Origin: an uncultured Paracoccaceae bacterium
Lineage (GTDB): Bacteria; Pseudomonadota; Alphaproteobacteria; Rhodobacterales; Rhodobacteraceae
Assembly: GCA_937883775.1 (NCBI GenBank)
Contig: CAKZXZ010000177.1
Span: 29,999 to 93,998, forward strand
Direction of reading: 5' to 3'
Length of the DNA: 64,000 nt
Shown here: positions 1-64,000 of the stretch, in pieces
Layout: the number at the start of each line of letters is the position of its first letter
How positions within the stretch are numbered: the stretch's first letter is position 1
Notes under the pieces: model-generated
Databases searched by the model: none
Seen by the model: the letters and a program-made list of their open reading frames with translations, nothing else
Told to the model about the DNA's origin: nothing
Position numbers and translations under genes: made by a program

Positions 1-192
1 TCAGGGCACTTGCCCAATTGGGCCGGTTATTCCCTTGGCTACGCGATGGCGCATCTGTGGCTCGCAGGGACACAAGGCGCACGCGCTTCTACCGCCGCCG
101 ACATACCAGCAGACGCGCTTTTACCCGCGCTGACAGCCCTTGCCCGTGAAGAGCAAATGATGCGCCCTGTCTTCCGCCGCCGCTCCACCTGA
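1..192 (+). CDS. C-terminal fragment of a protein truncated by the window start; possibly a DUF2268-like predicted Zn-protease
   Basis: Frame is open from base 1 (tca ggg cac ttg...) to a stop at 192; the sequence GHLPNWAGYSLGYAMAHLWLAG resembles the C-terminal part of that family. Weak assignment. Confidence 0.4.
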   Translation, partial: SGHLPNWAGYSLGYAMAHLWLAGTQGARASTAADIPADALLPALTALAREEQMMRPVFRRRST

Positions 193-256
193 TTGCCCTT
201 ACCGGGACGCCCCGCTATCTAAAGCCGAACAGCGACACGCGAGCGGAGAATTTCCC

Positions 257-1912
<1,656 letters not shown>

Positions 1913-2203
1913 ATCGGAGACAATCCCGAATTTCAGCAGGTGGTTTTGAATCCATCTGCCGATTTCGCCCCGGCTCAAAACGTATGTTCAGCTGCCATAC
2001 CCGAGCCATACCACTACCATACGCAAACATACGGCGCGGCTTTCATATTTATTTCACTTGCTTTTCAAGGTGCCACACCCCATGTGACTCTCGCGACCGT
2101 TACCGTTATTCGACCACCTGCTCCTACACGGCCAGTCAGTTGAAACGCATGACCAAGCCGACCTGCCACATCCTGTGGGCAGTTAATTTAAGGAGACAGA
2201 CGG

Positions 2204-2410
2204 ATGGCTAATGGCACCGTTAAATGGTTCAACACCACAAAAGGCTATGGCTTTATTGCCCCCGACGATGGCGGCAAAGACGTTTTCGTTCACATTTCCG
2301 CTGTTGAGCGGGCTGGTCTGACCGGCCTCGCCGACAACCAAAAAGTGACTTTCGACGTTGAAGAAGGCCGCAATGGCCGCGAAGCTGCGTCGAACCTCGC
2401 ACTCGCCTAA
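2204..2410 (+). CDS. Cold-shock protein (CspA family)
   Basis: 68 aa, MANGTVKWFNTTKGYGFIAPDDGGKDVFVHISAVERAG; RNP1/RNP2 motifs; AAGGAG SD at 2191-2196. Confidence 0.97.
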   Translation: MANGTVKWFNTTKGYGFIAPDDGGKDVFVHISAVERAGLTGLADNQKVTFDVEEGRNGREAASNLALA

Positions 2411-2460
2411 GACATTCTGGGCGGCGCCATTGATGGGGCCGCCCAACCTATTGATCGCGC

Positions 2461-3150
2461 TCAGTTAATAAGCGGATCAACCAAGGCCTGCACTTCCGGG
2501 CCAATCGCTTCTACAATCACTTCAACACCAGCTGCGTTCGGATGAACCCCATCCGGTTGCATGTATTGCAACAACTCTGCCGGATCGTCTCGGGCGGTGC
2601 CAAACCCCGCAAAAAAGCTCTCAAGATAACGCGCACCGAACTCCGCCGCCAGTTCTGGATAGATCACATCGAACGCCTGTTTATACTCGGGGCCGTAGTT
2701 GCTGGGCGCTTCCATACCGATCAATAGAACCGGAACATCCTTGGCGGCCGCAACCTCGAGAATACCACGCAAATTTGCGCGACTTACCGTCGGATCAAGG
2801 CCCCGCAATAGGTCATTTCCGCCAAGTGCTACGACCAAAGCACCAATATCCGGCGTTAACGTCCACTCGATGCGCGATAATCCGCCTTGCGTGGTATCCC
2901 CTGAAACACCTGCGTTCACGACAGTTGCATCAACTCCATTGTCAGTCAGCCAAGATTGCAATTGGGGCACAAATCCATCTTGCTCCATCAAGCCGAACCC
3001 TTGGGTCAGACTGTCGCCCAAGGCAGCGATACGAAGCGGCTCTGCAGTCGCGACGCTTGCGGAAACCACTAAAATAAATGCGATCAGGTTGCGCGTCCAA
3101 GCGCGCGCCCCATATCCCAAAGCAACCAACATCAGCAGGCGTCCTCTCAT
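2461..3150 (-). CDS. GDSL-type arylesterase / TesA-like lysophospholipase with signal peptide
   Basis: ALGDSLTQGFG, GGNDLLRGL and DGVHPNAAG blocks of SGNH hydrolases; N-terminal hydrophobic signal. Confidence 0.92.
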   Translation of the reverse strand: MRGRLLMLVALGYGARAWTRNLIAFILVVSASVATAEPLRIAALGDSLTQGFGLMEQDGFVPQLQSWLTDNGVDATVVNAGVSGDTTQGGLSRIEWTLTPDIGALVVALGGNDLLRGLDPTVSRANLRGILEVAAAKDVPVLLIGMEAPSNYGPEYKQAFDVIYPELAAEFGARYLESFFAGFGTARDDPAELLQYMQPDGVHPNAAGVEVIVEAIGPEVQALVDPLIN

Positions 3151-3844
3151 GTCCGAACCCGTTCTCTCTCTTCAAGATGCGCGCCTGTCGCTTGATGGCA
3201 ATGCCGGGCGCGTCGATATTCTACATGGGATCACGCTTGATGTGATTAAAGGCGAAACCTTGGGGCTTGTGGGGCCGTCCGGCTCGGGCAAGTCTTCGCT
3301 GCTCATGCTTATGGGCGGATTAGAGACTGCGACAAGCGGCACCGTCACCGCGCTTGGGCAGGATCTGACGCAAATGAATGAAGACGCACTCGCACGTTTT
3401 CGCCGCGCGCATATGGGCGTTGTCTTCCAGTCTTTCCACCTGATCCCGACGATGACCGCACTGGAGAACGTCGCAGTGCCCCTTGAGCTTTCCGGGCACA
3501 AAGATGCCTTTGAGAGGGCCGAGGCTGAATTGCAGACAGTCGGCCTTTCGCACCGCGTCGATCATTACCCCAGCCAGATGTCAGGCGGCGAACAACAGCG
3601 CGTCGCACTTGCACGCGCCTCTGCGCCGCGTCCCGATATCCTCTTGGCGGACGAGCCAACGGGCAATCTGGATGGACCAAATGGGGCGGCGATCATCGAC
3701 ATGCTCTTTGGCCTGCGCGACCGCCATGGCGCAACGCTGGTCCTGGTAACCCATGCCCCCGATCTCGCGGCACGCTGTGATCGCACCGTGCATTTGCGCG
3801 ACGGGCGGGTTGACGACACACCCGCTCAGAAAGCCGCCGAATGA
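3149..3844 (+). CDS. ABC transporter ATP-binding protein (YbbA/LolD-like)
   Basis: Starts MSEPVLSLQDARLSLDG, inside the longer ORF 2699..3844; Walker A GPSGSGKSS, MSGGEQQRVALARA, LLADEPTGNLD. Confidence 0.93.
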   Translation: MSEPVLSLQDARLSLDGNAGRVDILHGITLDVIKGETLGLVGPSGSGKSSLLMLMGGLETATSGTVTALGQDLTQMNEDALARFRRAHMGVVFQSFHLIPTMTALENVAVPLELSGHKDAFERAEAELQTVGLSHRVDHYPSQMSGGEQQRVALARASAPRPDILLADEPTGNLDGPNGAAIIDMLFGLRDRHGATLVLVTHAPDLAARCDRTVHLRDGRVDDTPAQKAAE

Positions 3845-6375
3845 GCTTAGCGATCGCAGCACGTTTTGCCCGTCGCGAACTGCGCGGCGGACTGCGGGGT
3901 TTCCGTATTTTCCTTGCCTGTCTCGCCCTCGGCGTGGCCGCGATCGCTGCGGTCGGCTCTGTGCGCGCGTCAATTCAGGCGGGTCTGGAGCGTGAAGGCG
4001 CTGCCTTGCTTGGCGGCGACGCCGAGATGGAGTTCACCTACCGCTTTGCGACCGTCGACGAACGCGCTTGGATGGAAGACCAATCGCTTGCCATCTCCGA
4101 GGTGACTGATTTCAGATCCATGGCCGTCGTTGACGGCGAGAATGGCCCCGAGCGCGGTCTGACCCAGATCAAATCAGTCGATGCCGCTTATCCACTTGTG
4201 GGAGAGGTCGTTCTCGATCCGCCAATACCATTACCCGATGCACTTGCTGGCAGCGATAGCTTGCCTGGTGCCGTCATGGAACGTGTCCTGAAAGACCGTC
4301 TGGGCCTTGAGGCAGGCGATACATTTCGTCTTGGCACGCAAGAGTTCATACTGTCGGCAGCGCTGGTAACCGAACCAGACAGTGCCGCGGGCGGCTTTGC
4401 TCTTGGGCCACGCACCATTGTACGCACCGATGATCTGGCAAACTCCAGCCTGCTGGGCGCGGGCACGCTGTTTTCAACGAAGTACCGTCTTGATCTACCG
4501 GATGCCGCGCCGCTGGAAGCCCTGGAGAATGAGGCAGAAACGCTTTTTGAGACAAGTGGCCTACGTTGGACAGACGCACGCAATGGCGCACCAGGCGTGC
4601 AGCAATTCGTTGACCGCCTTGGCGCTTTTCTTGTGCTTGTGGGCTTGTCTGGCCTGGCGGTTGGCGGAGTTGGCGTTTCGGCCGCTGTGCGCGCCTACCT
4701 GTCGGGCAAGACGGGCGTCATCGCGACGCTCAAAACCCTTGGTGCGGATCGACGCACAATCTTTCAGACATACTTCCTGCAAATCGGTGTTCTGACAATC
4801 CTTGGTATTCTGTTGGGCCTAATCCTTGGTGCAGGCCTGCCCCTGCTGATGTCACCTGTTATCGAGGCGCGGTTGCCCATCCCGGCAGTCTTTGCAATCC
4901 ACCCCGCGCCTTTGATCGAAGCTGCGATCTACGGAACCCTCGCTGCGCTCATATTTACACTGTGGCCACTTGCCCGCACCGATGACATCCGAGCAGCCAC
5001 CCTGTTTCGCGACGCCTTGGGCAGCGGAAAGCTGCTGCCATCCTGGCCTTACCTTGTGACCATCGCGCTTTTACTCGCTGCGCTGATCTGGATTGCGATC
5101 TGGTTTTCTGATGCGATGACCCTGACACTTGCAACTGCCGGCGGCATCGTCGGCGTCCTTCTCGTTCTGACCCTCGCCGCGATGGGCATCAGGGCCTTGT
5201 CACGGCGCGCAACCAAGCTGAAATCAACACGTGGTCGCACGGCGTTGCGCTTGGCCCTCGGCTCCATCGGCGGACCTCGGGAAGAGGCGACATCCGTTGT
5301 GCTGTCCCTTGGTCTTGGGCTCTCTGTCCTTGCCGCTGTCGGGCAAATAGATGGCAATCTGCGCAACGCCATCGCGGGGGATCTGCCTGAGGTAGCCCCA
5401 AGCTATTTCTTTGTCGACATCCAGAACGATCAACTGCCCGAATTCCGCGCACGTCTGGACGCGAACGACGCTGTCAGCCGCGTTGACAGTGCCCCGATGC
5501 TGCGTGGCATCATCACCCGCATCAATGACCGTCCTGCACGGGACGTGGCTGGCAGCCACTGGGTCCTGGATGGCGACCGCGGTGTGACCTACACGGACGC
5601 TCAACCGGACAACACGACACTCACAGAAGGCGAATGGTGGCCCGAAGACTATACGGGCCCACCACTCATCAGTTTTGCTGCCGAAGAAGCAGAAGAGATG
5701 GGGCTGAGCCTTGGTGACAGCATGACGATTAACATTCTGGGCCGCGACATAACCGGCACGCTTGCATCGTTCCGCGAGGTTGATTTCTCAACCGCCGGAA
5801 TCGGGTTTATCCTGTCGATGAACCCCAGCGCACTGGCGGGTGCACCCCATACCCACATCGCGACTGTGTATGCAGAAGAAGACGCCGAAGCAGGCATCCT
5901 GCGCGAGCTGGCAAACACGTTTCCGAACATCACCGCCGTGCGCGTACGCGATGCGATTGACAGGGTCTCAGACGTGCTTGCAGGACTGGCTGCAGCAACA
6001 TCATACGGCGCATCCGCGACCCTGCTGACCGGCTTTCTGGTCCTGATCGGCGCCGCCGCCGCAGGCGAGCGCGCCCGCACGTACGAAGCCGCGATCCTCA
6101 AGACGATCGGCGCGCCGCGTGGGCGCATTTTGTCCAGCTTTGCCTTACGGGCCGCCCTTCTTGGTGCGGGCGCAGGCATCGTTGCCATCGCAGCAGGCAT
6201 CACAGCGGGCTGGGCCGTCACTACATTCGTCATGGAAACATCGTTTATCGTGATCTGGCCGAACGCTTTGGCCATCGTCATCGGGGGTGTTCTGGCGACG
6301 CTTCTGGCCGGTCTCGCCTTTGCCTGGCGCCCTCTTTCCGCCCGACCCGCGCAAATACTGCGCGCGCGCGAATGA
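3841..6375 (+). CDS. FtsX-like ABC permease (YbbP-like)
   Basis: 844 aa with FtsX-type TM bundles; overlaps the ATPase by ATGA. Confidence 0.92.
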   Translation: MSLAIAARFARRELRGGLRGFRIFLACLALGVAAIAAVGSVRASIQAGLEREGAALLGGDAEMEFTYRFATVDERAWMEDQSLAISEVTDFRSMAVVDGENGPERGLTQIKSVDAAYPLVGEVVLDPPIPLPDALAGSDSLPGAVMERVLKDRLGLEAGDTFRLGTQEFILSAALVTEPDSAAGGFALGPRTIVRTDDLANSSLLGAGTLFSTKYRLDLPDAAPLEALENEAETLFETSGLRWTDARNGAPGVQQFVDRLGAFLVLVGLSGLAVGGVGVSAAVRAYLSGKTGVIATLKTLGADRRTIFQTYFLQIGVLTILGILLGLILGAGLPLLMSPVIEARLPIPAVFAIHPAPLIEAAIYGTLAALIFTLWPLARTDDIRAATLFRDALGSGKLLPSWPYLVTIALLLAALIWIAIWFSDAMTLTLATAGGIVGVLLVLTLAAMGIRALSRRATKLKSTRGRTALRLALGSIGGPREEATSVVLSLGLGLSVLAAVGQIDGNLRNAIAGDLPEVAPSYFFVDIQNDQLPEFRARLDANDAVSRVDSAPMLRGIITRINDRPARDVAGSHWVLDGDRGVTYTDAQPDNTTLTEGEWWPEDYTGPPLISFAAEEAEEMGLSLGDSMTINILGRDITGTLASFREVDFSTAGIGFILSMNPSALAGAPHTHIATVYAEEDAEAGILRELANTFPNITAVRVRDAIDRVSDVLAGLAAATSYGASATLLTGFLVLIGAAAAGERARTYEAAILKTIGAPRGRILSSFALRAALLGAGAGIVAIAAGITAGWAVTTFVMETSFIVIWPNALAIVIGGVLATLLAGLAFAWRPLSARPAQILRARE

Positions 6376-6965
6376 TCCATCATCCGCATTTCTTCGGCTA
6401 CGGATCGCTGGTGAATACCGCAACACACAGCTATCCCGGTATTCAGCACGCAACCTTGCAGGGATGGCGGCGCGTCTGGCGCCATACGACCCACCGCATG
6501 GCGGCCTTTCTAACCGTGCGCCCGGATGCAACTACAACGCTAGAGGGCCTGATTGCCGCGGTGCCCGATGCAGATTGGCACACCCTGGACGCCCGCGAAT
6601 ACGCCTATGACCGCCATAAGGTAACGCCTCAAATCACAGCCGCGACTATACCAAGCGAGACCGCAGTTTATGCGATCCCCGACAGTGCACACATCGCGCC
6701 CTCCGCAACCCATCCGATCCTGCTGAGCTATCTGGACGTGGTCGTGCAAGGCTATCTGCACAGGTTTGGCGAAGACGGTGTCGCACGGTTTTTTGAGACC
6801 ACCGATGGTTGGCATACCCCCATACTGAATGACCGCATGACACCGCGCTATCCGCGCGCGCAGACGCTGACAAAGAACGAAACCGCGCTGGTCGATCACT
6901 TCATCGCCGTAAATTCAACAAGCTCAGGAGCCGTGCTTGACGCGCAAACGGATCGCGATCCTTAG
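6372..6965 (+). CDS. Gamma-glutamylcyclotransferase (AIG2-like) family protein
   Basis: FFGYGSLVN motif at the N-terminus; 4-nt overlap with the preceding permease. Confidence 0.85.
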   Translation: MIHHPHFFGYGSLVNTATHSYPGIQHATLQGWRRVWRHTTHRMAAFLTVRPDATTTLEGLIAAVPDADWHTLDAREYAYDRHKVTPQITAATIPSETAVYAIPDSAHIAPSATHPILLSYLDVVVQGYLHRFGEDGVARFFETTDGWHTPILNDRMTPRYPRAQTLTKNETALVDHFIAVNSTSSGAVLDAQTDRDP

Positions 6966-8292
6966 GGGCGCGCCCCTCGCGAATAACCTTGCGCGCCAAA
7001 AAGAAAGCGACAGTCCCAAAAACAACCCCGCCCAGCGCCTGTCCGATCAGCACCCCTGGCGCGCCAAACGCCCAGGCGCACAAAGCGACCAGTGGCATTG
7101 TGCCAAGCGTATGCCGCCCCCAATTTACCCATGTCGAATAGAACGGATGCCCCAGATTGTTAAATGCCGCATTCGCCACAAAAAGCACGCCGTTGAAGAA
7201 AAACAAAAGCGCCAGCGGACCGCAGAAAAGGAAGACCAGATCTTTGGTAACACCCTCCGCATCAAAAAGCGCCGCAATCGGTCCGCGCAATCCAAAAAGC
7301 GCCAAGGCAATGCCAATGACGACCAATGCCGTGAAAGCCAGCCCTGCAAAAAACGCGCCTTCGACACGGGCATTATCCTTGGCCCCAAAATTCTGCCCGA
7401 TGATCGGACCAATCGCGCCCGATAAGGCGAAAATCACTGCAAAAGAAACAGGCGTCAACCGACCCACAATCGCCATACCCGCAACGGCTGCTTCGCCGTA
7501 TTCCGCCATCGCGCGCGTCACATAGGCCTGCCCAACGGGTGTAGCGAGTTGGGTCAGGATGGCAGGGAAAGCAATCGTAAGTGTGGGGGGCAAGTCCTCT
7601 ATCAGGCAACTGAAGGTTGGTAACTTCAGCCCACCATAATACTTGATGATTGGCAGCAAAGCCGTCGCGGCAATCGCGACCCGCGCACAAACCGATGCAA
7701 GTGCAGCACCAGTCAGTTCAAGATCGAAACCAAAGATCAAGATCGGGTCGAGTATCGCGTTTACAACGCCTGCATAAATCGTTGCCATCATGGCCCGCTT
7801 GGCATCCCCATGAGCCCGCAGAATTGCGCCTCCCATCATGCCGATCATCAGCAAAGGCAGTGACGGCACAATGATCTGCAAGTAATGCACCGTCAGGTCC
7901 AGCGTATTTCCCGTCGCACCCAAAAGCTCTGCAAAGAACCGCAGGTTTAGCCAGACAAGCCCCGCAAAAATCGCCGAGAAGACAACGCCATAGATCAATG
8001 AGGTCGATGTGCGTCGCGCTGCAAGTCCCTCATCGCCTTCACCTAAGGCCCGCGCCACCAAAGCGCCCGCCGCAATCGCCAGCCCAATGCTGAAGGACGT
8101 TGTGAAAAACAAGATTGCGCCCGCATATCCCACGGCCGCTGCCAGCTCGGCTTTGCCCAACATCGAGATGAAAACCATATCGACGAAGTCGACCAGAAAA
8201 ACGGCCATCAGCCCAACCGACGCGGTCAATGACATAACCGAGACATGCTTAAACAGACTGCCCGTCAGAAACTTTGCGGGCGCCTGCGCCAT
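6901..8292 (-). CDS. MATE family efflux transporter
   Basis: 463 aa, 12 TM pattern, MatE-type repeat structure (GMAIVGRLTPVSFAVIFALSGAIGPIIGQNFGA). Confidence 0.92.
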   Translation of the reverse strand: MAQAPAKFLTGSLFKHVSVMSLTASVGLMAVFLVDFVDMVFISMLGKAELAAAVGYAGAILFFTTSFSIGLAIAAGALVARALGEGDEGLAARRTSTSLIYGVVFSAIFAGLVWLNLRFFAELLGATGNTLDLTVHYLQIIVPSLPLLMIGMMGGAILRAHGDAKRAMMATIYAGVVNAILDPILIFGFDLELTGAALASVCARVAIAATALLPIIKYYGGLKLPTFSCLIEDLPPTLTIAFPAILTQLATPVGQAYVTRAMAEYGEAAVAGMAIVGRLTPVSFAVIFALSGAIGPIIGQNFGAKDNARVEGAFFAGLAFTALVVIGIALALFGLRGPIAALFDAEGVTKDLVFLFCGPLALLFFFNGVLFVANAAFNNLGHPFYSTWVNWGRHTLGTMPLVALCAWAFGAPGVLIGQALGGVVFGTVAFFLARKVIREGRAPKDRDPFARQARLLSLLNLRR

Positions 8293-8296
8293 GAGA

Positions 8297-9622
8297 TCAG
8301 CCCTTTGCCCGCACGCGCTGCAAAAGCGGCATCACCGAGGCCATGTCAGGCCCATTGCGCCGACCGGTCACCGCAAGCCGCAACGGCATGAAAAGCCCCT
8401 TGCCTTTGCGCCCCGTCGCCTCTTTGACGGCTGCGGTCCACTCACTCCAGGTCGTGTCGGTGTACGGAGCGTCAGGCAATAAGGTCATTGCCTGTGCAAC
8501 AAAATCCTCGTCCCCCTCTTCAATCAAGGGGTCAGCCCCATCACGAAACAACGTCCACCATTCAGCCAGATCAGCGCGTGTGGTGATGTTGTCCTTTGCA
8601 ACGGCCCAGAACTGTCCAGCCATCTCATGCGGCACGCCGAGCGCTTCAATATCCGCAGCAACCGCTTCCAGCGGCAGCGTCTGAAGGTGATGGGACGTCA
8701 GCGGAAGAAGATCGTTTTCGTCAAATTTGGTCGGCGCAGACCCAAAATGGGCGATATCAAACCCATCAATCAACTCCTCCATCGAACCGCGCAGCTCGAC
8801 GGGTTGGCTGGACCCAAGCCGCGCCATCAGCGACAGCAATGCCATTGGCTCCACGCCCCGCGCGCGTAGGTCCCGTAGCGACAGGGTGCCAAGCCGTTTC
8901 GACAATGCCTCGCCTTGCGGACCTGTTAAAAGCGAGTGATGCGCAAACTCAGGCACTGTCCCACCAATCGACTCAATCATCTGGATTTGCGTGGCTGTGT
9001 TCGTCACATGATCCGACCCGCGGACCACATGGGTGACGCCCATATCCGTATCATCCACGATCGAGGCCAGTGTATATAGCACTTGCCCATCGCCACGGAT
9101 CAAAACCGGATCACTGACACTGGCTGCATCAATCGAGATGTCGCCAAGAATACCATCGGTCCAATTAATCCGCTCCTGATCCAGCTTGTAGCGCCAAACA
9201 CCGCTGCCCCGCTCGGCGCGCAATGCGTCTTTCTCTGCGTCAGACAACGCCAAAGCCGCGCGGTCATAGACGGGTGGCTTGCCCATGTTGAGCTGTTTCT
9301 TGCGCTTCAGATCCAGCTCGGTTGGTGTCTCAAACGCCTCGTAGAACTTGCCCATCTCGCGCAGGGCAGTCGCCGTAGAAGCATAACGCCCCAACCTATC
9401 CGACTGCCGCTCGATCCGGTCCCAGGTGAGACCCAGCCACTCAAGGTCTTCCTTGATCGCATCAACATATTCTTCCTTTGAGCGCTCAGGATCTGTGTCG
9501 TCGATGCGCAGAATGAAAGTGCCGCCAGCCTTACGCGCGATCAGATAGTTGAACAGCGCCGTGCGCAGATTGCCGATATGGATATAGCCCGTGGGCGATG
9601 GGGCGAAACGAGTGACGGTCAT
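8297..9622 (-). CDS. gltX: Glutamate--tRNA ligase
   Basis: TRFAPSPTGYIHIGNLRTALFNYLIAR (HIGH-like) and LSKRLGTLSLRDLR (KMSKS-like). Confidence 0.96.
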   Translation of the reverse strand: MTVTRFAPSPTGYIHIGNLRTALFNYLIARKAGGTFILRIDDTDPERSKEEYVDAIKEDLEWLGLTWDRIERQSDRLGRYASTATALREMGKFYEAFETPTELDLKRKKQLNMGKPPVYDRAALALSDAEKDALRAERGSGVWRYKLDQERINWTDGILGDISIDAASVSDPVLIRGDGQVLYTLASIVDDTDMGVTHVVRGSDHVTNTATQIQMIESIGGTVPEFAHHSLLTGPQGEALSKRLGTLSLRDLRARGVEPMALLSLMARLGSSQPVELRGSMEELIDGFDIAHFGSAPTKFDENDLLPLTSHHLQTLPLEAVAADIEALGVPHEMAGQFWAVAKDNITTRADLAEWWTLFRDGADPLIEEGDEDFVAQAMTLLPDAPYTDTTWSEWTAAVKEATGRKGKGLFMPLRLAVTGRRNGPDMASVMPLLQRVRAKG

Positions 9623-9760
9623 GCAAGCTCTCCTGTTGGTCTGTGGCTTCCCACAGCACAGCCATTTTGTCTAGCGCTGCACCATGCTCACATCTGTGTC
9701 AGATACTGGGATTTCCACCGCTTCGGGCTATTATATGTAATGCAAAAAAGGAGCTTCGAG

Positions 9761-10684
9761 ATGTCTTTCACCCGCCGCCAAGCTTTGACCGCCACCGCTG
9801 CCCTGCCCGCCGCAACGCTGGCCCCAACCCTTTTGCGCGCCGATGGGCATAGCGCTACGATGACGCTGTCGCATGCGTTCACACTCGGCGATTTCAAAGT
9901 GGTCACACTTCTTGATGGCTCCCGCTCTGCAGAAAACCCCCAGGAAACCTTCGGCATGAATGTCTCGCCCGAGGAATTTCAAACCGTATCAGAGGCGAAT
10001 TTCATTTCCTCAGACAGCGGCCAGTTTTTCTTCACTCCGACGCTGGTTGATACCGGCGCCGAGCGTATTCTTTTTGATACCGGCTTGGGTCAGGGAGGGC
10101 TACAAAGCGCGCTTTCCCAGGCAGGATATGCGCCTGCGGATATCACAACGGTTGTCATCACGCACATGCACCCAGATCATATCGGCGGCATGATGAGCGA
10201 TGGTGCCGCCACCTTCCCCAATGCACGCTACATTACCGGTAGTGCGGAATACAATTTCTGGTCCGCTATGGAAGCAGGCAACCGCGTTGGCGATATGGTC
10301 GCCTCAAACGTCACACCACTGGCCGAGCAAATGACCTTTGTGGACGACGGCGCAAGCGTTGCCTCCGGCGTGACTGCGATGGCGACCTTCGGCCATACGC
10401 CCGGTCATATGGGATACATGCTTGAAAGCGGCGGGCGTCAGTTGTTTCTGATGGCAGATATGGCGAACCACTACGTCTGGTCGCTTGCCTATCCAGACTG
10501 GGAAGTGCGTTTTGATATGGATAAAGAAGCCGCCGCGGCAACGCGCCGTCGCGTGCTGGGCATGCTGGCTGCCGACAAAATTGCGACCATCGGCTATCAT
10601 ATGCCTTTTCCTGCTGCAGGCTTCGTTGACACGCGCGAAGATGGGTTCCGGTATGTGCCGGTCAGCTATCAATTCATGGGGTAA
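9761..10684 (+). CDS. MBL-fold metallo-hydrolase with twin-arginine-like signal peptide
   Basis: MSFTRRQALTATAALPAATLAPTLL signal; THMHPDHIGGM metal motif. ATG at 9761 chosen over the long ORF start. Confidence 0.9.
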   Translation: MSFTRRQALTATAALPAATLAPTLLRADGHSATMTLSHAFTLGDFKVVTLLDGSRSAENPQETFGMNVSPEEFQTVSEANFISSDSGQFFFTPTLVDTGAERILFDTGLGQGGLQSALSQAGYAPADITTVVITHMHPDHIGGMMSDGAATFPNARYITGSAEYNFWSAMEAGNRVGDMVASNVTPLAEQMTFVDDGASVASGVTAMATFGHTPGHMGYMLESGGRQLFLMADMANHYVWSLAYPDWEVRFDMDKEAAAATRRRVLGMLAADKIATIGYHMPFPAAGFVDTREDGFRYVPVSYQFMG

Positions 10685-10767
10685 GGCGTCTTTGCCATTG
10701 GCGGATGCCTTCGGCGAGGATACTTGGAAAAAGCGAAGCAAAAGCCCAAAAACCAGTAAAATTTACA

Positions 10768-10797
10768 GGTTCGCGCGTTAACCTTTACGCGCGAACC
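10768..10797. terminator. Perfect 11-bp inverted repeat between convergent genes (probable bidirectional terminator)
   Basis: GGTTCGCGCGT-TAACCTTT-ACGCGCGAACC between the stops of the MBL gene (10684) and nadE (10830). Confidence 0.7.
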
Positions 10798-10829
10798 GCT
10801 ATTTCGTTTTCGCTGAGATACTCAAGATA

Positions 10830-12488
10830 TCACGACGGATCACGCCAGCGATTCACAATCGGATAGCGCCGATCGAGCCAGAAGGCGCGATGCGACAGGC
10901 GCGCGCCGGGAGCAGACTGAAAGCGCTTGTATTCCGAAATGTAGATCAGATGCTCGATCTTTTTGACCGTCTCGCGTTCATATCCCGCGGCCACACAGTC
11001 GGCGACCGAGCGCTCGTCGTCCACGAGCATCTTTAGAATGCCGTCCAGCACTTCATAGGGCGGCAAGCTGTCCTCGTCCTTTTGATCCGGGCGCAATTCC
11101 GCCGAAGGGGGTTTATCGATCACACGCGGCGGGATCACTTCGCCAGCAGGCGCCATCATCCAAGGGCGGTGATTGGCGTTGCGCCAGCGGCAGATTTCGA
11201 AAACGCGGGTTTTGTACAGGTCCTTGATCGGGTTATAGCCCCCCGACATATCACCGTAGATTGTAGAATAGCCCACGGCCACTTCGGATTTGTTACCAGT
11301 CGTCAAAAGCATTTCGCCGAATTTGTTGGACAACGCCATCAAAAGCAGTCCCCGCAGGCGCGATTGAATGTTCTCCTCAGCAATGCCAGACGGCGTCCCC
11401 TCAAAGAACGGCGCCAAGGCATCTGTGACAGCCGCCCGCGGGCCAGAGATTGGCACCGTATCCAAGGGCGCACCAAGCGCTTTCGCGACGGCCTCTGCAT
11501 CATCCAGCGAACCTTGCGACGTGTATTCCGACGGCAGCATCACACAGCGCATATTGTCCGGGCCCAGCGCATCCGCTGCGATGGTGGCAACAATCGCACT
11601 GTCAATGCCACCCGAGAGCCCCAGCAGAACCTTCTTAAAGCCGGTCTTGCGCATGTAATCGCGCAGCGTCTCGACCATCACGCGGTAATCTTGCTCGTAA
11701 CGATCCGGATGCGGCGCGAACTCTTGTGACACGGCGCGCCAACCTGTGCTTGTCTCCTCAAAGTCGACCTGTGCAATTACCTCTTCGAAGACCGGCAGTT
11801 GCACAGCCATCTCGCCACCGGGGTTCAGGACGAATGATCCTCCGTCAAACATCTGATCGTCCTGACCACCCACCATATTAAGATAGATCAGCGGCAAGCC
11901 GGTTTCGACGACCCGGGCAACCATCAGGTTGAGCCGCGTCTCGAACTTGTTGCGATCATACGGCGACCCGTTCGGCACGGCGAGCAGTTGCGCACCGCTT
12001 TCGGCCATCGCCTCGCTGACATCTTCGTGCCACGCATCCTCGCAGATGGGCGAGCCGATGCGGATCGGGCCAACCGCATATGGCCCGGAAATATCGCCTT
12101 TTTCATAAAGGCGCACTTCGTCGAACACCGTCTCGTTTGGCAATTCATGCTTACACATCACGGCTTTCCGCGTGCCGCCGTCGTAGATGTAGTAGGCATT
12201 GTGCAGCGCGACGCCTTCGATGAAAGGCCCGCCGATCGCCAGCACAGGCCCGTCCGCGCATTCTGCGCCTAACGCATCAAGATGCGCCATCGCGTCCAGC
12301 GTGAAGGCAGGCTTCATCACCAGATCCTGAACCTGGTAGCCCGTAATGAACATCTCGGGCAGCATGACCATATCCGCATCAGCGGCTTTGCCAGCTTCCC
12401 AAGCGGCTTTGGCTTTCGCAGAATTACCTGCAAAATCCCCCACTGTCGGGTTCAGTTGGGCCAGCGTCATGCGGAATGTGGCGGGCAT
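10830..12488 (-). CDS. nadE: Glutamine-dependent NAD+ synthase
   Basis: N-terminal nitrilase domain (MTLAQLNPTVGDF, CKHELPNETVF) and NAD synthetase domain (LGLSGGIDSAIVA). Start MPATFRMTLAQ at 12488. Confidence 0.95.
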   Translation of the reverse strand: MPATFRMTLAQLNPTVGDFAGNSAKAKAAWEAGKAADADMVMLPEMFITGYQVQDLVMKPAFTLDAMAHLDALGAECADGPVLAIGGPFIEGVALHNAYYIYDGGTRKAVMCKHELPNETVFDEVRLYEKGDISGPYAVGPIRIGSPICEDAWHEDVSEAMAESGAQLLAVPNGSPYDRNKFETRLNLMVARVVETGLPLIYLNMVGGQDDQMFDGGSFVLNPGGEMAVQLPVFEEVIAQVDFEETSTGWRAVSQEFAPHPDRYEQDYRVMVETLRDYMRKTGFKKVLLGLSGGIDSAIVATIAADALGPDNMRCVMLPSEYTSQGSLDDAEAVAKALGAPLDTVPISGPRAAVTDALAPFFEGTPSGIAEENIQSRLRGLLLMALSNKFGEMLLTTGNKSEVAVGYSTIYGDMSGGYNPIKDLYKTRVFEICRWRNANHRPWMMAPAGEVIPPRVIDKPPSAELRPDQKDEDSLPPYEVLDGILKMLVDDERSVADCVAAGYERETVKKIEHLIYISEYKRFQSAPGARLSHRAFWLDRRYPIVNRWRDPS

Positions 12489-12646
12489 CGGTGTCGTCCT
12501 TTGTGTGTCACGACGCGATTTAGCAGATTGCCGCGCAAGGGGAAGGCCCTGAGGCGTATTCGCCGCATTGAGCAGGGAAAGCCGTTGCGGGCGACCGGGG
12601 GCTCTACTACCCTCCCTTTCAAGAGGATTTCTGAGGACCAGCACCC

Positions 12647-14032
12647 ATGCGCCGCATTGCAATCGCAACTTTGACCAGCCTGGCTTTTACCCTTCCAGCC
12701 ATCGCACAGCAGGTAGAGACCAAGCAATACGAGGATGGCGGCGTTTATGTGGGTGCGTTCAAGAACGGCAAACAGCACGGGCAAGGCAGCTATACGCTGC
12801 CCAACGGCTATGTCTATGAAGGCGAATGGGTCGACGGCGAGATCAAAGGACAGGGTCAGGCGACCTACCCCAATGGCGCCGTTTATGTTGGCAGCTTTGC
12901 GCGCGGCAAACCCGAAGGGCTTGGCACGATCACCTATGTCGATGGCTCGACCTATGAAGGCGAATGGCTGGATGGGGAACGCACGGGCACCGGCGTCGCG
13001 ATCTACGCCAACGGCATGCGATACGAGGGCAATTTTCGGAACGCGTTGCACCATGGGATTGGCACGCTCAGCGGACCGAATGGCTATGTCTACGAAGGCA
13101 GTTGGGTTAATGGCGTCAAGGAAGGCCAGGGCACGATTACCTATCCCGATGGCGCGCGCTATGAAGGGATGATGGCCGCGGGCCAACGTGCAGGCGCTGG
13201 AACGCTGACGATGCCGGACGGGCTACGCTATGAAGGCGCGTGGAAAGCAGGTCAAATCGATGGCACGGGCGTTCTGACCCAGGCCAATGGCGATATCTAT
13301 GAAGGTGCATTCAAAGCAGGCAAACGCGAAGGTCAGGGCAAGGTCACCTATGCCAATGGTGACATCTATGAGGGCGCTTTTTTAGACGATCAGCGCCACG
13401 GTCAAGGCAGCTTTACCGGGACGGATGGCTATCTCTATCAGGGTGGCTGGCAAAACGGGATGATCCACGGCACGGGCGAGGTAACTTACCCCGATGGCTC
13501 TGTCTACACAGGCCAATTCGTCGAAGATTTGGCTGAAGGCCAAGGCAAGATCGTCTACCCGGACGGCAACACCTATGAAGGGTCTTGGCGTGCAGGTGTG
13601 ATCGAAGGTGAAGGCATCGCCACATACACCAACGGCCTAACCTATGAAGGCGGCTTCAAGAACGCCAAGAACCACGGCCAAGGCACGATGCGCTATCCAG
13701 ACGGCTACGTCTACGAAGGCAACTGGGTGGACGGCAAGCGTCAGGGCCCAGGCAAAGCGACCTATGCGGACGGCTCTATCTACGAGGGCAACTTCGAGGA
13801 CGGTCAGCGCCACGGAACCGGCAAGATCACCATGGCCAATGGGTTTGTCTACGAAGGCGAATGGCTTCAAGGTGAGATCAGCGGAAGCGGCGTCGCCACC
13901 TATGCCAGCGGCGATGTCTATGAGGGCATGTTCGTGCAAGGCAAGCGCCAAGGCACTGGCACCATGCGCTATGCCAGCGGCGAAGAACGCTCTGGCGAAT
14001 GGGAAAACGGCGCCTTGACCTCCAGCAACTGA
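12647..14032 (+). CDS. Secreted MORN-repeat protein
   Basis: Signal peptide MRRIAIATLTSLAFTLPAIAQQ, then consecutive YEGxWxxGxxxGxGxxxYxDG repeats. Confidence 0.95.
   Translation: MRRIAIATLTSLAFTLPAIAQQVETKQYEDGGVYVGAFKNGKQHGQGSYTLPNGYVYEGEWVDGEIKGQGQATYPNGAVYVGSFARGKPEGLGTITYVDGSTYEGEWLDGERTGTGVAIYANGMRYEGNFRNALHHGIGTLSGPNGYVYEGSWVNGVKEGQGTITYPDGARYEGMMAAGQRAGAGTLTMPDGLRYEGAWKAGQIDGTGVLTQANGDIYEGAFKAGKREGQGKVTYANGDIYEGAFLDDQRHGQGSFTGTDGYLYQGGWQNGMIHGTGEVTYPDGSVYTGQFVEDLAEGQGKIVYPDGNTYEGSWRAGVIEGEGIATYTNGLTYEGGFKNAKNHGQGTMRYPDGYVYEGNWVDGKRQGPGKATYADGSIYEGNFEDGQRHGTGKITMANGFVYEGEWLQGEISGSGVATYASGDVYEGMFVQGKRQGTGTMRYASGEERSGEWENGALTSSN
12740..14025 (+). repeat. Tandem 69-bp (23-aa) MORN-coding repeat array, about 18 complete units plus a partial unit
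   Basis: Translation lines up in 23-residue rows with conserved Y(E)G and GxG positions. Confidence 0.85.
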
Positions 14033-14095
14033 GATCTCTTTACCATTCTCTCGATCCCCGGCACAGTTGCTCCGACCACTGGGGAGTGAGGGCAT

Positions 14096-15543
14096 ATGAG
14101 CCGTATCTGGTTTGATACCGACAAGATCTGCACTGGCGGCGCGTGGCGCGCCCCCGACAGCGGAGAGTTTTTGCCAGTCAATGATCCGTCAACGGGCGAG
14201 ACCTTCGGCCAAATCGCGCGCGGCACAGCCCCCGATGTCGATGCCGCCGTCGCCTCTGCACGCGCCGCACTGCACGGTGATTGGGGCCGCATGACCGCGA
14301 CCCAGCGCGGACGTATCCTGACCAAGATCGGCCAGCTTGTGCTGGAACGCGCCGACGATCTGGCGTGGATAGAGGCGCGCGATGTCGGCAAGCCGCTGAC
14401 GCAGGCGCGCAATGATGTGATCGCTCTGGCCCGCTATATGGAGTTCTATGGCGGAGCTGCCGACAAGCTCCACGGCACCACGATCCCGTATCTGGATGGC
14501 TATACCGTCTACACCCTGCGCGAGCCTCATGGGGTGACGGGGCATATCGTGCCTTGGAACTACCCGATGCAGATCATCGGCCGCTCAGTCGGGGCAGCAC
14601 TTGCCATGGGCAACGCCTGCGTTCTCAAACCCGCGGAAGAGGCCAGCCTGACCGCGCTCGCCTTCACCCATCTTGCCTATGACGCGGGCCTTCCCGAAGG
14701 CGCGCTCAGCACCGTGCCGGGATTGGGGACAGAGGCAGGGGCGGCGCTGTCCAGCCATCCCGATATCGACCATGTCTCTTTCACAGGCTCCGTTCCCGTG
14801 GGTGCGCTTGTTCAACAAGCCGCTGGTCAGAACGTCGTGCCCGTCACGCTTGAGCTCGGTGGCAAATCCCCACAACTTGTCTTTGCCGATGCCGATCTGG
14901 ACGCGGCAACACCTTTCTCGTGAACGCCGCGATCCAGAACGCGGGCCAGACCTGTTCGGCCTCGTCGCGCATCCTCGTGCACCGTTCGAAACTGGATGAA
15001 GTCACGACCCGCATGGCGGAACACTACAACGCCCTCCAAGTCGGTCCTGCACTGGACGATCTGTATGTCGGCCCCCTCGTCTCGGCCCGCCAAAAGGACA
15101 TCGTCAACGGCTTTCTGGATAAAGGCAGCGACCTTGAGACTGCCGCACAAGGCCAGATCATCGCCGATGCTCCGACAGGCGGAAGCTACGTCGCACCGAC
15201 GCTTTTCACCAATGTTTCACCCGACCATACGCTCGCCAAAGACGAAATCTTCGGCCCTGTTCAGGTCATCATTCCCTTCGATGACGATGAGGATGCCATC
15301 GCGATAGCAAATGGCACCGATTACGGCCTTGTCGCCAGCCTTTGGACGACAGATGGTGCTCGGCAGATGCGGCTCGCAAAACAGATCAAGGCAGGGCAGG
15401 TTTTCATCAACAATTACGGCGCTGGCGGTGGGGTCGAACTGCCCTTTGGCGGCGTTGGCAAGTCTGGCCATGGCCGCGAAAAAGGGTTTGAGGCGCTTTA
15501 CGGCTTCTCGCAACTCAAAACCATCGCGGCGCATCACGGATAG
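14096..15543 (+). pseudogene. Aldehyde dehydrogenase interrupted by a single-base frameshift (ORFs 14096..14923 and 14920..15543)
   Basis: ORF1 ends DADLDAATPFS*; ORF2 begins VNAAIQNAGQTCSASSR. A -1 shift at cctttctcgtg restores the expected ALDH sequence DAATPFLVNAAIQNAGQTC. Confidence 0.85.
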
Positions 15544-15552
15544 GATCAAACG

Positions 15553-16293
15553 ATGAGACTTGAAGGAAAAACAGCGATCGTCACAGGGGCCGGCTCGGGT
15601 TTTGGCGCGGGGATCGCGCGCAAGTTCGCAACCGAAGGCGCGCGCGTCATGGTGGCGGATCTAAACACCGATGCCGCTCACGAAATCGCCAACAAGATCA
15701 AAGGCATTGCCTGCCATGTGGATGTCGCCGACGGCGCGTCCGTCGAGGCGATGACACATACCGCGCTGGATCAGATGGGACAGATCGATCTGCTGGTCAA
15801 CAATGCCGGGGTCACGCATCTGCCAGCCCCTTTGGAAGACATCACCGAGGCGGATTTTGATCGCGTGCTGGCGGTTAATGCGAAATCCGTCTTTCTGACG
15901 GCCCGCCATATCGTGCCGCTGATGAAAGCGCGCAAGACTGGTGCGATCCTGAACGTCGCCTCGACCGCTGGGGTGTCGCCACGGGCGCATCTGAATTGGT
16001 ACAATGCTTCAAAAGGCTGGATGATTACCGCTACAAAAACCATGGCGATCGAGCTTGCTCCATTCGGCGTCCGCGTTAATGCCCTGAACCCCGTCGCAGG
16101 CGAGACGCCGTTGCTGAAATCCTTCATGGGTGAAGATACTCCCGAACGCCGGGCGCAATTCCTGTCGACAATCCCGATCGGGCGCTTTTCCACCCCCGAA
16201 GACCTTGGGAATGCTGCTGCTTTTCTTTGCTCGGACGAGGCAAGCATGATTACAGGCGTCGCGATGGAAGTGGATGGCGGACGCTGTATCTGA
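15553..16293 (+). CDS. SDR family oxidoreductase
   Basis: GAGSGFGAGIA cofactor motif, NNAGVTH, YNASKG catalytic motif. Confidence 0.93.
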   Translation: MRLEGKTAIVTGAGSGFGAGIARKFATEGARVMVADLNTDAAHEIANKIKGIACHVDVADGASVEAMTHTALDQMGQIDLLVNNAGVTHLPAPLEDITEADFDRVLAVNAKSVFLTARHIVPLMKARKTGAILNVASTAGVSPRAHLNWYNASKGWMITATKTMAIELAPFGVRVNALNPVAGETPLLKSFMGEDTPERRAQFLSTIPIGRFSTPEDLGNAAAFLCSDEASMITGVAMEVDGGRCI

Positions 16294-16297
16294 CGCG

Positions 16298-17827
16298 CTA
16301 GACAGTTTCCTTGCCTAACTTTTCAAGAAAATCATCCGCCTCTTTCAGCACCGTCTCTCGGCGATCCTCGTCCATCCGATCAAACACCCGATACATCTGC
16401 GCCATACGTGGATTATTCGAGAACCTGTCGCGGTGCCGGATCAGGAAATGCCAATAAAGCAGATTAAACGGGCATGCACCGTCACCGGTCTTTACGCTCA
16501 CTTTATAGTCGCAGCTTTTACAGTAGTCCGACATCTTGTTGATGTAGCTGCCGCTCGAGACGTAGGGCTTTGAGGCGATGATACCCCCATCGGCAAACTG
16601 GCTCATCCCGACCACATTGGGCGCCTCGACCCATTCATAGGCGTCCGCATACACCGCCAGATACCATTCATGCACCTCATGCGGGTCAATCCCGGCCAGC
16701 AAAGCAAAATTGCCGGTAACCATCAAACGCTGAATATGATGCGCATAGGCTTCTTCTTTTGTCTGTGCGACCGCTTTCGAGATGCAATTCATCTTTGTGT
16801 CAGCGCCCCAGTAGAAGTCCGGCAAACCGCGCTGATGGTTCAGCCCGTTACGGCGCGGATAGTCAGGCCCTTCCAGGAAATAAATCCCGCGCACATACTC
16901 ACGCCAACCGATGATCTGGCGAATAAACCCCTCGACCGCATTAATCGGTGCGCTGCCCGCGTCATAGGCTTTCGCAGCCGCCTCGCAAACCTTAAGAGGC
17001 GTCAGCAAACCCGCGTTCATGTAAAATGACACGAGACCATGATAAAGGAAGCGATTATCGTTCAGCATCGCGTCCTGAAAGTCCCCAAACTTGGGAAGCC
17101 CGTGTTCAATGAAGTGATCCAGCTGCGTCAGCGCTTGCGCGCGATCCGTGGCAAACCAAAAAGGGTGCAGATCTCCAAAGGAATTGCCAAAACGCGCCCC
17201 GACAAGATCAAGGACCTCATTGACCACATCATCCGGTTCGAACCGCAAAGGCCCCTCAAAAGTCACTTCGTCTGGTGCAGGCTTGCGGTTGTCGTGATCG
17301 AAATTCCACTTCTCGCCAACCGGCTTACCGTCGTCGGTCATCAGCAGCCCGGTTTTGCGCCGCATGTCACGGTAAAAATACTCCATTCGAAGCTGTTTGC
17401 GGCCCTCGGCCCAATCTTCGAACTCCTTGTGCGAGGCAATGAACCGATGATCCTGAAACTGATGCACCGGGAGCGGTAGATCCTCAAGAAGCGAAATCAG
17501 CCGCCATTCCCCCGGCTCTGTCGCGATGACTTCCTGCGCACCATGCGCGTCGGCATAGCGCAACAATTCGCCCCCAATCGAGCCGGAATTCTCAGCGTCA
17601 TCAAGCTTCGTATAGGCCACTGTCCAGCCATCATCCCTCAAAGCTGCTGCAAACTTGCGCATCGCAGCGAACAGAAACGCAATCTTCTTTGGATGATGAC
17701 GAACATAACTGGCTTCGTCAGCGACCTCGGCCATAACAACAATGTCGTTGGCTTTGTCGCCCTCTGTGAGTGCTGCAATATCGCGCGTCAGCTGGTCACC
17801 CAGCACAAGCAAAAGTCGTTTCACCAC
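16298..17827 (-). CDS. FeS-type prokaryotic (6-4) photolyase / cryptochrome-photolyase-related protein
   Basis: MVKRLLLVLGDQLTRDIAAL start; C-terminal CKSC-x12-C plus upstream MNCISKAVAQT match the FeS-BCP cysteine pattern. Confidence 0.9.
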   Translation of the reverse strand: MVKRLLLVLGDQLTRDIAALTEGDKANDIVVMAEVADEASYVRHHPKKIAFLFAAMRKFAAALRDDGWTVAYTKLDDAENSGSIGGELLRYADAHGAQEVIATEPGEWRLISLLEDLPLPVHQFQDHRFIASHKEFEDWAEGRKQLRMEYFYRDMRRKTGLLMTDDGKPVGEKWNFDHDNRKPAPDEVTFEGPLRFEPDDVVNEVLDLVGARFGNSFGDLHPFWFATDRAQALTQLDHFIEHGLPKFGDFQDAMLNDNRFLYHGLVSFYMNAGLLTPLKVCEAAAKAYDAGSAPINAVEGFIRQIIGWREYVRGIYFLEGPDYPRRNGLNHQRGLPDFYWGADTKMNCISKAVAQTKEEAYAHHIQRLMVTGNFALLAGIDPHEVHEWYLAVYADAYEWVEAPNVVGMSQFADGGIIASKPYVSSGSYINKMSDYCKSCDYKVSVKTGDGACPFNLLYWHFLIRHRDRFSNNPRMAQMYRVFDRMDEDRRETVLKEADDFLEKLGKETV

Positions 17828-18486
17828 GGCACCTCTTTACCCGCCCAATCAAAAAAGCCGCCTGTTTGCTCAACCCGCAAGTCACCAATCACAGTCAGCA
17901 GATTTTCAGCAGCCTCGGCGGCCGGAACCGTCTTGTGACGACCTGCATATTTTTCGGTAAAGCGGGTCGCGACCGTTCCAGGATGCAGCGCGACCAGAAT
18001 GGCCTCTTTGTGCGAACGCCCAATCTCAATCGCAGTGGAATGCACGATCTGGTTCACCGCGGCTTTTGCCGTCCGGTACGAATACCAGCCGCCCAAGCCA
18101 TTATCCCCGATAGACCCGACACGCGCAGACAGAACGGCAATGACAGCGCGCCTATCCTTCGGGACCAACCTAAGCGCATGTTTCAGAACCATCGCAGGGC
18201 CAAGCGTGTTCAGCTTGAACTGCGCCAGCAATGCTTCGGGGGCCAAAGCTTTGATGCTCTTTTCTGGCACATGCCCGTCAATTTCCAAGGCGCCCGTTGC
18301 GACAAAAATCAAGTCAAAAGAGCCGTGAAGCGCTCCAAGGGCAGCCGCAACCGACGCCTCCGAGGTCACGTCCAGACCGTCTTGCGACCGTGACAAGCCG
18401 ACCACGGCGACGCCCCGGGCCTCTAGGGCGGCTTTGACAGCGTTGCCGATCCCGCCGCTGTCTCCGATTATCAATGCGCGTTCCAT
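17821..18486 (-). CDS. SDR family NAD(P)-dependent oxidoreductase (C-factor-like)
   Basis: MERALIIGDSGGIGNAVKAALEARG start; YRTAKAAVNQIV. Start at 18486 preferred to the ORF start at 18594. Confidence 0.85.
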   Translation of the reverse strand: MERALIIGDSGGIGNAVKAALEARGVAVVGLSRSQDGLDVTSEASVAAALGALHGSFDLIFVATGALEIDGHVPEKSIKALAPEALLAQFKLNTLGPAMVLKHALRLVPKDRRAVIAVLSARVGSIGDNGLGGWYSYRTAKAAVNQIVHSTAIEIGRSHKEAILVALHPGTVATRFTEKYAGRHKTVPAAEAAENLLTVIGDLRVEQTGGFFDWAGKEVPW

Positions 18487-18570
18487 GGCGGTGTCACATA
18501 AGAGGCCGCCCCACTCCGTCAAATCGACAAAGCACTTTTCATTCATCAATGCTGCGGTATAACAGGACCC

Positions 18571-18651
18571 ATGATGACAATTGGCCATACCCAAGTCGCC
18601 CCCAGCTTTTCGCTGCGCGCTGGCCTATTGCTTCTCCTTAGCCGCCTCTGA
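18571..18651 (+). CDS. Putative leucine leader peptide (leuL-like), MMTIGHTQVAPSFSLRAGLLLLLSRL*
   Basis: Read directly: ATG ATG ACA ATT GGC CAT ACC CAA GTC GCC CCC AGC TTT TCG CTG CGC GCT GGC CTA TTG CTT CTC CTT AGC CGC CTC TGA, upstream of leuA and on the same strand. Not in the ORF track (too short). Confidence 0.75.
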   Translation: MMTIGHTQVAPSFSLRAGLLLLLSRL

Positions 18652-18694
18652 GCGTGCCTGTTGGCGCGACCGCTCAGGGGAGATTTCGCGCCAA
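18645..18694 (+). promoter_or_regulatory. Two interlocking alternative stems in the leuA leader (candidate attenuator)
   Basis: Stem 1: CCTCTGAGCG (18645-18654) with CGCTCAGGGG (18671-18680), one G-U pair. Stem 2: TTGGCGCGA (18661-18669) with TCGCGCCAA (18686-18694), perfect. The leader-peptide stop TGA lies in the 5' arm of stem 1. Confidence 0.7.
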
Positions 18695-18726
18695 ATGCTA
18701 AGGAAACAAAACATAAGAGATATGAT

Positions 18727-20298
18727 ATGACGAATTCGATCAAACAGGATCGCGTGCTGATCTTTGACACCACACTGCGTGACGGCGAACAAAGTCCTGG
18801 CGCCACCATGAGCCATGCCGAAAAGCTCGAGATTGCCGCACTTCTTGATGAGATGGGCGTCGATATTATCGAGGCAGGCTTCCCAATCGCCTCGGAAGGC
18901 GATTTCAACGCCGTGAAAGAAATTGCCGAGCGGTCGGTAAATTCGGTGATCTGTGGCCTCGCCCGCGCGAATGTCAAAGATATCGACCGATGCTGGGCAG
19001 CGGTCAAACACGCGCCCAAGCCGCGCATCCATACCTTTATCGGCACTTCACCCCTGCACCGCGATATCACCGCGCTTGACCCGGACCAGATGGCCGAGCG
19101 GATCCACGAAACAGTCACGCACGCCCGCAACCTGTGCGACAACGTGCAATGGTCCCCGATGGACGCAACACGCACCGAAACCGATTATCTCTATCGGGTC
19201 GTGGAAATTGCGATCAAAGCCGGTGCGACCACGATCAACATCCCCGATACAGTCGGCTATACCGCACCTCGCGAAAGTGCGCAGATCATCGAAGACCTGA
19301 TCGTGAACGTGCCGGGCGCAGATACAATCACCTTTGCCACCCACTGTCACAACGACCTCGGCATGGCGACCGCCAACGCACTGGCTGCTGTCGATGCAGG
19401 AGCGCGCCAGATCGAGTGTACGATCAATGGTCTGGGCGAGCGCGCTGGCAACACGGCACTCGAAGAAGTCGTCATGGCCTTGCGCGTGCGCAACGACATC
19501 ATGCCGTTCCAAACCGGTATCGACACCACCAAGATCATGAATATCTCGCGCCGTGTGGCGACCGTTTCTGGCTTCCCGGTGCAGTTCAACAAAGCCATCG
19601 TAGGCAAGAACGCCTTTCTGCATGAAAGTGGCATCCATCAGGACGGTGTTCTGAAAAACGCAGAAACCTTCGAGATCATGAAGCCTGAGGATATTGGCCT
19701 TAACGATACTAACCTCGTCATGGGTAAACACTCGGGACGCGCGGCACTGCGGTCAAAGCTCAATGACCTCGGGTTTGATCTGGCCGACAATCAGCTCAAC
19801 GACGTGTTCGTACGTTTCAAGGAACTGGCTGATCGTAAAAAGGAAATCTACGACGACGATCTGGTTGCCCTGATGTCAGATGCCCGCCCCGAGGACGAGC
19901 GCCTGAAGGTTAAGTTCCTGCGCGTGATCTGCGGTACTGAAGCTCCGCAATCGGCCGACCTGACGATGCTCATTGACGGCAAAGAGCAACAGGTAACCGC
20001 GCAAGGCGACGGGCCGGTCGATGCGACTTTCAATGCGGTCAAAGCTCTTTTCGCGCATGAAGCGCGCCTGCAGCTTTACCAGGTGCATGCCGTGACTGAA
20101 GGAACTGATGCGCAAGCAACGGTCAGCGTCCGAATGGAGGAAAACGGGATCATCGTCACCGGCCAATCCGCCGATACCGACACCGTTGTCGCCTCTGCCA
20201 AGGCCTATGTCAGCGCGCTTAATCGGCTGCTGATGCGCCGCGAACAGGCAGGACCGGATGGTGACAAGCGCGTTGTGACCTACAAAGACGTGTCCTGA
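18727..20298 (+). CDS. leuA: 2-isopropylmalate synthase
   Basis: VLIFDTTLRDGEQSPGATM; HCHNDLGMATANAL; NAFLHESGIHQDGV; C-terminal regulatory domain. Confidence 0.97.
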   Translation: MTNSIKQDRVLIFDTTLRDGEQSPGATMSHAEKLEIAALLDEMGVDIIEAGFPIASEGDFNAVKEIAERSVNSVICGLARANVKDIDRCWAAVKHAPKPRIHTFIGTSPLHRDITALDPDQMAERIHETVTHARNLCDNVQWSPMDATRTETDYLYRVVEIAIKAGATTINIPDTVGYTAPRESAQIIEDLIVNVPGADTITFATHCHNDLGMATANALAAVDAGARQIECTINGLGERAGNTALEEVVMALRVRNDIMPFQTGIDTTKIMNISRRVATVSGFPVQFNKAIVGKNAFLHESGIHQDGVLKNAETFEIMKPEDIGLNDTNLVMGKHSGRAALRSKLNDLGFDLADNQLNDVFVRFKELADRKKEIYDDDLVALMSDARPEDERLKVKFLRVICGTEAPQSADLTMLIDGKEQQVTAQGDGPVDATFNAVKALFAHEARLQLYQVHAVTEGTDAQATVSVRMEENGIIVTGQSADTDTVVASAKAYVSALNRLLMRREQAGPDGDKRVVTYKDVS

Positions 20299-20380
20299 TC
20301 CTGCAGACAGCGGCAAAAACGCGCTGATATGGCCGGATCAGGCCCTTTCACAGCGTCCCATTGCCTCGTATAAGCTCACC

Positions 20381-20412
20381 ACGCCCGCGGCTGACAGAGT
20401 CGCGGGCGTTTT
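20381..20412 (+). terminator. Rho-independent terminator after leuA
   Basis: ACGCCCGCG-gctgacagagt-CGCGGGCGT followed by TTT. Confidence 0.8.
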
Positions 20413-20427
20413 GGAATATTGGGGTAA

Positions 20428-21477
<1,050 letters not shown>

Positions 21478-21504
21478 CCGATTTGACCCGCACGGGGGCA
21501 ACCC

Positions 21505-22416
21505 TTGGCACGAGACACGTCCAGACGCGATGACTATGTCCGCCCGATCCGCCGTCTGCTGATCGGGCTCTTGGTGGTTGTGCTGTTCGGTGTCTTCTTG
21601 CTTTGGCGTATCGACAGCCCCCGCGTCGAACGTCTAAGGGCCAATCTTGTCGATCAGATTGTGCCGAATTTCGAATGGGCCATGGCCCCCGTGACTGCGA
21701 CAACAAACATCGTCGCTGACTTCCGCTCTTACCGGAAAATCTACGAGCAAAACCAAGAGCTTCGCCGAGAATTGCGCCAAATGCAGGCTTGGAAGGAAGC
21801 CGCCCTCCAGCTTGAGCAGAAGAACGCAAAGCTGCTGGATCTCAACAAGGTTCGACTTGATCCAAAACTGACCTTCGTCACCGGCGTCGTTCTGGCCGAT
21901 AGCGGCTCACCCTTTCGCCAGTCAGTGCTCTTAAACATTGGTGCGCGCGACGGCATTCAGGACGGGTGGGCCACCACAGATGGCTTGGGCCTTGTCGGGC
22001 GCATCTCAGGCGTTGGGGATCGCACCGCCCGTGTCATCCTGCTGACAGACAGCAATTCACGGCTGCCGGTGACAATACAACCCTCCGGTCAGCGTGCACT
22101 TTTGGCCGGTGACAATTCCCCCACACCTCTGGTCGAATTTCTCGAAGATCCAGACCTCGTACGCCCCGGTGACCGTGTCGTGTCTTCTGGCGATGGCGGT
22201 GTCTTTCCCGCAGGTCTTTTGATCGGTCAGGTCGCCCAAGGACCGGATCGCCGCCTGCGCGTCAGGCTATCGGCCGACTATGAGCGGCTCGAATTCCTCC
22301 GCGTTTTACGCTCGCGCTCGGTCGAGGTCATCGACGAGCCCGGTCACCTGATCGGGCCCTTGCCTGCACGCCCAACTGCCGAAATCACACCACCGGTCGA
22401 GCCTGCCGATGGCTGA
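21505..22416 (+). CDS. mreC: Rod shape-determining protein MreC
   Basis: Position after mreB; N-terminal TM, coiled coil, beta domain. Confidence 0.94.
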   Translation: MARDTSRRDDYVRPIRRLLIGLLVVVLFGVFLLWRIDSPRVERLRANLVDQIVPNFEWAMAPVTATTNIVADFRSYRKIYEQNQELRRELRQMQAWKEAALQLEQKNAKLLDLNKVRLDPKLTFVTGVVLADSGSPFRQSVLLNIGARDGIQDGWATTDGLGLVGRISGVGDRTARVILLTDSNSRLPVTIQPSGQRALLAGDNSPTPLVEFLEDPDLVRPGDRVVSSGDGGVFPAGLLIGQVAQGPDRRLRVRLSADYERLEFLRVLRSRSVEVIDEPGHLIGPLPARPTAEITPPVEPADG

Positions 22417-22945
22417 ACAAACTGCAAATCGCCCCTTCGCCTTCTGGGCGCTTTATGCGGGCCTCGGCGTCTTTGTGATCTTTGTCCAACTGCTCCCGCT
22501 CGAAACAGAGCCGCGTCGCTGGGCGGCTCCTGACTATATGATGTGCCTTGCCTATGCATGGGTCTTGCGCCGCCCCGACGCGGTGCCGGCCCTGCTTGTC
22601 GCCACAATTGTCCTGCTCGCAGATTTCCTGTTCCAGCGCCCGCCTGGGCTATGGGCGGCTTTCGTTGTGATTGGCCTCGAAGTCCTGCGGTCGCGCGCAA
22701 TCTTCATGCGTGGCGGAACCTTCCTGCTTGAGTGGTTCACCGTGATCGTGGTGATTGGCCTTGTCATTGTCGCTCATCGCCTTGGTCTGATGCTGTTTCT
22801 CATCGAACCTGCCCCGCTCGCCCTTGACGCAAGTCTGTTTTTATCCACCGCCTTCGCATATCCTGTGATGGTCGCCGCTTCGCATTATCTCTTCGGAGTA
22901 CGCAAAGCCGCCCCCGGCGAATATGATCCTGTTGAGGCCCGATAA
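22409..22945 (+). CDS. mreD: Rod shape-determining protein MreD
   Basis: Position between mreC and mrdA; 178 aa with multiple TM segments. Confidence 0.88.
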   Translation: MAEQTANRPFAFWALYAGLGVFVIFVQLLPLETEPRRWAAPDYMMCLAYAWVLRRPDAVPALLVATIVLLADFLFQRPPGLWAAFVVIGLEVLRSRAIFMRGGTFLLEWFTVIVVIGLVIVAHRLGLMLFLIEPAPLALDASLFLSTAFAYPVMVAASHYLFGVRKAAPGEYDPVEAR

Positions 22946-24892
22946 ATGCGCAAGTCACAACGCGAAATTCACGAAAGCAGCCGCAGGCTAGGCCGCCGCG
23001 CACTAATTCTGGGCGGTATGCAACTGGTCTTTGTGGCCGGGCTTGGCCTGCGCATGCGGCATCTCCAGATCGAGAAGTCCGACCAGTTTCGCCTTCTGGC
23101 CGAAGAAAATCGGATCAACCTGCGGCTCATTCCACCCGCCCGCGGGTTAATCTACGACCGCGACGGGACCGTGATCGCCGATAACGAACAAAACTACCGG
23201 ATCGTGATGGTGCGCGAGGATGCGGGCGATGTGGACGACACGCTTGCGCGACTGTCATCGCTGGTACCGCTCGACCCCGAAGATCTGGACCGCGCCCGCA
23301 AGGAGCTTAAACGGCGCAGTCCCTTTGTGCCGGTCACTGTCGCCGAGCGTGTTCCATGGGAAGACATCGCAAAAGTCGCCGTAAACGCCCCTGCGCTACC
23401 GGGTATCAGCGGCGAAGTTGGCTTGTCTCGCGTCTACCCGATGAAGCGCGATTATGCCCATATCCTTGGTTATGTCGGTCCGGTCAGTGACTTTGATCTC
23501 AGCCGTATCGACGATCAAGATCCGTTACTGCAAATTCCACGCTTTCAGATCGGTAAAACCGGGGTCGAGGTCAAACATGAACGCGATCTGCGCGGCAAAG
23601 CAGGCAATCGCCAGATCGAGGTAAACGCGCTGGGCCGTGTGATCCGTGAACTCGACCGCATCGAAGGCCAGCCCGGCGACGACCTTCAACTGACCGTTGA
23701 CACAGACTTGCAAAACTATGTGCAGGCGCGATTGGAAGGCGAAGCCGCATCAGCCGTGGTGATGGATACGCAAACCGGGGATCTGTTGGCAATTGGGTCC
23801 GCCCCCAGCTTTGATCCCAATCTGTTCGTCCGTGGTATCTCCAGCAATGCGTACAACGCGCTGCGAGACAACAAGTATCGCCCCTTCCGGTCCAAAGCAG
23901 TACAGGATATCTACCCGCCCGGCTCCACCTTCAAGATGATTACAGCCCTCGCGGCGCTCGAGGACGGCGTCATCGGCGTCGATGAAACGGTGTATTGCCC
24001 CGGGCACACCACCGTTTCAGGTCTGCGGTTTCACTGTTGGAAGCGTGCGGGACATGGCAACATGAACCTGCATGACAGCCTCGTGCAAAGCTGCGATGTG
24101 TATTACTACGATATCGCCCAACGCGTCGGGATCGAAAAAATCAGCGCCATGGCCAAGCGTTTCGGAATTGGCGTGGATCACGATTTGCCGATGTCCGCTG
24201 TCGCCAGCGGTCTCGCGCCCACCAAGGAATGGAAGCGCACAGTACGCGATGCGGAATGGCGCATCGGTGACACGGTCAACGCCTCTATCGGGCAGGGCTA
24301 TGTTCTAGCCTCTCCGCTGCAACTTGCAGTCATGAGCGCACGTCTGGCCTCGGGTCGTGCGATCAGCCCAAGGCTTATCAAATCGGTCAATGGCGTGGAT
24401 ACCCTGATCCGTGATGGCGGGCCACTGGACGTGAATGCAAACATGCTCAAACGCGTTCAAGATGCGATGTTTGCGGTCTCCAACCATCGGCGCGGGACGG
24501 GCTATCGCTCGCGTATTATCGAAGACAGCTACCGCATGGCGGGCAAAACGGGCACGTCACAAGTCCGCCGGATCACCGCCGAAGAACGCGCGCGCGGTGT
24601 GACCCGCAACGAGGATCTTCCATGGGAGCGGCGCGACCATGCGCTCTGGGTCAATTATGCGCCCTACGAAAACCCGCGTATCGCGGTGTCGGTCGTCGTC
24701 GAACATGGCGGCGGCGGCTCCAAGGCGGCAGCCCCCATCGGACGCGATATCACCTTACGAGCGCTTTACGGTCAGGTGCCCCCACTTGAGGCCTACCCCA
24801 CCGGCGCAAGAGACGACGTACAAAAGCGGCACGATAACATGAACCTGCGCACCCCTGAGACAGGCGACAGCACGGGCCGCGACCGCGCATGA
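22946..24892 (+). CDS. mrdA: Penicillin-binding protein 2
   Basis: PPGSTFKMI (SxxK), SCDVYYYDIA and KTGTSQ transpeptidase motifs. Confidence 0.96.
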   Translation: MRKSQREIHESSRRLGRRALILGGMQLVFVAGLGLRMRHLQIEKSDQFRLLAEENRINLRLIPPARGLIYDRDGTVIADNEQNYRIVMVREDAGDVDDTLARLSSLVPLDPEDLDRARKELKRRSPFVPVTVAERVPWEDIAKVAVNAPALPGISGEVGLSRVYPMKRDYAHILGYVGPVSDFDLSRIDDQDPLLQIPRFQIGKTGVEVKHERDLRGKAGNRQIEVNALGRVIRELDRIEGQPGDDLQLTVDTDLQNYVQARLEGEAASAVVMDTQTGDLLAIGSAPSFDPNLFVRGISSNAYNALRDNKYRPFRSKAVQDIYPPGSTFKMITALAALEDGVIGVDETVYCPGHTTVSGLRFHCWKRAGHGNMNLHDSLVQSCDVYYYDIAQRVGIEKISAMAKRFGIGVDHDLPMSAVASGLAPTKEWKRTVRDAEWRIGDTVNASIGQGYVLASPLQLAVMSARLASGRAISPRLIKSVNGVDTLIRDGGPLDVNANMLKRVQDAMFAVSNHRRGTGYRSRIIEDSYRMAGKTGTSQVRRITAEERARGVTRNEDLPWERRDHALWVNYAPYENPRIAVSVVVEHGGGGSKAAAPIGRDITLRALYGQVPPLEAYPTGARDDVQKRHDNMNLRTPETGDSTGRDRA

Positions 24893-26028
24893 GCTATCTT
24901 GAATACAATCTAAAAACCGTTCCGGCCGGACCCACCAAGATTTTCTACATCAATTGGGCGCTTTTCCTGCTGATCTGCGCGGTCGCTGGCGTCGGTTTTT
25001 TGATGCTCTATTCCGTCGCCGGAGGCTCGCTCACCCCGTGGGCTGGCCAACAGATGGAGCGTTTTGCCATGGGGGTCGTGCTGATGTTCATCGTCGCCAT
25101 GATCCCGATCTGGTTTTGGCGCAATATCGCGGCTGTGGCGTTTGGGTTCTCATTTATCCTTCTTCTATATGTTGAATTCTTCGGTGTTGTCGGCATGGGT
25201 GCCCAGCGCTGGATCAACCTAGGCTTTATGCGGTTGCAACCTTCCGAGCTTACGAAGATCACGCTCGTGATGCTACTGGCCGCCTATTACGACTGGCTGC
25301 CGCAAGACAAAGTGTCCCGACCGCTATGGGTACTGATCCCGCTGGTGATGATCCTTGCCCCTGTCTTCTTGGTACTGACACAACCAGACCTCGGCACATC
25401 GATCCTGCTGACAGCGGGTGGCGGGATCATGATGTTTCTCGCTGGCGTTCACTGGCTTTACTTCGCCGTTGTGATCCTTGCAGGGGTTGTACTAGTCTAT
25501 GCTGTCCTGGTCAGCCGCGGCACTGAATGGCAGTTGCTGAACGACTACCAATATCGCCGAATTGATACCTTCATCGATCCCTCAACTGATCCGCTTGGTG
25601 CAGGCTATCACATCACTCAGTCCAAAATTGCGCTGGGCTCTGGCGGTTGGACGGGGCGCGGCTTTATGCAAGGTACGCAATCGCGGCTGAACTTCCTGCC
25701 CGAAAAGCACACCGACTTTATCTTTACCACACTGGCCGAAGAGTTCGGCTTTGTCGGCGCGTTCTCCCTTCTGGTCCTCTATGCGCTTATCATCGTTTTT
25801 TGCGTCATCGCGGCCATGCGGATGAAAGACCGGTTCTCTTCCCTTTTGACGCTTGGCATCGCCGCGACGTTCTTTTTGTTCTTCGCCGTGAACATGTCGA
25901 TGGTCATGGGTCTTGCTCCGGTCGTCGGGGTGCCGTTGCCACTGGTCAGCTATGGCGGATCGGCGATGCTGGTGCTGATGGCAGCCTTCGGACTGGTCCA
26001 AAGCGCGCATGTCCACAGGGCGCGCTAA
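24889..26028 (+). CDS. rodA: Rod shape-determining protein RodA (SEDS glycosyltransferase)
   Basis: PSELTKITLVMLLAAYY; FLPEKHTDFIFTTLAEEFGF; polytopic; 4-nt overlap with mrdA. Confidence 0.96.
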   Translation: MSYLEYNLKTVPAGPTKIFYINWALFLLICAVAGVGFLMLYSVAGGSLTPWAGQQMERFAMGVVLMFIVAMIPIWFWRNIAAVAFGFSFILLLYVEFFGVVGMGAQRWINLGFMRLQPSELTKITLVMLLAAYYDWLPQDKVSRPLWVLIPLVMILAPVFLVLTQPDLGTSILLTAGGGIMMFLAGVHWLYFAVVILAGVVLVYAVLVSRGTEWQLLNDYQYRRIDTFIDPSTDPLGAGYHITQSKIALGSGGWTGRGFMQGTQSRLNFLPEKHTDFIFTTLAEEFGFVGAFSLLVLYALIIVFCVIAAMRMKDRFSSLLTLGIAATFFLFFAVNMSMVMGLAPVVGVPLPLVSYGGSAMLVLMAAFGLVQSAHVHRAR

Positions 26029-26031
26029 CGA

Positions 26032-26961
26032 ATGATTAATGTCCTTTTTGCAGCGCTTGATATGCGCTGGGATCAATATGAACAGCCGCTCAAGACAGCC
26101 TTCGAAGACGCTGGATTGATCGTTGATCTGCGCCGGGAGTTTCCTCCAGAAAAGGTCGATTACATCGTCTATGCTCCAAACAGCGACCTACGGGATTTCA
26201 CGCCCTATACCCGCGCCAAGGCTGTTCTAAACCTTTGGGCCGGGGTCGAGGGGATCACCGGAAATGCAACCCTGACGCAACCCCTTGCCCGTATGGTGGA
26301 TCATGGCCTGACTGATGGCATGATCGAATGGGTAACAGGCCACGTCCTGCGCCATCATCTTGGGATGGACGCACATATCCACGGGCTGTCCGGTGAATGG
26401 CGCAATGTGGCACCGCCACTGGCCAAAGACCGTCCCGTTACCATCCTCGGCCTCGGCGAACTGGGTGCCGCCTGCGCGCAGATGCTGGCGCATCTGAATT
26501 TCGACGTTACCGGTTGGAGCCGCCGCCCCAAGAAGATCGACGGCATCACATGCCTGGCTGGACCCGACGGGCTGGTACAGGCGCTTGGCAGTGCAGAAAT
26601 TGTGGTGCTACTACTGCCGCTTACCACGCAGACCGAAGATATTCTGGACGCCACCACACTGGCTCAACTTCCCAAAGGTGCGGTTATTGTGAACCCGGGG
26701 CGCGGTGGTTTGATTGACGATGACGCCCTGATTTCGGCCTTGGACAGCGGCCATATCAGCCATGCAACGCTCGACGTTTTTCGGGTGGAGCCTTTGCCCA
26801 AGGAGCACCCCTACTGGGCACATCCACGCGTGACCGTAACACCCCATATCGCATCCGAGACGCGGGCCAAGTCCGCCGCCCGTGTTATTGCAGAAAACAT
26901 TCGTCGTGGGGAAAGCGGTGCACCATTCCTGTACCTTGTCGACCGCAGCGCCGGATATTAA
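26032..26961 (+). CDS. ghrA: Glyoxylate/hydroxypyruvate reductase A (D-2-hydroxyacid dehydrogenase)
   Basis: ILGLGELGAACAQML nucleotide-binding motif; NPGRGGLIDDDAL. Confidence 0.88.
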   Translation: MINVLFAALDMRWDQYEQPLKTAFEDAGLIVDLRREFPPEKVDYIVYAPNSDLRDFTPYTRAKAVLNLWAGVEGITGNATLTQPLARMVDHGLTDGMIEWVTGHVLRHHLGMDAHIHGLSGEWRNVAPPLAKDRPVTILGLGELGAACAQMLAHLNFDVTGWSRRPKKIDGITCLAGPDGLVQALGSAEIVVLLLPLTTQTEDILDATTLAQLPKGAVIVNPGRGGLIDDDALISALDSGHISHATLDVFRVEPLPKEHPYWAHPRVTVTPHIASETRAKSAARVIAENIRRGESGAPFLYLVDRSAGY

Positions 26962-27731
26962 CGCAATATCGGAGGCGCATCCGGATCACTGCCCGGGGCG
27001 GATCGTTCGACAGGTTCTTCAGGCTGTGGAAGATCAAACCGCAGCCCAACCCGTGACAGCCGGGCCGCCATCGGATCACTGGCTTTGAAAAACGCCACGT
27101 CCAGCGCTCCCGCCTCGATGCCACTAAAGGTTAATGCCTCGCTCACAGCTTTTGCCAGCGCGTCCTCAGCCCCTGACGCGGCATCAATAAAGGCCAGCAT
27201 ATGGGTTTTGGCACCACCCTCGTATTCCACGCCAACCAGATACGCCATAGGTGCAAGGCCAGTCGCCGTCGCAAGTTTGGCATCAAGCGCAGCAAGCAAA
27301 CTGTCTGGCAATCCGGCAGGTGAAGACACTTCAATCGGGCGCGCTTCGACCTCATCTGGCGCATGCGCCAGCGTATCGGCCAGCCACGCCACCGCATCGG
27401 CAGGCAATAGCGTCGCTGAGGGGGCAACATCGAGGTTGATACCCAGACCGACACGCTGCCCTGCTAACATCTGTGCGATCACCCGACCAGATAGCGCGGC
27501 ATACGGAACGATCTTGCCAGCAAAGCTGGAAAGCCTGTCTTCGCGGTCAAAAACCAGCACATATTGTGCGTCACCCAAGTCAAAAACCTCGGGCGTCAAC
27601 TGATCGCCCTCGGCCTCACTTTGCAACAGCAAAAACAACTCGCTATCGGCCACACGCTCAAAAAAGGCGAGCCGCTTGGCATCGCTGTCATCCATCGTCG
27701 CATGGGCACGATCCAGCGCAGTTTCAGTCAT
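26958..27731 (-). CDS. SseB family protein
   Basis: 257 aa with an SseB N-terminal-like domain (LFLLLQSEAEGDQLTPEVFDLGDAQYVLVFDREDRL). Confidence 0.8.
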   Translation of the reverse strand: MTETALDRAHATMDDSDAKRLAFFERVADSELFLLLQSEAEGDQLTPEVFDLGDAQYVLVFDREDRLSSFAGKIVPYAALSGRVIAQMLAGQRVGLGINLDVAPSATLLPADAVAWLADTLAHAPDEVEARPIEVSSPAGLPDSLLAALDAKLATATGLAPMAYLVGVEYEGGAKTHMLAFIDAASGAEDALAKAVSEALTFSGIEAGALDVAFFKASDPMAARLSRVGLRFDLPQPEEPVERSAPGSDPDAPPILR

Positions 27732-28311
27732 CCATCACCTCTTTGACGCGGGCTTGCAAGGCAGGCACCGTCTCAGTCTCGAACCATGGGTTTTTCTTGA
27801 GCCATGCCGTATTGCGCCAAGACGGGTGCGGCAAGCAAAAGACGTCAGGCGCAAGATCACGCCACGCCTTGACCCGTTCGGTCACGCTCATTTTGCCACC
27901 CAAATGCCAGTTTTGCGCATAGCCACCGATCAGTACGGTCAGACGTATGTCAGACAACCCCTCTATGATTGGGGCACGCCAGGTCTGTGCACAGACTTTC
28001 GGCGGAGGAAGGTCCGACCCTTTCGCATCATAGCCCGGAAAGCAAAACGCCATCGGAACAATCGCCACACGGCTCCGGTCATAGAATGCAGCATCGTCCA
28101 TGCCCAACCACCGGCGCAAACGAACACCCGATTGATCCCAGAACGGCGTATTGGCCTCATGCACCCGCAAACCGGGGGCTTGGCTGGCGATCAAAACCCG
28201 CGCGCCAGGCTGAAACCAGATCACCGGATTGGGACGATGCCGCGTTGCGGTGGCAGCAAAACGAGGCGCACATAACGCGCAGTTCTCCAGATCTCGAATA
28301 AGTGCTTTCAT
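27724..28311 (-). CDS. Uracil-DNA glycosylase superfamily protein
   Basis: VLIASQAPGLRVHEANTPFWDQSGVRLRRWLG; start MKALIRDLENCALC at 28311. Confidence 0.87.
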   Translation of the reverse strand: MKALIRDLENCALCAPRFAATATRHRPNPVIWFQPGARVLIASQAPGLRVHEANTPFWDQSGVRLRRWLGMDDAAFYDRSRVAIVPMAFCFPGYDAKGSDLPPPKVCAQTWRAPIIEGLSDIRLTVLIGGYAQNWHLGGKMSVTERVKAWRDLAPDVFCLPHPSWRNTAWLKKNPWFETETVPALQARVKEVMDD

Positions 28312-28340
28312 GACGAGCACACCGCGTCTTTCAAAAAGCG

Positions 28341-28402
28341 CCTGCATGTCAAAGCTTGCTCCGTCGCGCCGCATCGCCCAGTATGGCGTGCACGACCGCA
28401 GG
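28341..28402 (+). promoter_or_regulatory. Candidate structured 5' leader of nhaA that could sequester the SD
   Basis: CCTGC (28341-28345) can pair with GCAGG (28398-28402), which overlaps the GCAGGAG SD; an internal GCAtCGCC-CAGTAT-GGCGTGC hairpin lies between. Confidence 0.3.
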
Positions 28403-28410
28403 AGATTTGC

Positions 28411-29709
28411 ATGTATCGCGTTTGGAATTTTGTCATCAACTACTCGATCCTGCTGATTTTGGGCGCTTTGATCGCGCTGGTCTGGGCCAATATCGATATG
28501 GATGGGTATCACCACTTCGCCGAAACCCCGCTTTGGTTCAATGATATTGTGGGCGCGAAGTATGACCACTGGTTTCATGCCTATGGCCACGGGGCCGAGA
28601 AATACGATCATGGCGGCGCCGAGCGCGTTTTAAGCCTGCATTACCTCGTCAACGACCTGCTAATGGCCTTTTTCTTTGCAATTGCTGCCAAGGAAGTTTG
28701 GGAAGCGATTATCCTGAAAAACGGTGCCTTGCGCGGAAGAAAAGCGGCGACACCTCTTTTCGCGACCCTGGGTGGTATGATCGGCCCGATCACGATCTAT
28801 CTTGGCCTCGCCGCATTTTTGGGAAGCGATGTTTATGATGCGGTTGCTCGCGGTTGGGCGATTCCGACGGCCACCGATATCGCCTTCAGCTATCTGGTCG
28901 GGCGCATCGTCTTTGGCGCAGGCCATCCCGCCGTGCGGTTCCTTTTGTTGCTGGCCATCGCCGATGATGCCGCGGGCTTGATTATCCTCGCAATCTTCTA
29001 TCCAGAAGGTGATCTGGCACCGATCTGGTTGCTGCTGTCGATATTCTCTGCGGTCGGAGTTTTTGTTCTCTTTAATTGGCTTCCACGTCGCTTGGATCGC
29101 GGCAAGCAAACGCGTCCAAACTCGACCTGGACACGCAATAAACTGTCTTTCTGGCCCTATCTCTTTGCCGGCGTGCTTAGCTGGTATGGCTTTCAGGAAA
29201 GTGGCTTGCACCCCGCCTTGGGTTTACTGCCCATCGTGCCAACCCTGCCCCATGCCGACCGTGCATTTGGCATCTTCGCAGAGGCCGAGAAGTATCTGAC
29301 CGATTTGCTGAACCACTCCGAACACCTGCTCAAACGCCCAGTTGAGGTGATCTTGTTCTTCTTTGGGCTGATGAACGCCGGTGTCGCGTTTTCGTCGATC
29401 AGTGAACCGACATGGCTTGTCCTCGCCGGGCTCTTGATCGGCAAACCCATCGGTGTGTTGGTGTTGGGCTATATCGCTGCCTATCCGCTCAAGCTTGGCC
29501 TGCCCGTGGGTATGAAAACATCCGATCTTTTCGTGATCGGGTGTGTTGCAGCCATCGGCTTTACCGTGTCGCTCTTCATCGCGTCCGTCGCGTTCCCGGT
29601 GGGTGCCGTGCAGGATGCAGCCAAAATGGGCGCTTTGCTGTCGTTCTTTGCAGCTGCGGTCGCCATTATTGCGGGCAAAATCCTGAAGGTCGAAAAACAG
29701 GAACTTTAG
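28411..29709 (+). CDS. nhaA: Na+/H+ antiporter NhaA
   Basis: PTATDIAFSYLVGRIVFGAGHPAVRFLLLLAIADDAAGLIILAIFYP, matching NhaA TM IV/V with the Asp pair. Confidence 0.94.
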   Translation: MYRVWNFVINYSILLILGALIALVWANIDMDGYHHFAETPLWFNDIVGAKYDHWFHAYGHGAEKYDHGGAERVLSLHYLVNDLLMAFFFAIAAKEVWEAIILKNGALRGRKAATPLFATLGGMIGPITIYLGLAAFLGSDVYDAVARGWAIPTATDIAFSYLVGRIVFGAGHPAVRFLLLLAIADDAAGLIILAIFYPEGDLAPIWLLLSIFSAVGVFVLFNWLPRRLDRGKQTRPNSTWTRNKLSFWPYLFAGVLSWYGFQESGLHPALGLLPIVPTLPHADRAFGIFAEAEKYLTDLLNHSEHLLKRPVEVILFFFGLMNAGVAFSSISEPTWLVLAGLLIGKPIGVLVLGYIAAYPLKLGLPVGMKTSDLFVIGCVAAIGFTVSLFIASVAFPVGAVQDAAKMGALLSFFAAAVAIIAGKILKVEKQEL

Positions 29710-29865
29710 TCAAATACGAGGCATATTCGCCCCTTGCCGCTTTGTGAGTTGCCCTATAGGGCCCGTATCCGACATAATGTCGCCAGAAAGACGGTATAAA
29801 CCGGTCGAAACGCAACAATCCGTTAAGGATGGACGGCCCACGAGGCAGTGCCGGAGTGCGAGTGG

Positions 29866-30525
29866 ATGCTCGAGTTTGATAATGTCAGTAAGTCCTTTTG
29901 GACAGGCAAACAGCGCAAGGTGATCCTTGAACGCGCTTCATTTCGTGTGGAGTTGGGCAATTCGCTGGGTATTTTGGCCCCCAATGGCACCGGCAAGACG
30001 ACGCTTGTGAACATGATGGCGGGCCTTGAGAAACCCGACGAGGGCGAAATCCGCCGGAACTGCCGCGTGTCGTTCCCCTTGGGCTTTATGGGCGGCGTTA
30101 TCGGGCGCCAGTCTGCGATGGAAAATTCGCGCTACATTGCGCGGCTCTACGGGCTGGACCCGGACTATGTCGAAGCCTTTTGCCGCTGGCTCTGCGGGAT
30201 CGCGGAATATTTTGATATGCCCGTCGGCACGTACAGCCAGGGCATGCGCGCGCGCTTTACATTCGCACTGCTTCTGGCGCTCGATTTTGATATCTACCTG
30301 ATCGACGAAGGCATGCCCGGCACGACCGACGTTGAATTCAATCGCAAAGCAGGTGCGATCCTCAAAGAGCGGCTGCGGACGACAACTGTGATTATCGTAT
30401 CGCACCAAGCCGCGACGCTTGAAAAATTTGCCCGCTCTGCCGCCGTGCTGCGCGAAGGGCGATTGCATATGTTTGACACCTTGGAAGAAGCGAAACAGCT
30501 CTATGACTACGAAGCCCAAGGCTAA
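29866..30525 (+). CDS. kpsT: Capsule polysaccharide export ATP-binding protein (KpsT-like)
   Basis: APNGTGKTTLVNMMAGLEKPDEGEI; TYSQGMRARFTFALLLALDFDIYLIDEGMPGTTDVEF. Start could also be GTG 29848. Confidence 0.85.
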   Translation: MLEFDNVSKSFWTGKQRKVILERASFRVELGNSLGILAPNGTGKTTLVNMMAGLEKPDEGEIRRNCRVSFPLGFMGGVIGRQSAMENSRYIARLYGLDPDYVEAFCRWLCGIAEYFDMPVGTYSQGMRARFTFALLLALDFDIYLIDEGMPGTTDVEFNRKAGAILKERLRTTTVIIVSHQAATLEKFARSAAVLREGRLHMFDTLEEAKQLYDYEAQG

Positions 30526-32143
30526 AAAATTCAGGATCCGTCGAACCGGCGCACTGGGCTCTCCTGCGCGGGCAGATGCGCCTGTTCAAGACCCGGTTGA
30601 AGCACCTATCGCGTCGCCCACTCCGGCACCGGCACCGCAAGAAGCCAGCGTTGCTGGCCGCGCGGCACCTGCGCCCGCAGCGCCGCAAGACGCTGTCAAA
30701 GCCCCCGATCAGGCCACCGACCAAGACATCGACGCCATCCGCCACGAAGGACTGACCGGGCGTCAGCTACGCATGGCGCGTCGGGTCGCACAAAAGCATG
30801 GACTTGCCCCAACATCTGACTTTGATGCCGTCCGCTTGCTGCGGGCCAAGGGGATTGATCCGTTCCAACGCTCCAACATGTTGCAGCTTGTCGTTCCTGA
30901 TGACGGCAGCGATGAAACGCCGGTGCAACTGCCGCAAACAGTGCCGTCTGGAGACAACACGCTGCCCTCCACGGATCTGATGAGCAGCGCGAATGAACGC
31001 GTGAGCGGAATCGTGATGATCCAACGCGATATCGCCAAGCGACGCCGTCGCAAGATGGCCCTGCTGATCTCACGCATCAGCTTTTTCGTTTTCCTGCCGA
31101 CATTGCTGGCAGGCTATTATTTCTACATCATCGCCACACCGCTATATGCGACCAACTCTGAATTCATCATTCAACAGGCCGAAAGTGCAGGCGCCGGATC
31201 ACTGGGCAGCATGTTTGGCAGCTCGCAGCTGGCAACCGTACAGGACAGCATCGCCGTACAAGGCTATCTGACGTCCCGCGAAGCCATGCAGCGTCTCGAT
31301 GAAGACCTTGGCTTCAAGGCGCATTTTGCACGGGATGAAATCGACGCGATCCAGCGCCTTGCGCCTGATGCAACCGATGAACAGGCATATAAGCTTTATA
31401 AGCGCAATGTGAAGATCGGCTATGATCCAACCGAAGGCATCATCAAGATGGAGGTGATCGCCGCTGATCCAGAATCCTCCGAGGAATGGGCCCGCAAATT
31501 GATTTCCTACGCCGAAGCGCGGGTCGACAGCATCACGCAGCGGGTCCGCGAAGACCAGATGAAAGGGGCCCGGGAAAGCTTTGAGGAAGCTCTTGCAGAA
31601 CGCGACGCGGCCCTTGACCGGCTTGTTGAAATTCAACGCACAATCGAAACGATCGACCCGCTGACAGAGGTTGCAACAATCAACAGTCAGGTTGCGCAGC
31701 GTCAAACTGAACTGCAAGAGAAAGAGCTTCAACTTCAAGCTCTGCTCGACAACGCTCAACCAAACGCTGCACGTGTCGAAGGCGTCCGCGCCGATATCCG
31801 GCGTCTTGAGGCGCTCATCACGAGCTTGCGGACACAACTCACCGTCGCCAGCAATGACGGCGTGTCACTCGCAACCAAGAATGCCGAGCTACGCCGCGCC
31901 GAGATTGACCTGCAAACCCGTGACGGCTTGCTACAAGGGGCGCTCCAACAGATGGAGACCGCCCGGATCGAGGCAAACCGGCAGGTGCGCTATCTCTCGC
32001 TGGGCGTGTCTCCCACCGCACCCGATGAGGCCGCCTACCCCCGCAAATTCGAAAATACGCTTCTCGCCTTCATCATTTTTGCGGGTATCTATCTGATGGT
32101 CTCGCTCACTGCGTCGATCCTGCGCGAACAGGTTACATCCTAA
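30503..32143 (+). CDS. kpsE: Capsule polysaccharide export inner-membrane protein (KpsE/CtrB-like, PCP family)
   Basis: Ala/Pro-rich N-terminus, TM, long periplasmic coiled coil, C-terminal TM with a P-rich segment; start MTTKPKAKKFRIRRTG overlaps kpsT. Confidence 0.82.
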   Translation: MTTKPKAKKFRIRRTGALGSPARADAPVQDPVEAPIASPTPAPAPQEASVAGRAAPAPAAPQDAVKAPDQATDQDIDAIRHEGLTGRQLRMARRVAQKHGLAPTSDFDAVRLLRAKGIDPFQRSNMLQLVVPDDGSDETPVQLPQTVPSGDNTLPSTDLMSSANERVSGIVMIQRDIAKRRRRKMALLISRISFFVFLPTLLAGYYFYIIATPLYATNSEFIIQQAESAGAGSLGSMFGSSQLATVQDSIAVQGYLTSREAMQRLDEDLGFKAHFARDEIDAIQRLAPDATDEQAYKLYKRNVKIGYDPTEGIIKMEVIAADPESSEEWARKLISYAEARVDSITQRVREDQMKGARESFEEALAERDAALDRLVEIQRTIETIDPLTEVATINSQVAQRQTELQEKELQLQALLDNAQPNAARVEGVRADIRRLEALITSLRTQLTVASNDGVSLATKNAELRRAEIDLQTRDGLLQGALQQMETARIEANRQVRYLSLGVSPTAPDEAAYPRKFENTLLAFIIFAGIYLMVSLTASILREQVTS

Positions 32144-32977
32144 ATGAAAACTGTCGATATCCGCGGCCTTCAGGTCGGCAACGATCATCCCCTGACTGTC
32201 ATCGCGGGGCCATGCCAACTGGAAAGCGTGGATCACGCCCAGATGATTGCGGGCACCATGAAAGAGGTGTGCGCCCGGAACGGCGCACAGTTCATCTTCA
32301 AGGGCTCTTTTGACAAGGCCAACCGCACGTCTCTTTCGGGAAAACGCGGCCTTGGCATTGATGAAGGTCTGGCGGTGATGCAAGCGGTTGGCGACACGCT
32401 GCATGTCCCCACTTTGACCGACGTGCACACCGCCGACCAATGCGCCCCCGTCGCCCAGGTGTGCGACGTCCTGCAAATCCCAGCGTTCCTGTGCCGCCAG
32501 ACCGACCTGCTTTTGGCGGCAGCGCAAACCGGAGCTGCGATCAACGTCAAGAAAGGGCAGTTCCTGGCCCCTTGGGACATGGACAACGTCGCCGACAAGC
32601 TTGCCTCAACCGGCAATGAGCGGCTTTTGCTCACCGAGCGTGGCACATCGTTCGGCTACAACACACTCGTCGCCGATATGCGCGGATTGCCGCGTATGAT
32701 GCAGACCGGCTATCCGGTCGTGATGGATGCCACCCATTCGGTGCAACAACCCGGCGGACAGGGTGGCTCAAGCGGCGGTCAGCGTGAATTTGCGCCAGTT
32801 ATGGCGCGGTCTGCTGTGTCTTTGGGCATTGCTGCGGTTTTCATCGAAACGCACGAAGCCCCTGATACCGCGCCCTCTGACGGGCCGAACATGATTCCGC
32901 TCAGCCAGATGGACAGTTTGATTGAAACCCTGATGGCTTTCGATAGGTTGGCAAAGACCGATCCCATTCGTCTTTGA
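32144..32977 (+). CDS. kdsA: 3-deoxy-8-phosphooctulonate synthase
   Basis: AGPCQLES; FKGSFDKANRTS; TERGTSFGYNTLVADMRGL; MDATHSVQQPGG. Confidence 0.96.
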   Translation: MKTVDIRGLQVGNDHPLTVIAGPCQLESVDHAQMIAGTMKEVCARNGAQFIFKGSFDKANRTSLSGKRGLGIDEGLAVMQAVGDTLHVPTLTDVHTADQCAPVAQVCDVLQIPAFLCRQTDLLLAAAQTGAAINVKKGQFLAPWDMDNVADKLASTGNERLLLTERGTSFGYNTLVADMRGLPRMMQTGYPVVMDATHSVQQPGGQGGSSGGQREFAPVMARSAVSLGIAAVFIETHEAPDTAPSDGPNMIPLSQMDSLIETLMAFDRLAKTDPIRL

Positions 32978-32994
32978 AAAAGAGAGCCAATCCC

Positions 32995-34491
32995 GTGACC
33001 AAACCAGCGACTACTGTCACCCCGAACACTTGGACCTTCCTACGCGACGCAATGATAACGCCGACAGGTTTTCGCGAATATGACGCGCGCTGGAAATACC
33101 CCGAAGAGATCAATCTGGCGGGGATCACAGCCTTGGGTCTTGGCCTTGGCACGCAAATGCACAAGCGTGGCATCAAGCCCGAGATTGCCGTTGGCAATGA
33201 CTACCGCGACTACTCTTTATCGATCAAAAACGCACTGATGCTGGGGCTCATGCAGGCGGGCATCGCCGTCAAGGATATCGGCCCTGCCCTTTCGCCTATG
33301 GCCTATTTTGCACAGTTCCACCTCGACTTGCCAGCCGTTGCCATGGTCACCGCCAGCCACAATCCCAATGGCTGGACCGGCGTGAAGATGGGCTTTGATC
33401 GCCCCCTAACCCACGGCCCCGATGAGATGGGCGAGTTGCGCGATATCGTGTTGAACGGCGAAGGTGTCGCGCGCGAGGGCGGCTCTTACGAATTTATCGA
33501 CGGCATGCGCGAAGCCTATCTGGATGACCTCGTGGGTGATTTCAAAATGACCCGCAAGCTCAAGGTCGTTTGCGCGACAGGCAACGGGACCGCTTCGGCC
33601 TTCGCACCGGATGTCTTTGAACGCCTGGGCGTCGAAATTGTGCCCTCTCACAACGAGCTGGACTACACGTTTCCCAACTACAACCCGAACCCCGAAGCCA
33701 TGGAAATGCTGCACGATATGTCTGATAGCGTGAAGGCCTCAGGCGCGGATTTTGCGCTCGGGTTTGACGGCGACGGCGACCGCTGCGGCGTTGTCGACAA
33801 CGAGGGCGAAGAGATTTTTGCCGATAAGGTCGGCGTCATCATGGCCCGTGACCTGGCTAAGATTTACCCCGGTTCCACCTTCGTGGCCGATGTGAAATCC
33901 ACAGGCCTTTTCGCATCAGATCCAGAGCTGCAAAAGCACGGCGTCAAAGCCGATTACTGGAAAACCGGTCACAGCCATATGAAGCGGCGCGTCCGAGAAA
34001 TCGGCGCGCTGGCAGGTTTTGAGAAATCGGGCCACTACTTCCTCGCCGAACCTATCGGGCGCGGCTACGACTGCGGCATGCGCGTCGCGGTCGAAATCTG
34101 CAAACTAATGGACCGCAACCCCGATATGTCCATGTCTGATCTGCGCAAAGCCTTGCCGCAGACCTTCGCAACGCCCACGATGTCGCCCTACTGCGCCGAC
34201 TTGGAGAAATACGATGTGCTGGAGCGACTTGTCGCCAAGCTCGTCGCCAAACATGAGGCGGGCGAGACCATTGCAGACCGAAAGATCGCGCAGGTCGTCA
34301 CCGTCAACGGCGCCCGCGTGATCCTGGATAACGGCGCGTGGGGATTGGTACGCGCATCGTCCAATACGCCCAATCTGGTGGTGGTCTGCGAAAGCCCCGA
34401 AAGCGATGCCGAGATGCGGGCAATTTTTGCCGACATCGACGCAGTCATTCGCACCGAATCCTCGGTCGGCGACTACGATCAGACGATCTGA
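32995..34491 (+). CDS. Phosphomannomutase/phosphoglucomutase
   Basis: VTASHNPNGWTGVK phosphoserine loop; GFDGDGDRCGVVD metal loop; EKSGHYF sugar loop. GTG start at 32995 is a choice. Confidence 0.92.
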   Translation: MTKPATTVTPNTWTFLRDAMITPTGFREYDARWKYPEEINLAGITALGLGLGTQMHKRGIKPEIAVGNDYRDYSLSIKNALMLGLMQAGIAVKDIGPALSPMAYFAQFHLDLPAVAMVTASHNPNGWTGVKMGFDRPLTHGPDEMGELRDIVLNGEGVAREGGSYEFIDGMREAYLDDLVGDFKMTRKLKVVCATGNGTASAFAPDVFERLGVEIVPSHNELDYTFPNYNPNPEAMEMLHDMSDSVKASGADFALGFDGDGDRCGVVDNEGEEIFADKVGVIMARDLAKIYPGSTFVADVKSTGLFASDPELQKHGVKADYWKTGHSHMKRRVREIGALAGFEKSGHYFLAEPIGRGYDCGMRVAVEICKLMDRNPDMSMSDLRKALPQTFATPTMSPYCADLEKYDVLERLVAKLVAKHEAGETIADRKIAQVVTVNGARVILDNGAWGLVRASSNTPNLVVVCESPESDAEMRAIFADIDAVIRTESSVGDYDQTI

Positions 34492-34549
34492 CATTTACAC
34501 GCCGCCCCAAGCGCTTATTCTGACCGCAAATTGATGCGGACCTCATTTT

Positions 34550-35881
34550 ATGCGCTTGTTTTTGACCCTCGCCTTATGTCTCTGCTTGTGCATTTTCCTG
34601 CCGCCTGCAGGTACTGCACAAGAAACCATTGAACAGCCCACCGGCACGATCACAGTCGAGGATAGCACCGCTCAAGATGCAGCGATCGCAAGCCGTATTC
34701 GCGGTATCCTGAACGAGCTGGAGGGTTATCGCGACGTCACCGTGACCGTCTCTAACGGCATTGTCACATTGCGCGGCACGACACTTGATGCAGTCGCAGC
34801 CGACCGTCTGACCGATCTGGCCGGTCGTGTTGAAGGCGTCGTTGCAATTGAAAACAACGTGCTTGAAACCACAGATGTGGTTGAACGCCTGAACCCCGCG
34901 GTCGAGCGGTTTCAGGCTCGGTTCAGCCAGCTGGTCGCTTTCATACCGCTCGCGCTGATTGCTTTGCTGGCATTTTTGATCGTTCTTGTCGCAGGCATCG
35001 TGATCGCTCGGATGCGCCAACCCTGGGACAGGCTCGCTCCGAACAAATTCATCGCCAACATTTACCGTCAGTTGGTCCGGCTGGCCTTCATGATCGGCGG
35101 ACTTGTCGTCGCGCTTGATATCCTCAACGCGACAGCACTGCTGTCCACCATCCTCGGTGCGGCCGGTATCGTTGGTCTGGCCATCGGTTTTGCCGTGCGC
35201 GACACGGTCGAGAACTTTATCGCCTCGATCATGCTGTCGATCCGCCAGCCGTTCCGCCCCAATGACACCGTCGAAATCGAAGGCGATATCGGTAAAGTGA
35301 TCCGCCTTACTAGCCGCGCAACGATCCTGCTGAGCTTTGATGGCAACCACATCCACATTCCCAATGCGACCGTCTTCAAAAGCCGTATCGTCAATTACAC
35401 CCGCAATGATGAACGCCGCTTTCTGTTCGATCTGGGCATCGCGCCGGACGAAGACTTTGCAACAGCGCGCGACATTGCACAGAAAACCATCGAAAACCTG
35501 CCTTTCGTGTTGCCAGAGCCTGCACCCAACTGCTGGGTCGAAGGCATCGGTGACAGCACCGTCACCTTGCGCGTCACCGGTTGGATCGCCCAGCACGAAA
35601 CCAGCTTCGTAGCTGCACGCGGCGAGGCCATTCGCATGGTCATGGCCGCCCTCACCGCCAACGACATCGCAATGCCCGAGCCAACGTACCGTCTCATCAG
35701 CGACCTGGGCGATGCGGCACCCACCTCGGACACCACTAAAAAGGCACCTGCCAAACCTGTCGCAGCAGAGCCAACAGAGGTCAGCGCGACAGCCGATAAG
35801 GAGCTGTCCAAGATCATCGACGATGAACGCAGCGCGCAGGCAGAGAGTGACCTGCTCGACCGCGACGCCGAGCGGGAATAA
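34550..35881 (+). CDS. MscS-type mechanosensitive ion channel with N-terminal BON-like domain
   Basis: GIVTLRGTTLDAVAADRL (BON); AGIVGLAIGFAVRDTVENFIASIML (MscS TM3). Confidence 0.92.
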   Translation: MRLFLTLALCLCLCIFLPPAGTAQETIEQPTGTITVEDSTAQDAAIASRIRGILNELEGYRDVTVTVSNGIVTLRGTTLDAVAADRLTDLAGRVEGVVAIENNVLETTDVVERLNPAVERFQARFSQLVAFIPLALIALLAFLIVLVAGIVIARMRQPWDRLAPNKFIANIYRQLVRLAFMIGGLVVALDILNATALLSTILGAAGIVGLAIGFAVRDTVENFIASIMLSIRQPFRPNDTVEIEGDIGKVIRLTSRATILLSFDGNHIHIPNATVFKSRIVNYTRNDERRFLFDLGIAPDEDFATARDIAQKTIENLPFVLPEPAPNCWVEGIGDSTVTLRVTGWIAQHETSFVAARGEAIRMVMAALTANDIAMPEPTYRLISDLGDAAPTSDTTKKAPAKPVAAEPTEVSATADKELSKIIDDERSAQAESDLLDRDAERE

Positions 35882-35950
35882 CTCTGTCTGCACTTTTTGC
35901 GAAAACGCACTTGATTACCCCCCGCAGCCTGCGTATTTAGCCGCCTACGT

Positions 35951-36025
35951 TGGGGTGTAGCCAAGCGGTAAGGCATCGGTTTTTGGTACCGTGTATCGTA
36001 GGTTCGAATCCTACCACCCCAGCCA
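35951..36025 (+). tRNA. tRNA-Gln(TTG), 3' CCA encoded
   Basis: TGGGGTG...CACCCCA-G-CCA acceptor; anticodon loop TT-TTG-GT; GTAGG-TTCGAAT-CCTAC T arm. Confidence 0.95.
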
Positions 36026-36148
36026 CTTTCTTCCCGATGAACCGGTTAAAAAAGCGCCCTCCAAGTGCTTGACACCGCCTTGCGCACTTCCCATCGTGAG
36101 GCGTCACAATTTTTGCCAAAGCGCAGAATTGTCAAATGGGAGGACTAC

Positions 36149-37135
36149 ATGACAAATTTTAAACTTGGCCGCCGCGCCGTGATGGCCGCTGCCATTGCGA
36201 TGCTTGGTTTTACCGCTCCGGCACACGCCGACGGTCATCAGGTCGTCGACAGCATTCACTTCCTGATCCCCGGCGGTGCCGGTGGCGGTTGGGACGGCAC
36301 GGCACGCGGCACAGGTGAGGCTCTGACGAACGCGGGCCTTGTGGGCACTGCATCCTATGAAAACATGTCCGGCGGCGGCGGTGGTAAAGCCATCGGCTAT
36401 CTTATTGAAAATGCCGAAAGCAACCACGGCACGCTTATGGTCAACTCGACCCCGATCGTGATCCGCTCATTGACAGGCGTGTTCCCCCAAAGCTTCCGGG
36501 ATCTCACACTGATCGCAGGCACCATTGGTGACTACGCCGCTATCGTTGTGGGCAAAGACAGCCCCATCAACACCATGGAAGACCTTCTGGCCGCCTATGA
36601 CGCTGACCCCAACAACACTGCCATCGGCGGTGGCTCGGTGCCTGGCGGTATGGACCACCTTGTGGCGGCAATGGTGATGGAATCAGCAGGACGGGATGCG
36701 TTGGGCGTGAAATACATCCCCTATGACGCAGGCGGCAAAGCCATGGCAGCCCTGCTGTCAGGCGAGATTGCAGCCCTTTCGACGGGGTTCTCCGAAGCTG
36801 TTGATCTGGCCAATGCGGGCGAAGTGAAAATCATCGGTGTCACCGCCGATGAGCGCGTCGGCGCTGCCGAGGACGCGATGACCATGAAAGAGCAAGGCAT
36901 CGACATGACCTTCGTCAACTGGCGTGGGTTCTTTGGCGCACCAGGCCTGCCCGAAGAAAAGGTCACGGCCTATCAGGACGCGATCATGAAGATGTACGAC
37001 ACCCCCGAGTGGGAAGAAGTGCGCGCACGCAACGGTTGGGTCAATATCCACAACAGCGGCGATGATTTTCAGGCCTTCCTTGAAGAGCAGGAAAAGGTCA
37101 TCGGCGATTTGATGAAGAAGCTGGGCTTCCTCTAG
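36149..37135 (+). CDS. tctC: Tripartite tricarboxylate transporter substrate-binding protein
   Basis: Signal MTNFKLGRRAVMAAAIAMLGFTAPAHA; FLIPGGAGGGWDGTARGTGEAL; followed by tctB and tctA. Confidence 0.92.
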   Translation: MTNFKLGRRAVMAAAIAMLGFTAPAHADGHQVVDSIHFLIPGGAGGGWDGTARGTGEALTNAGLVGTASYENMSGGGGGKAIGYLIENAESNHGTLMVNSTPIVIRSLTGVFPQSFRDLTLIAGTIGDYAAIVVGKDSPINTMEDLLAAYDADPNNTAIGGGSVPGGMDHLVAAMVMESAGRDALGVKYIPYDAGGKAMAALLSGEIAALSTGFSEAVDLANAGEVKIIGVTADERVGAAEDAMTMKEQGIDMTFVNWRGFFGAPGLPEEKVTAYQDAIMKMYDTPEWEEVRARNGWVNIHNSGDDFQAFLEEQEKVIGDLMKKLGFL

Positions 37136-37148
37136 AAACACCCTCTAA

Positions 37149-37180
37149 GCGGGGCGTGAACCACATCACGCCCCGCTTTT
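37149..37180 (+). terminator. Intra-operon rho-independent (partial) terminator between tctC and tctB
   Basis: GCGGGGCGTGA-ACCACA-TCACGCCCCGC-TTTT, perfect 11-bp stem. Confidence 0.85.
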
Positions 37181-37208
37181 CTTTTCCCTACTCGCACCGG
37201 AGGGCATC

Positions 37209-37694
37209 ATGGCGCTGGATCGCTGGATTGCACTTGTTTTGCTCGGCATCTGCCTGATCTACGGGTATGCGGCTTGGTTCACGATGGACGATGCACTCGC
37301 ACCCTTCATGCGGCGCAACCCAATCTGGCCCTCGACCTTTCCAAAGGTGCTTTCGGTCCTTGCGATCGTTGCAGCCCTCGTCATCCTGCTTGGGATCGAA
37401 AAAAGCGAACAGAAAATCGGTGACATCGATTATCGCCGCCTTGGAGATTACAAAATAGGTCAGGCCCTGATGCTTCTGGGCCTCATGGTGGCTTACGCCC
37501 TTTTGCTGCGCCCGGCGGGTTTCCTGTTTTCCACAGTTGGCTTCCTTGTCGGTGGGTCCTTCATTCTGGGCGAACGACGCTGGATCATGATGCTGTTGGT
37601 ATCAGGCATCGCAACCGGCATCGTGTGGTATCTGGTCCAAGTCGTTCTGGGCATTTTCCTGCGCCCGCTGCCCGGCTTTCTGGTAGGAGGCTGA
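37209..37694 (+). CDS. tctB: Tripartite tricarboxylate transporter small permease (TctB)
   Basis: 161 aa with 4 TM segments, between tctC and tctA. Confidence 0.9.
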   Translation: MALDRWIALVLLGICLIYGYAAWFTMDDALAPFMRRNPIWPSTFPKVLSVLAIVAALVILLGIEKSEQKIGDIDYRRLGDYKIGQALMLLGLMVAYALLLRPAGFLFSTVGFLVGGSFILGERRWIMMLLVSGIATGIVWYLVQVVLGIFLRPLPGFLVGG

Positions 37695-37695
37695 C

Positions 37696-39207
37696 ATGCT
37701 CGAAGGACTTCTGATTGGCCTGCAAACGGCGCTCTCGCTGCAAAACCTTCTGATGGTGATCGGCGGCTGCCTGATCGGTACATTTATCGGCATGCTACCC
37801 GGCCTTGGGCCGATGTCGATCATCGCGATCATGATCCCCGTCGCCATATCGATGGGCGATCCCTCCGCCGCGCTGATCCTGCTCGCAGGTGTCTATTACG
37901 GGGCCATCTTCGGCGGCTCCACCTCGTCGATCCTGCTCAATGCGCCGGGTGTCGCGGGCACTGTAGCTTCCAGTTTCGACGGCTATCCGATGGCACGGCA
38001 AGGCAAGGCGGGCAAGGCGCTGACCATCGCCGCTATTGCAAGCTTTGCAGGCGGCACCATCGGCGCATTGCTTTTGATGGTTTTCGCACCGATGCTGTCA
38101 TCGGTCGCACTGTTGTTTCATTCAGCGGAATACTTCGCACTGATGGTCGTCGGCCTCTCGGCCATCGCCGCGTTTGCTGGCACGGGGCAAGTCGCCAAGG
38201 CAATGCTAATGACACTGCTTGGCCTCATCATGGCAACGGTCGGTGAAGGTGCGCTGTTCAATCAACCGCGCTTCACGATGGGGCTGATGGACCTGCAATC
38301 GGGGTTTGGCTTTATCACGCTGGCCATGGCCATGTTTGCCCTGCCCGAGGCACTGTTTCTTGTTCTGAAGCCAAAAGACGCAGGCTCGGCAGATGGCGAA
38401 ATCAAAGATCTCCGCATCACGCGACAGGAAGCAAAATCCATCGCACCCGTGATCGGACGCCAATCAATCCAAGGCTTTTTCATCGGTGTTCTGCCGGGCG
38501 CCGGCGCAACCATCGCCTCCTTTTTGGGCTATGCCGTTGAACGCAACATCGCCCCCAAGAAAGAACAGGAAGAGTTCGGCAAAGGCTCGATCAAAGGCCT
38601 CGCCGCTCCTGAAACCGCCAATAACGCAGCTTGCACAGGCTCTTTCGTGCCGCTCCTCACCCTCGGCATCCCCGGCTCGGGCACCACAGCGATCCTGTTG
38701 GGCGCGCTGATCGCGCTAAACGTCACGCCCGGCCCGCGCCTGATGCTGGACGAGCCTCAGGTCTTCTGGGCTGTCATCATGTCGATGTTCATCGGCAATC
38801 TGGTACTGTTGATCCTGAACCTGCCGCTGATCCCGTACATCGCCAAAGTGCTGTCGGTGCCGCGCAACTACCTGATCCCGTTCATCTTGTTCTTCACCCT
38901 GATGGGCGCCTATATCGGCCAGAACAACGCGACTGAACTGCTTTTGCTGGTCGGGTTCGGCATCTTCGCGACGATCCTGCGCTTTGCAGATTACCCGCTC
39001 GCCCCGCTTCTGATCGGCTTCATTCTGGGCGGCATGCTCGAGGATAACTTCTCCCGCTCGATGCAGCTTTATGACGGCGTGTCCTTTATCTGGGAACGCC
39101 CGATGACCCTTGGCCTGCTGGTGATCGCAATCCTTCTGGTCATCCTGCCCAGCTACCGCGCCCGCCGCGCCAAGATGCGCGCACAAGGTGTGGCTGACGG
39201 CGATTGA
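37696..39207 (+). CDS. tctA: Tripartite tricarboxylate transporter large permease (TctA)
   Basis: GTFIGMLPGLGPMSIIAIMIP; GAIFGGSTSSILLNAPG; GSGTTAILLGAL. Confidence 0.96.
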   Translation: MLEGLLIGLQTALSLQNLLMVIGGCLIGTFIGMLPGLGPMSIIAIMIPVAISMGDPSAALILLAGVYYGAIFGGSTSSILLNAPGVAGTVASSFDGYPMARQGKAGKALTIAAIASFAGGTIGALLLMVFAPMLSSVALLFHSAEYFALMVVGLSAIAAFAGTGQVAKAMLMTLLGLIMATVGEGALFNQPRFTMGLMDLQSGFGFITLAMAMFALPEALFLVLKPKDAGSADGEIKDLRITRQEAKSIAPVIGRQSIQGFFIGVLPGAGATIASFLGYAVERNIAPKKEQEEFGKGSIKGLAAPETANNAACTGSFVPLLTLGIPGSGTTAILLGALIALNVTPGPRLMLDEPQVFWAVIMSMFIGNLVLLILNLPLIPYIAKVLSVPRNYLIPFILFFTLMGAYIGQNNATELLLLVGFGIFATILRFADYPLAPLLIGFILGGMLEDNFSRSMQLYDGVSFIWERPMTLGLLVIAILLVILPSYRARRAKMRAQGVADGD

Positions 39208-39209
39208 TC

Positions 39210-40607
39210 TTACGCTGGTTCGACAATCCGAAGCGGTTGCCGGACCGGCTGAACAGCTGATTTAGGCAGTCGCAGAAAAATCATCGCCGAGTTGTGAATG
39301 TCATTGTGCTTAAGCGTCGCAGCAAGTTGACCCGGCGCGCATGTCAGGATCTTCTGATTGGCACGCTGTGCGTCAGCGACGATTTCAATCTCAACCAATT
39401 TGCCAAATGCGGACCCGCGCAGTTTCTGCTCGATCATCGGCGCTGATGACACGGCCATGTAAAGCGCAACACAAGCACCCGGTTTCAATTGCGCCAGCCA
39501 ATCGGGCGCATGAGGACCGTCATCCAGATGTCCCGTGGTCAGGACCAACTGGTCGATCTCTCCCCGCTCGGTCAGCATCTGGCCCGATGCAGCCGCTGCA
39601 CCACTGGCCGCAGTCACACCCGGCACGATCTCCACCGCGATACCAGCCTCCTCAAGAGCGGCCAATTCTTCGGCGCCACGGGCGAAAATACCCGGATCAC
39701 CACATTTCAAACGCACAACGCGTTGCCCGTGCTGGGCTGCGCTCACCAGCATGTTGGTGATCTTGGATTGTGGCCATGCGTGACAGCCTGGCTTCTTGCC
39801 AACATAAACGCGCTCTGCATCCCGGCGGGCCAACTCAAGGATCTCCGGATCAACCAGGCGATCGTAAAAGATCACATCTGCTTCTTGCAGGCGCTGCACA
39901 CCCCGCAGGGTAATCAGGTCTTTCGCACCTGGCCCTGCGCCAACCAAGGCGACGCTGCCACCAGCGCTTTGTCCCACATCACCGGTCTGGATCGCGTCCT
40001 TGATAAGCCGCGCCGCCTCCCGCTCGGACCCGCGCGCGAACGCTTTGCGCGGCGCACCTTTGAAAACCCACCGCCACAGGTCGCGCCGGTCACGCGGCGC
40101 AAGACGGGCCATGGCCGCATGGCGCAACCGTCCCGCCAAAGCCGCCAATTCCCCCAAGCGCGGCTCAAGTGCTTGCTCCATCTGCGTCTTGATCTGACGG
40201 GCAAGAACGGGCGCCGTTCCTTCGGTGCCGATGGCGATAACGACCGGGTCACGATCCACAATCGAGGGTGTCAGCGCATCGCAAAGCGCCGGTTGATCGA
40301 CCACATTCACCGTGGCACCCCCCAGTTTTGCCAAGCTATGCAAAGCCATATCCGCACCAGGGCAACCAGTGGCGACAAAAGCCAGTGTGCTGCCTTCAAA
40401 GCTTTGAGGCGTTGGTGCCTGTGTGCAATGCACAATACGCCCGGCATCCGCCAAACCAGCCAACTCGTCTTCCAACTCCGGGGCCAACACCTCGATCCGG
40501 GCTTCGGTTTTCAGGATAAGCCGGGTCTTTTGCGCAGCCTGTTCGCCGCCACCCGCGATGACGACCTTGCGGTCTTTCATCTGCAAAAACATTGGGAATG
40601 TCTTCAT
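39210..40607 (-). CDS. cysG: Siroheme synthase (multifunctional CysG)
   Basis: MKTFPMFLQMKDRKVVIAGGGEQAAQKTRLIL (dehydrogenase/chelatase) plus VALVGAGPGAKDLITLRGVQRLQEADVIFYDRLV (uroporphyrinogen-III methyltransferase). Confidence 0.94.
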   Translation of the reverse strand: MKTFPMFLQMKDRKVVIAGGGEQAAQKTRLILKTEARIEVLAPELEDELAGLADAGRIVHCTQAPTPQSFEGSTLAFVATGCPGADMALHSLAKLGGATVNVVDQPALCDALTPSIVDRDPVVIAIGTEGTAPVLARQIKTQMEQALEPRLGELAALAGRLRHAAMARLAPRDRRDLWRWVFKGAPRKAFARGSEREAARLIKDAIQTGDVGQSAGGSVALVGAGPGAKDLITLRGVQRLQEADVIFYDRLVDPEILELARRDAERVYVGKKPGCHAWPQSKITNMLVSAAQHGQRVVRLKCGDPGIFARGAEELAALEEAGIAVEIVPGVTAASGAAAASGQMLTERGEIDQLVLTTGHLDDGPHAPDWLAQLKPGACVALYMAVSSAPMIEQKLRGSAFGKLVEIEIVADAQRANQKILTCAPGQLAATLKHNDIHNSAMIFLRLPKSAVQPVRQPLRIVEPA

Positions 40608-41548
40608 GCACTTTTCCTTTCAGAAGTGTGGCGCGACTGCCAAAGGCGACGCGCAAGATCGTCTGCCTTTTGGACTGTCGGAGCGGCTTTCAATGTCCAA
40701 AGCGCAAGACCTGCAGTTGCGATCACAGTCGCCTCGGCAAAGTCATCACGCAGATCACCCGCCCAAAGAGCCACCAGATCGGTTTGCTGATCGGGCTCGT
40801 GCAAACGGCGCGTTTCATCCAGCAGAGCAGGCGCAATCTCAGAAAGATGCACACCGTCCTGCAAACCAAAAACAGCGATATCCTTCGCTGGATTACGCTC
40901 AAATTCACCGCCACCGCCTTTGATAACCGTTAGGTGCTGCTGACCAAGCGCCGCTGCCGCATTGGCCTGAAGGCCGCGATAGGAAGGGTGAAACACCCCT
41001 TGCACGCTTGCCGCAGCATCGGCGGGGTTCCACATCCGCAAAACCGTATTGATGCAAGAGCGTAGCCCAAATGTCGCGCGCAAGCCCAGTAAACCTTGTG
41101 CAACCGGGCTCAACACTTCAAGCGGATAATACATCAGTCTTTCGCTCAGCAATCCTGTCGCCGCTAATGCCGCGCGTACATTGGCCACATCCTGTTGATG
41201 CGAATTCGCGCCGTGCAGCATCACGCGATAACCCGCCTGCGACACCAACTTGGCGGCCAGCAGAAAAAGCGGTGCACCCCGCGTGCGGCCCGCCGCATAG
41301 CAAGGCCAATCCAGATCGGCTTTTGGCAGGTTGGGCGCAACAGAAGCACGCAAAGCAGCCGTAAAACCGGCAATCTCGGCATCTGTTTCACCACGCAGAC
41401 GCAACACCATCAACAAGGCCCCAACGGCTTCAGGCGCTGCCACTTCGTTCAGGATAACCGTCATGGCGTCTTGTGCTTCATCCTGCGTCAAAGCGCGGGC
41501 ACGGCCCTTGCCTTGCGCAACGATGCGTATGAACGGAGCCAGCGTCAT
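40604..41548 (-). CDS. TrpD2/YbiB-like glycosyltransferase family protein (anthranilate phosphoribosyltransferase-like)
   Basis: Helical N-domain ALTQDEAQDAMTVILNEVAAPEAVGALLMVLRLRGETDAEIAGF; HGANSHQQDVANVR. Assignment by motif only. Confidence 0.72.
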   Translation of the reverse strand: MTLAPFIRIVAQGKGRARALTQDEAQDAMTVILNEVAAPEAVGALLMVLRLRGETDAEIAGFTAALRASVAPNLPKADLDWPCYAAGRTRGAPLFLLAAKLVSQAGYRVMLHGANSHQQDVANVRAALAATGLLSERLMYYPLEVLSPVAQGLLGLRATFGLRSCINTVLRMWNPADAAASVQGVFHPSYRGLQANAAAALGQQHLTVIKGGGGEFERNPAKDIAVFGLQDGVHLSEIAPALLDETRRLHEPDQQTDLVALWAGDLRDDFAEATVIATAGLALWTLKAAPTVQKADDLARRLWQSRHTSERKSA

Positions 41549-44121
41549 TCCGCTGCGATCCGCAAATCAGGAAGGTTCAGCAACCCCGCAAGCTCGGGCT
41601 TGCAGGCGCCGCAATTGGTACCGGCACAGGTTGCAGTTCCGATTGCTTCAACCGTCTGCGCGCCCCCACGGATCGCATCACGGACAGTGTTCACACCAAC
41701 GCCCATGCATGCACAGATTGTGACGCCTGGATCAGGCTGATCCGCACTCGGGCGTCCCGAAAGGGCCGTAAGAGCCGCACAAGACGTCCCCACCAACGAC
41801 GCCGCATGGCTGCGCGCCAACGCAACCGGGCGCGGGCTGGCAAAAAAGAGCGCCTGCAAAACGTCATCACGGGTAATCGCAATCCGTGTCTGCCCAGATT
41901 GCGGATCTTCAAGCACAGCAACATCACCGTCCTGATTGGTGAGATGCGCGGCAAGCATCTCAAAGTCATCGGGCTGCGACAGCCCGGCAAACTCGGCCTG
42001 CCAGCCAGTTGGAATATGTGACACCGCAGCATAGTCCGCCTCTGGCCGGATTTGCGCAGTAGAGACCGCAAAGCCATACCAGGCCGCGTCAAACCGGCGT
42101 GCCTGCGTCGTAATACGCTTCAGCGCAGGTTGCCCTGACACCGGATCCACCACTGAAGCAGCAAGGACGTTGACCCGTCCATTCGCGCTACGTTGTCCGG
42201 TCCAATGCATGGGCGCAAAAAGGGCTTTTCGCGCTGTCTGATCGGTGATCCATGCCCGCAGGATTGCATCGCCTTGCGGGTTCTGCAGCGCAACCAGATC
42301 TCCCTCGGACAGCCCAAGATCAGCGGCATCAAGGGGGTGGATTTGCACATAGGGTTCCGCCAGATGCGCACCCAAACGAGCGGCCTTTCCAGTGCGCGTC
42401 ATCGTGTGCCACTGATCGCGATTGCGCCCTGTATTCAGGGTGAAACCTGTTCTTGCCACCTGCACGGGGGCATCCACGGCGATCATCCTCGCTTTGCCAT
42501 CAGCGTGGTAGAAACCACCCTCCGCAAAGAAACGCCGCCCGTCTTGCGGCCATTGCGTTGGCAAAAGAGACGCGTAATCCGCATCGGCAAAAATGCTCAG
42601 ATCAAGGTCTTTGCCGAACGCTGCAGCGGCGCCCGACAGGCGCACATATTCAGCGAAAACCTCCGCCGGGGTCTGGTATGAAAATGCCTCAGCCCAGCCC
42701 ATGCGCGCTGCAACATCTGCAATGATTTGCCAATCGGGCCGGGCCTCGCCGGGCGATGGCAGAAAAGCGCGCTGGCGCGAGACGCGGCGCTCGGAATTTG
42801 TGACAGTGCCGTCTTTTTCGCCCCAGGCCGTCGCGGGCAACAGCACATCGGCCAGATCGCCCGTATCCGTACGGGCCATGATATCAGAGACGGCAACAAA
42901 CGGCACAGACTTGATTGCGGCAGCAACCGCATCGGCATCTGGCATCGACACCGCAGGATTGGTCGACATCACCCAAAGCGCCTTGATCGTGCCATCCGCA
43001 CAGGCCTGAAACAGATCAACAGCTTTCAGGCCCGGCCTTGCCGCAATCGTCGGGCTTTTCCAAAAGCTTTGAACGGTTTCGCGGTGGTCTGCATTCTCAA
43101 GATCAAGATGGTTGGCCAGCATGTTGGCCAAACCACCAACTTCCCGCCCGCCCATCGCGTTGGGTTGACCTGTCAGCGAAAACGGCCCGCAACCCGGTTG
43201 CCCAATGCGACCTGTCACAAGGTGACAATTCAAGATCGCGTTGACCTTGTCCGTGCCGCATTCCGACTGGTTCACACCTTGTGAGTAAAGCGTGACAACC
43301 TTCTGCGTGCCCGCCCACATCCGATAGAAGGCCGCGATCTCGTCTGTGGACAGACCGCTCTGTGCGGGGTCAGAGCTGCGCGCGGTCTCAATGGCAACCT
43401 CAGCGCCCGTCACATGCTCTGCGACATATGATGTACTAATGCTGCCGACATCTGCCAAATGGGCAAGCAATCCATTGAAAAGGGCGGTGTCTCCATCGGG
43501 TCGGATGCGCAGATGCATATCCGCCAGATCGCAGGTCGCCGTACGGCGCGGATCGACATTGACCACTTTAAGCTCAGGGCGCTTGGCTTTGGCATCCTGA
43601 ATACGCTGGTGCAGCACCGGGTGACACCATGCCAAGTTTGAGCCGACAAGCACTAAAAGATCGGCCTGTTCAAGGTCTTCATAGGTGTTCGGCACCGTAT
43701 CCGTCCCGAAAGCACGTTTATGCCCCGCAACCGAAGAGGCCATACAAAGCCTTGAATTCGTGTCGATATTTGCTGATCCGATAAAGCCTTTCATCAGCTT
43801 GTTGGCGAGGTAATAGTCCTCGGTCAGCAATTGGCCCGAGACGTAGAACGCAACGCTATCGGGCCCGTGCTGATCTATGGCCTGCGTGAACTCATCCGCC
43901 AGACGATCCAGTGCAGCATCCCAGCTGACCGTTGCACCGTTTATCTGCGGGGCCAGCAAACGGCCGTCCAGATCAATCGTTTGCCCTAAGGCCGCCCCTT
44001 TCGAACACAGCCGCCCGAAATTCGCCGGATGCTCAGGATCGCCTTTGATTGTGCCATCAGCGCCCGCCAAAACTCCGCAGCCCACGCCGCAATAGGGGCA
44101 TGTGGTGCGGGTCAGGCTCAT
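41545..44121 (-). CDS. nasA: Assimilatory nitrate reductase catalytic subunit with C-terminal BFD-like [2Fe-2S] domain
   Basis: TTCPYCGVGCGVLAG [4Fe-4S] motif; molybdopterin domains; C-terminal CACMGV...CAGTNCGACKPEL. Confidence 0.94.
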   Translation of the reverse strand: MSLTRTTCPYCGVGCGVLAGADGTIKGDPEHPANFGRLCSKGAALGQTIDLDGRLLAPQINGATVSWDAALDRLADEFTQAIDQHGPDSVAFYVSGQLLTEDYYLANKLMKGFIGSANIDTNSRLCMASSVAGHKRAFGTDTVPNTYEDLEQADLLVLVGSNLAWCHPVLHQRIQDAKAKRPELKVVNVDPRRTATCDLADMHLRIRPDGDTALFNGLLAHLADVGSISTSYVAEHVTGAEVAIETARSSDPAQSGLSTDEIAAFYRMWAGTQKVVTLYSQGVNQSECGTDKVNAILNCHLVTGRIGQPGCGPFSLTGQPNAMGGREVGGLANMLANHLDLENADHRETVQSFWKSPTIAARPGLKAVDLFQACADGTIKALWVMSTNPAVSMPDADAVAAAIKSVPFVAVSDIMARTDTGDLADVLLPATAWGEKDGTVTNSERRVSRQRAFLPSPGEARPDWQIIADVAARMGWAEAFSYQTPAEVFAEYVRLSGAAAAFGKDLDLSIFADADYASLLPTQWPQDGRRFFAEGGFYHADGKARMIAVDAPVQVARTGFTLNTGRNRDQWHTMTRTGKAARLGAHLAEPYVQIHPLDAADLGLSEGDLVALQNPQGDAILRAWITDQTARKALFAPMHWTGQRSANGRVNVLAASVVDPVSGQPALKRITTQARRFDAAWYGFAVSTAQIRPEADYAAVSHIPTGWQAEFAGLSQPDDFEMLAAHLTNQDGDVAVLEDPQSGQTRIAITRDDVLQALFFASPRPVALARSHAASLVGTSCAALTALSGRPSADQPDPGVTICACMGVGVNTVRDAIRGGAQTVEAIGTATCAGTNCGACKPELAGLLNLPDLRIAAE

Positions 44122-44453
44122 GCGACAGCTCGCGCGCGCAGGAAGGTTGCATCCAGAAGGATGCGCCCGCCGTCGACACGGGCCGGGTATGTCGAAACCT
44201 GCCCATTGTCTTCACCCTGCACCAGACCCGTTTCCAACGAGATCACCCAGTTATGCAGCGGACAGGTCACCGAAGCGCCATGCACAATGCCGTCCGCCAA
44301 GGGGCCTTGCTTATGCGGGCAAACATTGTCCAAGGCGAAGACCTCGTCCGCGGCAGTGCGAAAGATCGCAACACAGCCGTCACGGGTTTTGACCACGCGC
44401 GCGCCACGGCGGGGCACTTCATTCAGGTCAGCGATGTCGATCCAGTTGGTCAT
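44118..44453 (-). CDS. nirD: Nitrite reductase (NAD(P)H) small subunit, Rieske-type
   Basis: LDNVCPHKQGPLADGIVHGASVTCPLHNWVISLETG. Confidence 0.94.
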   Translation of the reverse strand: MTNWIDIADLNEVPRRGARVVKTRDGCVAIFRTAADEVFALDNVCPHKQGPLADGIVHGASVTCPLHNWVISLETGLVQGEDNGQVSTYPARVDGGRILLDATFLRARAVA

Positions 44454-46897
44454 TCCGCAGCCTCCAGCATCAGATTTGCGAGGGGTTGGTAGCTGTCAGC
44501 CTTCTGGGTGACATGCTCGGCCCAAGGGTCCTTGCGATAGATGGATTGCGACAGCTCAAACCGCTCGATCAAAGCCGCGCGCTCGTCCAGATCATCGACA
44601 ACGCGCTCTTTCACCCAATCAAGGCCAAACTTGGCGATGAATTTATAGGGCCGGTCGAGGTATTTGGCGTGTTCGCGATAAAGCTGAACAAAGGCAATCG
44701 TCAGATCAATCGCCTCTTGCTCTGTGGGCGCTTTTGCAAGGGCTTCGGTCTCTTTTAGATCCATCCCCGCAGCCCCGCCCACACTCACCTCATACCCACT
44801 GTCCACGCAGATCACGCCCACGTCCTTGCAAGTCGCCTCCGCACAATTGCGCGGGCAGCCAGACACGGCCAGCTTCACCTTATGAGGCGTCCATGACCCC
44901 CAAAGCGCCTTCTCCAGCTTGATCCCCAGCCCGGTGCTGTCTTGCGTCCCAAACCGGCAGTGATCGGTGCCGACACATGTTTTCACCGTGCGCAGCCCTT
45001 TAGAATAGGCATGGCCAGACACCATTCCAACAGCATTCAGATCGGCCCAGATGGCCGGCAAATCCTCGCCCTTCACACCCAGCAGGTCGATCCGCTGACC
45101 GCCCGTGACCTTCACCGTCGGCACGTTGTACTTATCCGCCGCGTCGGCAATCGCGCGCAGCTCGTTGCCGTTGGTGATCCCGCCCCACATGCGCGGCACA
45201 ACGCTGAACGTGCCGTCCTTCTGGATGTTGGCGTGCTTGCGTTCATTGATAAATCGGCTCTGCGGGTCGTCCTGATACTCCAGCGGCCAGTCCGCCAGCA
45301 GATAGAAGTTGAGCGCCGGACGGCACACATGGCACCCACAAGACGTCTTCCATCCGCATTCCTGCATCACAGCCGCCAGCGAGGTCAGCGTTTGCGACTT
45401 TATCAACCGGCGCACATCTTCATGGGTCATCTCGGTACAGCCACAAACCGACTGCGCGGCGGGCATCACAAAGTCATCGCCCAGCGTGACGGCCAAAACC
45501 TGCTCGACCAGCCCCGTGCACGTCCCACAAGAGGCCGAGGCCTTTGTTGTGGACTTGACGGCCGCCAAATCATCGGCGCCAGCCAAGATTGCATCCTCGA
45601 TCTGACCCTTGCAAATGCCGTTACAGCCACAGATTTCCGCGTCACGCGGTAAGGCTGCAACGGCTAAGAGCGGGTCCGCAGTATCGCCCCCCTGATAGGC
45701 CGGTCCAAAGATCAGGGTCTCGCGCATGTCCGCGATATCGGTCTTGTCCTTGATGAGGCTGAAGAACCAGTTGCTGTCGGCGGTATCACCATACATCACC
45801 GCACCGATCACAGCGTTATCTTCGATCACCAGACGGCGGTAGACACCGCGCGCGGGATCACGAAAAACGATGTCTTCGCGTCCGTCGCCATCGGCAAAAT
45901 CGCCTGCACTGAACAGATCGCATCCCGTGACTTTCAGCTTTGTCGAAATCTCTTTCTGAACGAATTGCGCATCTTGCGCCAAAAGTGTTTGCGCCGCGAC
46001 GACCGCCTGGTCGTATAGCGGTGCAACAAGACCGAAGAGCGCGCCATCATGCTCGACACATTCCCCGACAGCCAGCACATCCGCATCAGATGTAATCATC
46101 TGGTCATCAACATGGATGCCGCGACCGACCGCCAGGCCCGCTTCCTGCGCCAGCCCGATATTCGGGCGAATGCCCACGGCCATCACCAGCAAATCGCAGG
46201 GCAACTCGGTTCCATCATCCAGCAACAACGCGCGAACCTTGCCGTTCTCGCCAAGGATCTCCTTCGAGTTGGCCGCGCATTTTACGGTAATGCCCTTATC
46301 AATCAGCGCCTTGCGCAACAGATACCCAGCGGCCTCGTCCAGCTGCCGCTCCATCAGGTGGCCCATGATGTGCACGACCGTGACATCGACACCGCGTGCG
46401 GCCATGCCTGCCGCAGCCTCAAGGCCCAGCAAACCGCCGCCAATGACGACGACCTTATTGTCAGGCCCCATCGCCATCATACGTTCGGTGTCTTCTAGAT
46501 CACGGTAGGCAATCACACCCTCCAGATCATGACCCGGCAGAGGGATCATGAACGGGTTCGACCCCGTCCCGAAGATCAGCTTGTCATAGGGCAACACGTC
46601 GCCATTCGCTGCTGTGACGGTCTTGGCCGCGCGGTCGATCTTCGCCACGCGCTCACCAAAACGACAGGTCACACCATGCTCGGCATACCAGGCATCATCA
46701 TGGGTGATGATCTCTTCATAGGTCTTGTCCCCGGCCAGAACCGGCGAAAGCATGATCCGGTTGTAGTTCCCGCGCGGCTCTGCGTTGAAAAGCGTGATGT
46801 TGAAGGCATCGGGGGCGTTTTCGACGAGGTGTTCGATTGCGCGCCCCGTCGCCATACCAGCCCCAATGATGATAAGGTTCTGCGTCATGGCTTTCAC
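44450..46897 (-). CDS. nirB: Nitrite reductase (NAD(P)H) large subunit
   Basis: 815 aa; FAD/NAD domain, BFD Cys motif, siroheme/FeS ligands CVGTDHCRFGTQDS and SGCPRNCAEATCKDVG. Confidence 0.95.
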   Translation of the reverse strand: MKAMTQNLIIIGAGMATGRAIEHLVENAPDAFNITLFNAEPRGNYNRIMLSPVLAGDKTYEEIITHDDAWYAEHGVTCRFGERVAKIDRAAKTVTAANGDVLPYDKLIFGTGSNPFMIPLPGHDLEGVIAYRDLEDTERMMAMGPDNKVVVIGGGLLGLEAAAGMAARGVDVTVVHIMGHLMERQLDEAAGYLLRKALIDKGITVKCAANSKEILGENGKVRALLLDDGTELPCDLLVMAVGIRPNIGLAQEAGLAVGRGIHVDDQMITSDADVLAVGECVEHDGALFGLVAPLYDQAVVAAQTLLAQDAQFVQKEISTKLKVTGCDLFSAGDFADGDGREDIVFRDPARGVYRRLVIEDNAVIGAVMYGDTADSNWFFSLIKDKTDIADMRETLIFGPAYQGGDTADPLLAVAALPRDAEICGCNGICKGQIEDAILAGADDLAAVKSTTKASASCGTCTGLVEQVLAVTLGDDFVMPAAQSVCGCTEMTHEDVRRLIKSQTLTSLAAVMQECGWKTSCGCHVCRPALNFYLLADWPLEYQDDPQSRFINERKHANIQKDGTFSVVPRMWGGITNGNELRAIADAADKYNVPTVKVTGGQRIDLLGVKGEDLPAIWADLNAVGMVSGHAYSKGLRTVKTCVGTDHCRFGTQDSTGLGIKLEKALWGSWTPHKVKLAVSGCPRNCAEATCKDVGVICVDSGYEVSVGGAAGMDLKETEALAKAPTEQEAIDLTIAFVQLYREHAKYLDRPYKFIAKFGLDWVKERVVDDLDERAALIERFELSQSIYRKDPWAEHVTQKADSYQPLANLMLEAAE

Positions 46898-48591
46898 TCC
46901 GCTGCGACCGCCTCAGGGGCGGGCGTTGGCTTGGATCTGGGCTTGGCGCCGTGCTCGTATTCCTCAAGAAAATCAAGCACGTCCTGACGGTAGGAGTAGT
47001 AGTCGGGATGCTCTAAAAGCGCTTTGCGCGTGCGTGGACGCGGCAAGTCGACATCAACGATCTTGCCAATGGTTGCCTGCGGACCATTGGTCATCATCAC
47101 GACACGGTCGGCCAGAAGAATGGCTTCATCCACGTCATGGGTCACACAAATCGCAGTCACTTTGGTGCGCGACCAGACCTCCATCAGAACTTCCTGAAGC
47201 TCCCAGCGCGTCAGGCTGTCAAGCATCCCGAACGGCTCATCCAACAGCAGCAGTTTGGGCGAAAGCGCAAAGGCCCGGGCGATGCCCACGCGCTGCTTCA
47301 TGCCGTTCGACAAAGATGCCGCTTGCTTGTCCATGCTGTCGGCCAGACCGACACGTTCCAGATAGTATTCCACCACGTCCTGACGCTCGGCCATGCTCGC
47401 CGTGGGATAGACCCGGTCCACCCCAATCGAGACATTCTCTTTCGCCGTCAGCCACGGAAAGAGGTTGGGCGACTGAAACACAACCGCGCGTTCGGGATCT
47501 GCCCCCTGAACGTGACGGCCATCCAATTTGATCGCCCCTTTCGAGATATCATTCAAACCCGCCGCCATTGTCAAAACCGTGGACTTACCGCAGCCCGAGT
47601 GACCAATCAGGCTGATAAACTCACCTTTGTTGATCTTCAGATCAAAGTCCTCGACGACCGTCAGAGGCCCCTTGGGCGTCGGATACACCTTGTGAAGCTG
47701 CGAAAAGTCGAGGAACCGCTCCTCGATCATCCCTTCCTGCGCTTTGGCAACCGCCGCAGGCACCCCATGGATAGGCGTCACATTCGGCAACAGGCGCGAG
47801 CCTTCGACCTTCGCCGCCACGCCGACATCCATCAGATACTTCGTCACCTGCGCGCGCAGGGCTTTGAACGTCTCGTCGTGGTTCATCGCGCCGCGATCAC
47901 GAGGGCGTGGGATAGTGACGGCGACCGGGTCGGCCAGCGTGCCATCCGGGTTCAGCGGGATAATGCGGTCTGCCAGCAAAGTCGCCTCATCCACGTCATT
48001 GGTAATCAGGATGCAGGTCTTCTTGTCCTGCTCCCAAATCTCCAAAATCTCATCGGCCAGATTGGCCCGCGTCAGCGCATCCAGCGCGGACAAAGGTTCG
48101 TCCAGCAACAGCACCTCAGGGTTCATCGCCAAGGCGCGTGCCACGGCAACCCGCTGACGCATCCCGCCCGACAATTCCGCCGGACGGCGCGAAACCGCGT
48201 GGCTCAGCCCAACCATCCCGACATAATGGTCGATCTTGGCCTGACGTTCCGCCTTAGACAGTTTCGGGAACACCGCATCGACTGCCAGCCCGACATTGCC
48301 ACCCACCGTCAGCCACGGCATCAGCGAGTAGCTTTGAAACACCAGCCCGCGCTCGGGCCCCGGTCCAGCGATGGGCGCGCCTTTGAAAGCGACCTCACCA
48401 CTATCAGGCATCTCAAGCCCGGCGATCAGGTTCATCAGCGTGGATTTCCCGGTGCCGGAAAATCCGAGGATGGCAACAAACTCGCCCTCTTCAATCTCAA
48501 GGTTGATCCCCTTGAGCACTTCGGCGCGGTGCGTCCCTTCGCCAAAGCCTTTGGATACGTCGGAAAAGCTTAGAATGCTCATATCGCTCAC
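46894..48591 (-). CDS. Nitrate ABC transporter ATP-binding protein, tandem fused NrtD/NrtC-type ABC domains
   Basis: 565 aa with two complete ABC domains: Walker A GFSGTGKST and GHSGCGKST, LSGGMRQRV and LSNGMKQRV, LLLDEPLSALD and LLLDEPFGMLD. Confidence 0.92.
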   Translation of the reverse strand: MSDMSILSFSDVSKGFGEGTHRAEVLKGINLEIEEGEFVAILGFSGTGKSTLMNLIAGLEMPDSGEVAFKGAPIAGPGPERGLVFQSYSLMPWLTVGGNVGLAVDAVFPKLSKAERQAKIDHYVGMVGLSHAVSRRPAELSGGMRQRVAVARALAMNPEVLLLDEPLSALDALTRANLADEILEIWEQDKKTCILITNDVDEATLLADRIIPLNPDGTLADPVAVTIPRPRDRGAMNHDETFKALRAQVTKYLMDVGVAAKVEGSRLLPNVTPIHGVPAAVAKAQEGMIEERFLDFSQLHKVYPTPKGPLTVVEDFDLKINKGEFISLIGHSGCGKSTVLTMAAGLNDISKGAIKLDGRHVQGADPERAVVFQSPNLFPWLTAKENVSIGVDRVYPTASMAERQDVVEYYLERVGLADSMDKQAASLSNGMKQRVGIARAFALSPKLLLLDEPFGMLDSLTRWELQEVLMEVWSRTKVTAICVTHDVDEAILLADRVVMMTNGPQATIGKIVDVDLPRPRTRKALLEHPDYYSYRQDVLDFLEEYEHGAKPRSKPTPAPEAVAAE

Positions 48592-49661
48592 CGGTTCGCC
48601 GAAAAGGTGAACATCGACTGCAGCGCATACATCACCCGGTCCAGCATGAAGCCGATGATGCCGATGGTGAACACAGCAACCATGATCCGCGCCAGCGATT
48701 GGCTTGACCCGTTCTGGAATTCGTCCCAGACGAATTTGCCCAATCCGGGGTTCTGCGCAAGCATCTCAGCCGCGATCAGCACCATCCATCCAACGCCCAG
48801 CGACAGACGCAAACCGGTAAAGATCAGCGGCAGTGCAGACGGCAAGACCAGCTTGGTGATCTTGGAATAGGTACTCATTTTCAAGACTTTGGAAACGCTT
48901 ACCAAATCCTTGTCGATGGACGATACGCCCAGCGCGGTATTAATCAGCGTTGGCCAAAGTGAGCACAGCGTCACCGTAATCGCCGAGATCAAAAACGATT
49001 TCGAGAACCAGCCGTCATTGGTCACATAAAGCGCCGACACAACCATTGTGACAATCGGCAACCACGCCAGAGGACTGACCGGTTTGAAGATTTGAATAAG
49101 CGGGTTGATTGCAGCATTTGCTGTTGCTGACAAACCCGCCATGATCCCCAACGGGATCGCAACGACCGAAGCGATCAGGAAGCCGAAGAACACTGTTTTG
49201 ATCGACGTCCAGATCTGATCGTAATAGGTGGGCTTGCCGGTATAAACACGCTCTTTGACGCGATCGGCCTGACCATCTGCGACCAGCTTTGCGTTGCGCT
49301 CATCCTGGCGGACATAGAACGCAGCTTCCTTGTCTTTCTCGCGCAAGGCGTCGGCGTGCAGGTTTCCGACTTGCTCCCACACCTGCACGGGGCCGGGCAC
49401 CGCGCCAAGCGATGTTTGCACGCGCGGTGCAAGCGAAGCCCATGCCATCAGGAAGATCAGAATTGCCAGGACAGGCACCCCAAGGAGGCGCCAGATTTCG
49501 CCAATCTGTGCGCGCGGATTATCTCCGGCGGCGGCCTTCAGGACAGGGGTCATCCACGAAAGGCCAAGGACCTGAAACCAGCCATCCGCCTTGTTGATGA
49601 GGGTAAATCTGCGGGCTTTGCGCGCCTCTTGAGCGAGGGTATCGGGATCAATGGCAGTCAT
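48588..49661 (-). CDS. nrtB: Nitrate ABC transporter permease
   Basis: BPD_transp_1-type permease, position in cluster, 4-nt overlap with the ATPase. Confidence 0.92.
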   Translation of the reverse strand: MTAIDPDTLAQEARKARRFTLINKADGWFQVLGLSWMTPVLKAAAGDNPRAQIGEIWRLLGVPVLAILIFLMAWASLAPRVQTSLGAVPGPVQVWEQVGNLHADALREKDKEAAFYVRQDERNAKLVADGQADRVKERVYTGKPTYYDQIWTSIKTVFFGFLIASVVAIPLGIMAGLSATANAAINPLIQIFKPVSPLAWLPIVTMVVSALYVTNDGWFSKSFLISAITVTLCSLWPTLINTALGVSSIDKDLVSVSKVLKMSTYSKITKLVLPSALPLIFTGLRLSLGVGWMVLIAAEMLAQNPGLGKFVWDEFQNGSSQSLARIMVAVFTIGIIGFMLDRVMYALQSMFTFSANR

Positions 49662-49739
49662 CTGCTTGGTCCTTGTTTTGCTGGCGTGTTGGGGAAGAGC
49701 GGGCGCATCCCAGCGCCCGCCCGGATCACAAAGGCGGGC

Positions 49740-51107
49740 TTAACCCTGGATTTCGCTTCCAACGATGATCTGGTCGCCTTTCAGGCCAATCGGCAAGCTA
49801 TCCAGATATGCGTTGGGCGCCCGGCCGTCATAGGCGATGCCATCAATGATATCTTCAGCGGGGGTCGGGACCTTAAAGCCATCGCTGTCCCACGGGAAGT
49901 CGACCTCATTGGCCATGCCCTCATCAACCAGCATGCGTGCGGCTTCCAGATAGATATCGGGGCGATAAACGCTCTTGGCGGTTTCAAAGTACCAGTCATC
50001 GGACTTCGGCTCGGCGATCTGACCCCAACGGCGCATCTGTGTCAGATACCAGATCGCGTCTGAGTAAAACGGATAGGTCGCATTATAGCGGAAGAAGACG
50101 TTGAAATCGGGAATGTCGCGGACATCGCCTTTTTCAAATTCGAACGTGCCTGTCATCGAGTTCGCGATAACCTCGGCATCCGCGCCGACATATTCAGACC
50201 GTGCAAGGATCTCGACCGCTTCTTGGCGGTTCGCGTTTTCATTCTCATCCAACCAGATCGCCGCGCGGATCAGCGCCTTGGTCAATGCGATGGTCGTGTT
50301 GGGGTTTTCTTCGGCGAACTCTTTGGTGATGCCAAAGACCTTTTCGGGGTTGTTCTTCCAAAGTTGGTAGTCCGTGATAACCGGCACACCAATGCCCTTG
50401 AACACAGCCTGCTGGTTCCAGGGTTCACCCACGCAGTACCCAAAAATCGTGCCTGCTTCCATCGTGGCGGGCATTTGCGGCGGCGGTGTGACAGACAATA
50501 GCACGTCAGCACCAATCTGCCCCGAGATGTCTTCAGGCGAATAATACCCCGGCTCAAGACCACCTGCAGCCAGCCAATAGCGCAGCTCGTAATTGTGGGT
50601 CGACACCGGGAACACCATGCCCATGTTGAACGGGATACCCTGATCCTGATAGCTTTCCACAACCGGCTTCATCGCGCTTGCGCTGATCGGATGCTGGGGG
50701 CGGCCGTCGTCCATCAAAGGCACGTTCGGCTTCATCTGCTCCCAGATCTCGTTCGACACCGTGATACCGTTGCCGTTCAAGTCCATCGAAAAAGGCGTGA
50801 TGATATCGGCTTGCGTGCCATATCCGATCGTCGCCGCCAAAGGCTGACCGGCCAGCATATGCGCACCGTCCAACTGTCCGCCAATCACGCCGTCCAAAAG
50901 CACCTTCCAGTTCGCCTGCGCCTCAAGCGTGACAAACAGCCCTTCGTCTTCGAAATAGCCATTCTCATAAGCGACAGCCAACGGCGCCATGTCCGTCAAC
51001 TTGATGAAACCAAAGGTCAGTTCGTCTTTCTCAAGATCCAACATCTCGGCCATGGCAGAGGTCGCCATCAAGCCAGCTGTAATCGTGCATGTGAGCAGAG
51101 TTCTCAT
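49740..51107 (-). CDS. nrtA: Nitrate ABC transporter substrate-binding protein (CmpA/NrtA family)
   Basis: Signal [51 protein letters not shown]. Confidence 0.94.
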
Positions 51108-51151
51108 TCAAGATATCCTTTCTAAGGTCTTCCAGAGCTGATCCGGAAACG

Positions 51152-51210
51152 AAAAAAGCCGCATGTAAACAGCGCGAAGAACACTCTTCGTGCGTCGTAC
51201 AAGCGGCTTT
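51152..51210 (-). terminator. Leader terminator upstream of nrtA
   Basis: Minus strand: AAAGCCGC-T-TGTA...CGAAGA-gtgt-TCTTCG...TACA-T-GCGGCTTT-TTT; long stem ending in a T run. Confidence 0.8.
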
Positions 51211-51224
51211 GCTTTGAATGTGGT

Positions 51225-51269
51225 GGACGCCGTCATTGGCATCCGAAATCCTGTAGGGCGGCTGTGCCC
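51225..51269 (-). promoter_or_regulatory. ANTAR-type two-hexaloop RNA motif (probable NasT target) in the nrtA leader
   Basis: Minus strand P1: GGGC-ACAGCC-GCCC (51269-51256). P2: GGATGCC-AATGAC-GGCGTCC (51244-51225). 11-nt linker. Both hexaloops carry A1 and G4. Confidence 0.82.
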
Positions 51270-51366
51270 ATGCTTATTTTTGCGACAGACGGGACGCGTC
51301 AGACAATGTTTTTATGCGCTGAACAGGATCTTTGATGCTGCGGCGCAGAAAGTGATTAAATTTTCA

Positions 51367-52530
51367 TCACTTGCCTGCGTCAAAATCAAACAACTTGCCG
51401 TCAAAAAAGGCATCTGGACCAAGAATCATGTGCCCGCGCGACGAAGCGACCGCCGTCGCGTGGCGCATGGATCCTTCGACCTTCTCTGACGCGCCAGGCA
51501 GATCAACCCCGGTTGGACCAAGCGCGTCACGGTACATGTCTGACCGGAAGCAGCGCTTGGCAGCTGCGATTCCCTTGGCGGGTGCGCCCAAACGTGTTGC
51601 AATCCACGCGGCCTGGCTGCGCCAGGGAAAATGCGCCGCATGCTGATGAAACAGTAAAAACCGTTCAACCGGCACAGGGGGTGCCCCCAAAGCAGGCGTC
51701 AACATTCCCGAAATCGCAGGATCAATCAGTTCCGGCGCGATGTTCAGATGTTCACTGCGCGCCAAAATCTCGACCGCGAGTGGCTTGTTTCCCGGTGTAT
51801 CAAGCCAGCGCATCGCAGGTTCCAGCGCACGCAACAGCCGGCGCACCTCGTCTTTATGGCTCTCGACCCACTCATGCCGCGCTGCCAAGACTTTTTCGGG
51901 TGCGAACGCCCAAACGGCATTGCCCGGCAAGACAAGTTCGGCAGCACCACGCGCAACCGCGGCACTGCCCCAAGGCTCTCCGACCCAAAATGCATCGATA
52001 TCGCCGTCCTCGACAGCGTCCGCCATCCGTGGCGGCGGAATTGTGACGATCTCGATCTTGAGGCCCGAGAGATCGCCCTGCCCTTGCAGCCAGTATTCAA
52101 GAAGCAACCTGTGCATTGAATAGTGAAACGGAATGCCGATCCGCAAATGTGCAATGCCCAGCGCACCAAGCGCAGGCAGAATGTGATCGGCCTGCCCAAA
52201 GCGCAGCGCCACATCTGCGGCGCGCAACGTGTCGGCCAATTTTGAGGAAATGCCAAAGACCGTGCCATTGACCGACAACACCATCAGCGCATCAATCTCA
52301 CCCGCAAGGCCGCCATACCCCAGCGACATCGCAACAGGCATTGGAGAGAGCATATGCGCAAAGTCCAGATGGCCCAACGCAAGCATATCGCGCGTCGCCG
52401 ACCATGAAGGCTGTGCCACAAGGTTCAGCTCAAGACCTTCCTCGGCGGCGAAGCCAAGCTCTTTTGCGACGATCAACGGGGCACTGTCCACCAAGGGGAC
52501 ATAGCCACAATTCAAAATCGTCCGGGTCAT
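51367..52530 (-). CDS. nasS: NasS-like cytoplasmic nitrate sensor (CmpA/NrtA fold, no signal peptide)
   Basis: MTRTILNCGYVPLVDSAPLIVAKELGFAAEEGLELNLVAQPSWSATRDML; no signal peptide; overlaps nasT by 4 nt. Confidence 0.88.
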   Translation of the reverse strand: MTRTILNCGYVPLVDSAPLIVAKELGFAAEEGLELNLVAQPSWSATRDMLALGHLDFAHMLSPMPVAMSLGYGGLAGEIDALMVLSVNGTVFGISSKLADTLRAADVALRFGQADHILPALGALGIAHLRIGIPFHYSMHRLLLEYWLQGQGDLSGLKIEIVTIPPPRMADAVEDGDIDAFWVGEPWGSAAVARGAAELVLPGNAVWAFAPEKVLAARHEWVESHKDEVRRLLRALEPAMRWLDTPGNKPLAVEILARSEHLNIAPELIDPAISGMLTPALGAPPVPVERFLLFHQHAAHFPWRSQAAWIATRLGAPAKGIAAAKRCFRSDMYRDALGPTGVDLPGASEKVEGSMRHATAVASSRGHMILGPDAFFDGKLFDFDAGK

Positions 52531-53111
52531 GACAAAAGGTCCGACGCCGTCACAAGCGCTTGCGCCACATCAATCACCTTGCGCCCCTGATCCATCGCGG
52601 TTTTGCGCAAAAGCTGATAGGCCTCATCTTCCGAGACACCTCGCTGGCGCATCAAAATACCTTTGGCACGGTCCAGCATTTTACGATCCTCCAATGCGCG
52701 TTTGGCGGCATCAAGCTCGGACTGCAGCTGGCGCAGGATCTGAAACCGGGCAATAGCAGTTTCCAGAACCGATTTGATCCGGTTCATCTGCAACCCGTCG
52801 ACAACATACGCGCTGACCCCGGCCGCCAACGCGGCCTGGGTGAGGTCTTCATCCGATCTATCGACGAACATCGCCACTGCGCGTGACTTGCTGTCGCTCG
52901 CAAGGCTGAGATGTTCCAGCATGTCACGATCCGGATTTGCGACGTCAATCAGAACGATATCCGGCTGGCGCGTCTTGATTTCCCGTTCAAGACCAGCGGT
53001 CTGCGCCAAGGCATGGACATCAGACCATCCCGCCTCGACCAAAGCATCAATGATGTCGCGCGCCTTTTGCGGATCTGCTTCGACAACAAGAATAGAGAGG
53101 TCGCGGTTCAT
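52527..53111 (-). CDS. nasT: NasT-like ANTAR-domain response regulator/antiterminator
   Basis: LDRAKGILMRQRGVSEDEAYQLLRKTAMDQGRKVIDVAQALV is an ANTAR domain; N-terminal receiver-like domain. Confidence 0.92.
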   Translation of the reverse strand: MNRDLSILVVEADPQKARDIIDALVEAGWSDVHALAQTAGLEREIKTRQPDIVLIDVANPDRDMLEHLSLASDSKSRAVAMFVDRSDEDLTQAALAAGVSAYVVDGLQMNRIKSVLETAIARFQILRQLQSELDAAKRALEDRKMLDRAKGILMRQRGVSEDEAYQLLRKTAMDQGRKVIDVAQALVTASDLLS

Positions 53112-53308
53112 GGGCGATCACGTACCTCTCGCAGGGCGATGGGTCAGGTGATTCCCCCAAAACAAGTCTTTTAAGAATGAACTTGCGGGCAAAACATGCC
53201 CTTTACTCGCGGTCTGCACAAATATTAGGCGGAAATCACACGGCATGACGTAGGAACACTCTACGCGGCTCAGGCAATTTCGGTCTAGATTGGCTGCCAG
53301 AATAACAG

Positions 53309-54976
53309 ATGGGCACACCGATGCAGAATGCAGACGTAATCATTGTAGGCGCGGGCCTTGCTGGCCTTGTGGCGGCGGCAGAGCTGGCAGATCGCGGCAA
53401 GTCGGTCACCCTGGTGGATCAGGAGCCTGAGCATTCTCTTGGCGGACAGGCGTTCTGGTCGCTGGGCGGTCTGATGATGATCGACACGCCAGAACAACGC
53501 CGTATGGGCATTCGCGATAGCCACGCGCTGGCCTTGTCCGATTGGATGGGCACCGCGCGGTTTGATCGGGTCGAAGATCACTGGCCGCGCAAATGGGCCG
53601 AAGCCTATATCGACTTTGCCAGTGGTGAGATGCGGCCATGGCTGCACGCGCAGGGCATGCGGTGGTTTCCGGTCGTCGGTTGGGCCGAGCGTGGAGGCTC
53701 TTTTGCCGACGGCCATGGCAATTCCGTGCCCCGCTTTCACCTGACATGGGGCGTCGGCCCCGGCACAATCGAGCCCTTCATCAGCCGCGTGCGCGCGCAT
53801 CACGAGACAGGCCGTATCGCTTTGAAGTTTCGCCATAAATGCGATCACATTCTACTCGAGGCAGGCCGCGTACAGGGCATCGCCGGGCAAATTCTTGCAC
53901 CTGACACCAGCACTCATGGCGCGTCTACCAATCGTGATGCCGTGGATGATTTTGAACTGCGCGCGCCCAGCGTGATTGTAGCCTCTGGCGGGATCGGAGG
54001 CAATTTCGATCTGGTGCGCAAGGCATGGCCGCAAGACCGGCTGGGCAAACCACCAAAACGCATGATTTCGGGCGTGCCGGCGCATGTCGATGGCCGGATG
54101 CTTGCGATCACAGAGCAGGCGGGCGGCACGGTTATCAATGGCGACCGGATGTGGCACTATACCGAAGGCGTGCAAAACTGGGATCCGATCTGGCCCGCGC
54201 ATGGTATTCGCATCTTGCCCGGCCCATCCTCCATGTGGTTTGACGCCACCGGCACACGGCTGCAACCACCCGCATTGCCAGGGTTTGACACGCTCGGCAC
54301 GCTCAAAGCCATCCTGGAAACGGGGTATGACTATTCGTGGTTCATCACGACGCAGAAAATCCTCAAGAAGGAATTCGCGCTCTCCGGTTCGGAACAAAAC
54401 CCTGATTTTGCTGATAAAGATTGGAAAGCTGTTCTCAAGCAACGCATCCTGAACAAGGCCGCAACCCCGCCGGTAGAGGCTTTCAAAGAGCACGGCGCCG
54501 ATTTCGTTATTGCCAAGACGCTGCCTGATCTGATCGACGGTATGAACGCGCTTGAAGGCAATACCCTACTGCAACACGACAAGATCCGAGCGCAGATCGA
54601 AGCGCGCGATCTGCAGATCAACAACCCTTTCTCGAAAGATGCGCAGGTGATGGCGATCCATGCCGCCCGGCATCATCGCGGTGACCGTATCCTGCGGACG
54701 GCCAAGCCGCACAAGATCCTTGATCCTGACAATGGTCCGCTGATTGGCGTGCGCTTGAATATCCTGACGCGCAAAAGCCTTGGCGGGCTACAAACTGACC
54801 TGAACGGTCAACTGATCGACGCGAATGGCGACCGTATCCCGGGCCTTTTTGCAGCGGGTGAAGTCGCTGGCTTTGGCGGCGGTGGCTATCACGGATACAG
54901 CGCGCTGGAAGGCACGTTTCTGGGCGGTTGCATCTTTTCTGGCCGAAATGTTGGGCGCGCCGACACAATTGCCTAA
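53309..54976 (+). CDS. FAD-binding dehydrogenase (KsdD/fumarate-reductase-like flavoprotein)
   Basis: ADVIIVGAGLAGLVAAAELADRGKSVTLVDQEPEHSLGGQAFWSLGGL; C-terminal GLFAAGEVAGFGGGGYHGYSALEGTFLGGCIFSGR. Confidence 0.9.
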   Translation: MGTPMQNADVIIVGAGLAGLVAAAELADRGKSVTLVDQEPEHSLGGQAFWSLGGLMMIDTPEQRRMGIRDSHALALSDWMGTARFDRVEDHWPRKWAEAYIDFASGEMRPWLHAQGMRWFPVVGWAERGGSFADGHGNSVPRFHLTWGVGPGTIEPFISRVRAHHETGRIALKFRHKCDHILLEAGRVQGIAGQILAPDTSTHGASTNRDAVDDFELRAPSVIVASGGIGGNFDLVRKAWPQDRLGKPPKRMISGVPAHVDGRMLAITEQAGGTVINGDRMWHYTEGVQNWDPIWPAHGIRILPGPSSMWFDATGTRLQPPALPGFDTLGTLKAILETGYDYSWFITTQKILKKEFALSGSEQNPDFADKDWKAVLKQRILNKAATPPVEAFKEHGADFVIAKTLPDLIDGMNALEGNTLLQHDKIRAQIEARDLQINNPFSKDAQVMAIHAARHHRGDRILRTAKPHKILDPDNGPLIGVRLNILTRKSLGGLQTDLNGQLIDANGDRIPGLFAAGEVAGFGGGGYHGYSALEGTFLGGCIFSGRNVGRADTIA

Positions 54977-55160
54977 GAAATACCGCCCAAGCAGAGTCGA
55001 CATCCGCTTAGTCTTTAGGCAACCATAGCCTATCTGCTTAATCAGGTGGCAGAACGCTTAATCCAAAAGAACAAGAGCGCGCCGCCTGTGCCCGGCTCTC
55101 CCCTTTCCGAAGGCGACGAGTCAGGTTGCGTTTGATTTGTCTGCAAGGGAGCGACTTTTG

Positions 55161-56168
55161 ATGACACTACACAAATCCATTCTGGCAGTCGCCGCGACGC
55201 TGATCGCTGCGCCAGCCATCGCCGAAACTGAAATGCCCTTCGCGCTTGATTGGAAATTTGAAGGCCCCTCAGCGCCTTATTTTCATGCGCTAGACGCGGG
55301 TTACTTCACCGAAGAAGGCCTGACCGTGACTATCGCCGAGGGCGCAGGCTCGCTTGATGCGATCCCAAAGGTTGCCACCGGCGCATTTCCCGTCGGATTT
55401 GCCGATATCAATTCGCTGATGCGCTTTCTCGATCAGAACCCGGGCGCACCCGTCACGGCGGTTATGATGGTCTATGATAAACCGCCTTTCGCTGTGGTGG
55501 GCCGTAAATCGCTGGGCGTTGAAACACCCGCTGATCTGCAAGGTAAGGTGCTGGGTGCGCCGCCCCCCGATGGCGCTTGGGCGCAATTTCCAATCTTTGC
55601 GGCAGAAACAGGCATCAACTCGGATGAGATTACGGTCGAACCCGTGGGGTTCCCAACCCGCGAACCGATGCTTGCGGAAGGCAATGTCGCCGCGATCACA
55701 GGCTTTTCGTTCTCGTCTACATTGAACCTCAAACGTCTGGGCGTTCCGGCCGAGGACATCTCTGTGTTGCTGATGGCCGATCACGGCGTTGATCTGTACG
55801 GCAACGCGATCATCGTGAACACGGACTTTGCTGCCGAGAATGGCGAAGCGGTCACGGGATTCCTGCGCGCCGTCGCCAAGGGCTGGAAAGATGCGATCGG
55901 CGCCCCTGAAACCGCCATCGCAGCCCTGATAGAGCGCAACCCCGCCGCAGATGCAGCGCTTGAGACAGAGCGTCTTGGCATGGCGATCGAGGCCAATGTG
56001 CTCACGGATTATGTGAAGGAAAACGGCATGGGCGGCATTGACGAGGCGCGCTTTGCCAATGCTTTGGAACAAACCAAATCGGTCTATGAATTCCAAACCG
56101 CCCCTGACGCCGCACTCTTTTTCGACGGTCGGTACTTGCCCGATGACGGCAGCTTGATGTTGCAATAA
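55161..56168 (+). CDS. ABC transporter substrate-binding protein (NMT1/THI5-like)
   Basis: Signal MTLHKSILAVAATLIAAPAIAE; ALDWKFEGPSAPYFHALDAGYFTEEGLTVTI. Start at 55161 preferred. Confidence 0.88.
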   Translation: MTLHKSILAVAATLIAAPAIAETEMPFALDWKFEGPSAPYFHALDAGYFTEEGLTVTIAEGAGSLDAIPKVATGAFPVGFADINSLMRFLDQNPGAPVTAVMMVYDKPPFAVVGRKSLGVETPADLQGKVLGAPPPDGAWAQFPIFAAETGINSDEITVEPVGFPTREPMLAEGNVAAITGFSFSSTLNLKRLGVPAEDISVLLMADHGVDLYGNAIIVNTDFAAENGEAVTGFLRAVAKGWKDAIGAPETAIAALIERNPAADAALETERLGMAIEANVLTDYVKENGMGGIDEARFANALEQTKSVYEFQTAPDAALFFDGRYLPDDGSLMLQ

Positions 56169-56175
56169 AAGATCC

Positions 56176-56204
56176 GGGCAGGCGCTTGACAGGCGCCCGC
56201 CCGA
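56176..56204 (+). terminator. GC-rich hairpin between the substrate-binding protein and ATPase genes
   Basis: CGGGCAGGCGC-TTGACAG-GCGCCCGCCCG, 10 of 11 positions paired; no T run. Confidence 0.6.
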
Positions 56205-56219
56205 ACGAGGGGTGGGATC

Positions 56220-57008
56220 ATGGAAAATCTGATTGATATCAAAGGCGTGACCCACGCCTACAAGACCGATAGCGGCCCACTTCCCGTACTTGACGGCCTC
56301 GACGTCTCGGTTCCCGAAGGCACATTTGCCGCCGTTGTCGGCCCCTCTGGCTGCGGGAAATCCACACTCACCCGCCTTGTCGCCGGCTTGATGAAACCCG
56401 ATGAGGGCGAGGTCTGGCTGCACGGCGAACGCGTCAAGGGCCCACGCAAGACCGTTGGGATGGCGTTTCAGAACCCGGTTTTGCTGGAATGGCGAACGAT
56501 CCTGCAAAACGTGATCCTACCACTGGAAATCGTAGCGCCGTCCATGTCGCAGAAAGACCGCGAAACGCGGGCACATGAGCTGTTGGATATGGTCGGCCTG
56601 ACCGGCTTTGACGACAAGCGCCCGTCCGAGTTGTCCGGCGGCATGCGCCAGCGCGCATCGCTTTGCCGGTCCATCGTACATAAGCCCGAAGTGCTGATTA
56701 TGGACGAACCTTTCGGTGCGCTGGACGCGTTCACCCGCGAAGATCTGTGGCAAACCATGCGCGATCTGCGCAAGGCCGAGCCATTCACCTGCGTGCTCAT
56801 CACGCACGACCTGCGCGAAAGCGTATTTTTAGGCGATCAGGTTATTGTGTTATCGGGCCGTCCTGCACGCACGCAATATGTGATGCCGATTGAACTGCCC
56901 GAAGATCGCACGCTGGATATCCTTTACACGCCTGCGGTGGCCGACATGCTTCATGTGCTGCGCGATCAGATCAAAATCGCGCAGGGCCGCGCGCCGGAGG
57001 TGCATTGA
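56220..57008 (+). CDS. ABC transporter ATP-binding protein (SsuB/TauB/ThiZ-like)
   Basis: GPSGCGKST; LSGGMRQRASLCRS; LIMDEPFGALD. Confidence 0.92.
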   Translation: MENLIDIKGVTHAYKTDSGPLPVLDGLDVSVPEGTFAAVVGPSGCGKSTLTRLVAGLMKPDEGEVWLHGERVKGPRKTVGMAFQNPVLLEWRTILQNVILPLEIVAPSMSQKDRETRAHELLDMVGLTGFDDKRPSELSGGMRQRASLCRSIVHKPEVLIMDEPFGALDAFTREDLWQTMRDLRKAEPFTCVLITHDLRESVFLGDQVIVLSGRPARTQYVMPIELPEDRTLDILYTPAVADMLHVLRDQIKIAQGRAPEVH

Positions 57009-57766
57009 TGCTGCGCCAAATCGGGATCCCGCTCGCCTCGATTATTGTGTTTCTTGCGTTGTGGGAATTGCTGGTCTGGGCAAATGGTTGGCCGAACTTC
57101 AAGATGGCCTCTCCATCCGACTTGCCACCTGCGTTTATCCGCTACTGGGACTTGTTTCTGTCGATGGGCTGGCAAACGCTGTGGCGCACGGTTGCTGGCC
57201 TTGCGCTTGCCGTGGTTGTCGGCACGGCCATCGGCATGATTATTGGCTTTTCCCGTATCGCGCGCGATGCACTATACCCGCTTCTGGTTGGCTTCAATGC
57301 GATCCCAAAAGCAACGCTGGTGCCTGTGATTTCGCTCATTTTTATTGGTCAGCATGACTTCAACACTGTGCTCATGGCGTTCATGATCTCATTCTTTCCC
57401 ATCGCGGTTTCGGTCGGTATTGGCCTGTCCACGTTAGAGCCAGAATATCGCGATATCTTGCGCTCTCTGGGCGCATCCCGCTTCACGATTTTCCGCAAGA
57501 TCGCGCTGCCCAAAACACTGCCTGAATTCTTTGGCGCGCTGAAAGTGTCGGTCACGCTGGCCTTTATCGGGACCAATCTGGTGGAAATCGTCAGCCCCCA
57601 CGGGCGCGGCCTTGGTGCGCTTTTCAAATCCGGTGAAACGAATGGCGACTACCCGTTGATGTTCGCGGTCCTCATCGCGCTCGCCTTCCTGGGGATCGTT
57701 TTGTACTACGCCGTCGTCTATCTTGAGAAGGTTTTCGCAGGCTGGGCGGAAAGGCCGCAAAGCTGA
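57005..57766 (+). CDS. ABC transporter permease (SsuC/TauC-like)
   Basis: Polytopic, EYRDILRSLGASRFTIFRKIALPKTLPEFFGALKVSVTLAFIG EAA-type loop; 4-nt overlap with the ATPase. Confidence 0.92.
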   Translation: MMLRQIGIPLASIIVFLALWELLVWANGWPNFKMASPSDLPPAFIRYWDLFLSMGWQTLWRTVAGLALAVVVGTAIGMIIGFSRIARDALYPLLVGFNAIPKATLVPVISLIFIGQHDFNTVLMAFMISFFPIAVSVGIGLSTLEPEYRDILRSLGASRFTIFRKIALPKTLPEFFGALKVSVTLAFIGTNLVEIVSPHGRGLGALFKSGETNGDYPLMFAVLIALAFLGIVLYYAVVYLEKVFAGWAERPQS

Positions 57767-58016
57767 TCGAAACACCTGTTTTCGTTAATGTTTGGCGACG
57801 CTGCGTGCCCTTGAGTGGCGCAACAGGAACCAACGTTTCCCGAAAATCACGTCGACCTTCTTATCCGCACGCAGTGCCAATAATGTCACGATCCCCCAAA
57901 GCACACTGATTCCACAGGCTTTTTCCCTCTATCGCGACCGATTCGTTTTCTGTATACCGACGGGCATAACAAAGCATGGCCGCAAAAGTGCCGTGTACGA
58001 GGCGGAGTAGAACATT

Positions 58017-60722
58017 ATGAGTGCGATTGAATTCGTCGTCCGCGATTCTGCGGGCAATCTTCGGCGCGGGGTACTCGCCGAAACCGAGACTTCCACAATC
58101 ATTCCAATGGGTGCCGGCGAAGATGTGTCGCTGAACCTGCGACTTTTTCAAGTCACCAATTACCAACGCGACGGCGATAATCTTGTCATCACCACCATGG
58201 ATGGCCGCACGATTACCCTTGAGAGCTATTTTTACGGCGGACAGATGGACGCCAACGATCTGTTCCTCAGCGCAGATGGCCTTTTGACGCCGGTTGAGTT
58301 GCAACAGTTCGGTGACAGCATCGAACCGGTTTACCAAACCGCAGAGCTTTTCGGAAAATGGAGCCCCAACGACGCGCTGTTCTACACGGATGGCGCTGAA
58401 CTGGACTCGGTCGTGGTTGCCGATGAGATGGTAGATGACGGCGTTGAATCGACGATGTTGGCCACTGGCCTGCTGGGCGGACTTGGCGCTGCAGGTGGCG
58501 CTGCAGGCGTTGGTGGCGCGGCACTGGCCGGTACGGCCTTGGTCGGTGCGGGCCTTGGCGGCGGCGGTGATGATGACGACGATGATGATGGCGACGATGA
58601 TGACGACAAAACGCCTCCTGGCGGGTCTGGCGGCACGGCAGATACCACACCCCCAACCGTTAGCGTTGAAGAAGGCACCGTGGGAAATGGCGATGCGTTC
58701 AACCGCGTAAACCACTCTGACGGTGTGGAAATTGCAGGTAAAGGCGAAGTCGGCGCAAGCATCACAGTCGAAACCGAAGGCCATAATGGTCAGACGGTGA
58801 CGCAAACAACCACGGTTGATGCCAATGGGGATTGGGACGTCGTCTTTCCTGCTGCAGACATTCCGACCGGTGAATACACCCGCGATATCACGATCACGGC
58901 AACCGATGCCGCAGGCAACACGGCCAGCGTGACCGATCAGATCCTGATTGATACCGAAACGGCCGTTAACATCACAATGGTCGACGGTGCTGCCGCTGGC
59001 CTCGGCAATGTCGTTAATGGCGCAAGCCATGCAGATGGCACAACGCTCTCGGGCACAGGCGATGCCAACGGAACCGTGACGGTGACAGTGCAAGGCCTGC
59101 CGCCGGTCAATGTCCCCGTCGATGGGAATGGCAGCTGGAGCCACACGTTCACAACAACGGAACTGCCGGGGGGTGAATACACCCGCACTGTGACGGTCGA
59201 CATCACGGATCCTTACGGAAACACGACGTCAAACACCGGCGCGATCGTGATCGACACGGTCACAAATGTCTCGATGGTGCCGGGCGCTCTTGGCGAAGGC
59301 ACCGTCATCAACGAGGCCGAGCGTGATTCAAACGGGATTACGGTGACAGGCGCGACACAGCCGAACAATCAGGTTGCGGTGACATTCACTGATAACAGTG
59401 GAAATCAGGTCACCCGCAACATCCAAGCCGATAACGCAGGCAACTGGTCTGCGACTTTCGCAGCAGTCGAAATCCCGGATGGCGAATATGACGCCAATGT
59501 CAGCGTGATTGCGACCGATGCGGCTGGTAACACGGCCACGACCTCGCAGACATTGCGGATCGACACCGAGCTTGAGGTTGACGTCAACACGGCCACGCTG
59601 GAAGGCAACGGTATCGTGAACTTCAACGAAGCCGCAGACGGTGTCACCTTGACCGGCACCACCGATCCAAACGCACAGGTGCGCGTAGACTTTAACGGAG
59701 TTGTCAAAACGGTCGGCGCCGACCAGTTCGGTAACTGGTCTGCAAGTTACAGCGCGAACGAGGTTCCTTCGGGTGAGCGCAATGTCCCTGTTTCGGTGAC
59801 AGCCACGGATTCTGCAGGCAACATCGCCACCAACAGCGGCACTGTCGAGATTGACACAATCGTACGCAACCTCAGCATTGCGGATGTGACAGGCGACAAC
59901 GTGCTTAACGCCTCTGACATCACGAACGGCTTTACGCTGAACGGCACGACCGAGCCGGGCGCGCAATGGGTTGAAGTGACCTTTGGCACCATGGCGCCGC
60001 AGTTGGCCCAGGTCGATAACAACGGCAATTGGGCGCTCGATTTCAACAACGGAATCGGGAACATCCCAGACGGCAACGTCAACGTGACTGTCCGCACGAT
60101 GGATCGCAACGACAACATCGACAGCGTGACCGAGGTCGTCAGTATCGATACAGCTGTGCCCGGCGTGCCAGAGATTGTTTTCCGTATGCAAGGCCAGGAC
60201 GACACGTTCGGCCTGGGCGTCACCTCTGACGAGGGGATCACGTCAATTCAATCCGTCGCAAGCGATGGCACGGTGACAGATCTGGGGATTACGGCGACAA
60301 ACGGCAGCAACGGCAACGTCGAAAGTTTTACTTTCGGCACACCCGTTCCGGACGGAACGCATCTTGTGGTGCAATCAACAGACGGCGCGGGCAATGAAGC
60401 CGCGACGCTGGTGCTGACGGAGGATGGTTCGGCCAATGCGGTCGACCTTGCCAGTACCGGTCTGGACGGGTTCGATATTGCCTCGATTGATCTGAGTTTC
60501 GCAGAAAACAGCGATCTCACCATTACCGAGCAAGACCTGCTGGATCTGTCGCAATTCTCGAACACGTTGGTCGTGCATGGCGACACCAATAACGAGGTCA
60601 CGGCAATCGGCGCGCAAAACACCAACCAGACCGAAACGATCGACGGCAAAGCCTACGAGATTTATTCGCTTGGCAATGACGGCACGCTGATCGTTGACCC
60701 AGATGTCAACGTGAACATCTGA
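58017..60722 (+). CDS. BapA-like Ig-repeat surface adhesin, putative type I secretion substrate
   Basis: N-terminal BapA-prefix-like domain (MSAIEFVVRDSAGNLRRGVLAE...NLVITTMDGRTITLESYF); Asp-rich linker; about 5-6 Ig-like repeats of ~95 aa; T1SS-like C-terminus. Confidence 0.85.
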   Translation: MSAIEFVVRDSAGNLRRGVLAETETSTIIPMGAGEDVSLNLRLFQVTNYQRDGDNLVITTMDGRTITLESYFYGGQMDANDLFLSADGLLTPVELQQFGDSIEPVYQTAELFGKWSPNDALFYTDGAELDSVVVADEMVDDGVESTMLATGLLGGLGAAGGAAGVGGAALAGTALVGAGLGGGGDDDDDDDGDDDDDKTPPGGSGGTADTTPPTVSVEEGTVGNGDAFNRVNHSDGVEIAGKGEVGASITVETEGHNGQTVTQTTTVDANGDWDVVFPAADIPTGEYTRDITITATDAAGNTASVTDQILIDTETAVNITMVDGAAAGLGNVVNGASHADGTTLSGTGDANGTVTVTVQGLPPVNVPVDGNGSWSHTFTTTELPGGEYTRTVTVDITDPYGNTTSNTGAIVIDTVTNVSMVPGALGEGTVINEAERDSNGITVTGATQPNNQVAVTFTDNSGNQVTRNIQADNAGNWSATFAAVEIPDGEYDANVSVIATDAAGNTATTSQTLRIDTELEVDVNTATLEGNGIVNFNEAADGVTLTGTTDPNAQVRVDFNGVVKTVGADQFGNWSASYSANEVPSGERNVPVSVTATDSAGNIATNSGTVEIDTIVRNLSIADVTGDNVLNASDITNGFTLNGTTEPGAQWVEVTFGTMAPQLAQVDNNGNWALDFNNGIGNIPDGNVNVTVRTMDRNDNIDSVTEVVSIDTAVPGVPEIVFRMQGQDDTFGLGVTSDEGITSIQSVASDGTVTDLGITATNGSNGNVESFTFGTPVPDGTHLVVQSTDGAGNEAATLVLTEDGSANAVDLASTGLDGFDIASIDLSFAENSDLTITEQDLLDLSQFSNTLVVHGDTNNEVTAIGAQNTNQTETIDGKAYEIYSLGNDGTLIVDPDVNVNI
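58569..58607 (+). repeat. GAT/GAC codon tract encoding D7-G-D5 linker
   Basis: gatgatgacgacgatgatgatggcgacgatgatgacgac read directly. Confidence 0.9.
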
Positions 60723-60741
60723 CCGGGTTCAAACCATCTTA

Positions 60742-60772
60742 AAGGGCCGCGCCACCCCGGCGCGGCCTTTTT
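60742..60772 (+). terminator. Rho-independent terminator after the adhesin gene
   Basis: GGCCGCGCC-ACCCC-GGCGCGGCC-TTTTT, perfect 9-bp stem. Confidence 0.88.
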
Positions 60773-60779
60773 CGTTGGA

Positions 60780-63700
60780 CTACCCGGCACCCGCCAGCAA
60801 ATCGGCATTGCCACCTGCCGCTGTCGTATCAACGCAAACATGGCGTTCTTTCAGCACCCAACGCTCGAAATCCGCCGTCTGCAAAAACAAGACCAACGGC
60901 CCGTCCTGAGCTGCCAAGGCTTTGCGATAGGGTTTGGGATCACCACCGGAATAAACGACCGCCTCTGCCGCGACTTGCGCAAGATCCGCAGGCGCGCATT
61001 CAGCGGCGACCGCTGCACATCCCAATGCACGTGCAGCCTGTGCATGCTCTTGGGCAAGCCCACCAATGCATAGGATACGGCCCCGCGGCAGCACGCTCCA
61101 CCGATTGGCTTCGCCTGTTGGTCCGGGCAAATCGCACGTCTCAAGCGCGTTTTGACGGATCTCTTGGGCGGCAAAGGCCTGTGCAATTTCAGCACCTGTC
61201 ATCGCCGGTCCCCGCCCGTCTGCCTGCACAACCTTCTGTGCGGTAAAGCGGTGCAGGTAGCGCGGACCACCTGCCTTTGGCCCTGTTCCGCTAAGCCCCT
61301 CGCCACCAAAGGGTTGCGAGCCGACAACGGCACCAATCTGGTTCCTGTTCACATAGATGTTTCCCGCCTCAACCGCGGCGACAACATCCGCGACACGGTC
61401 ATCAATGCGGCTGTGCATCCCAAAGGTCAGGCCATAGCCCGTTGCATTGATATCCGCGACCACTTGCATCAAATCCGACGCCCTGAAGGTTGCAACATGC
61501 AAAACGGGGCCGAAAATCTCTTCACTCAGGTCCCCGATGCCGGCCACTTTCAGAACAGTCGGCCCGACAAAAGTGCCCTCGGCGGGCGCCGCGATTTGCT
61601 TAAGCACCTGCCCTGCCGCGATATGTCCGTCAATCCTGGCCTTTGCAGCGGCGTCAATGACGGGTCCGATATCGGTCCTGAAATCAGTTGGATCACCGAC
61701 GGTAAGCGCGTCCATTGCGCCGTAAAGCATGCTCAAAAAGTCCTCTGCGATGTCCTCTTGCAGATAGAGCACGCGCAGCGCGCTGCAGCGTTGCCCGGCT
61801 GACTGAAACGCCGAGGCGATAATATCGCCCACCGCCTGCTCAGGCAGGGCGGTGCTGTCGACGATCATCGCGTTCAGGCCGCCTGTCTCGGCGATCAAAG
61901 GGGCGTGGGCGGGCAGATGTTCTGCCATCACCCGGTTGATCCGCTGCGCTGTCGCGGTTGATCCCGTAAAGCAAACACCGCCCACGGCGGGATGACCTGT
62001 CAGGACTGTCCCCACCTCGGCACCGGTGCCCGGCAGCAAGATCAGACAGGCCTCTGGCACACCCGCTTTATGCAAGAGCGACACTGCAAATTCAGCAATT
62101 AACGGCGTGGTCTCGGCAGGTTTGGCCAAAACACCGTTGCCCGCTGCCAAAGCTGCTGCGATCTGACCGGTGAAGATCGCCAAAGGAAAGTTCCACGGCG
62201 AAATGCAGGTAAAAACCCCGACAGGCGAGGGCTGTATACGCTCGGCTTCAGCTGCATAGAACCTCAAGAAATCAACGGCTTCACGAAGCTCTCCGATACA
62301 ATCGTTCAGCGTCTTCCCCGCCTCTCGCGCCAGGCGCGCAAAAATCTCGTCTGCGTTGGCTTCATAAAGATCCGCAGCCTTGCGCAACACCGTCGCACGC
62401 GTCGATGCGCTTGCATGTGACCAATCCGCGGCGCGCGCACATGCGGCCTTTGCATCGGCAGCAGAATGGAACCGCGTATGACCGATCACCTCTCCCGTCG
62501 CGGGGTTTGTGACGGCGATATCGCCACAACCCCATGGCCCCGGATGAGCCTTCATGCCCTCGCGTAGAGCGTCCACCGTGGCGGGGTCTTCAAGATCCCA
62601 TCCGGTCGAATTTCGACGCTCCCCAAAAAGCGCGTTCGGAAGACGCACTTTCGGATGCGCAACATCGGGCAAAAGAGCCTCAACCGCCGCAAACGGATCA
62701 GCTGCAACCTCGGCTGCGGGCACGTCTTCGTCGACGATCTGGTTCACGAATGAACTGTTTGCCCCGTTCTCAAGCAAGCGTCGCACCAGATAGGCCAGCA
62801 AGTCTTTATGCGCCCCCACCGGCGCATAGATCCGACACCGCGTTCCGGCCTGCTTCAGCACTGTGTCATGCAAGGCTTCGCCCATCCCATGCAGTCGCTG
62901 AAACTCATAAAGCTGTGAATCCACAGCCATTTCCAAAACAGCGGCCACGGTGTGCGCATTATGTGTCGCGAACTGCGGATAGATACGATCGGTCATGCCA
63001 AGCAGCTTTTTGGCACAGCATATATAGCTGACATCGGTCGCCGCTTTCTGCGTAAAGACAGGAAATCCACCATGCCCTTCGACCTGTGCATGCTTGATCT
63101 CGGTGTCCCAGTAGGCGCCCTTCACAAGCCGCACCATGATCTTGCGATCCAGCCGCGTGGCCAATGCATAAAGCCAGTCCAGAACATGAGGCGCGCGCAG
63201 ACCGTAAGCCTGCACGACAACGCCAAAGCCGTCCCAGCCTTTCAGCGTCGGCTCAGACAAAAGCGCCTCGATCACGTCTAGTGACAGGTCCAACCGCCCG
63301 GCTTCTTCCGCATCAATGTTCAGACCGATGCCTGCAGATTTCGCAAGCACGCAAAGCGCGCGTGCCCGTGGCAAAAGCTCATCCATGACCCGCTCTTTCT
63401 GGAGCGTCTCGTAGCGTGGGTGCAGCGCCGACAGCTTGATCGAGATGCCAGGGTTTGCGCGGATATCATCGGATTTGGCGTGCTTGGCCAAGACCCCGAT
63501 CGCATCCGAATATGCCAGATGATAGCGTCGCGCATCTGCATCCGTCCGCGCAGCCTCGCCAAGCATGTCATACGAATAGCTAAAGCCCTGCGCCTCAAGC
63601 TCCTTTGCACGTTTTACCGCTTTTTCAATGGTTTCCCCCAAAACAAACTGTCGACCCAGCTCTTTCATCACGCGGGTTACGGCTTGGCGGATGACCGGCT

Positions 63701-64000
63701 CTCCCAACCGTTTGATCGCTCCGTGCAGCACGCGCGCCACATCGCTTTGATGCCCGTCTTTGAGGACTTTGCCAGTCATGAACAGCGCCCAGGTCGACGC
63801 ATTCACCAGACTGCTATGCGACTTGCCCAGATGTGCATCCCAGTGGCTGGGCGCGATCTTGTCCTCGATCAGCGCATCCATGGTGTCACCATCCGGCACC
63901 CGTAAAAGGGCCTCGGCCAGACACATCAGGGCAACGCCTTCATCTGTCGACAACCCGTATTCGCCCAGAAAAAGCTCCATCATGGATGGATCGCTGCCCT
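60780..64000 (-). CDS. putA: Bifunctional proline dehydrogenase / L-glutamate gamma-semialdehyde dehydrogenase, 5' end beyond the window
   Basis: PRODH domain (GYSYDMLGEAARTDADARRY), ALDH domain (ETGGLNAMIVDSTALPEQ, AFQSAGQRCSALRVLYLQ); frame open to the window end. Confidence 0.95.
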   Translation of the reverse strand, partial: GSDPSMMELFLGEYGLSTDEGVALMCLAEALLRVPDGDTMDALIEDKIAPSHWDAHLGKSHSSLVNASTWALFMTGKVLKDGHQSDVARVLHGAIKRLGEPVIRQAVTRVMKELGRQFVLGETIEKAVKRAKELEAQGFSYSYDMLGEAARTDADARRYHLAYSDAIGVLAKHAKSDDIRANPGISIKLSALHPRYETLQKERVMDELLPRARALCVLAKSAGIGLNIDAEEAGRLDLSLDVIEALLSEPTLKGWDGFGVVVQAYGLRAPHVLDWLYALATRLDRKIMVRLVKGAYWDTEIKHAQVEGHGGFPVFTQKAATDVSYICCAKKLLGMTDRIYPQFATHNAHTVAAVLEMAVDSQLYEFQRLHGMGEALHDTVLKQAGTRCRIYAPVGAHKDLLAYLVRRLLENGANSSFVNQIVDEDVPAAEVAADPFAAVEALLPDVAHPKVRLPNALFGERRNSTGWDLEDPATVDALREGMKAHPGPWGCGDIAVTNPATGEVIGHTRFHSAADAKAACARAADWSHASASTRATVLRKAADLYEANADEIFARLAREAGKTLNDCIGELREAVDFLRFYAAEAERIQPSPVGVFTCISPWNFPLAIFTGQIAAALAAGNGVLAKPAETTPLIAEFAVSLLHKAGVPEACLILLPGTGAEVGTVLTGHPAVGGVCFTGSTATAQRINRVMAEHLPAHAPLIAETGGLNAMIVDSTALPEQAVGDIIASAFQSAGQRCSALRVLYLQEDIAEDFLSMLYGAMDALTVGDPTDFRTDIGPVIDAAAKARIDGHIAAGQVLKQIAAPAEGTFVGPTVLKVAGIGDLSEEIFGPVLHVATFRASDLMQVVADINATGYGLTFGMHSRIDDRVADVVAAVEAGNIYVNRNQIGAVVGSQPFGGEGLSGTGPKAGGPRYLHRFTAQKVVQADGRGPAMTGAEIAQAFAAQEIRQNALETCDLPGPTGEANRWSVLPRGRILCIGGLAQEHAQAARALGCAAVAAECAPADLAQVAAEAVVYSGGDPKPYRKALAAQDGPLVLFLQTADFERWVLKERHVCVDTTAAGGNADLLAGAG

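Follow-up and report, generated by a model that had tools for sequence, protein, structure and literature searches.

A three-hexaloop leader, very probably a NasT-dependent antitermination switch, upstream of the nitrate assimilation operon of an uncultured Rhodobacteraceae bacterium

The window, i.e. the whole 64,000-nucleotide stretch of DNA that was analysed, carries on its minus strand a regulatory gene pair followed by the genes of nitrate and nitrite assimilation:

52527 to 53111, minus strand: nasT, receiver and ANTAR domains (Pfam ANTAR 1.4e-21, Response_reg 3.1e-7)
51367 to 52530, minus strand: nasS, NMT1-like nitrate sensor (Pfam NMT1_2 3.2e-60)
49740 to 51107, minus strand: nrtA, nitrate-binding protein, first controlled gene (Pfam NMT1_2 8.8e-96)
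41545 to 49661, minus strand: nrtB, fused nrtCD ATPase, nirB, nirD and nasA-type nitrate reductase (Pfam)
39210 to 41548, minus strand: operon tail, a 314-amino-acid gene and the siroheme synthase gene cysG

The nasS and nasT genes overlap by 4 bases, and their order and position are those of nasTS in Paracoccus. The initial annotation had placed this pair just upstream of the leader, in agreement with the Pfam matches. A single ANTAR match was found in the genome (G000), which makes nasT its sole ANTAR gene. The genes from nrtB to the nitrate reductase overlap or are tightly packed, and the genes of the operon tail have 4-base overlaps with the preceding genes; cysG was identified by NCBIfam PRK10637 (484 bits, over the cut-off). 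As in a NasS-NasT regulon, a receiver-ANTAR nasT gene adjoins a nasS gene for an NMT1-like sensor, and the leader precedes nitrate/nitrite assimilation genes (nrtA to nasA, and cysG). Divergent from nasT, at 53309-54976 on the plus strand, is a flavoprotein dehydrogenase-like gene; after it, at 55137-56168, comes a gene for an ABC-type binding protein.

NasT aligns to EutV (6wsh) with an E-value of 8.8e-22. The RNA-contact residues of EutV, among them Tyr164, which stacks on G4, were taken from PMC8934654 and are numbered as in that paper (chain position minus 2). Arg142, Lys143, Lys149, Glu160, Tyr164 and Arg168 are identical in NasT, Lys147 and Arg177 are conservatively changed to Arg and Lys, respectively, and Asn173 and Arg175 differ. 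In its receiver domain, NasT has an Asp (VVDG) in place of the usual Lys of EutV (LVKP). As this conserved lysine is missing, the domain is probably a pseudo-receiver, and its sequence would fit control through NasS and not by phosphorylation.

The gap between nasS and nrtA contains the following elements:

51108 to 51366: nasS-nrtA gap, 259 nt
51256 to 51269, minus strand: H1, hexaloop hairpin GGGC-ACAGCC-GCCC read in the sequence, loop with A1 and G4
51225 to 51244, minus strand: H2, hexaloop hairpin GGATGCC-AATGAC-GGCGTCC, loop with A1 and G4, middle of three
51201 to 51214, minus strand: H3, hexaloop hairpin AAGC-AAAGCC-GCTT, loop with A1 and G4, antiterminator
51152 to 51210, minus strand: intrinsic terminator AAAGCCGC...GCGGCTTTTTT, -28.5 kcal/mol
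51210 to 51198, minus strand: 5' arm of the terminator, AAAGCCGCTTGTA
51167 to 51155, minus strand: 3' arm of the terminator, TACATGCGGCTTT, with the U-tract reaching 51152

The size of this gap and a series of hairpin P1 (H1), an 11-nt linker, hairpin P2 (H2), about 14 nt and a long terminator had been described in the initial annotation, as had A1 and G4 in the hexaloops ACAGCC and AATGAC, and each element was found in its place, correct to the base. The H2 stem has 7 base pairs including one G-U, H2 and the terminator are 14 nt apart, and the start of nrtA lies 44 nt past the terminator U-tract. Both hairpins are thus real, but the two-hairpin anatomy had missed the antiterminator H3, and the former "P2" is the middle of three hairpins. 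The linkers between H1 and H2 (11 nt) and between H2 and H3 (10 nt) are both within the ANTAR range of about 5-12 nt; if H2 is discounted, the H1-H3 linker is 41 nt. H3 sits on the 5' arm of the terminator, with which it shares 10 bases, and the two structures are therefore mutually exclusive.

ANTAR switches depend on their second hexaloop (P2), which occupies sequence of the terminator 5' arm, so that only one of the two structures can form (Ramesh 2012, PMC3369931; Stewart 2012, PMC3369936). The hairpins found here have A1/G4 hexaloops (ACAGCC in H1, AATGAC in H2 and AAAGCC in H3). H3, the last of them, is the canonical ANTAR "P2" antiterminator: it lies over the 5' arm of the intrinsic terminator, and the terminator cannot form together with it. 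The dual motif of Ramesh 2012 has at most two hexaloops, whereas three are present in the window and in many relatives; as the two-hairpin core H2-H3 is complete, the leader was filed as a variant of this motif. When the gap was shuffled 20,000 times with dinucleotides preserved, suitably spaced pairs of A1/G4 hexaloops occurred in 0.4% of the shuffles and triples in none, and the only such triples on either strand of the 64-kb window are those of this leader. A fourth A1/G4 hexaloop at the tip of the terminator (CGAAG-AGTGTT-CTTCG, ~51190-51175) showed no conservation in the alignment and was dismissed as chance.

Orthologous leaders were collected by taking the sequence 3' of nasS at 80 loci from a NasT search of GTDB genomes and at 30 more from a family sample. 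Leaders without RAGC-ANNGYC-GYTY, mostly Paracoccus nasA leaders, were excluded, and 85 distinct leaders were retained, window included. H3 is the best-conserved element, with RAGC-ANNGYC-GYTY at the base of the terminator in 85 of 85 leaders, partly by selection because leaders lacking it had been excluded. It agrees with the published eut consensus AGCAANGRRGCUY (PMC3369931) in 11 of its 13 positions, with CC in place of RR. For the H1 and H2 loops, the best hexaloop hairpin of each upstream stretch was chosen blind to the loop letters in order to avoid circular counting; with this choice, A1 and G4 are each found in the H1 loop of 76 of 83 relatives. Outside the family, the same hairpin triple was found in L164 and the usual two hairpins in L168, L180 and L181.

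A folding energy of -53.2 kcal/mol was computed for the 151-nt region (z -3.2 compared to dinucleotide shuffles; 1 of 200), and the minimum-energy fold contains H1, H2 and the terminator together. In the folding of growing transcripts, H1 (about 0.98) and H2 (1.00) were formed at all lengths and H3 at 0.14-0.78 before the 3' arm of the terminator emerges; once this arm was present, the terminator reached 0.93-1.00 and H3 was near zero. H3 by itself is worth about -2 to -3 kcal/mol compared to -28.5 kcal/mol for the terminator. Being far weaker, H3 must be held by something for read-through to take place, which is the role expected of NasT.

The initial annotation had taken P1 and P2 as the pair that relieves the terminator. 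This assignment did not hold, since both lie upstream of the terminator, share no sequence with it and are compatible with its fold. NasT bound to H1 and H2 could act on a separate, non-overlapping terminator in another way, e.g. by contacting the polymerase, and the two hairpins are real, both carry A1 and G4, and their spacing of 11 nt is one accepted by EutV. We nevertheless consider such a pair very unlikely, as the minimum-energy fold accommodates the pair and the terminator side by side, whereas the structure that does compete with the terminator is H3, the most conserved element in the 85 leaders.

Both alternative folds are supported by covariation. The score of H1-H2-H3 was 0.323 compared to 0.144 in shuffles, with 8 pairs changed on both sides, and that of H1 with the terminator was 0.230 compared to 0.092, the terminator covarying across 13 pairs; 0 of 500 shuffles, which are blind to relatedness, scored as high in either case, and slid versions had 27-53% of cells paired compared to 93%, for both counts. 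The H1 stem covaries with 96% of cells paired, and in H2 5 of 6 pairs are changed on both sides. In H3, 100% of cells are paired and 3 sequences have a G-C/A-U swap; where the basal pair of H3 is swapped between A-U and G-C, the 3' arm of the terminator changes as well. This arm is often changed too where position 3 of the H3 loop is not A (C-G in 6 of 10 and G-C in 2 of 2 for loop position and opposite 3'-arm base, compared to A-T in 62 of 69). H3 and the terminator thus covary over the same alignment columns, as a switch predicts.

A covariance model of 39 leaders, the window among them (R1), scored the window at 64.9 bits. Everything else in the 3.66-Mb genome stayed at or below 18 bits, none of it convincing, and the genome search for further motif copies that the initial annotation had proposed thus yielded one real element. 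Because the window is part of R1, a second model (R2) was built with the window and its three closest relatives left out; R2 scored the window at 52.9 bits (E 7e-15), the next match in the window being at 13.2 bits. R1 recovered 43 of 49 loci outside its training set at E <0.1. Among 199 family genomes, 29 have R1 matches and 82 have NasT (E <1e-20), and NasT is present in all 29 motif-bearing genomes (hypergeometric p 2e-13, uncorrected for relatedness). The covariance model separates NasT targets from noise. With a leader that is conserved and covarying in 85 relatives and a motif confined to NasT-bearing genomes, the identity proposed at the outset, a NasT/ANTAR leader of the nitrate operon, is well supported. 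A cmscan of 50000-52500 against Rfam, run up to E 10, returned three matches below threshold, all of them away from the leader, and no matching family.

One complete NasT-type switch, with hairpins, terminator and U-tract, was found at 2020-2150 of L150 (genome G072), directly before the start codon of a stand-alone cysG gene that is apart from the nas operon and nasTS. Siroheme is the cofactor of NirB, and cysG is therefore a sensible target of the switch. A weaker copy of the motif (29.9 bits; L149, genome G161, 4043-4118) lies before a NirB-like flavoprotein gene, the product of which has a membrane part, and then a multihaem cytochrome gene; it is possibly a NasT target outside assimilation. 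A further model match off the operon, in L152 (24.9 bits), falls within a catalase-like reading frame and was discarded.

From its position between nasS and nrtA, the terminator would also end the nasTS transcript, and it might be constitutive or part of that transcript, with hairpins that do not regulate. This is extremely unlikely in view of the conservation of all three parts, of the covariation seen for the alternative fold, in which the terminator is undone, and of the L150 copy of the element, which stands before cysG and not next to nasTS. The hairpin mutants of Paracoccus denitrificans argue against it as well, as mutation of hairpin HI severely lowered expression and an HII mutant was two-fold up in ammonium (PMC5424462). 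The leader is very probably a NasT-dependent transcription-antitermination leader.

The role of H2 is less clear-cut. Its loop is less constrained than those of H1 and H3: position 1 is often G, many relatives have no hexaloop at this position and several have other loop sizes. NasT might therefore bind H1 and H3 only, H2 being a structured spacer that sets the working distance, in line with a rather constant distance between the H1 and H3 loops (49-50 nt in 39 of 76) and with spacers that fold better than their own shuffles (-9.3 compared to -6.2 kcal/mol). Against this, a hexaloop with a purine at position 1 and G4 (at least 4 bp) is found in 37 of the 76 spacers compared to 2.9 expected from shuffles; among the hexaloop hairpins chosen blind to their letters, 49 of 53 have a purine at position 1 and 44 of 53 have G4, which does not vary among the 39 nearest leaders, and a hairpin serving as a spacer only would not depend on its loop letters. 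The spacer reading is thus possible but rather doubtful, and, because the loop letters are kept, we lean towards H2 as a third NasT site. That the extra upstream hexaloop is a further landing site for NasT is what we think, but it is the least certain part of the model. It is conceivable, though we would not expect it, that all three hexaloops work, each with one NasT dimer, and that a NasT oligomer throws the switch more cooperatively than in two-hairpin ANTAR switches. No description of an evenly spaced three-hexaloop array was found in the literature searched, most subscription journals being outside its reach.

By analogy to the homologues in Paracoccus and Bradyrhizobium, from which NasT binding, the response to nitrate and termination in vivo are taken over, the switch would operate as follows. 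RNA polymerase would start upstream of H1, and H1 and H2 would fold at once. When nitrate is absent, NasS would hold NasT, and the emerging 3' arm would form the terminator and capture the H3 sequence, so that transcription stops before nrtA. When nitrate is present, NasS would free NasT, whose ANTAR domains would bind the A1/G4 hexaloops. NasT would be recruited via H1 and/or H2 and then clamp H3, which would withhold the 5' arm of the terminator and allow read-through into nrtABCD-nirBD-nasA-cysG. This mechanism is the ordinary, already known one of NasT/NasS antitermination leaders, and an element of this kind was to be expected.

A scan of the leader region for sigma-70 promoters gave no sigma-70-like match. 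The published NtrC-site pattern, with one mismatch allowed, was not enriched over chance in the window (13 matches compared to 10.2 expected), and no match was found just upstream of nasT. A palindrome CTGC-N3-GCAG (often TGCTGCATTGCAGCA) lies at 51338-51348 on the minus strand, shortly past the nasS stop and ~70 nt upstream of H1, and is found in the same place in most relatives. It looks like a putative activator site for the leader promoter; by eye, it departs both from the published pattern of NtrC sites and from sigma-54 spacing.

For the nitrate switch of marine Rhodobacteraceae, where no Rfam family was found, the analysis provides a base-resolved, covariation-backed model. With the antiterminator reassigned to H3, mutants can be aimed at the right bases, and the conserved third hexaloop makes the stoichiometry testable, i.e. 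whether a NasT oligomer needs three loops.

Compared to known systems, the leader resembles that of eutP in Enterococcus faecalis, with A1/G4 hexaloops recognized by EutV, P2 on the 5' arm of the terminator (PMC3369931, PMC8934654) and linkers of 5-12 nt in the eut leaders (PMC3369931). P2 of eutP and H3 are near-identical (AGCAANG..GCUY), but eutP has two hexaloops and the present leader three, and EutV is phosphorylated by EutW, whereas NasT has a binding-protein partner and a receiver without the usual lysine. The nasF leader of Klebsiella oxytoca likewise belongs to a nitrate assimilation operon that is induced by nitrate through ANTAR antitermination, and it has P1 and a terminator-overlapping P2 (PMC3369936); in contrast, NasR senses nitrate itself via its NIT domain, and nasF has two hexaloops.

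In Paracoccus denitrificans, the nasTS-leader-nas order, the receiver-ANTAR NasT, the NasS sensor and hexaloop hairpins upstream of a terminator-like structure are alike (PMC3795266, PMC5424462). NasT binds the nasA leader RNA there, nitrate splits NasS-NasT, and about six monomers were reported for free NasT (PMC3795266). Hairpin HI, 137 bp upstream of nasA (PMC5424462), is most likely the TCGC-AATGAT-GCGG hexaloop, identified here by distance, which starts 134 bp upstream in L063. The Paracoccus leader differs in driving an MFS nasA and not nrtA, in its three hexaloops (AACGGC, AATGAT and GACGAT in L063) and in the different terminator that follows them, whose 5' arm lacks the RAGC-ANNGCC-GCTY hairpin. 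The Paracoccus nasA leaders L063-L080 have three hexaloops, GGCGC-AAYGRC-GYGCC, TCGC-AAYGAT-GCGG and CCGC-RANGNN-GCGG, followed by a GAAAGCGC...GCGCTTTCC structure that has hardly any U-tract, and termination may work differently in them. In Bradyrhizobium diazoefficiens, NasT binds the nosR leader and blocks its terminator (PMC6759348); the likeness lies in this interaction of NasT with leader RNA and the interference with a terminator, and the genes controlled through nosR are those of denitrification.
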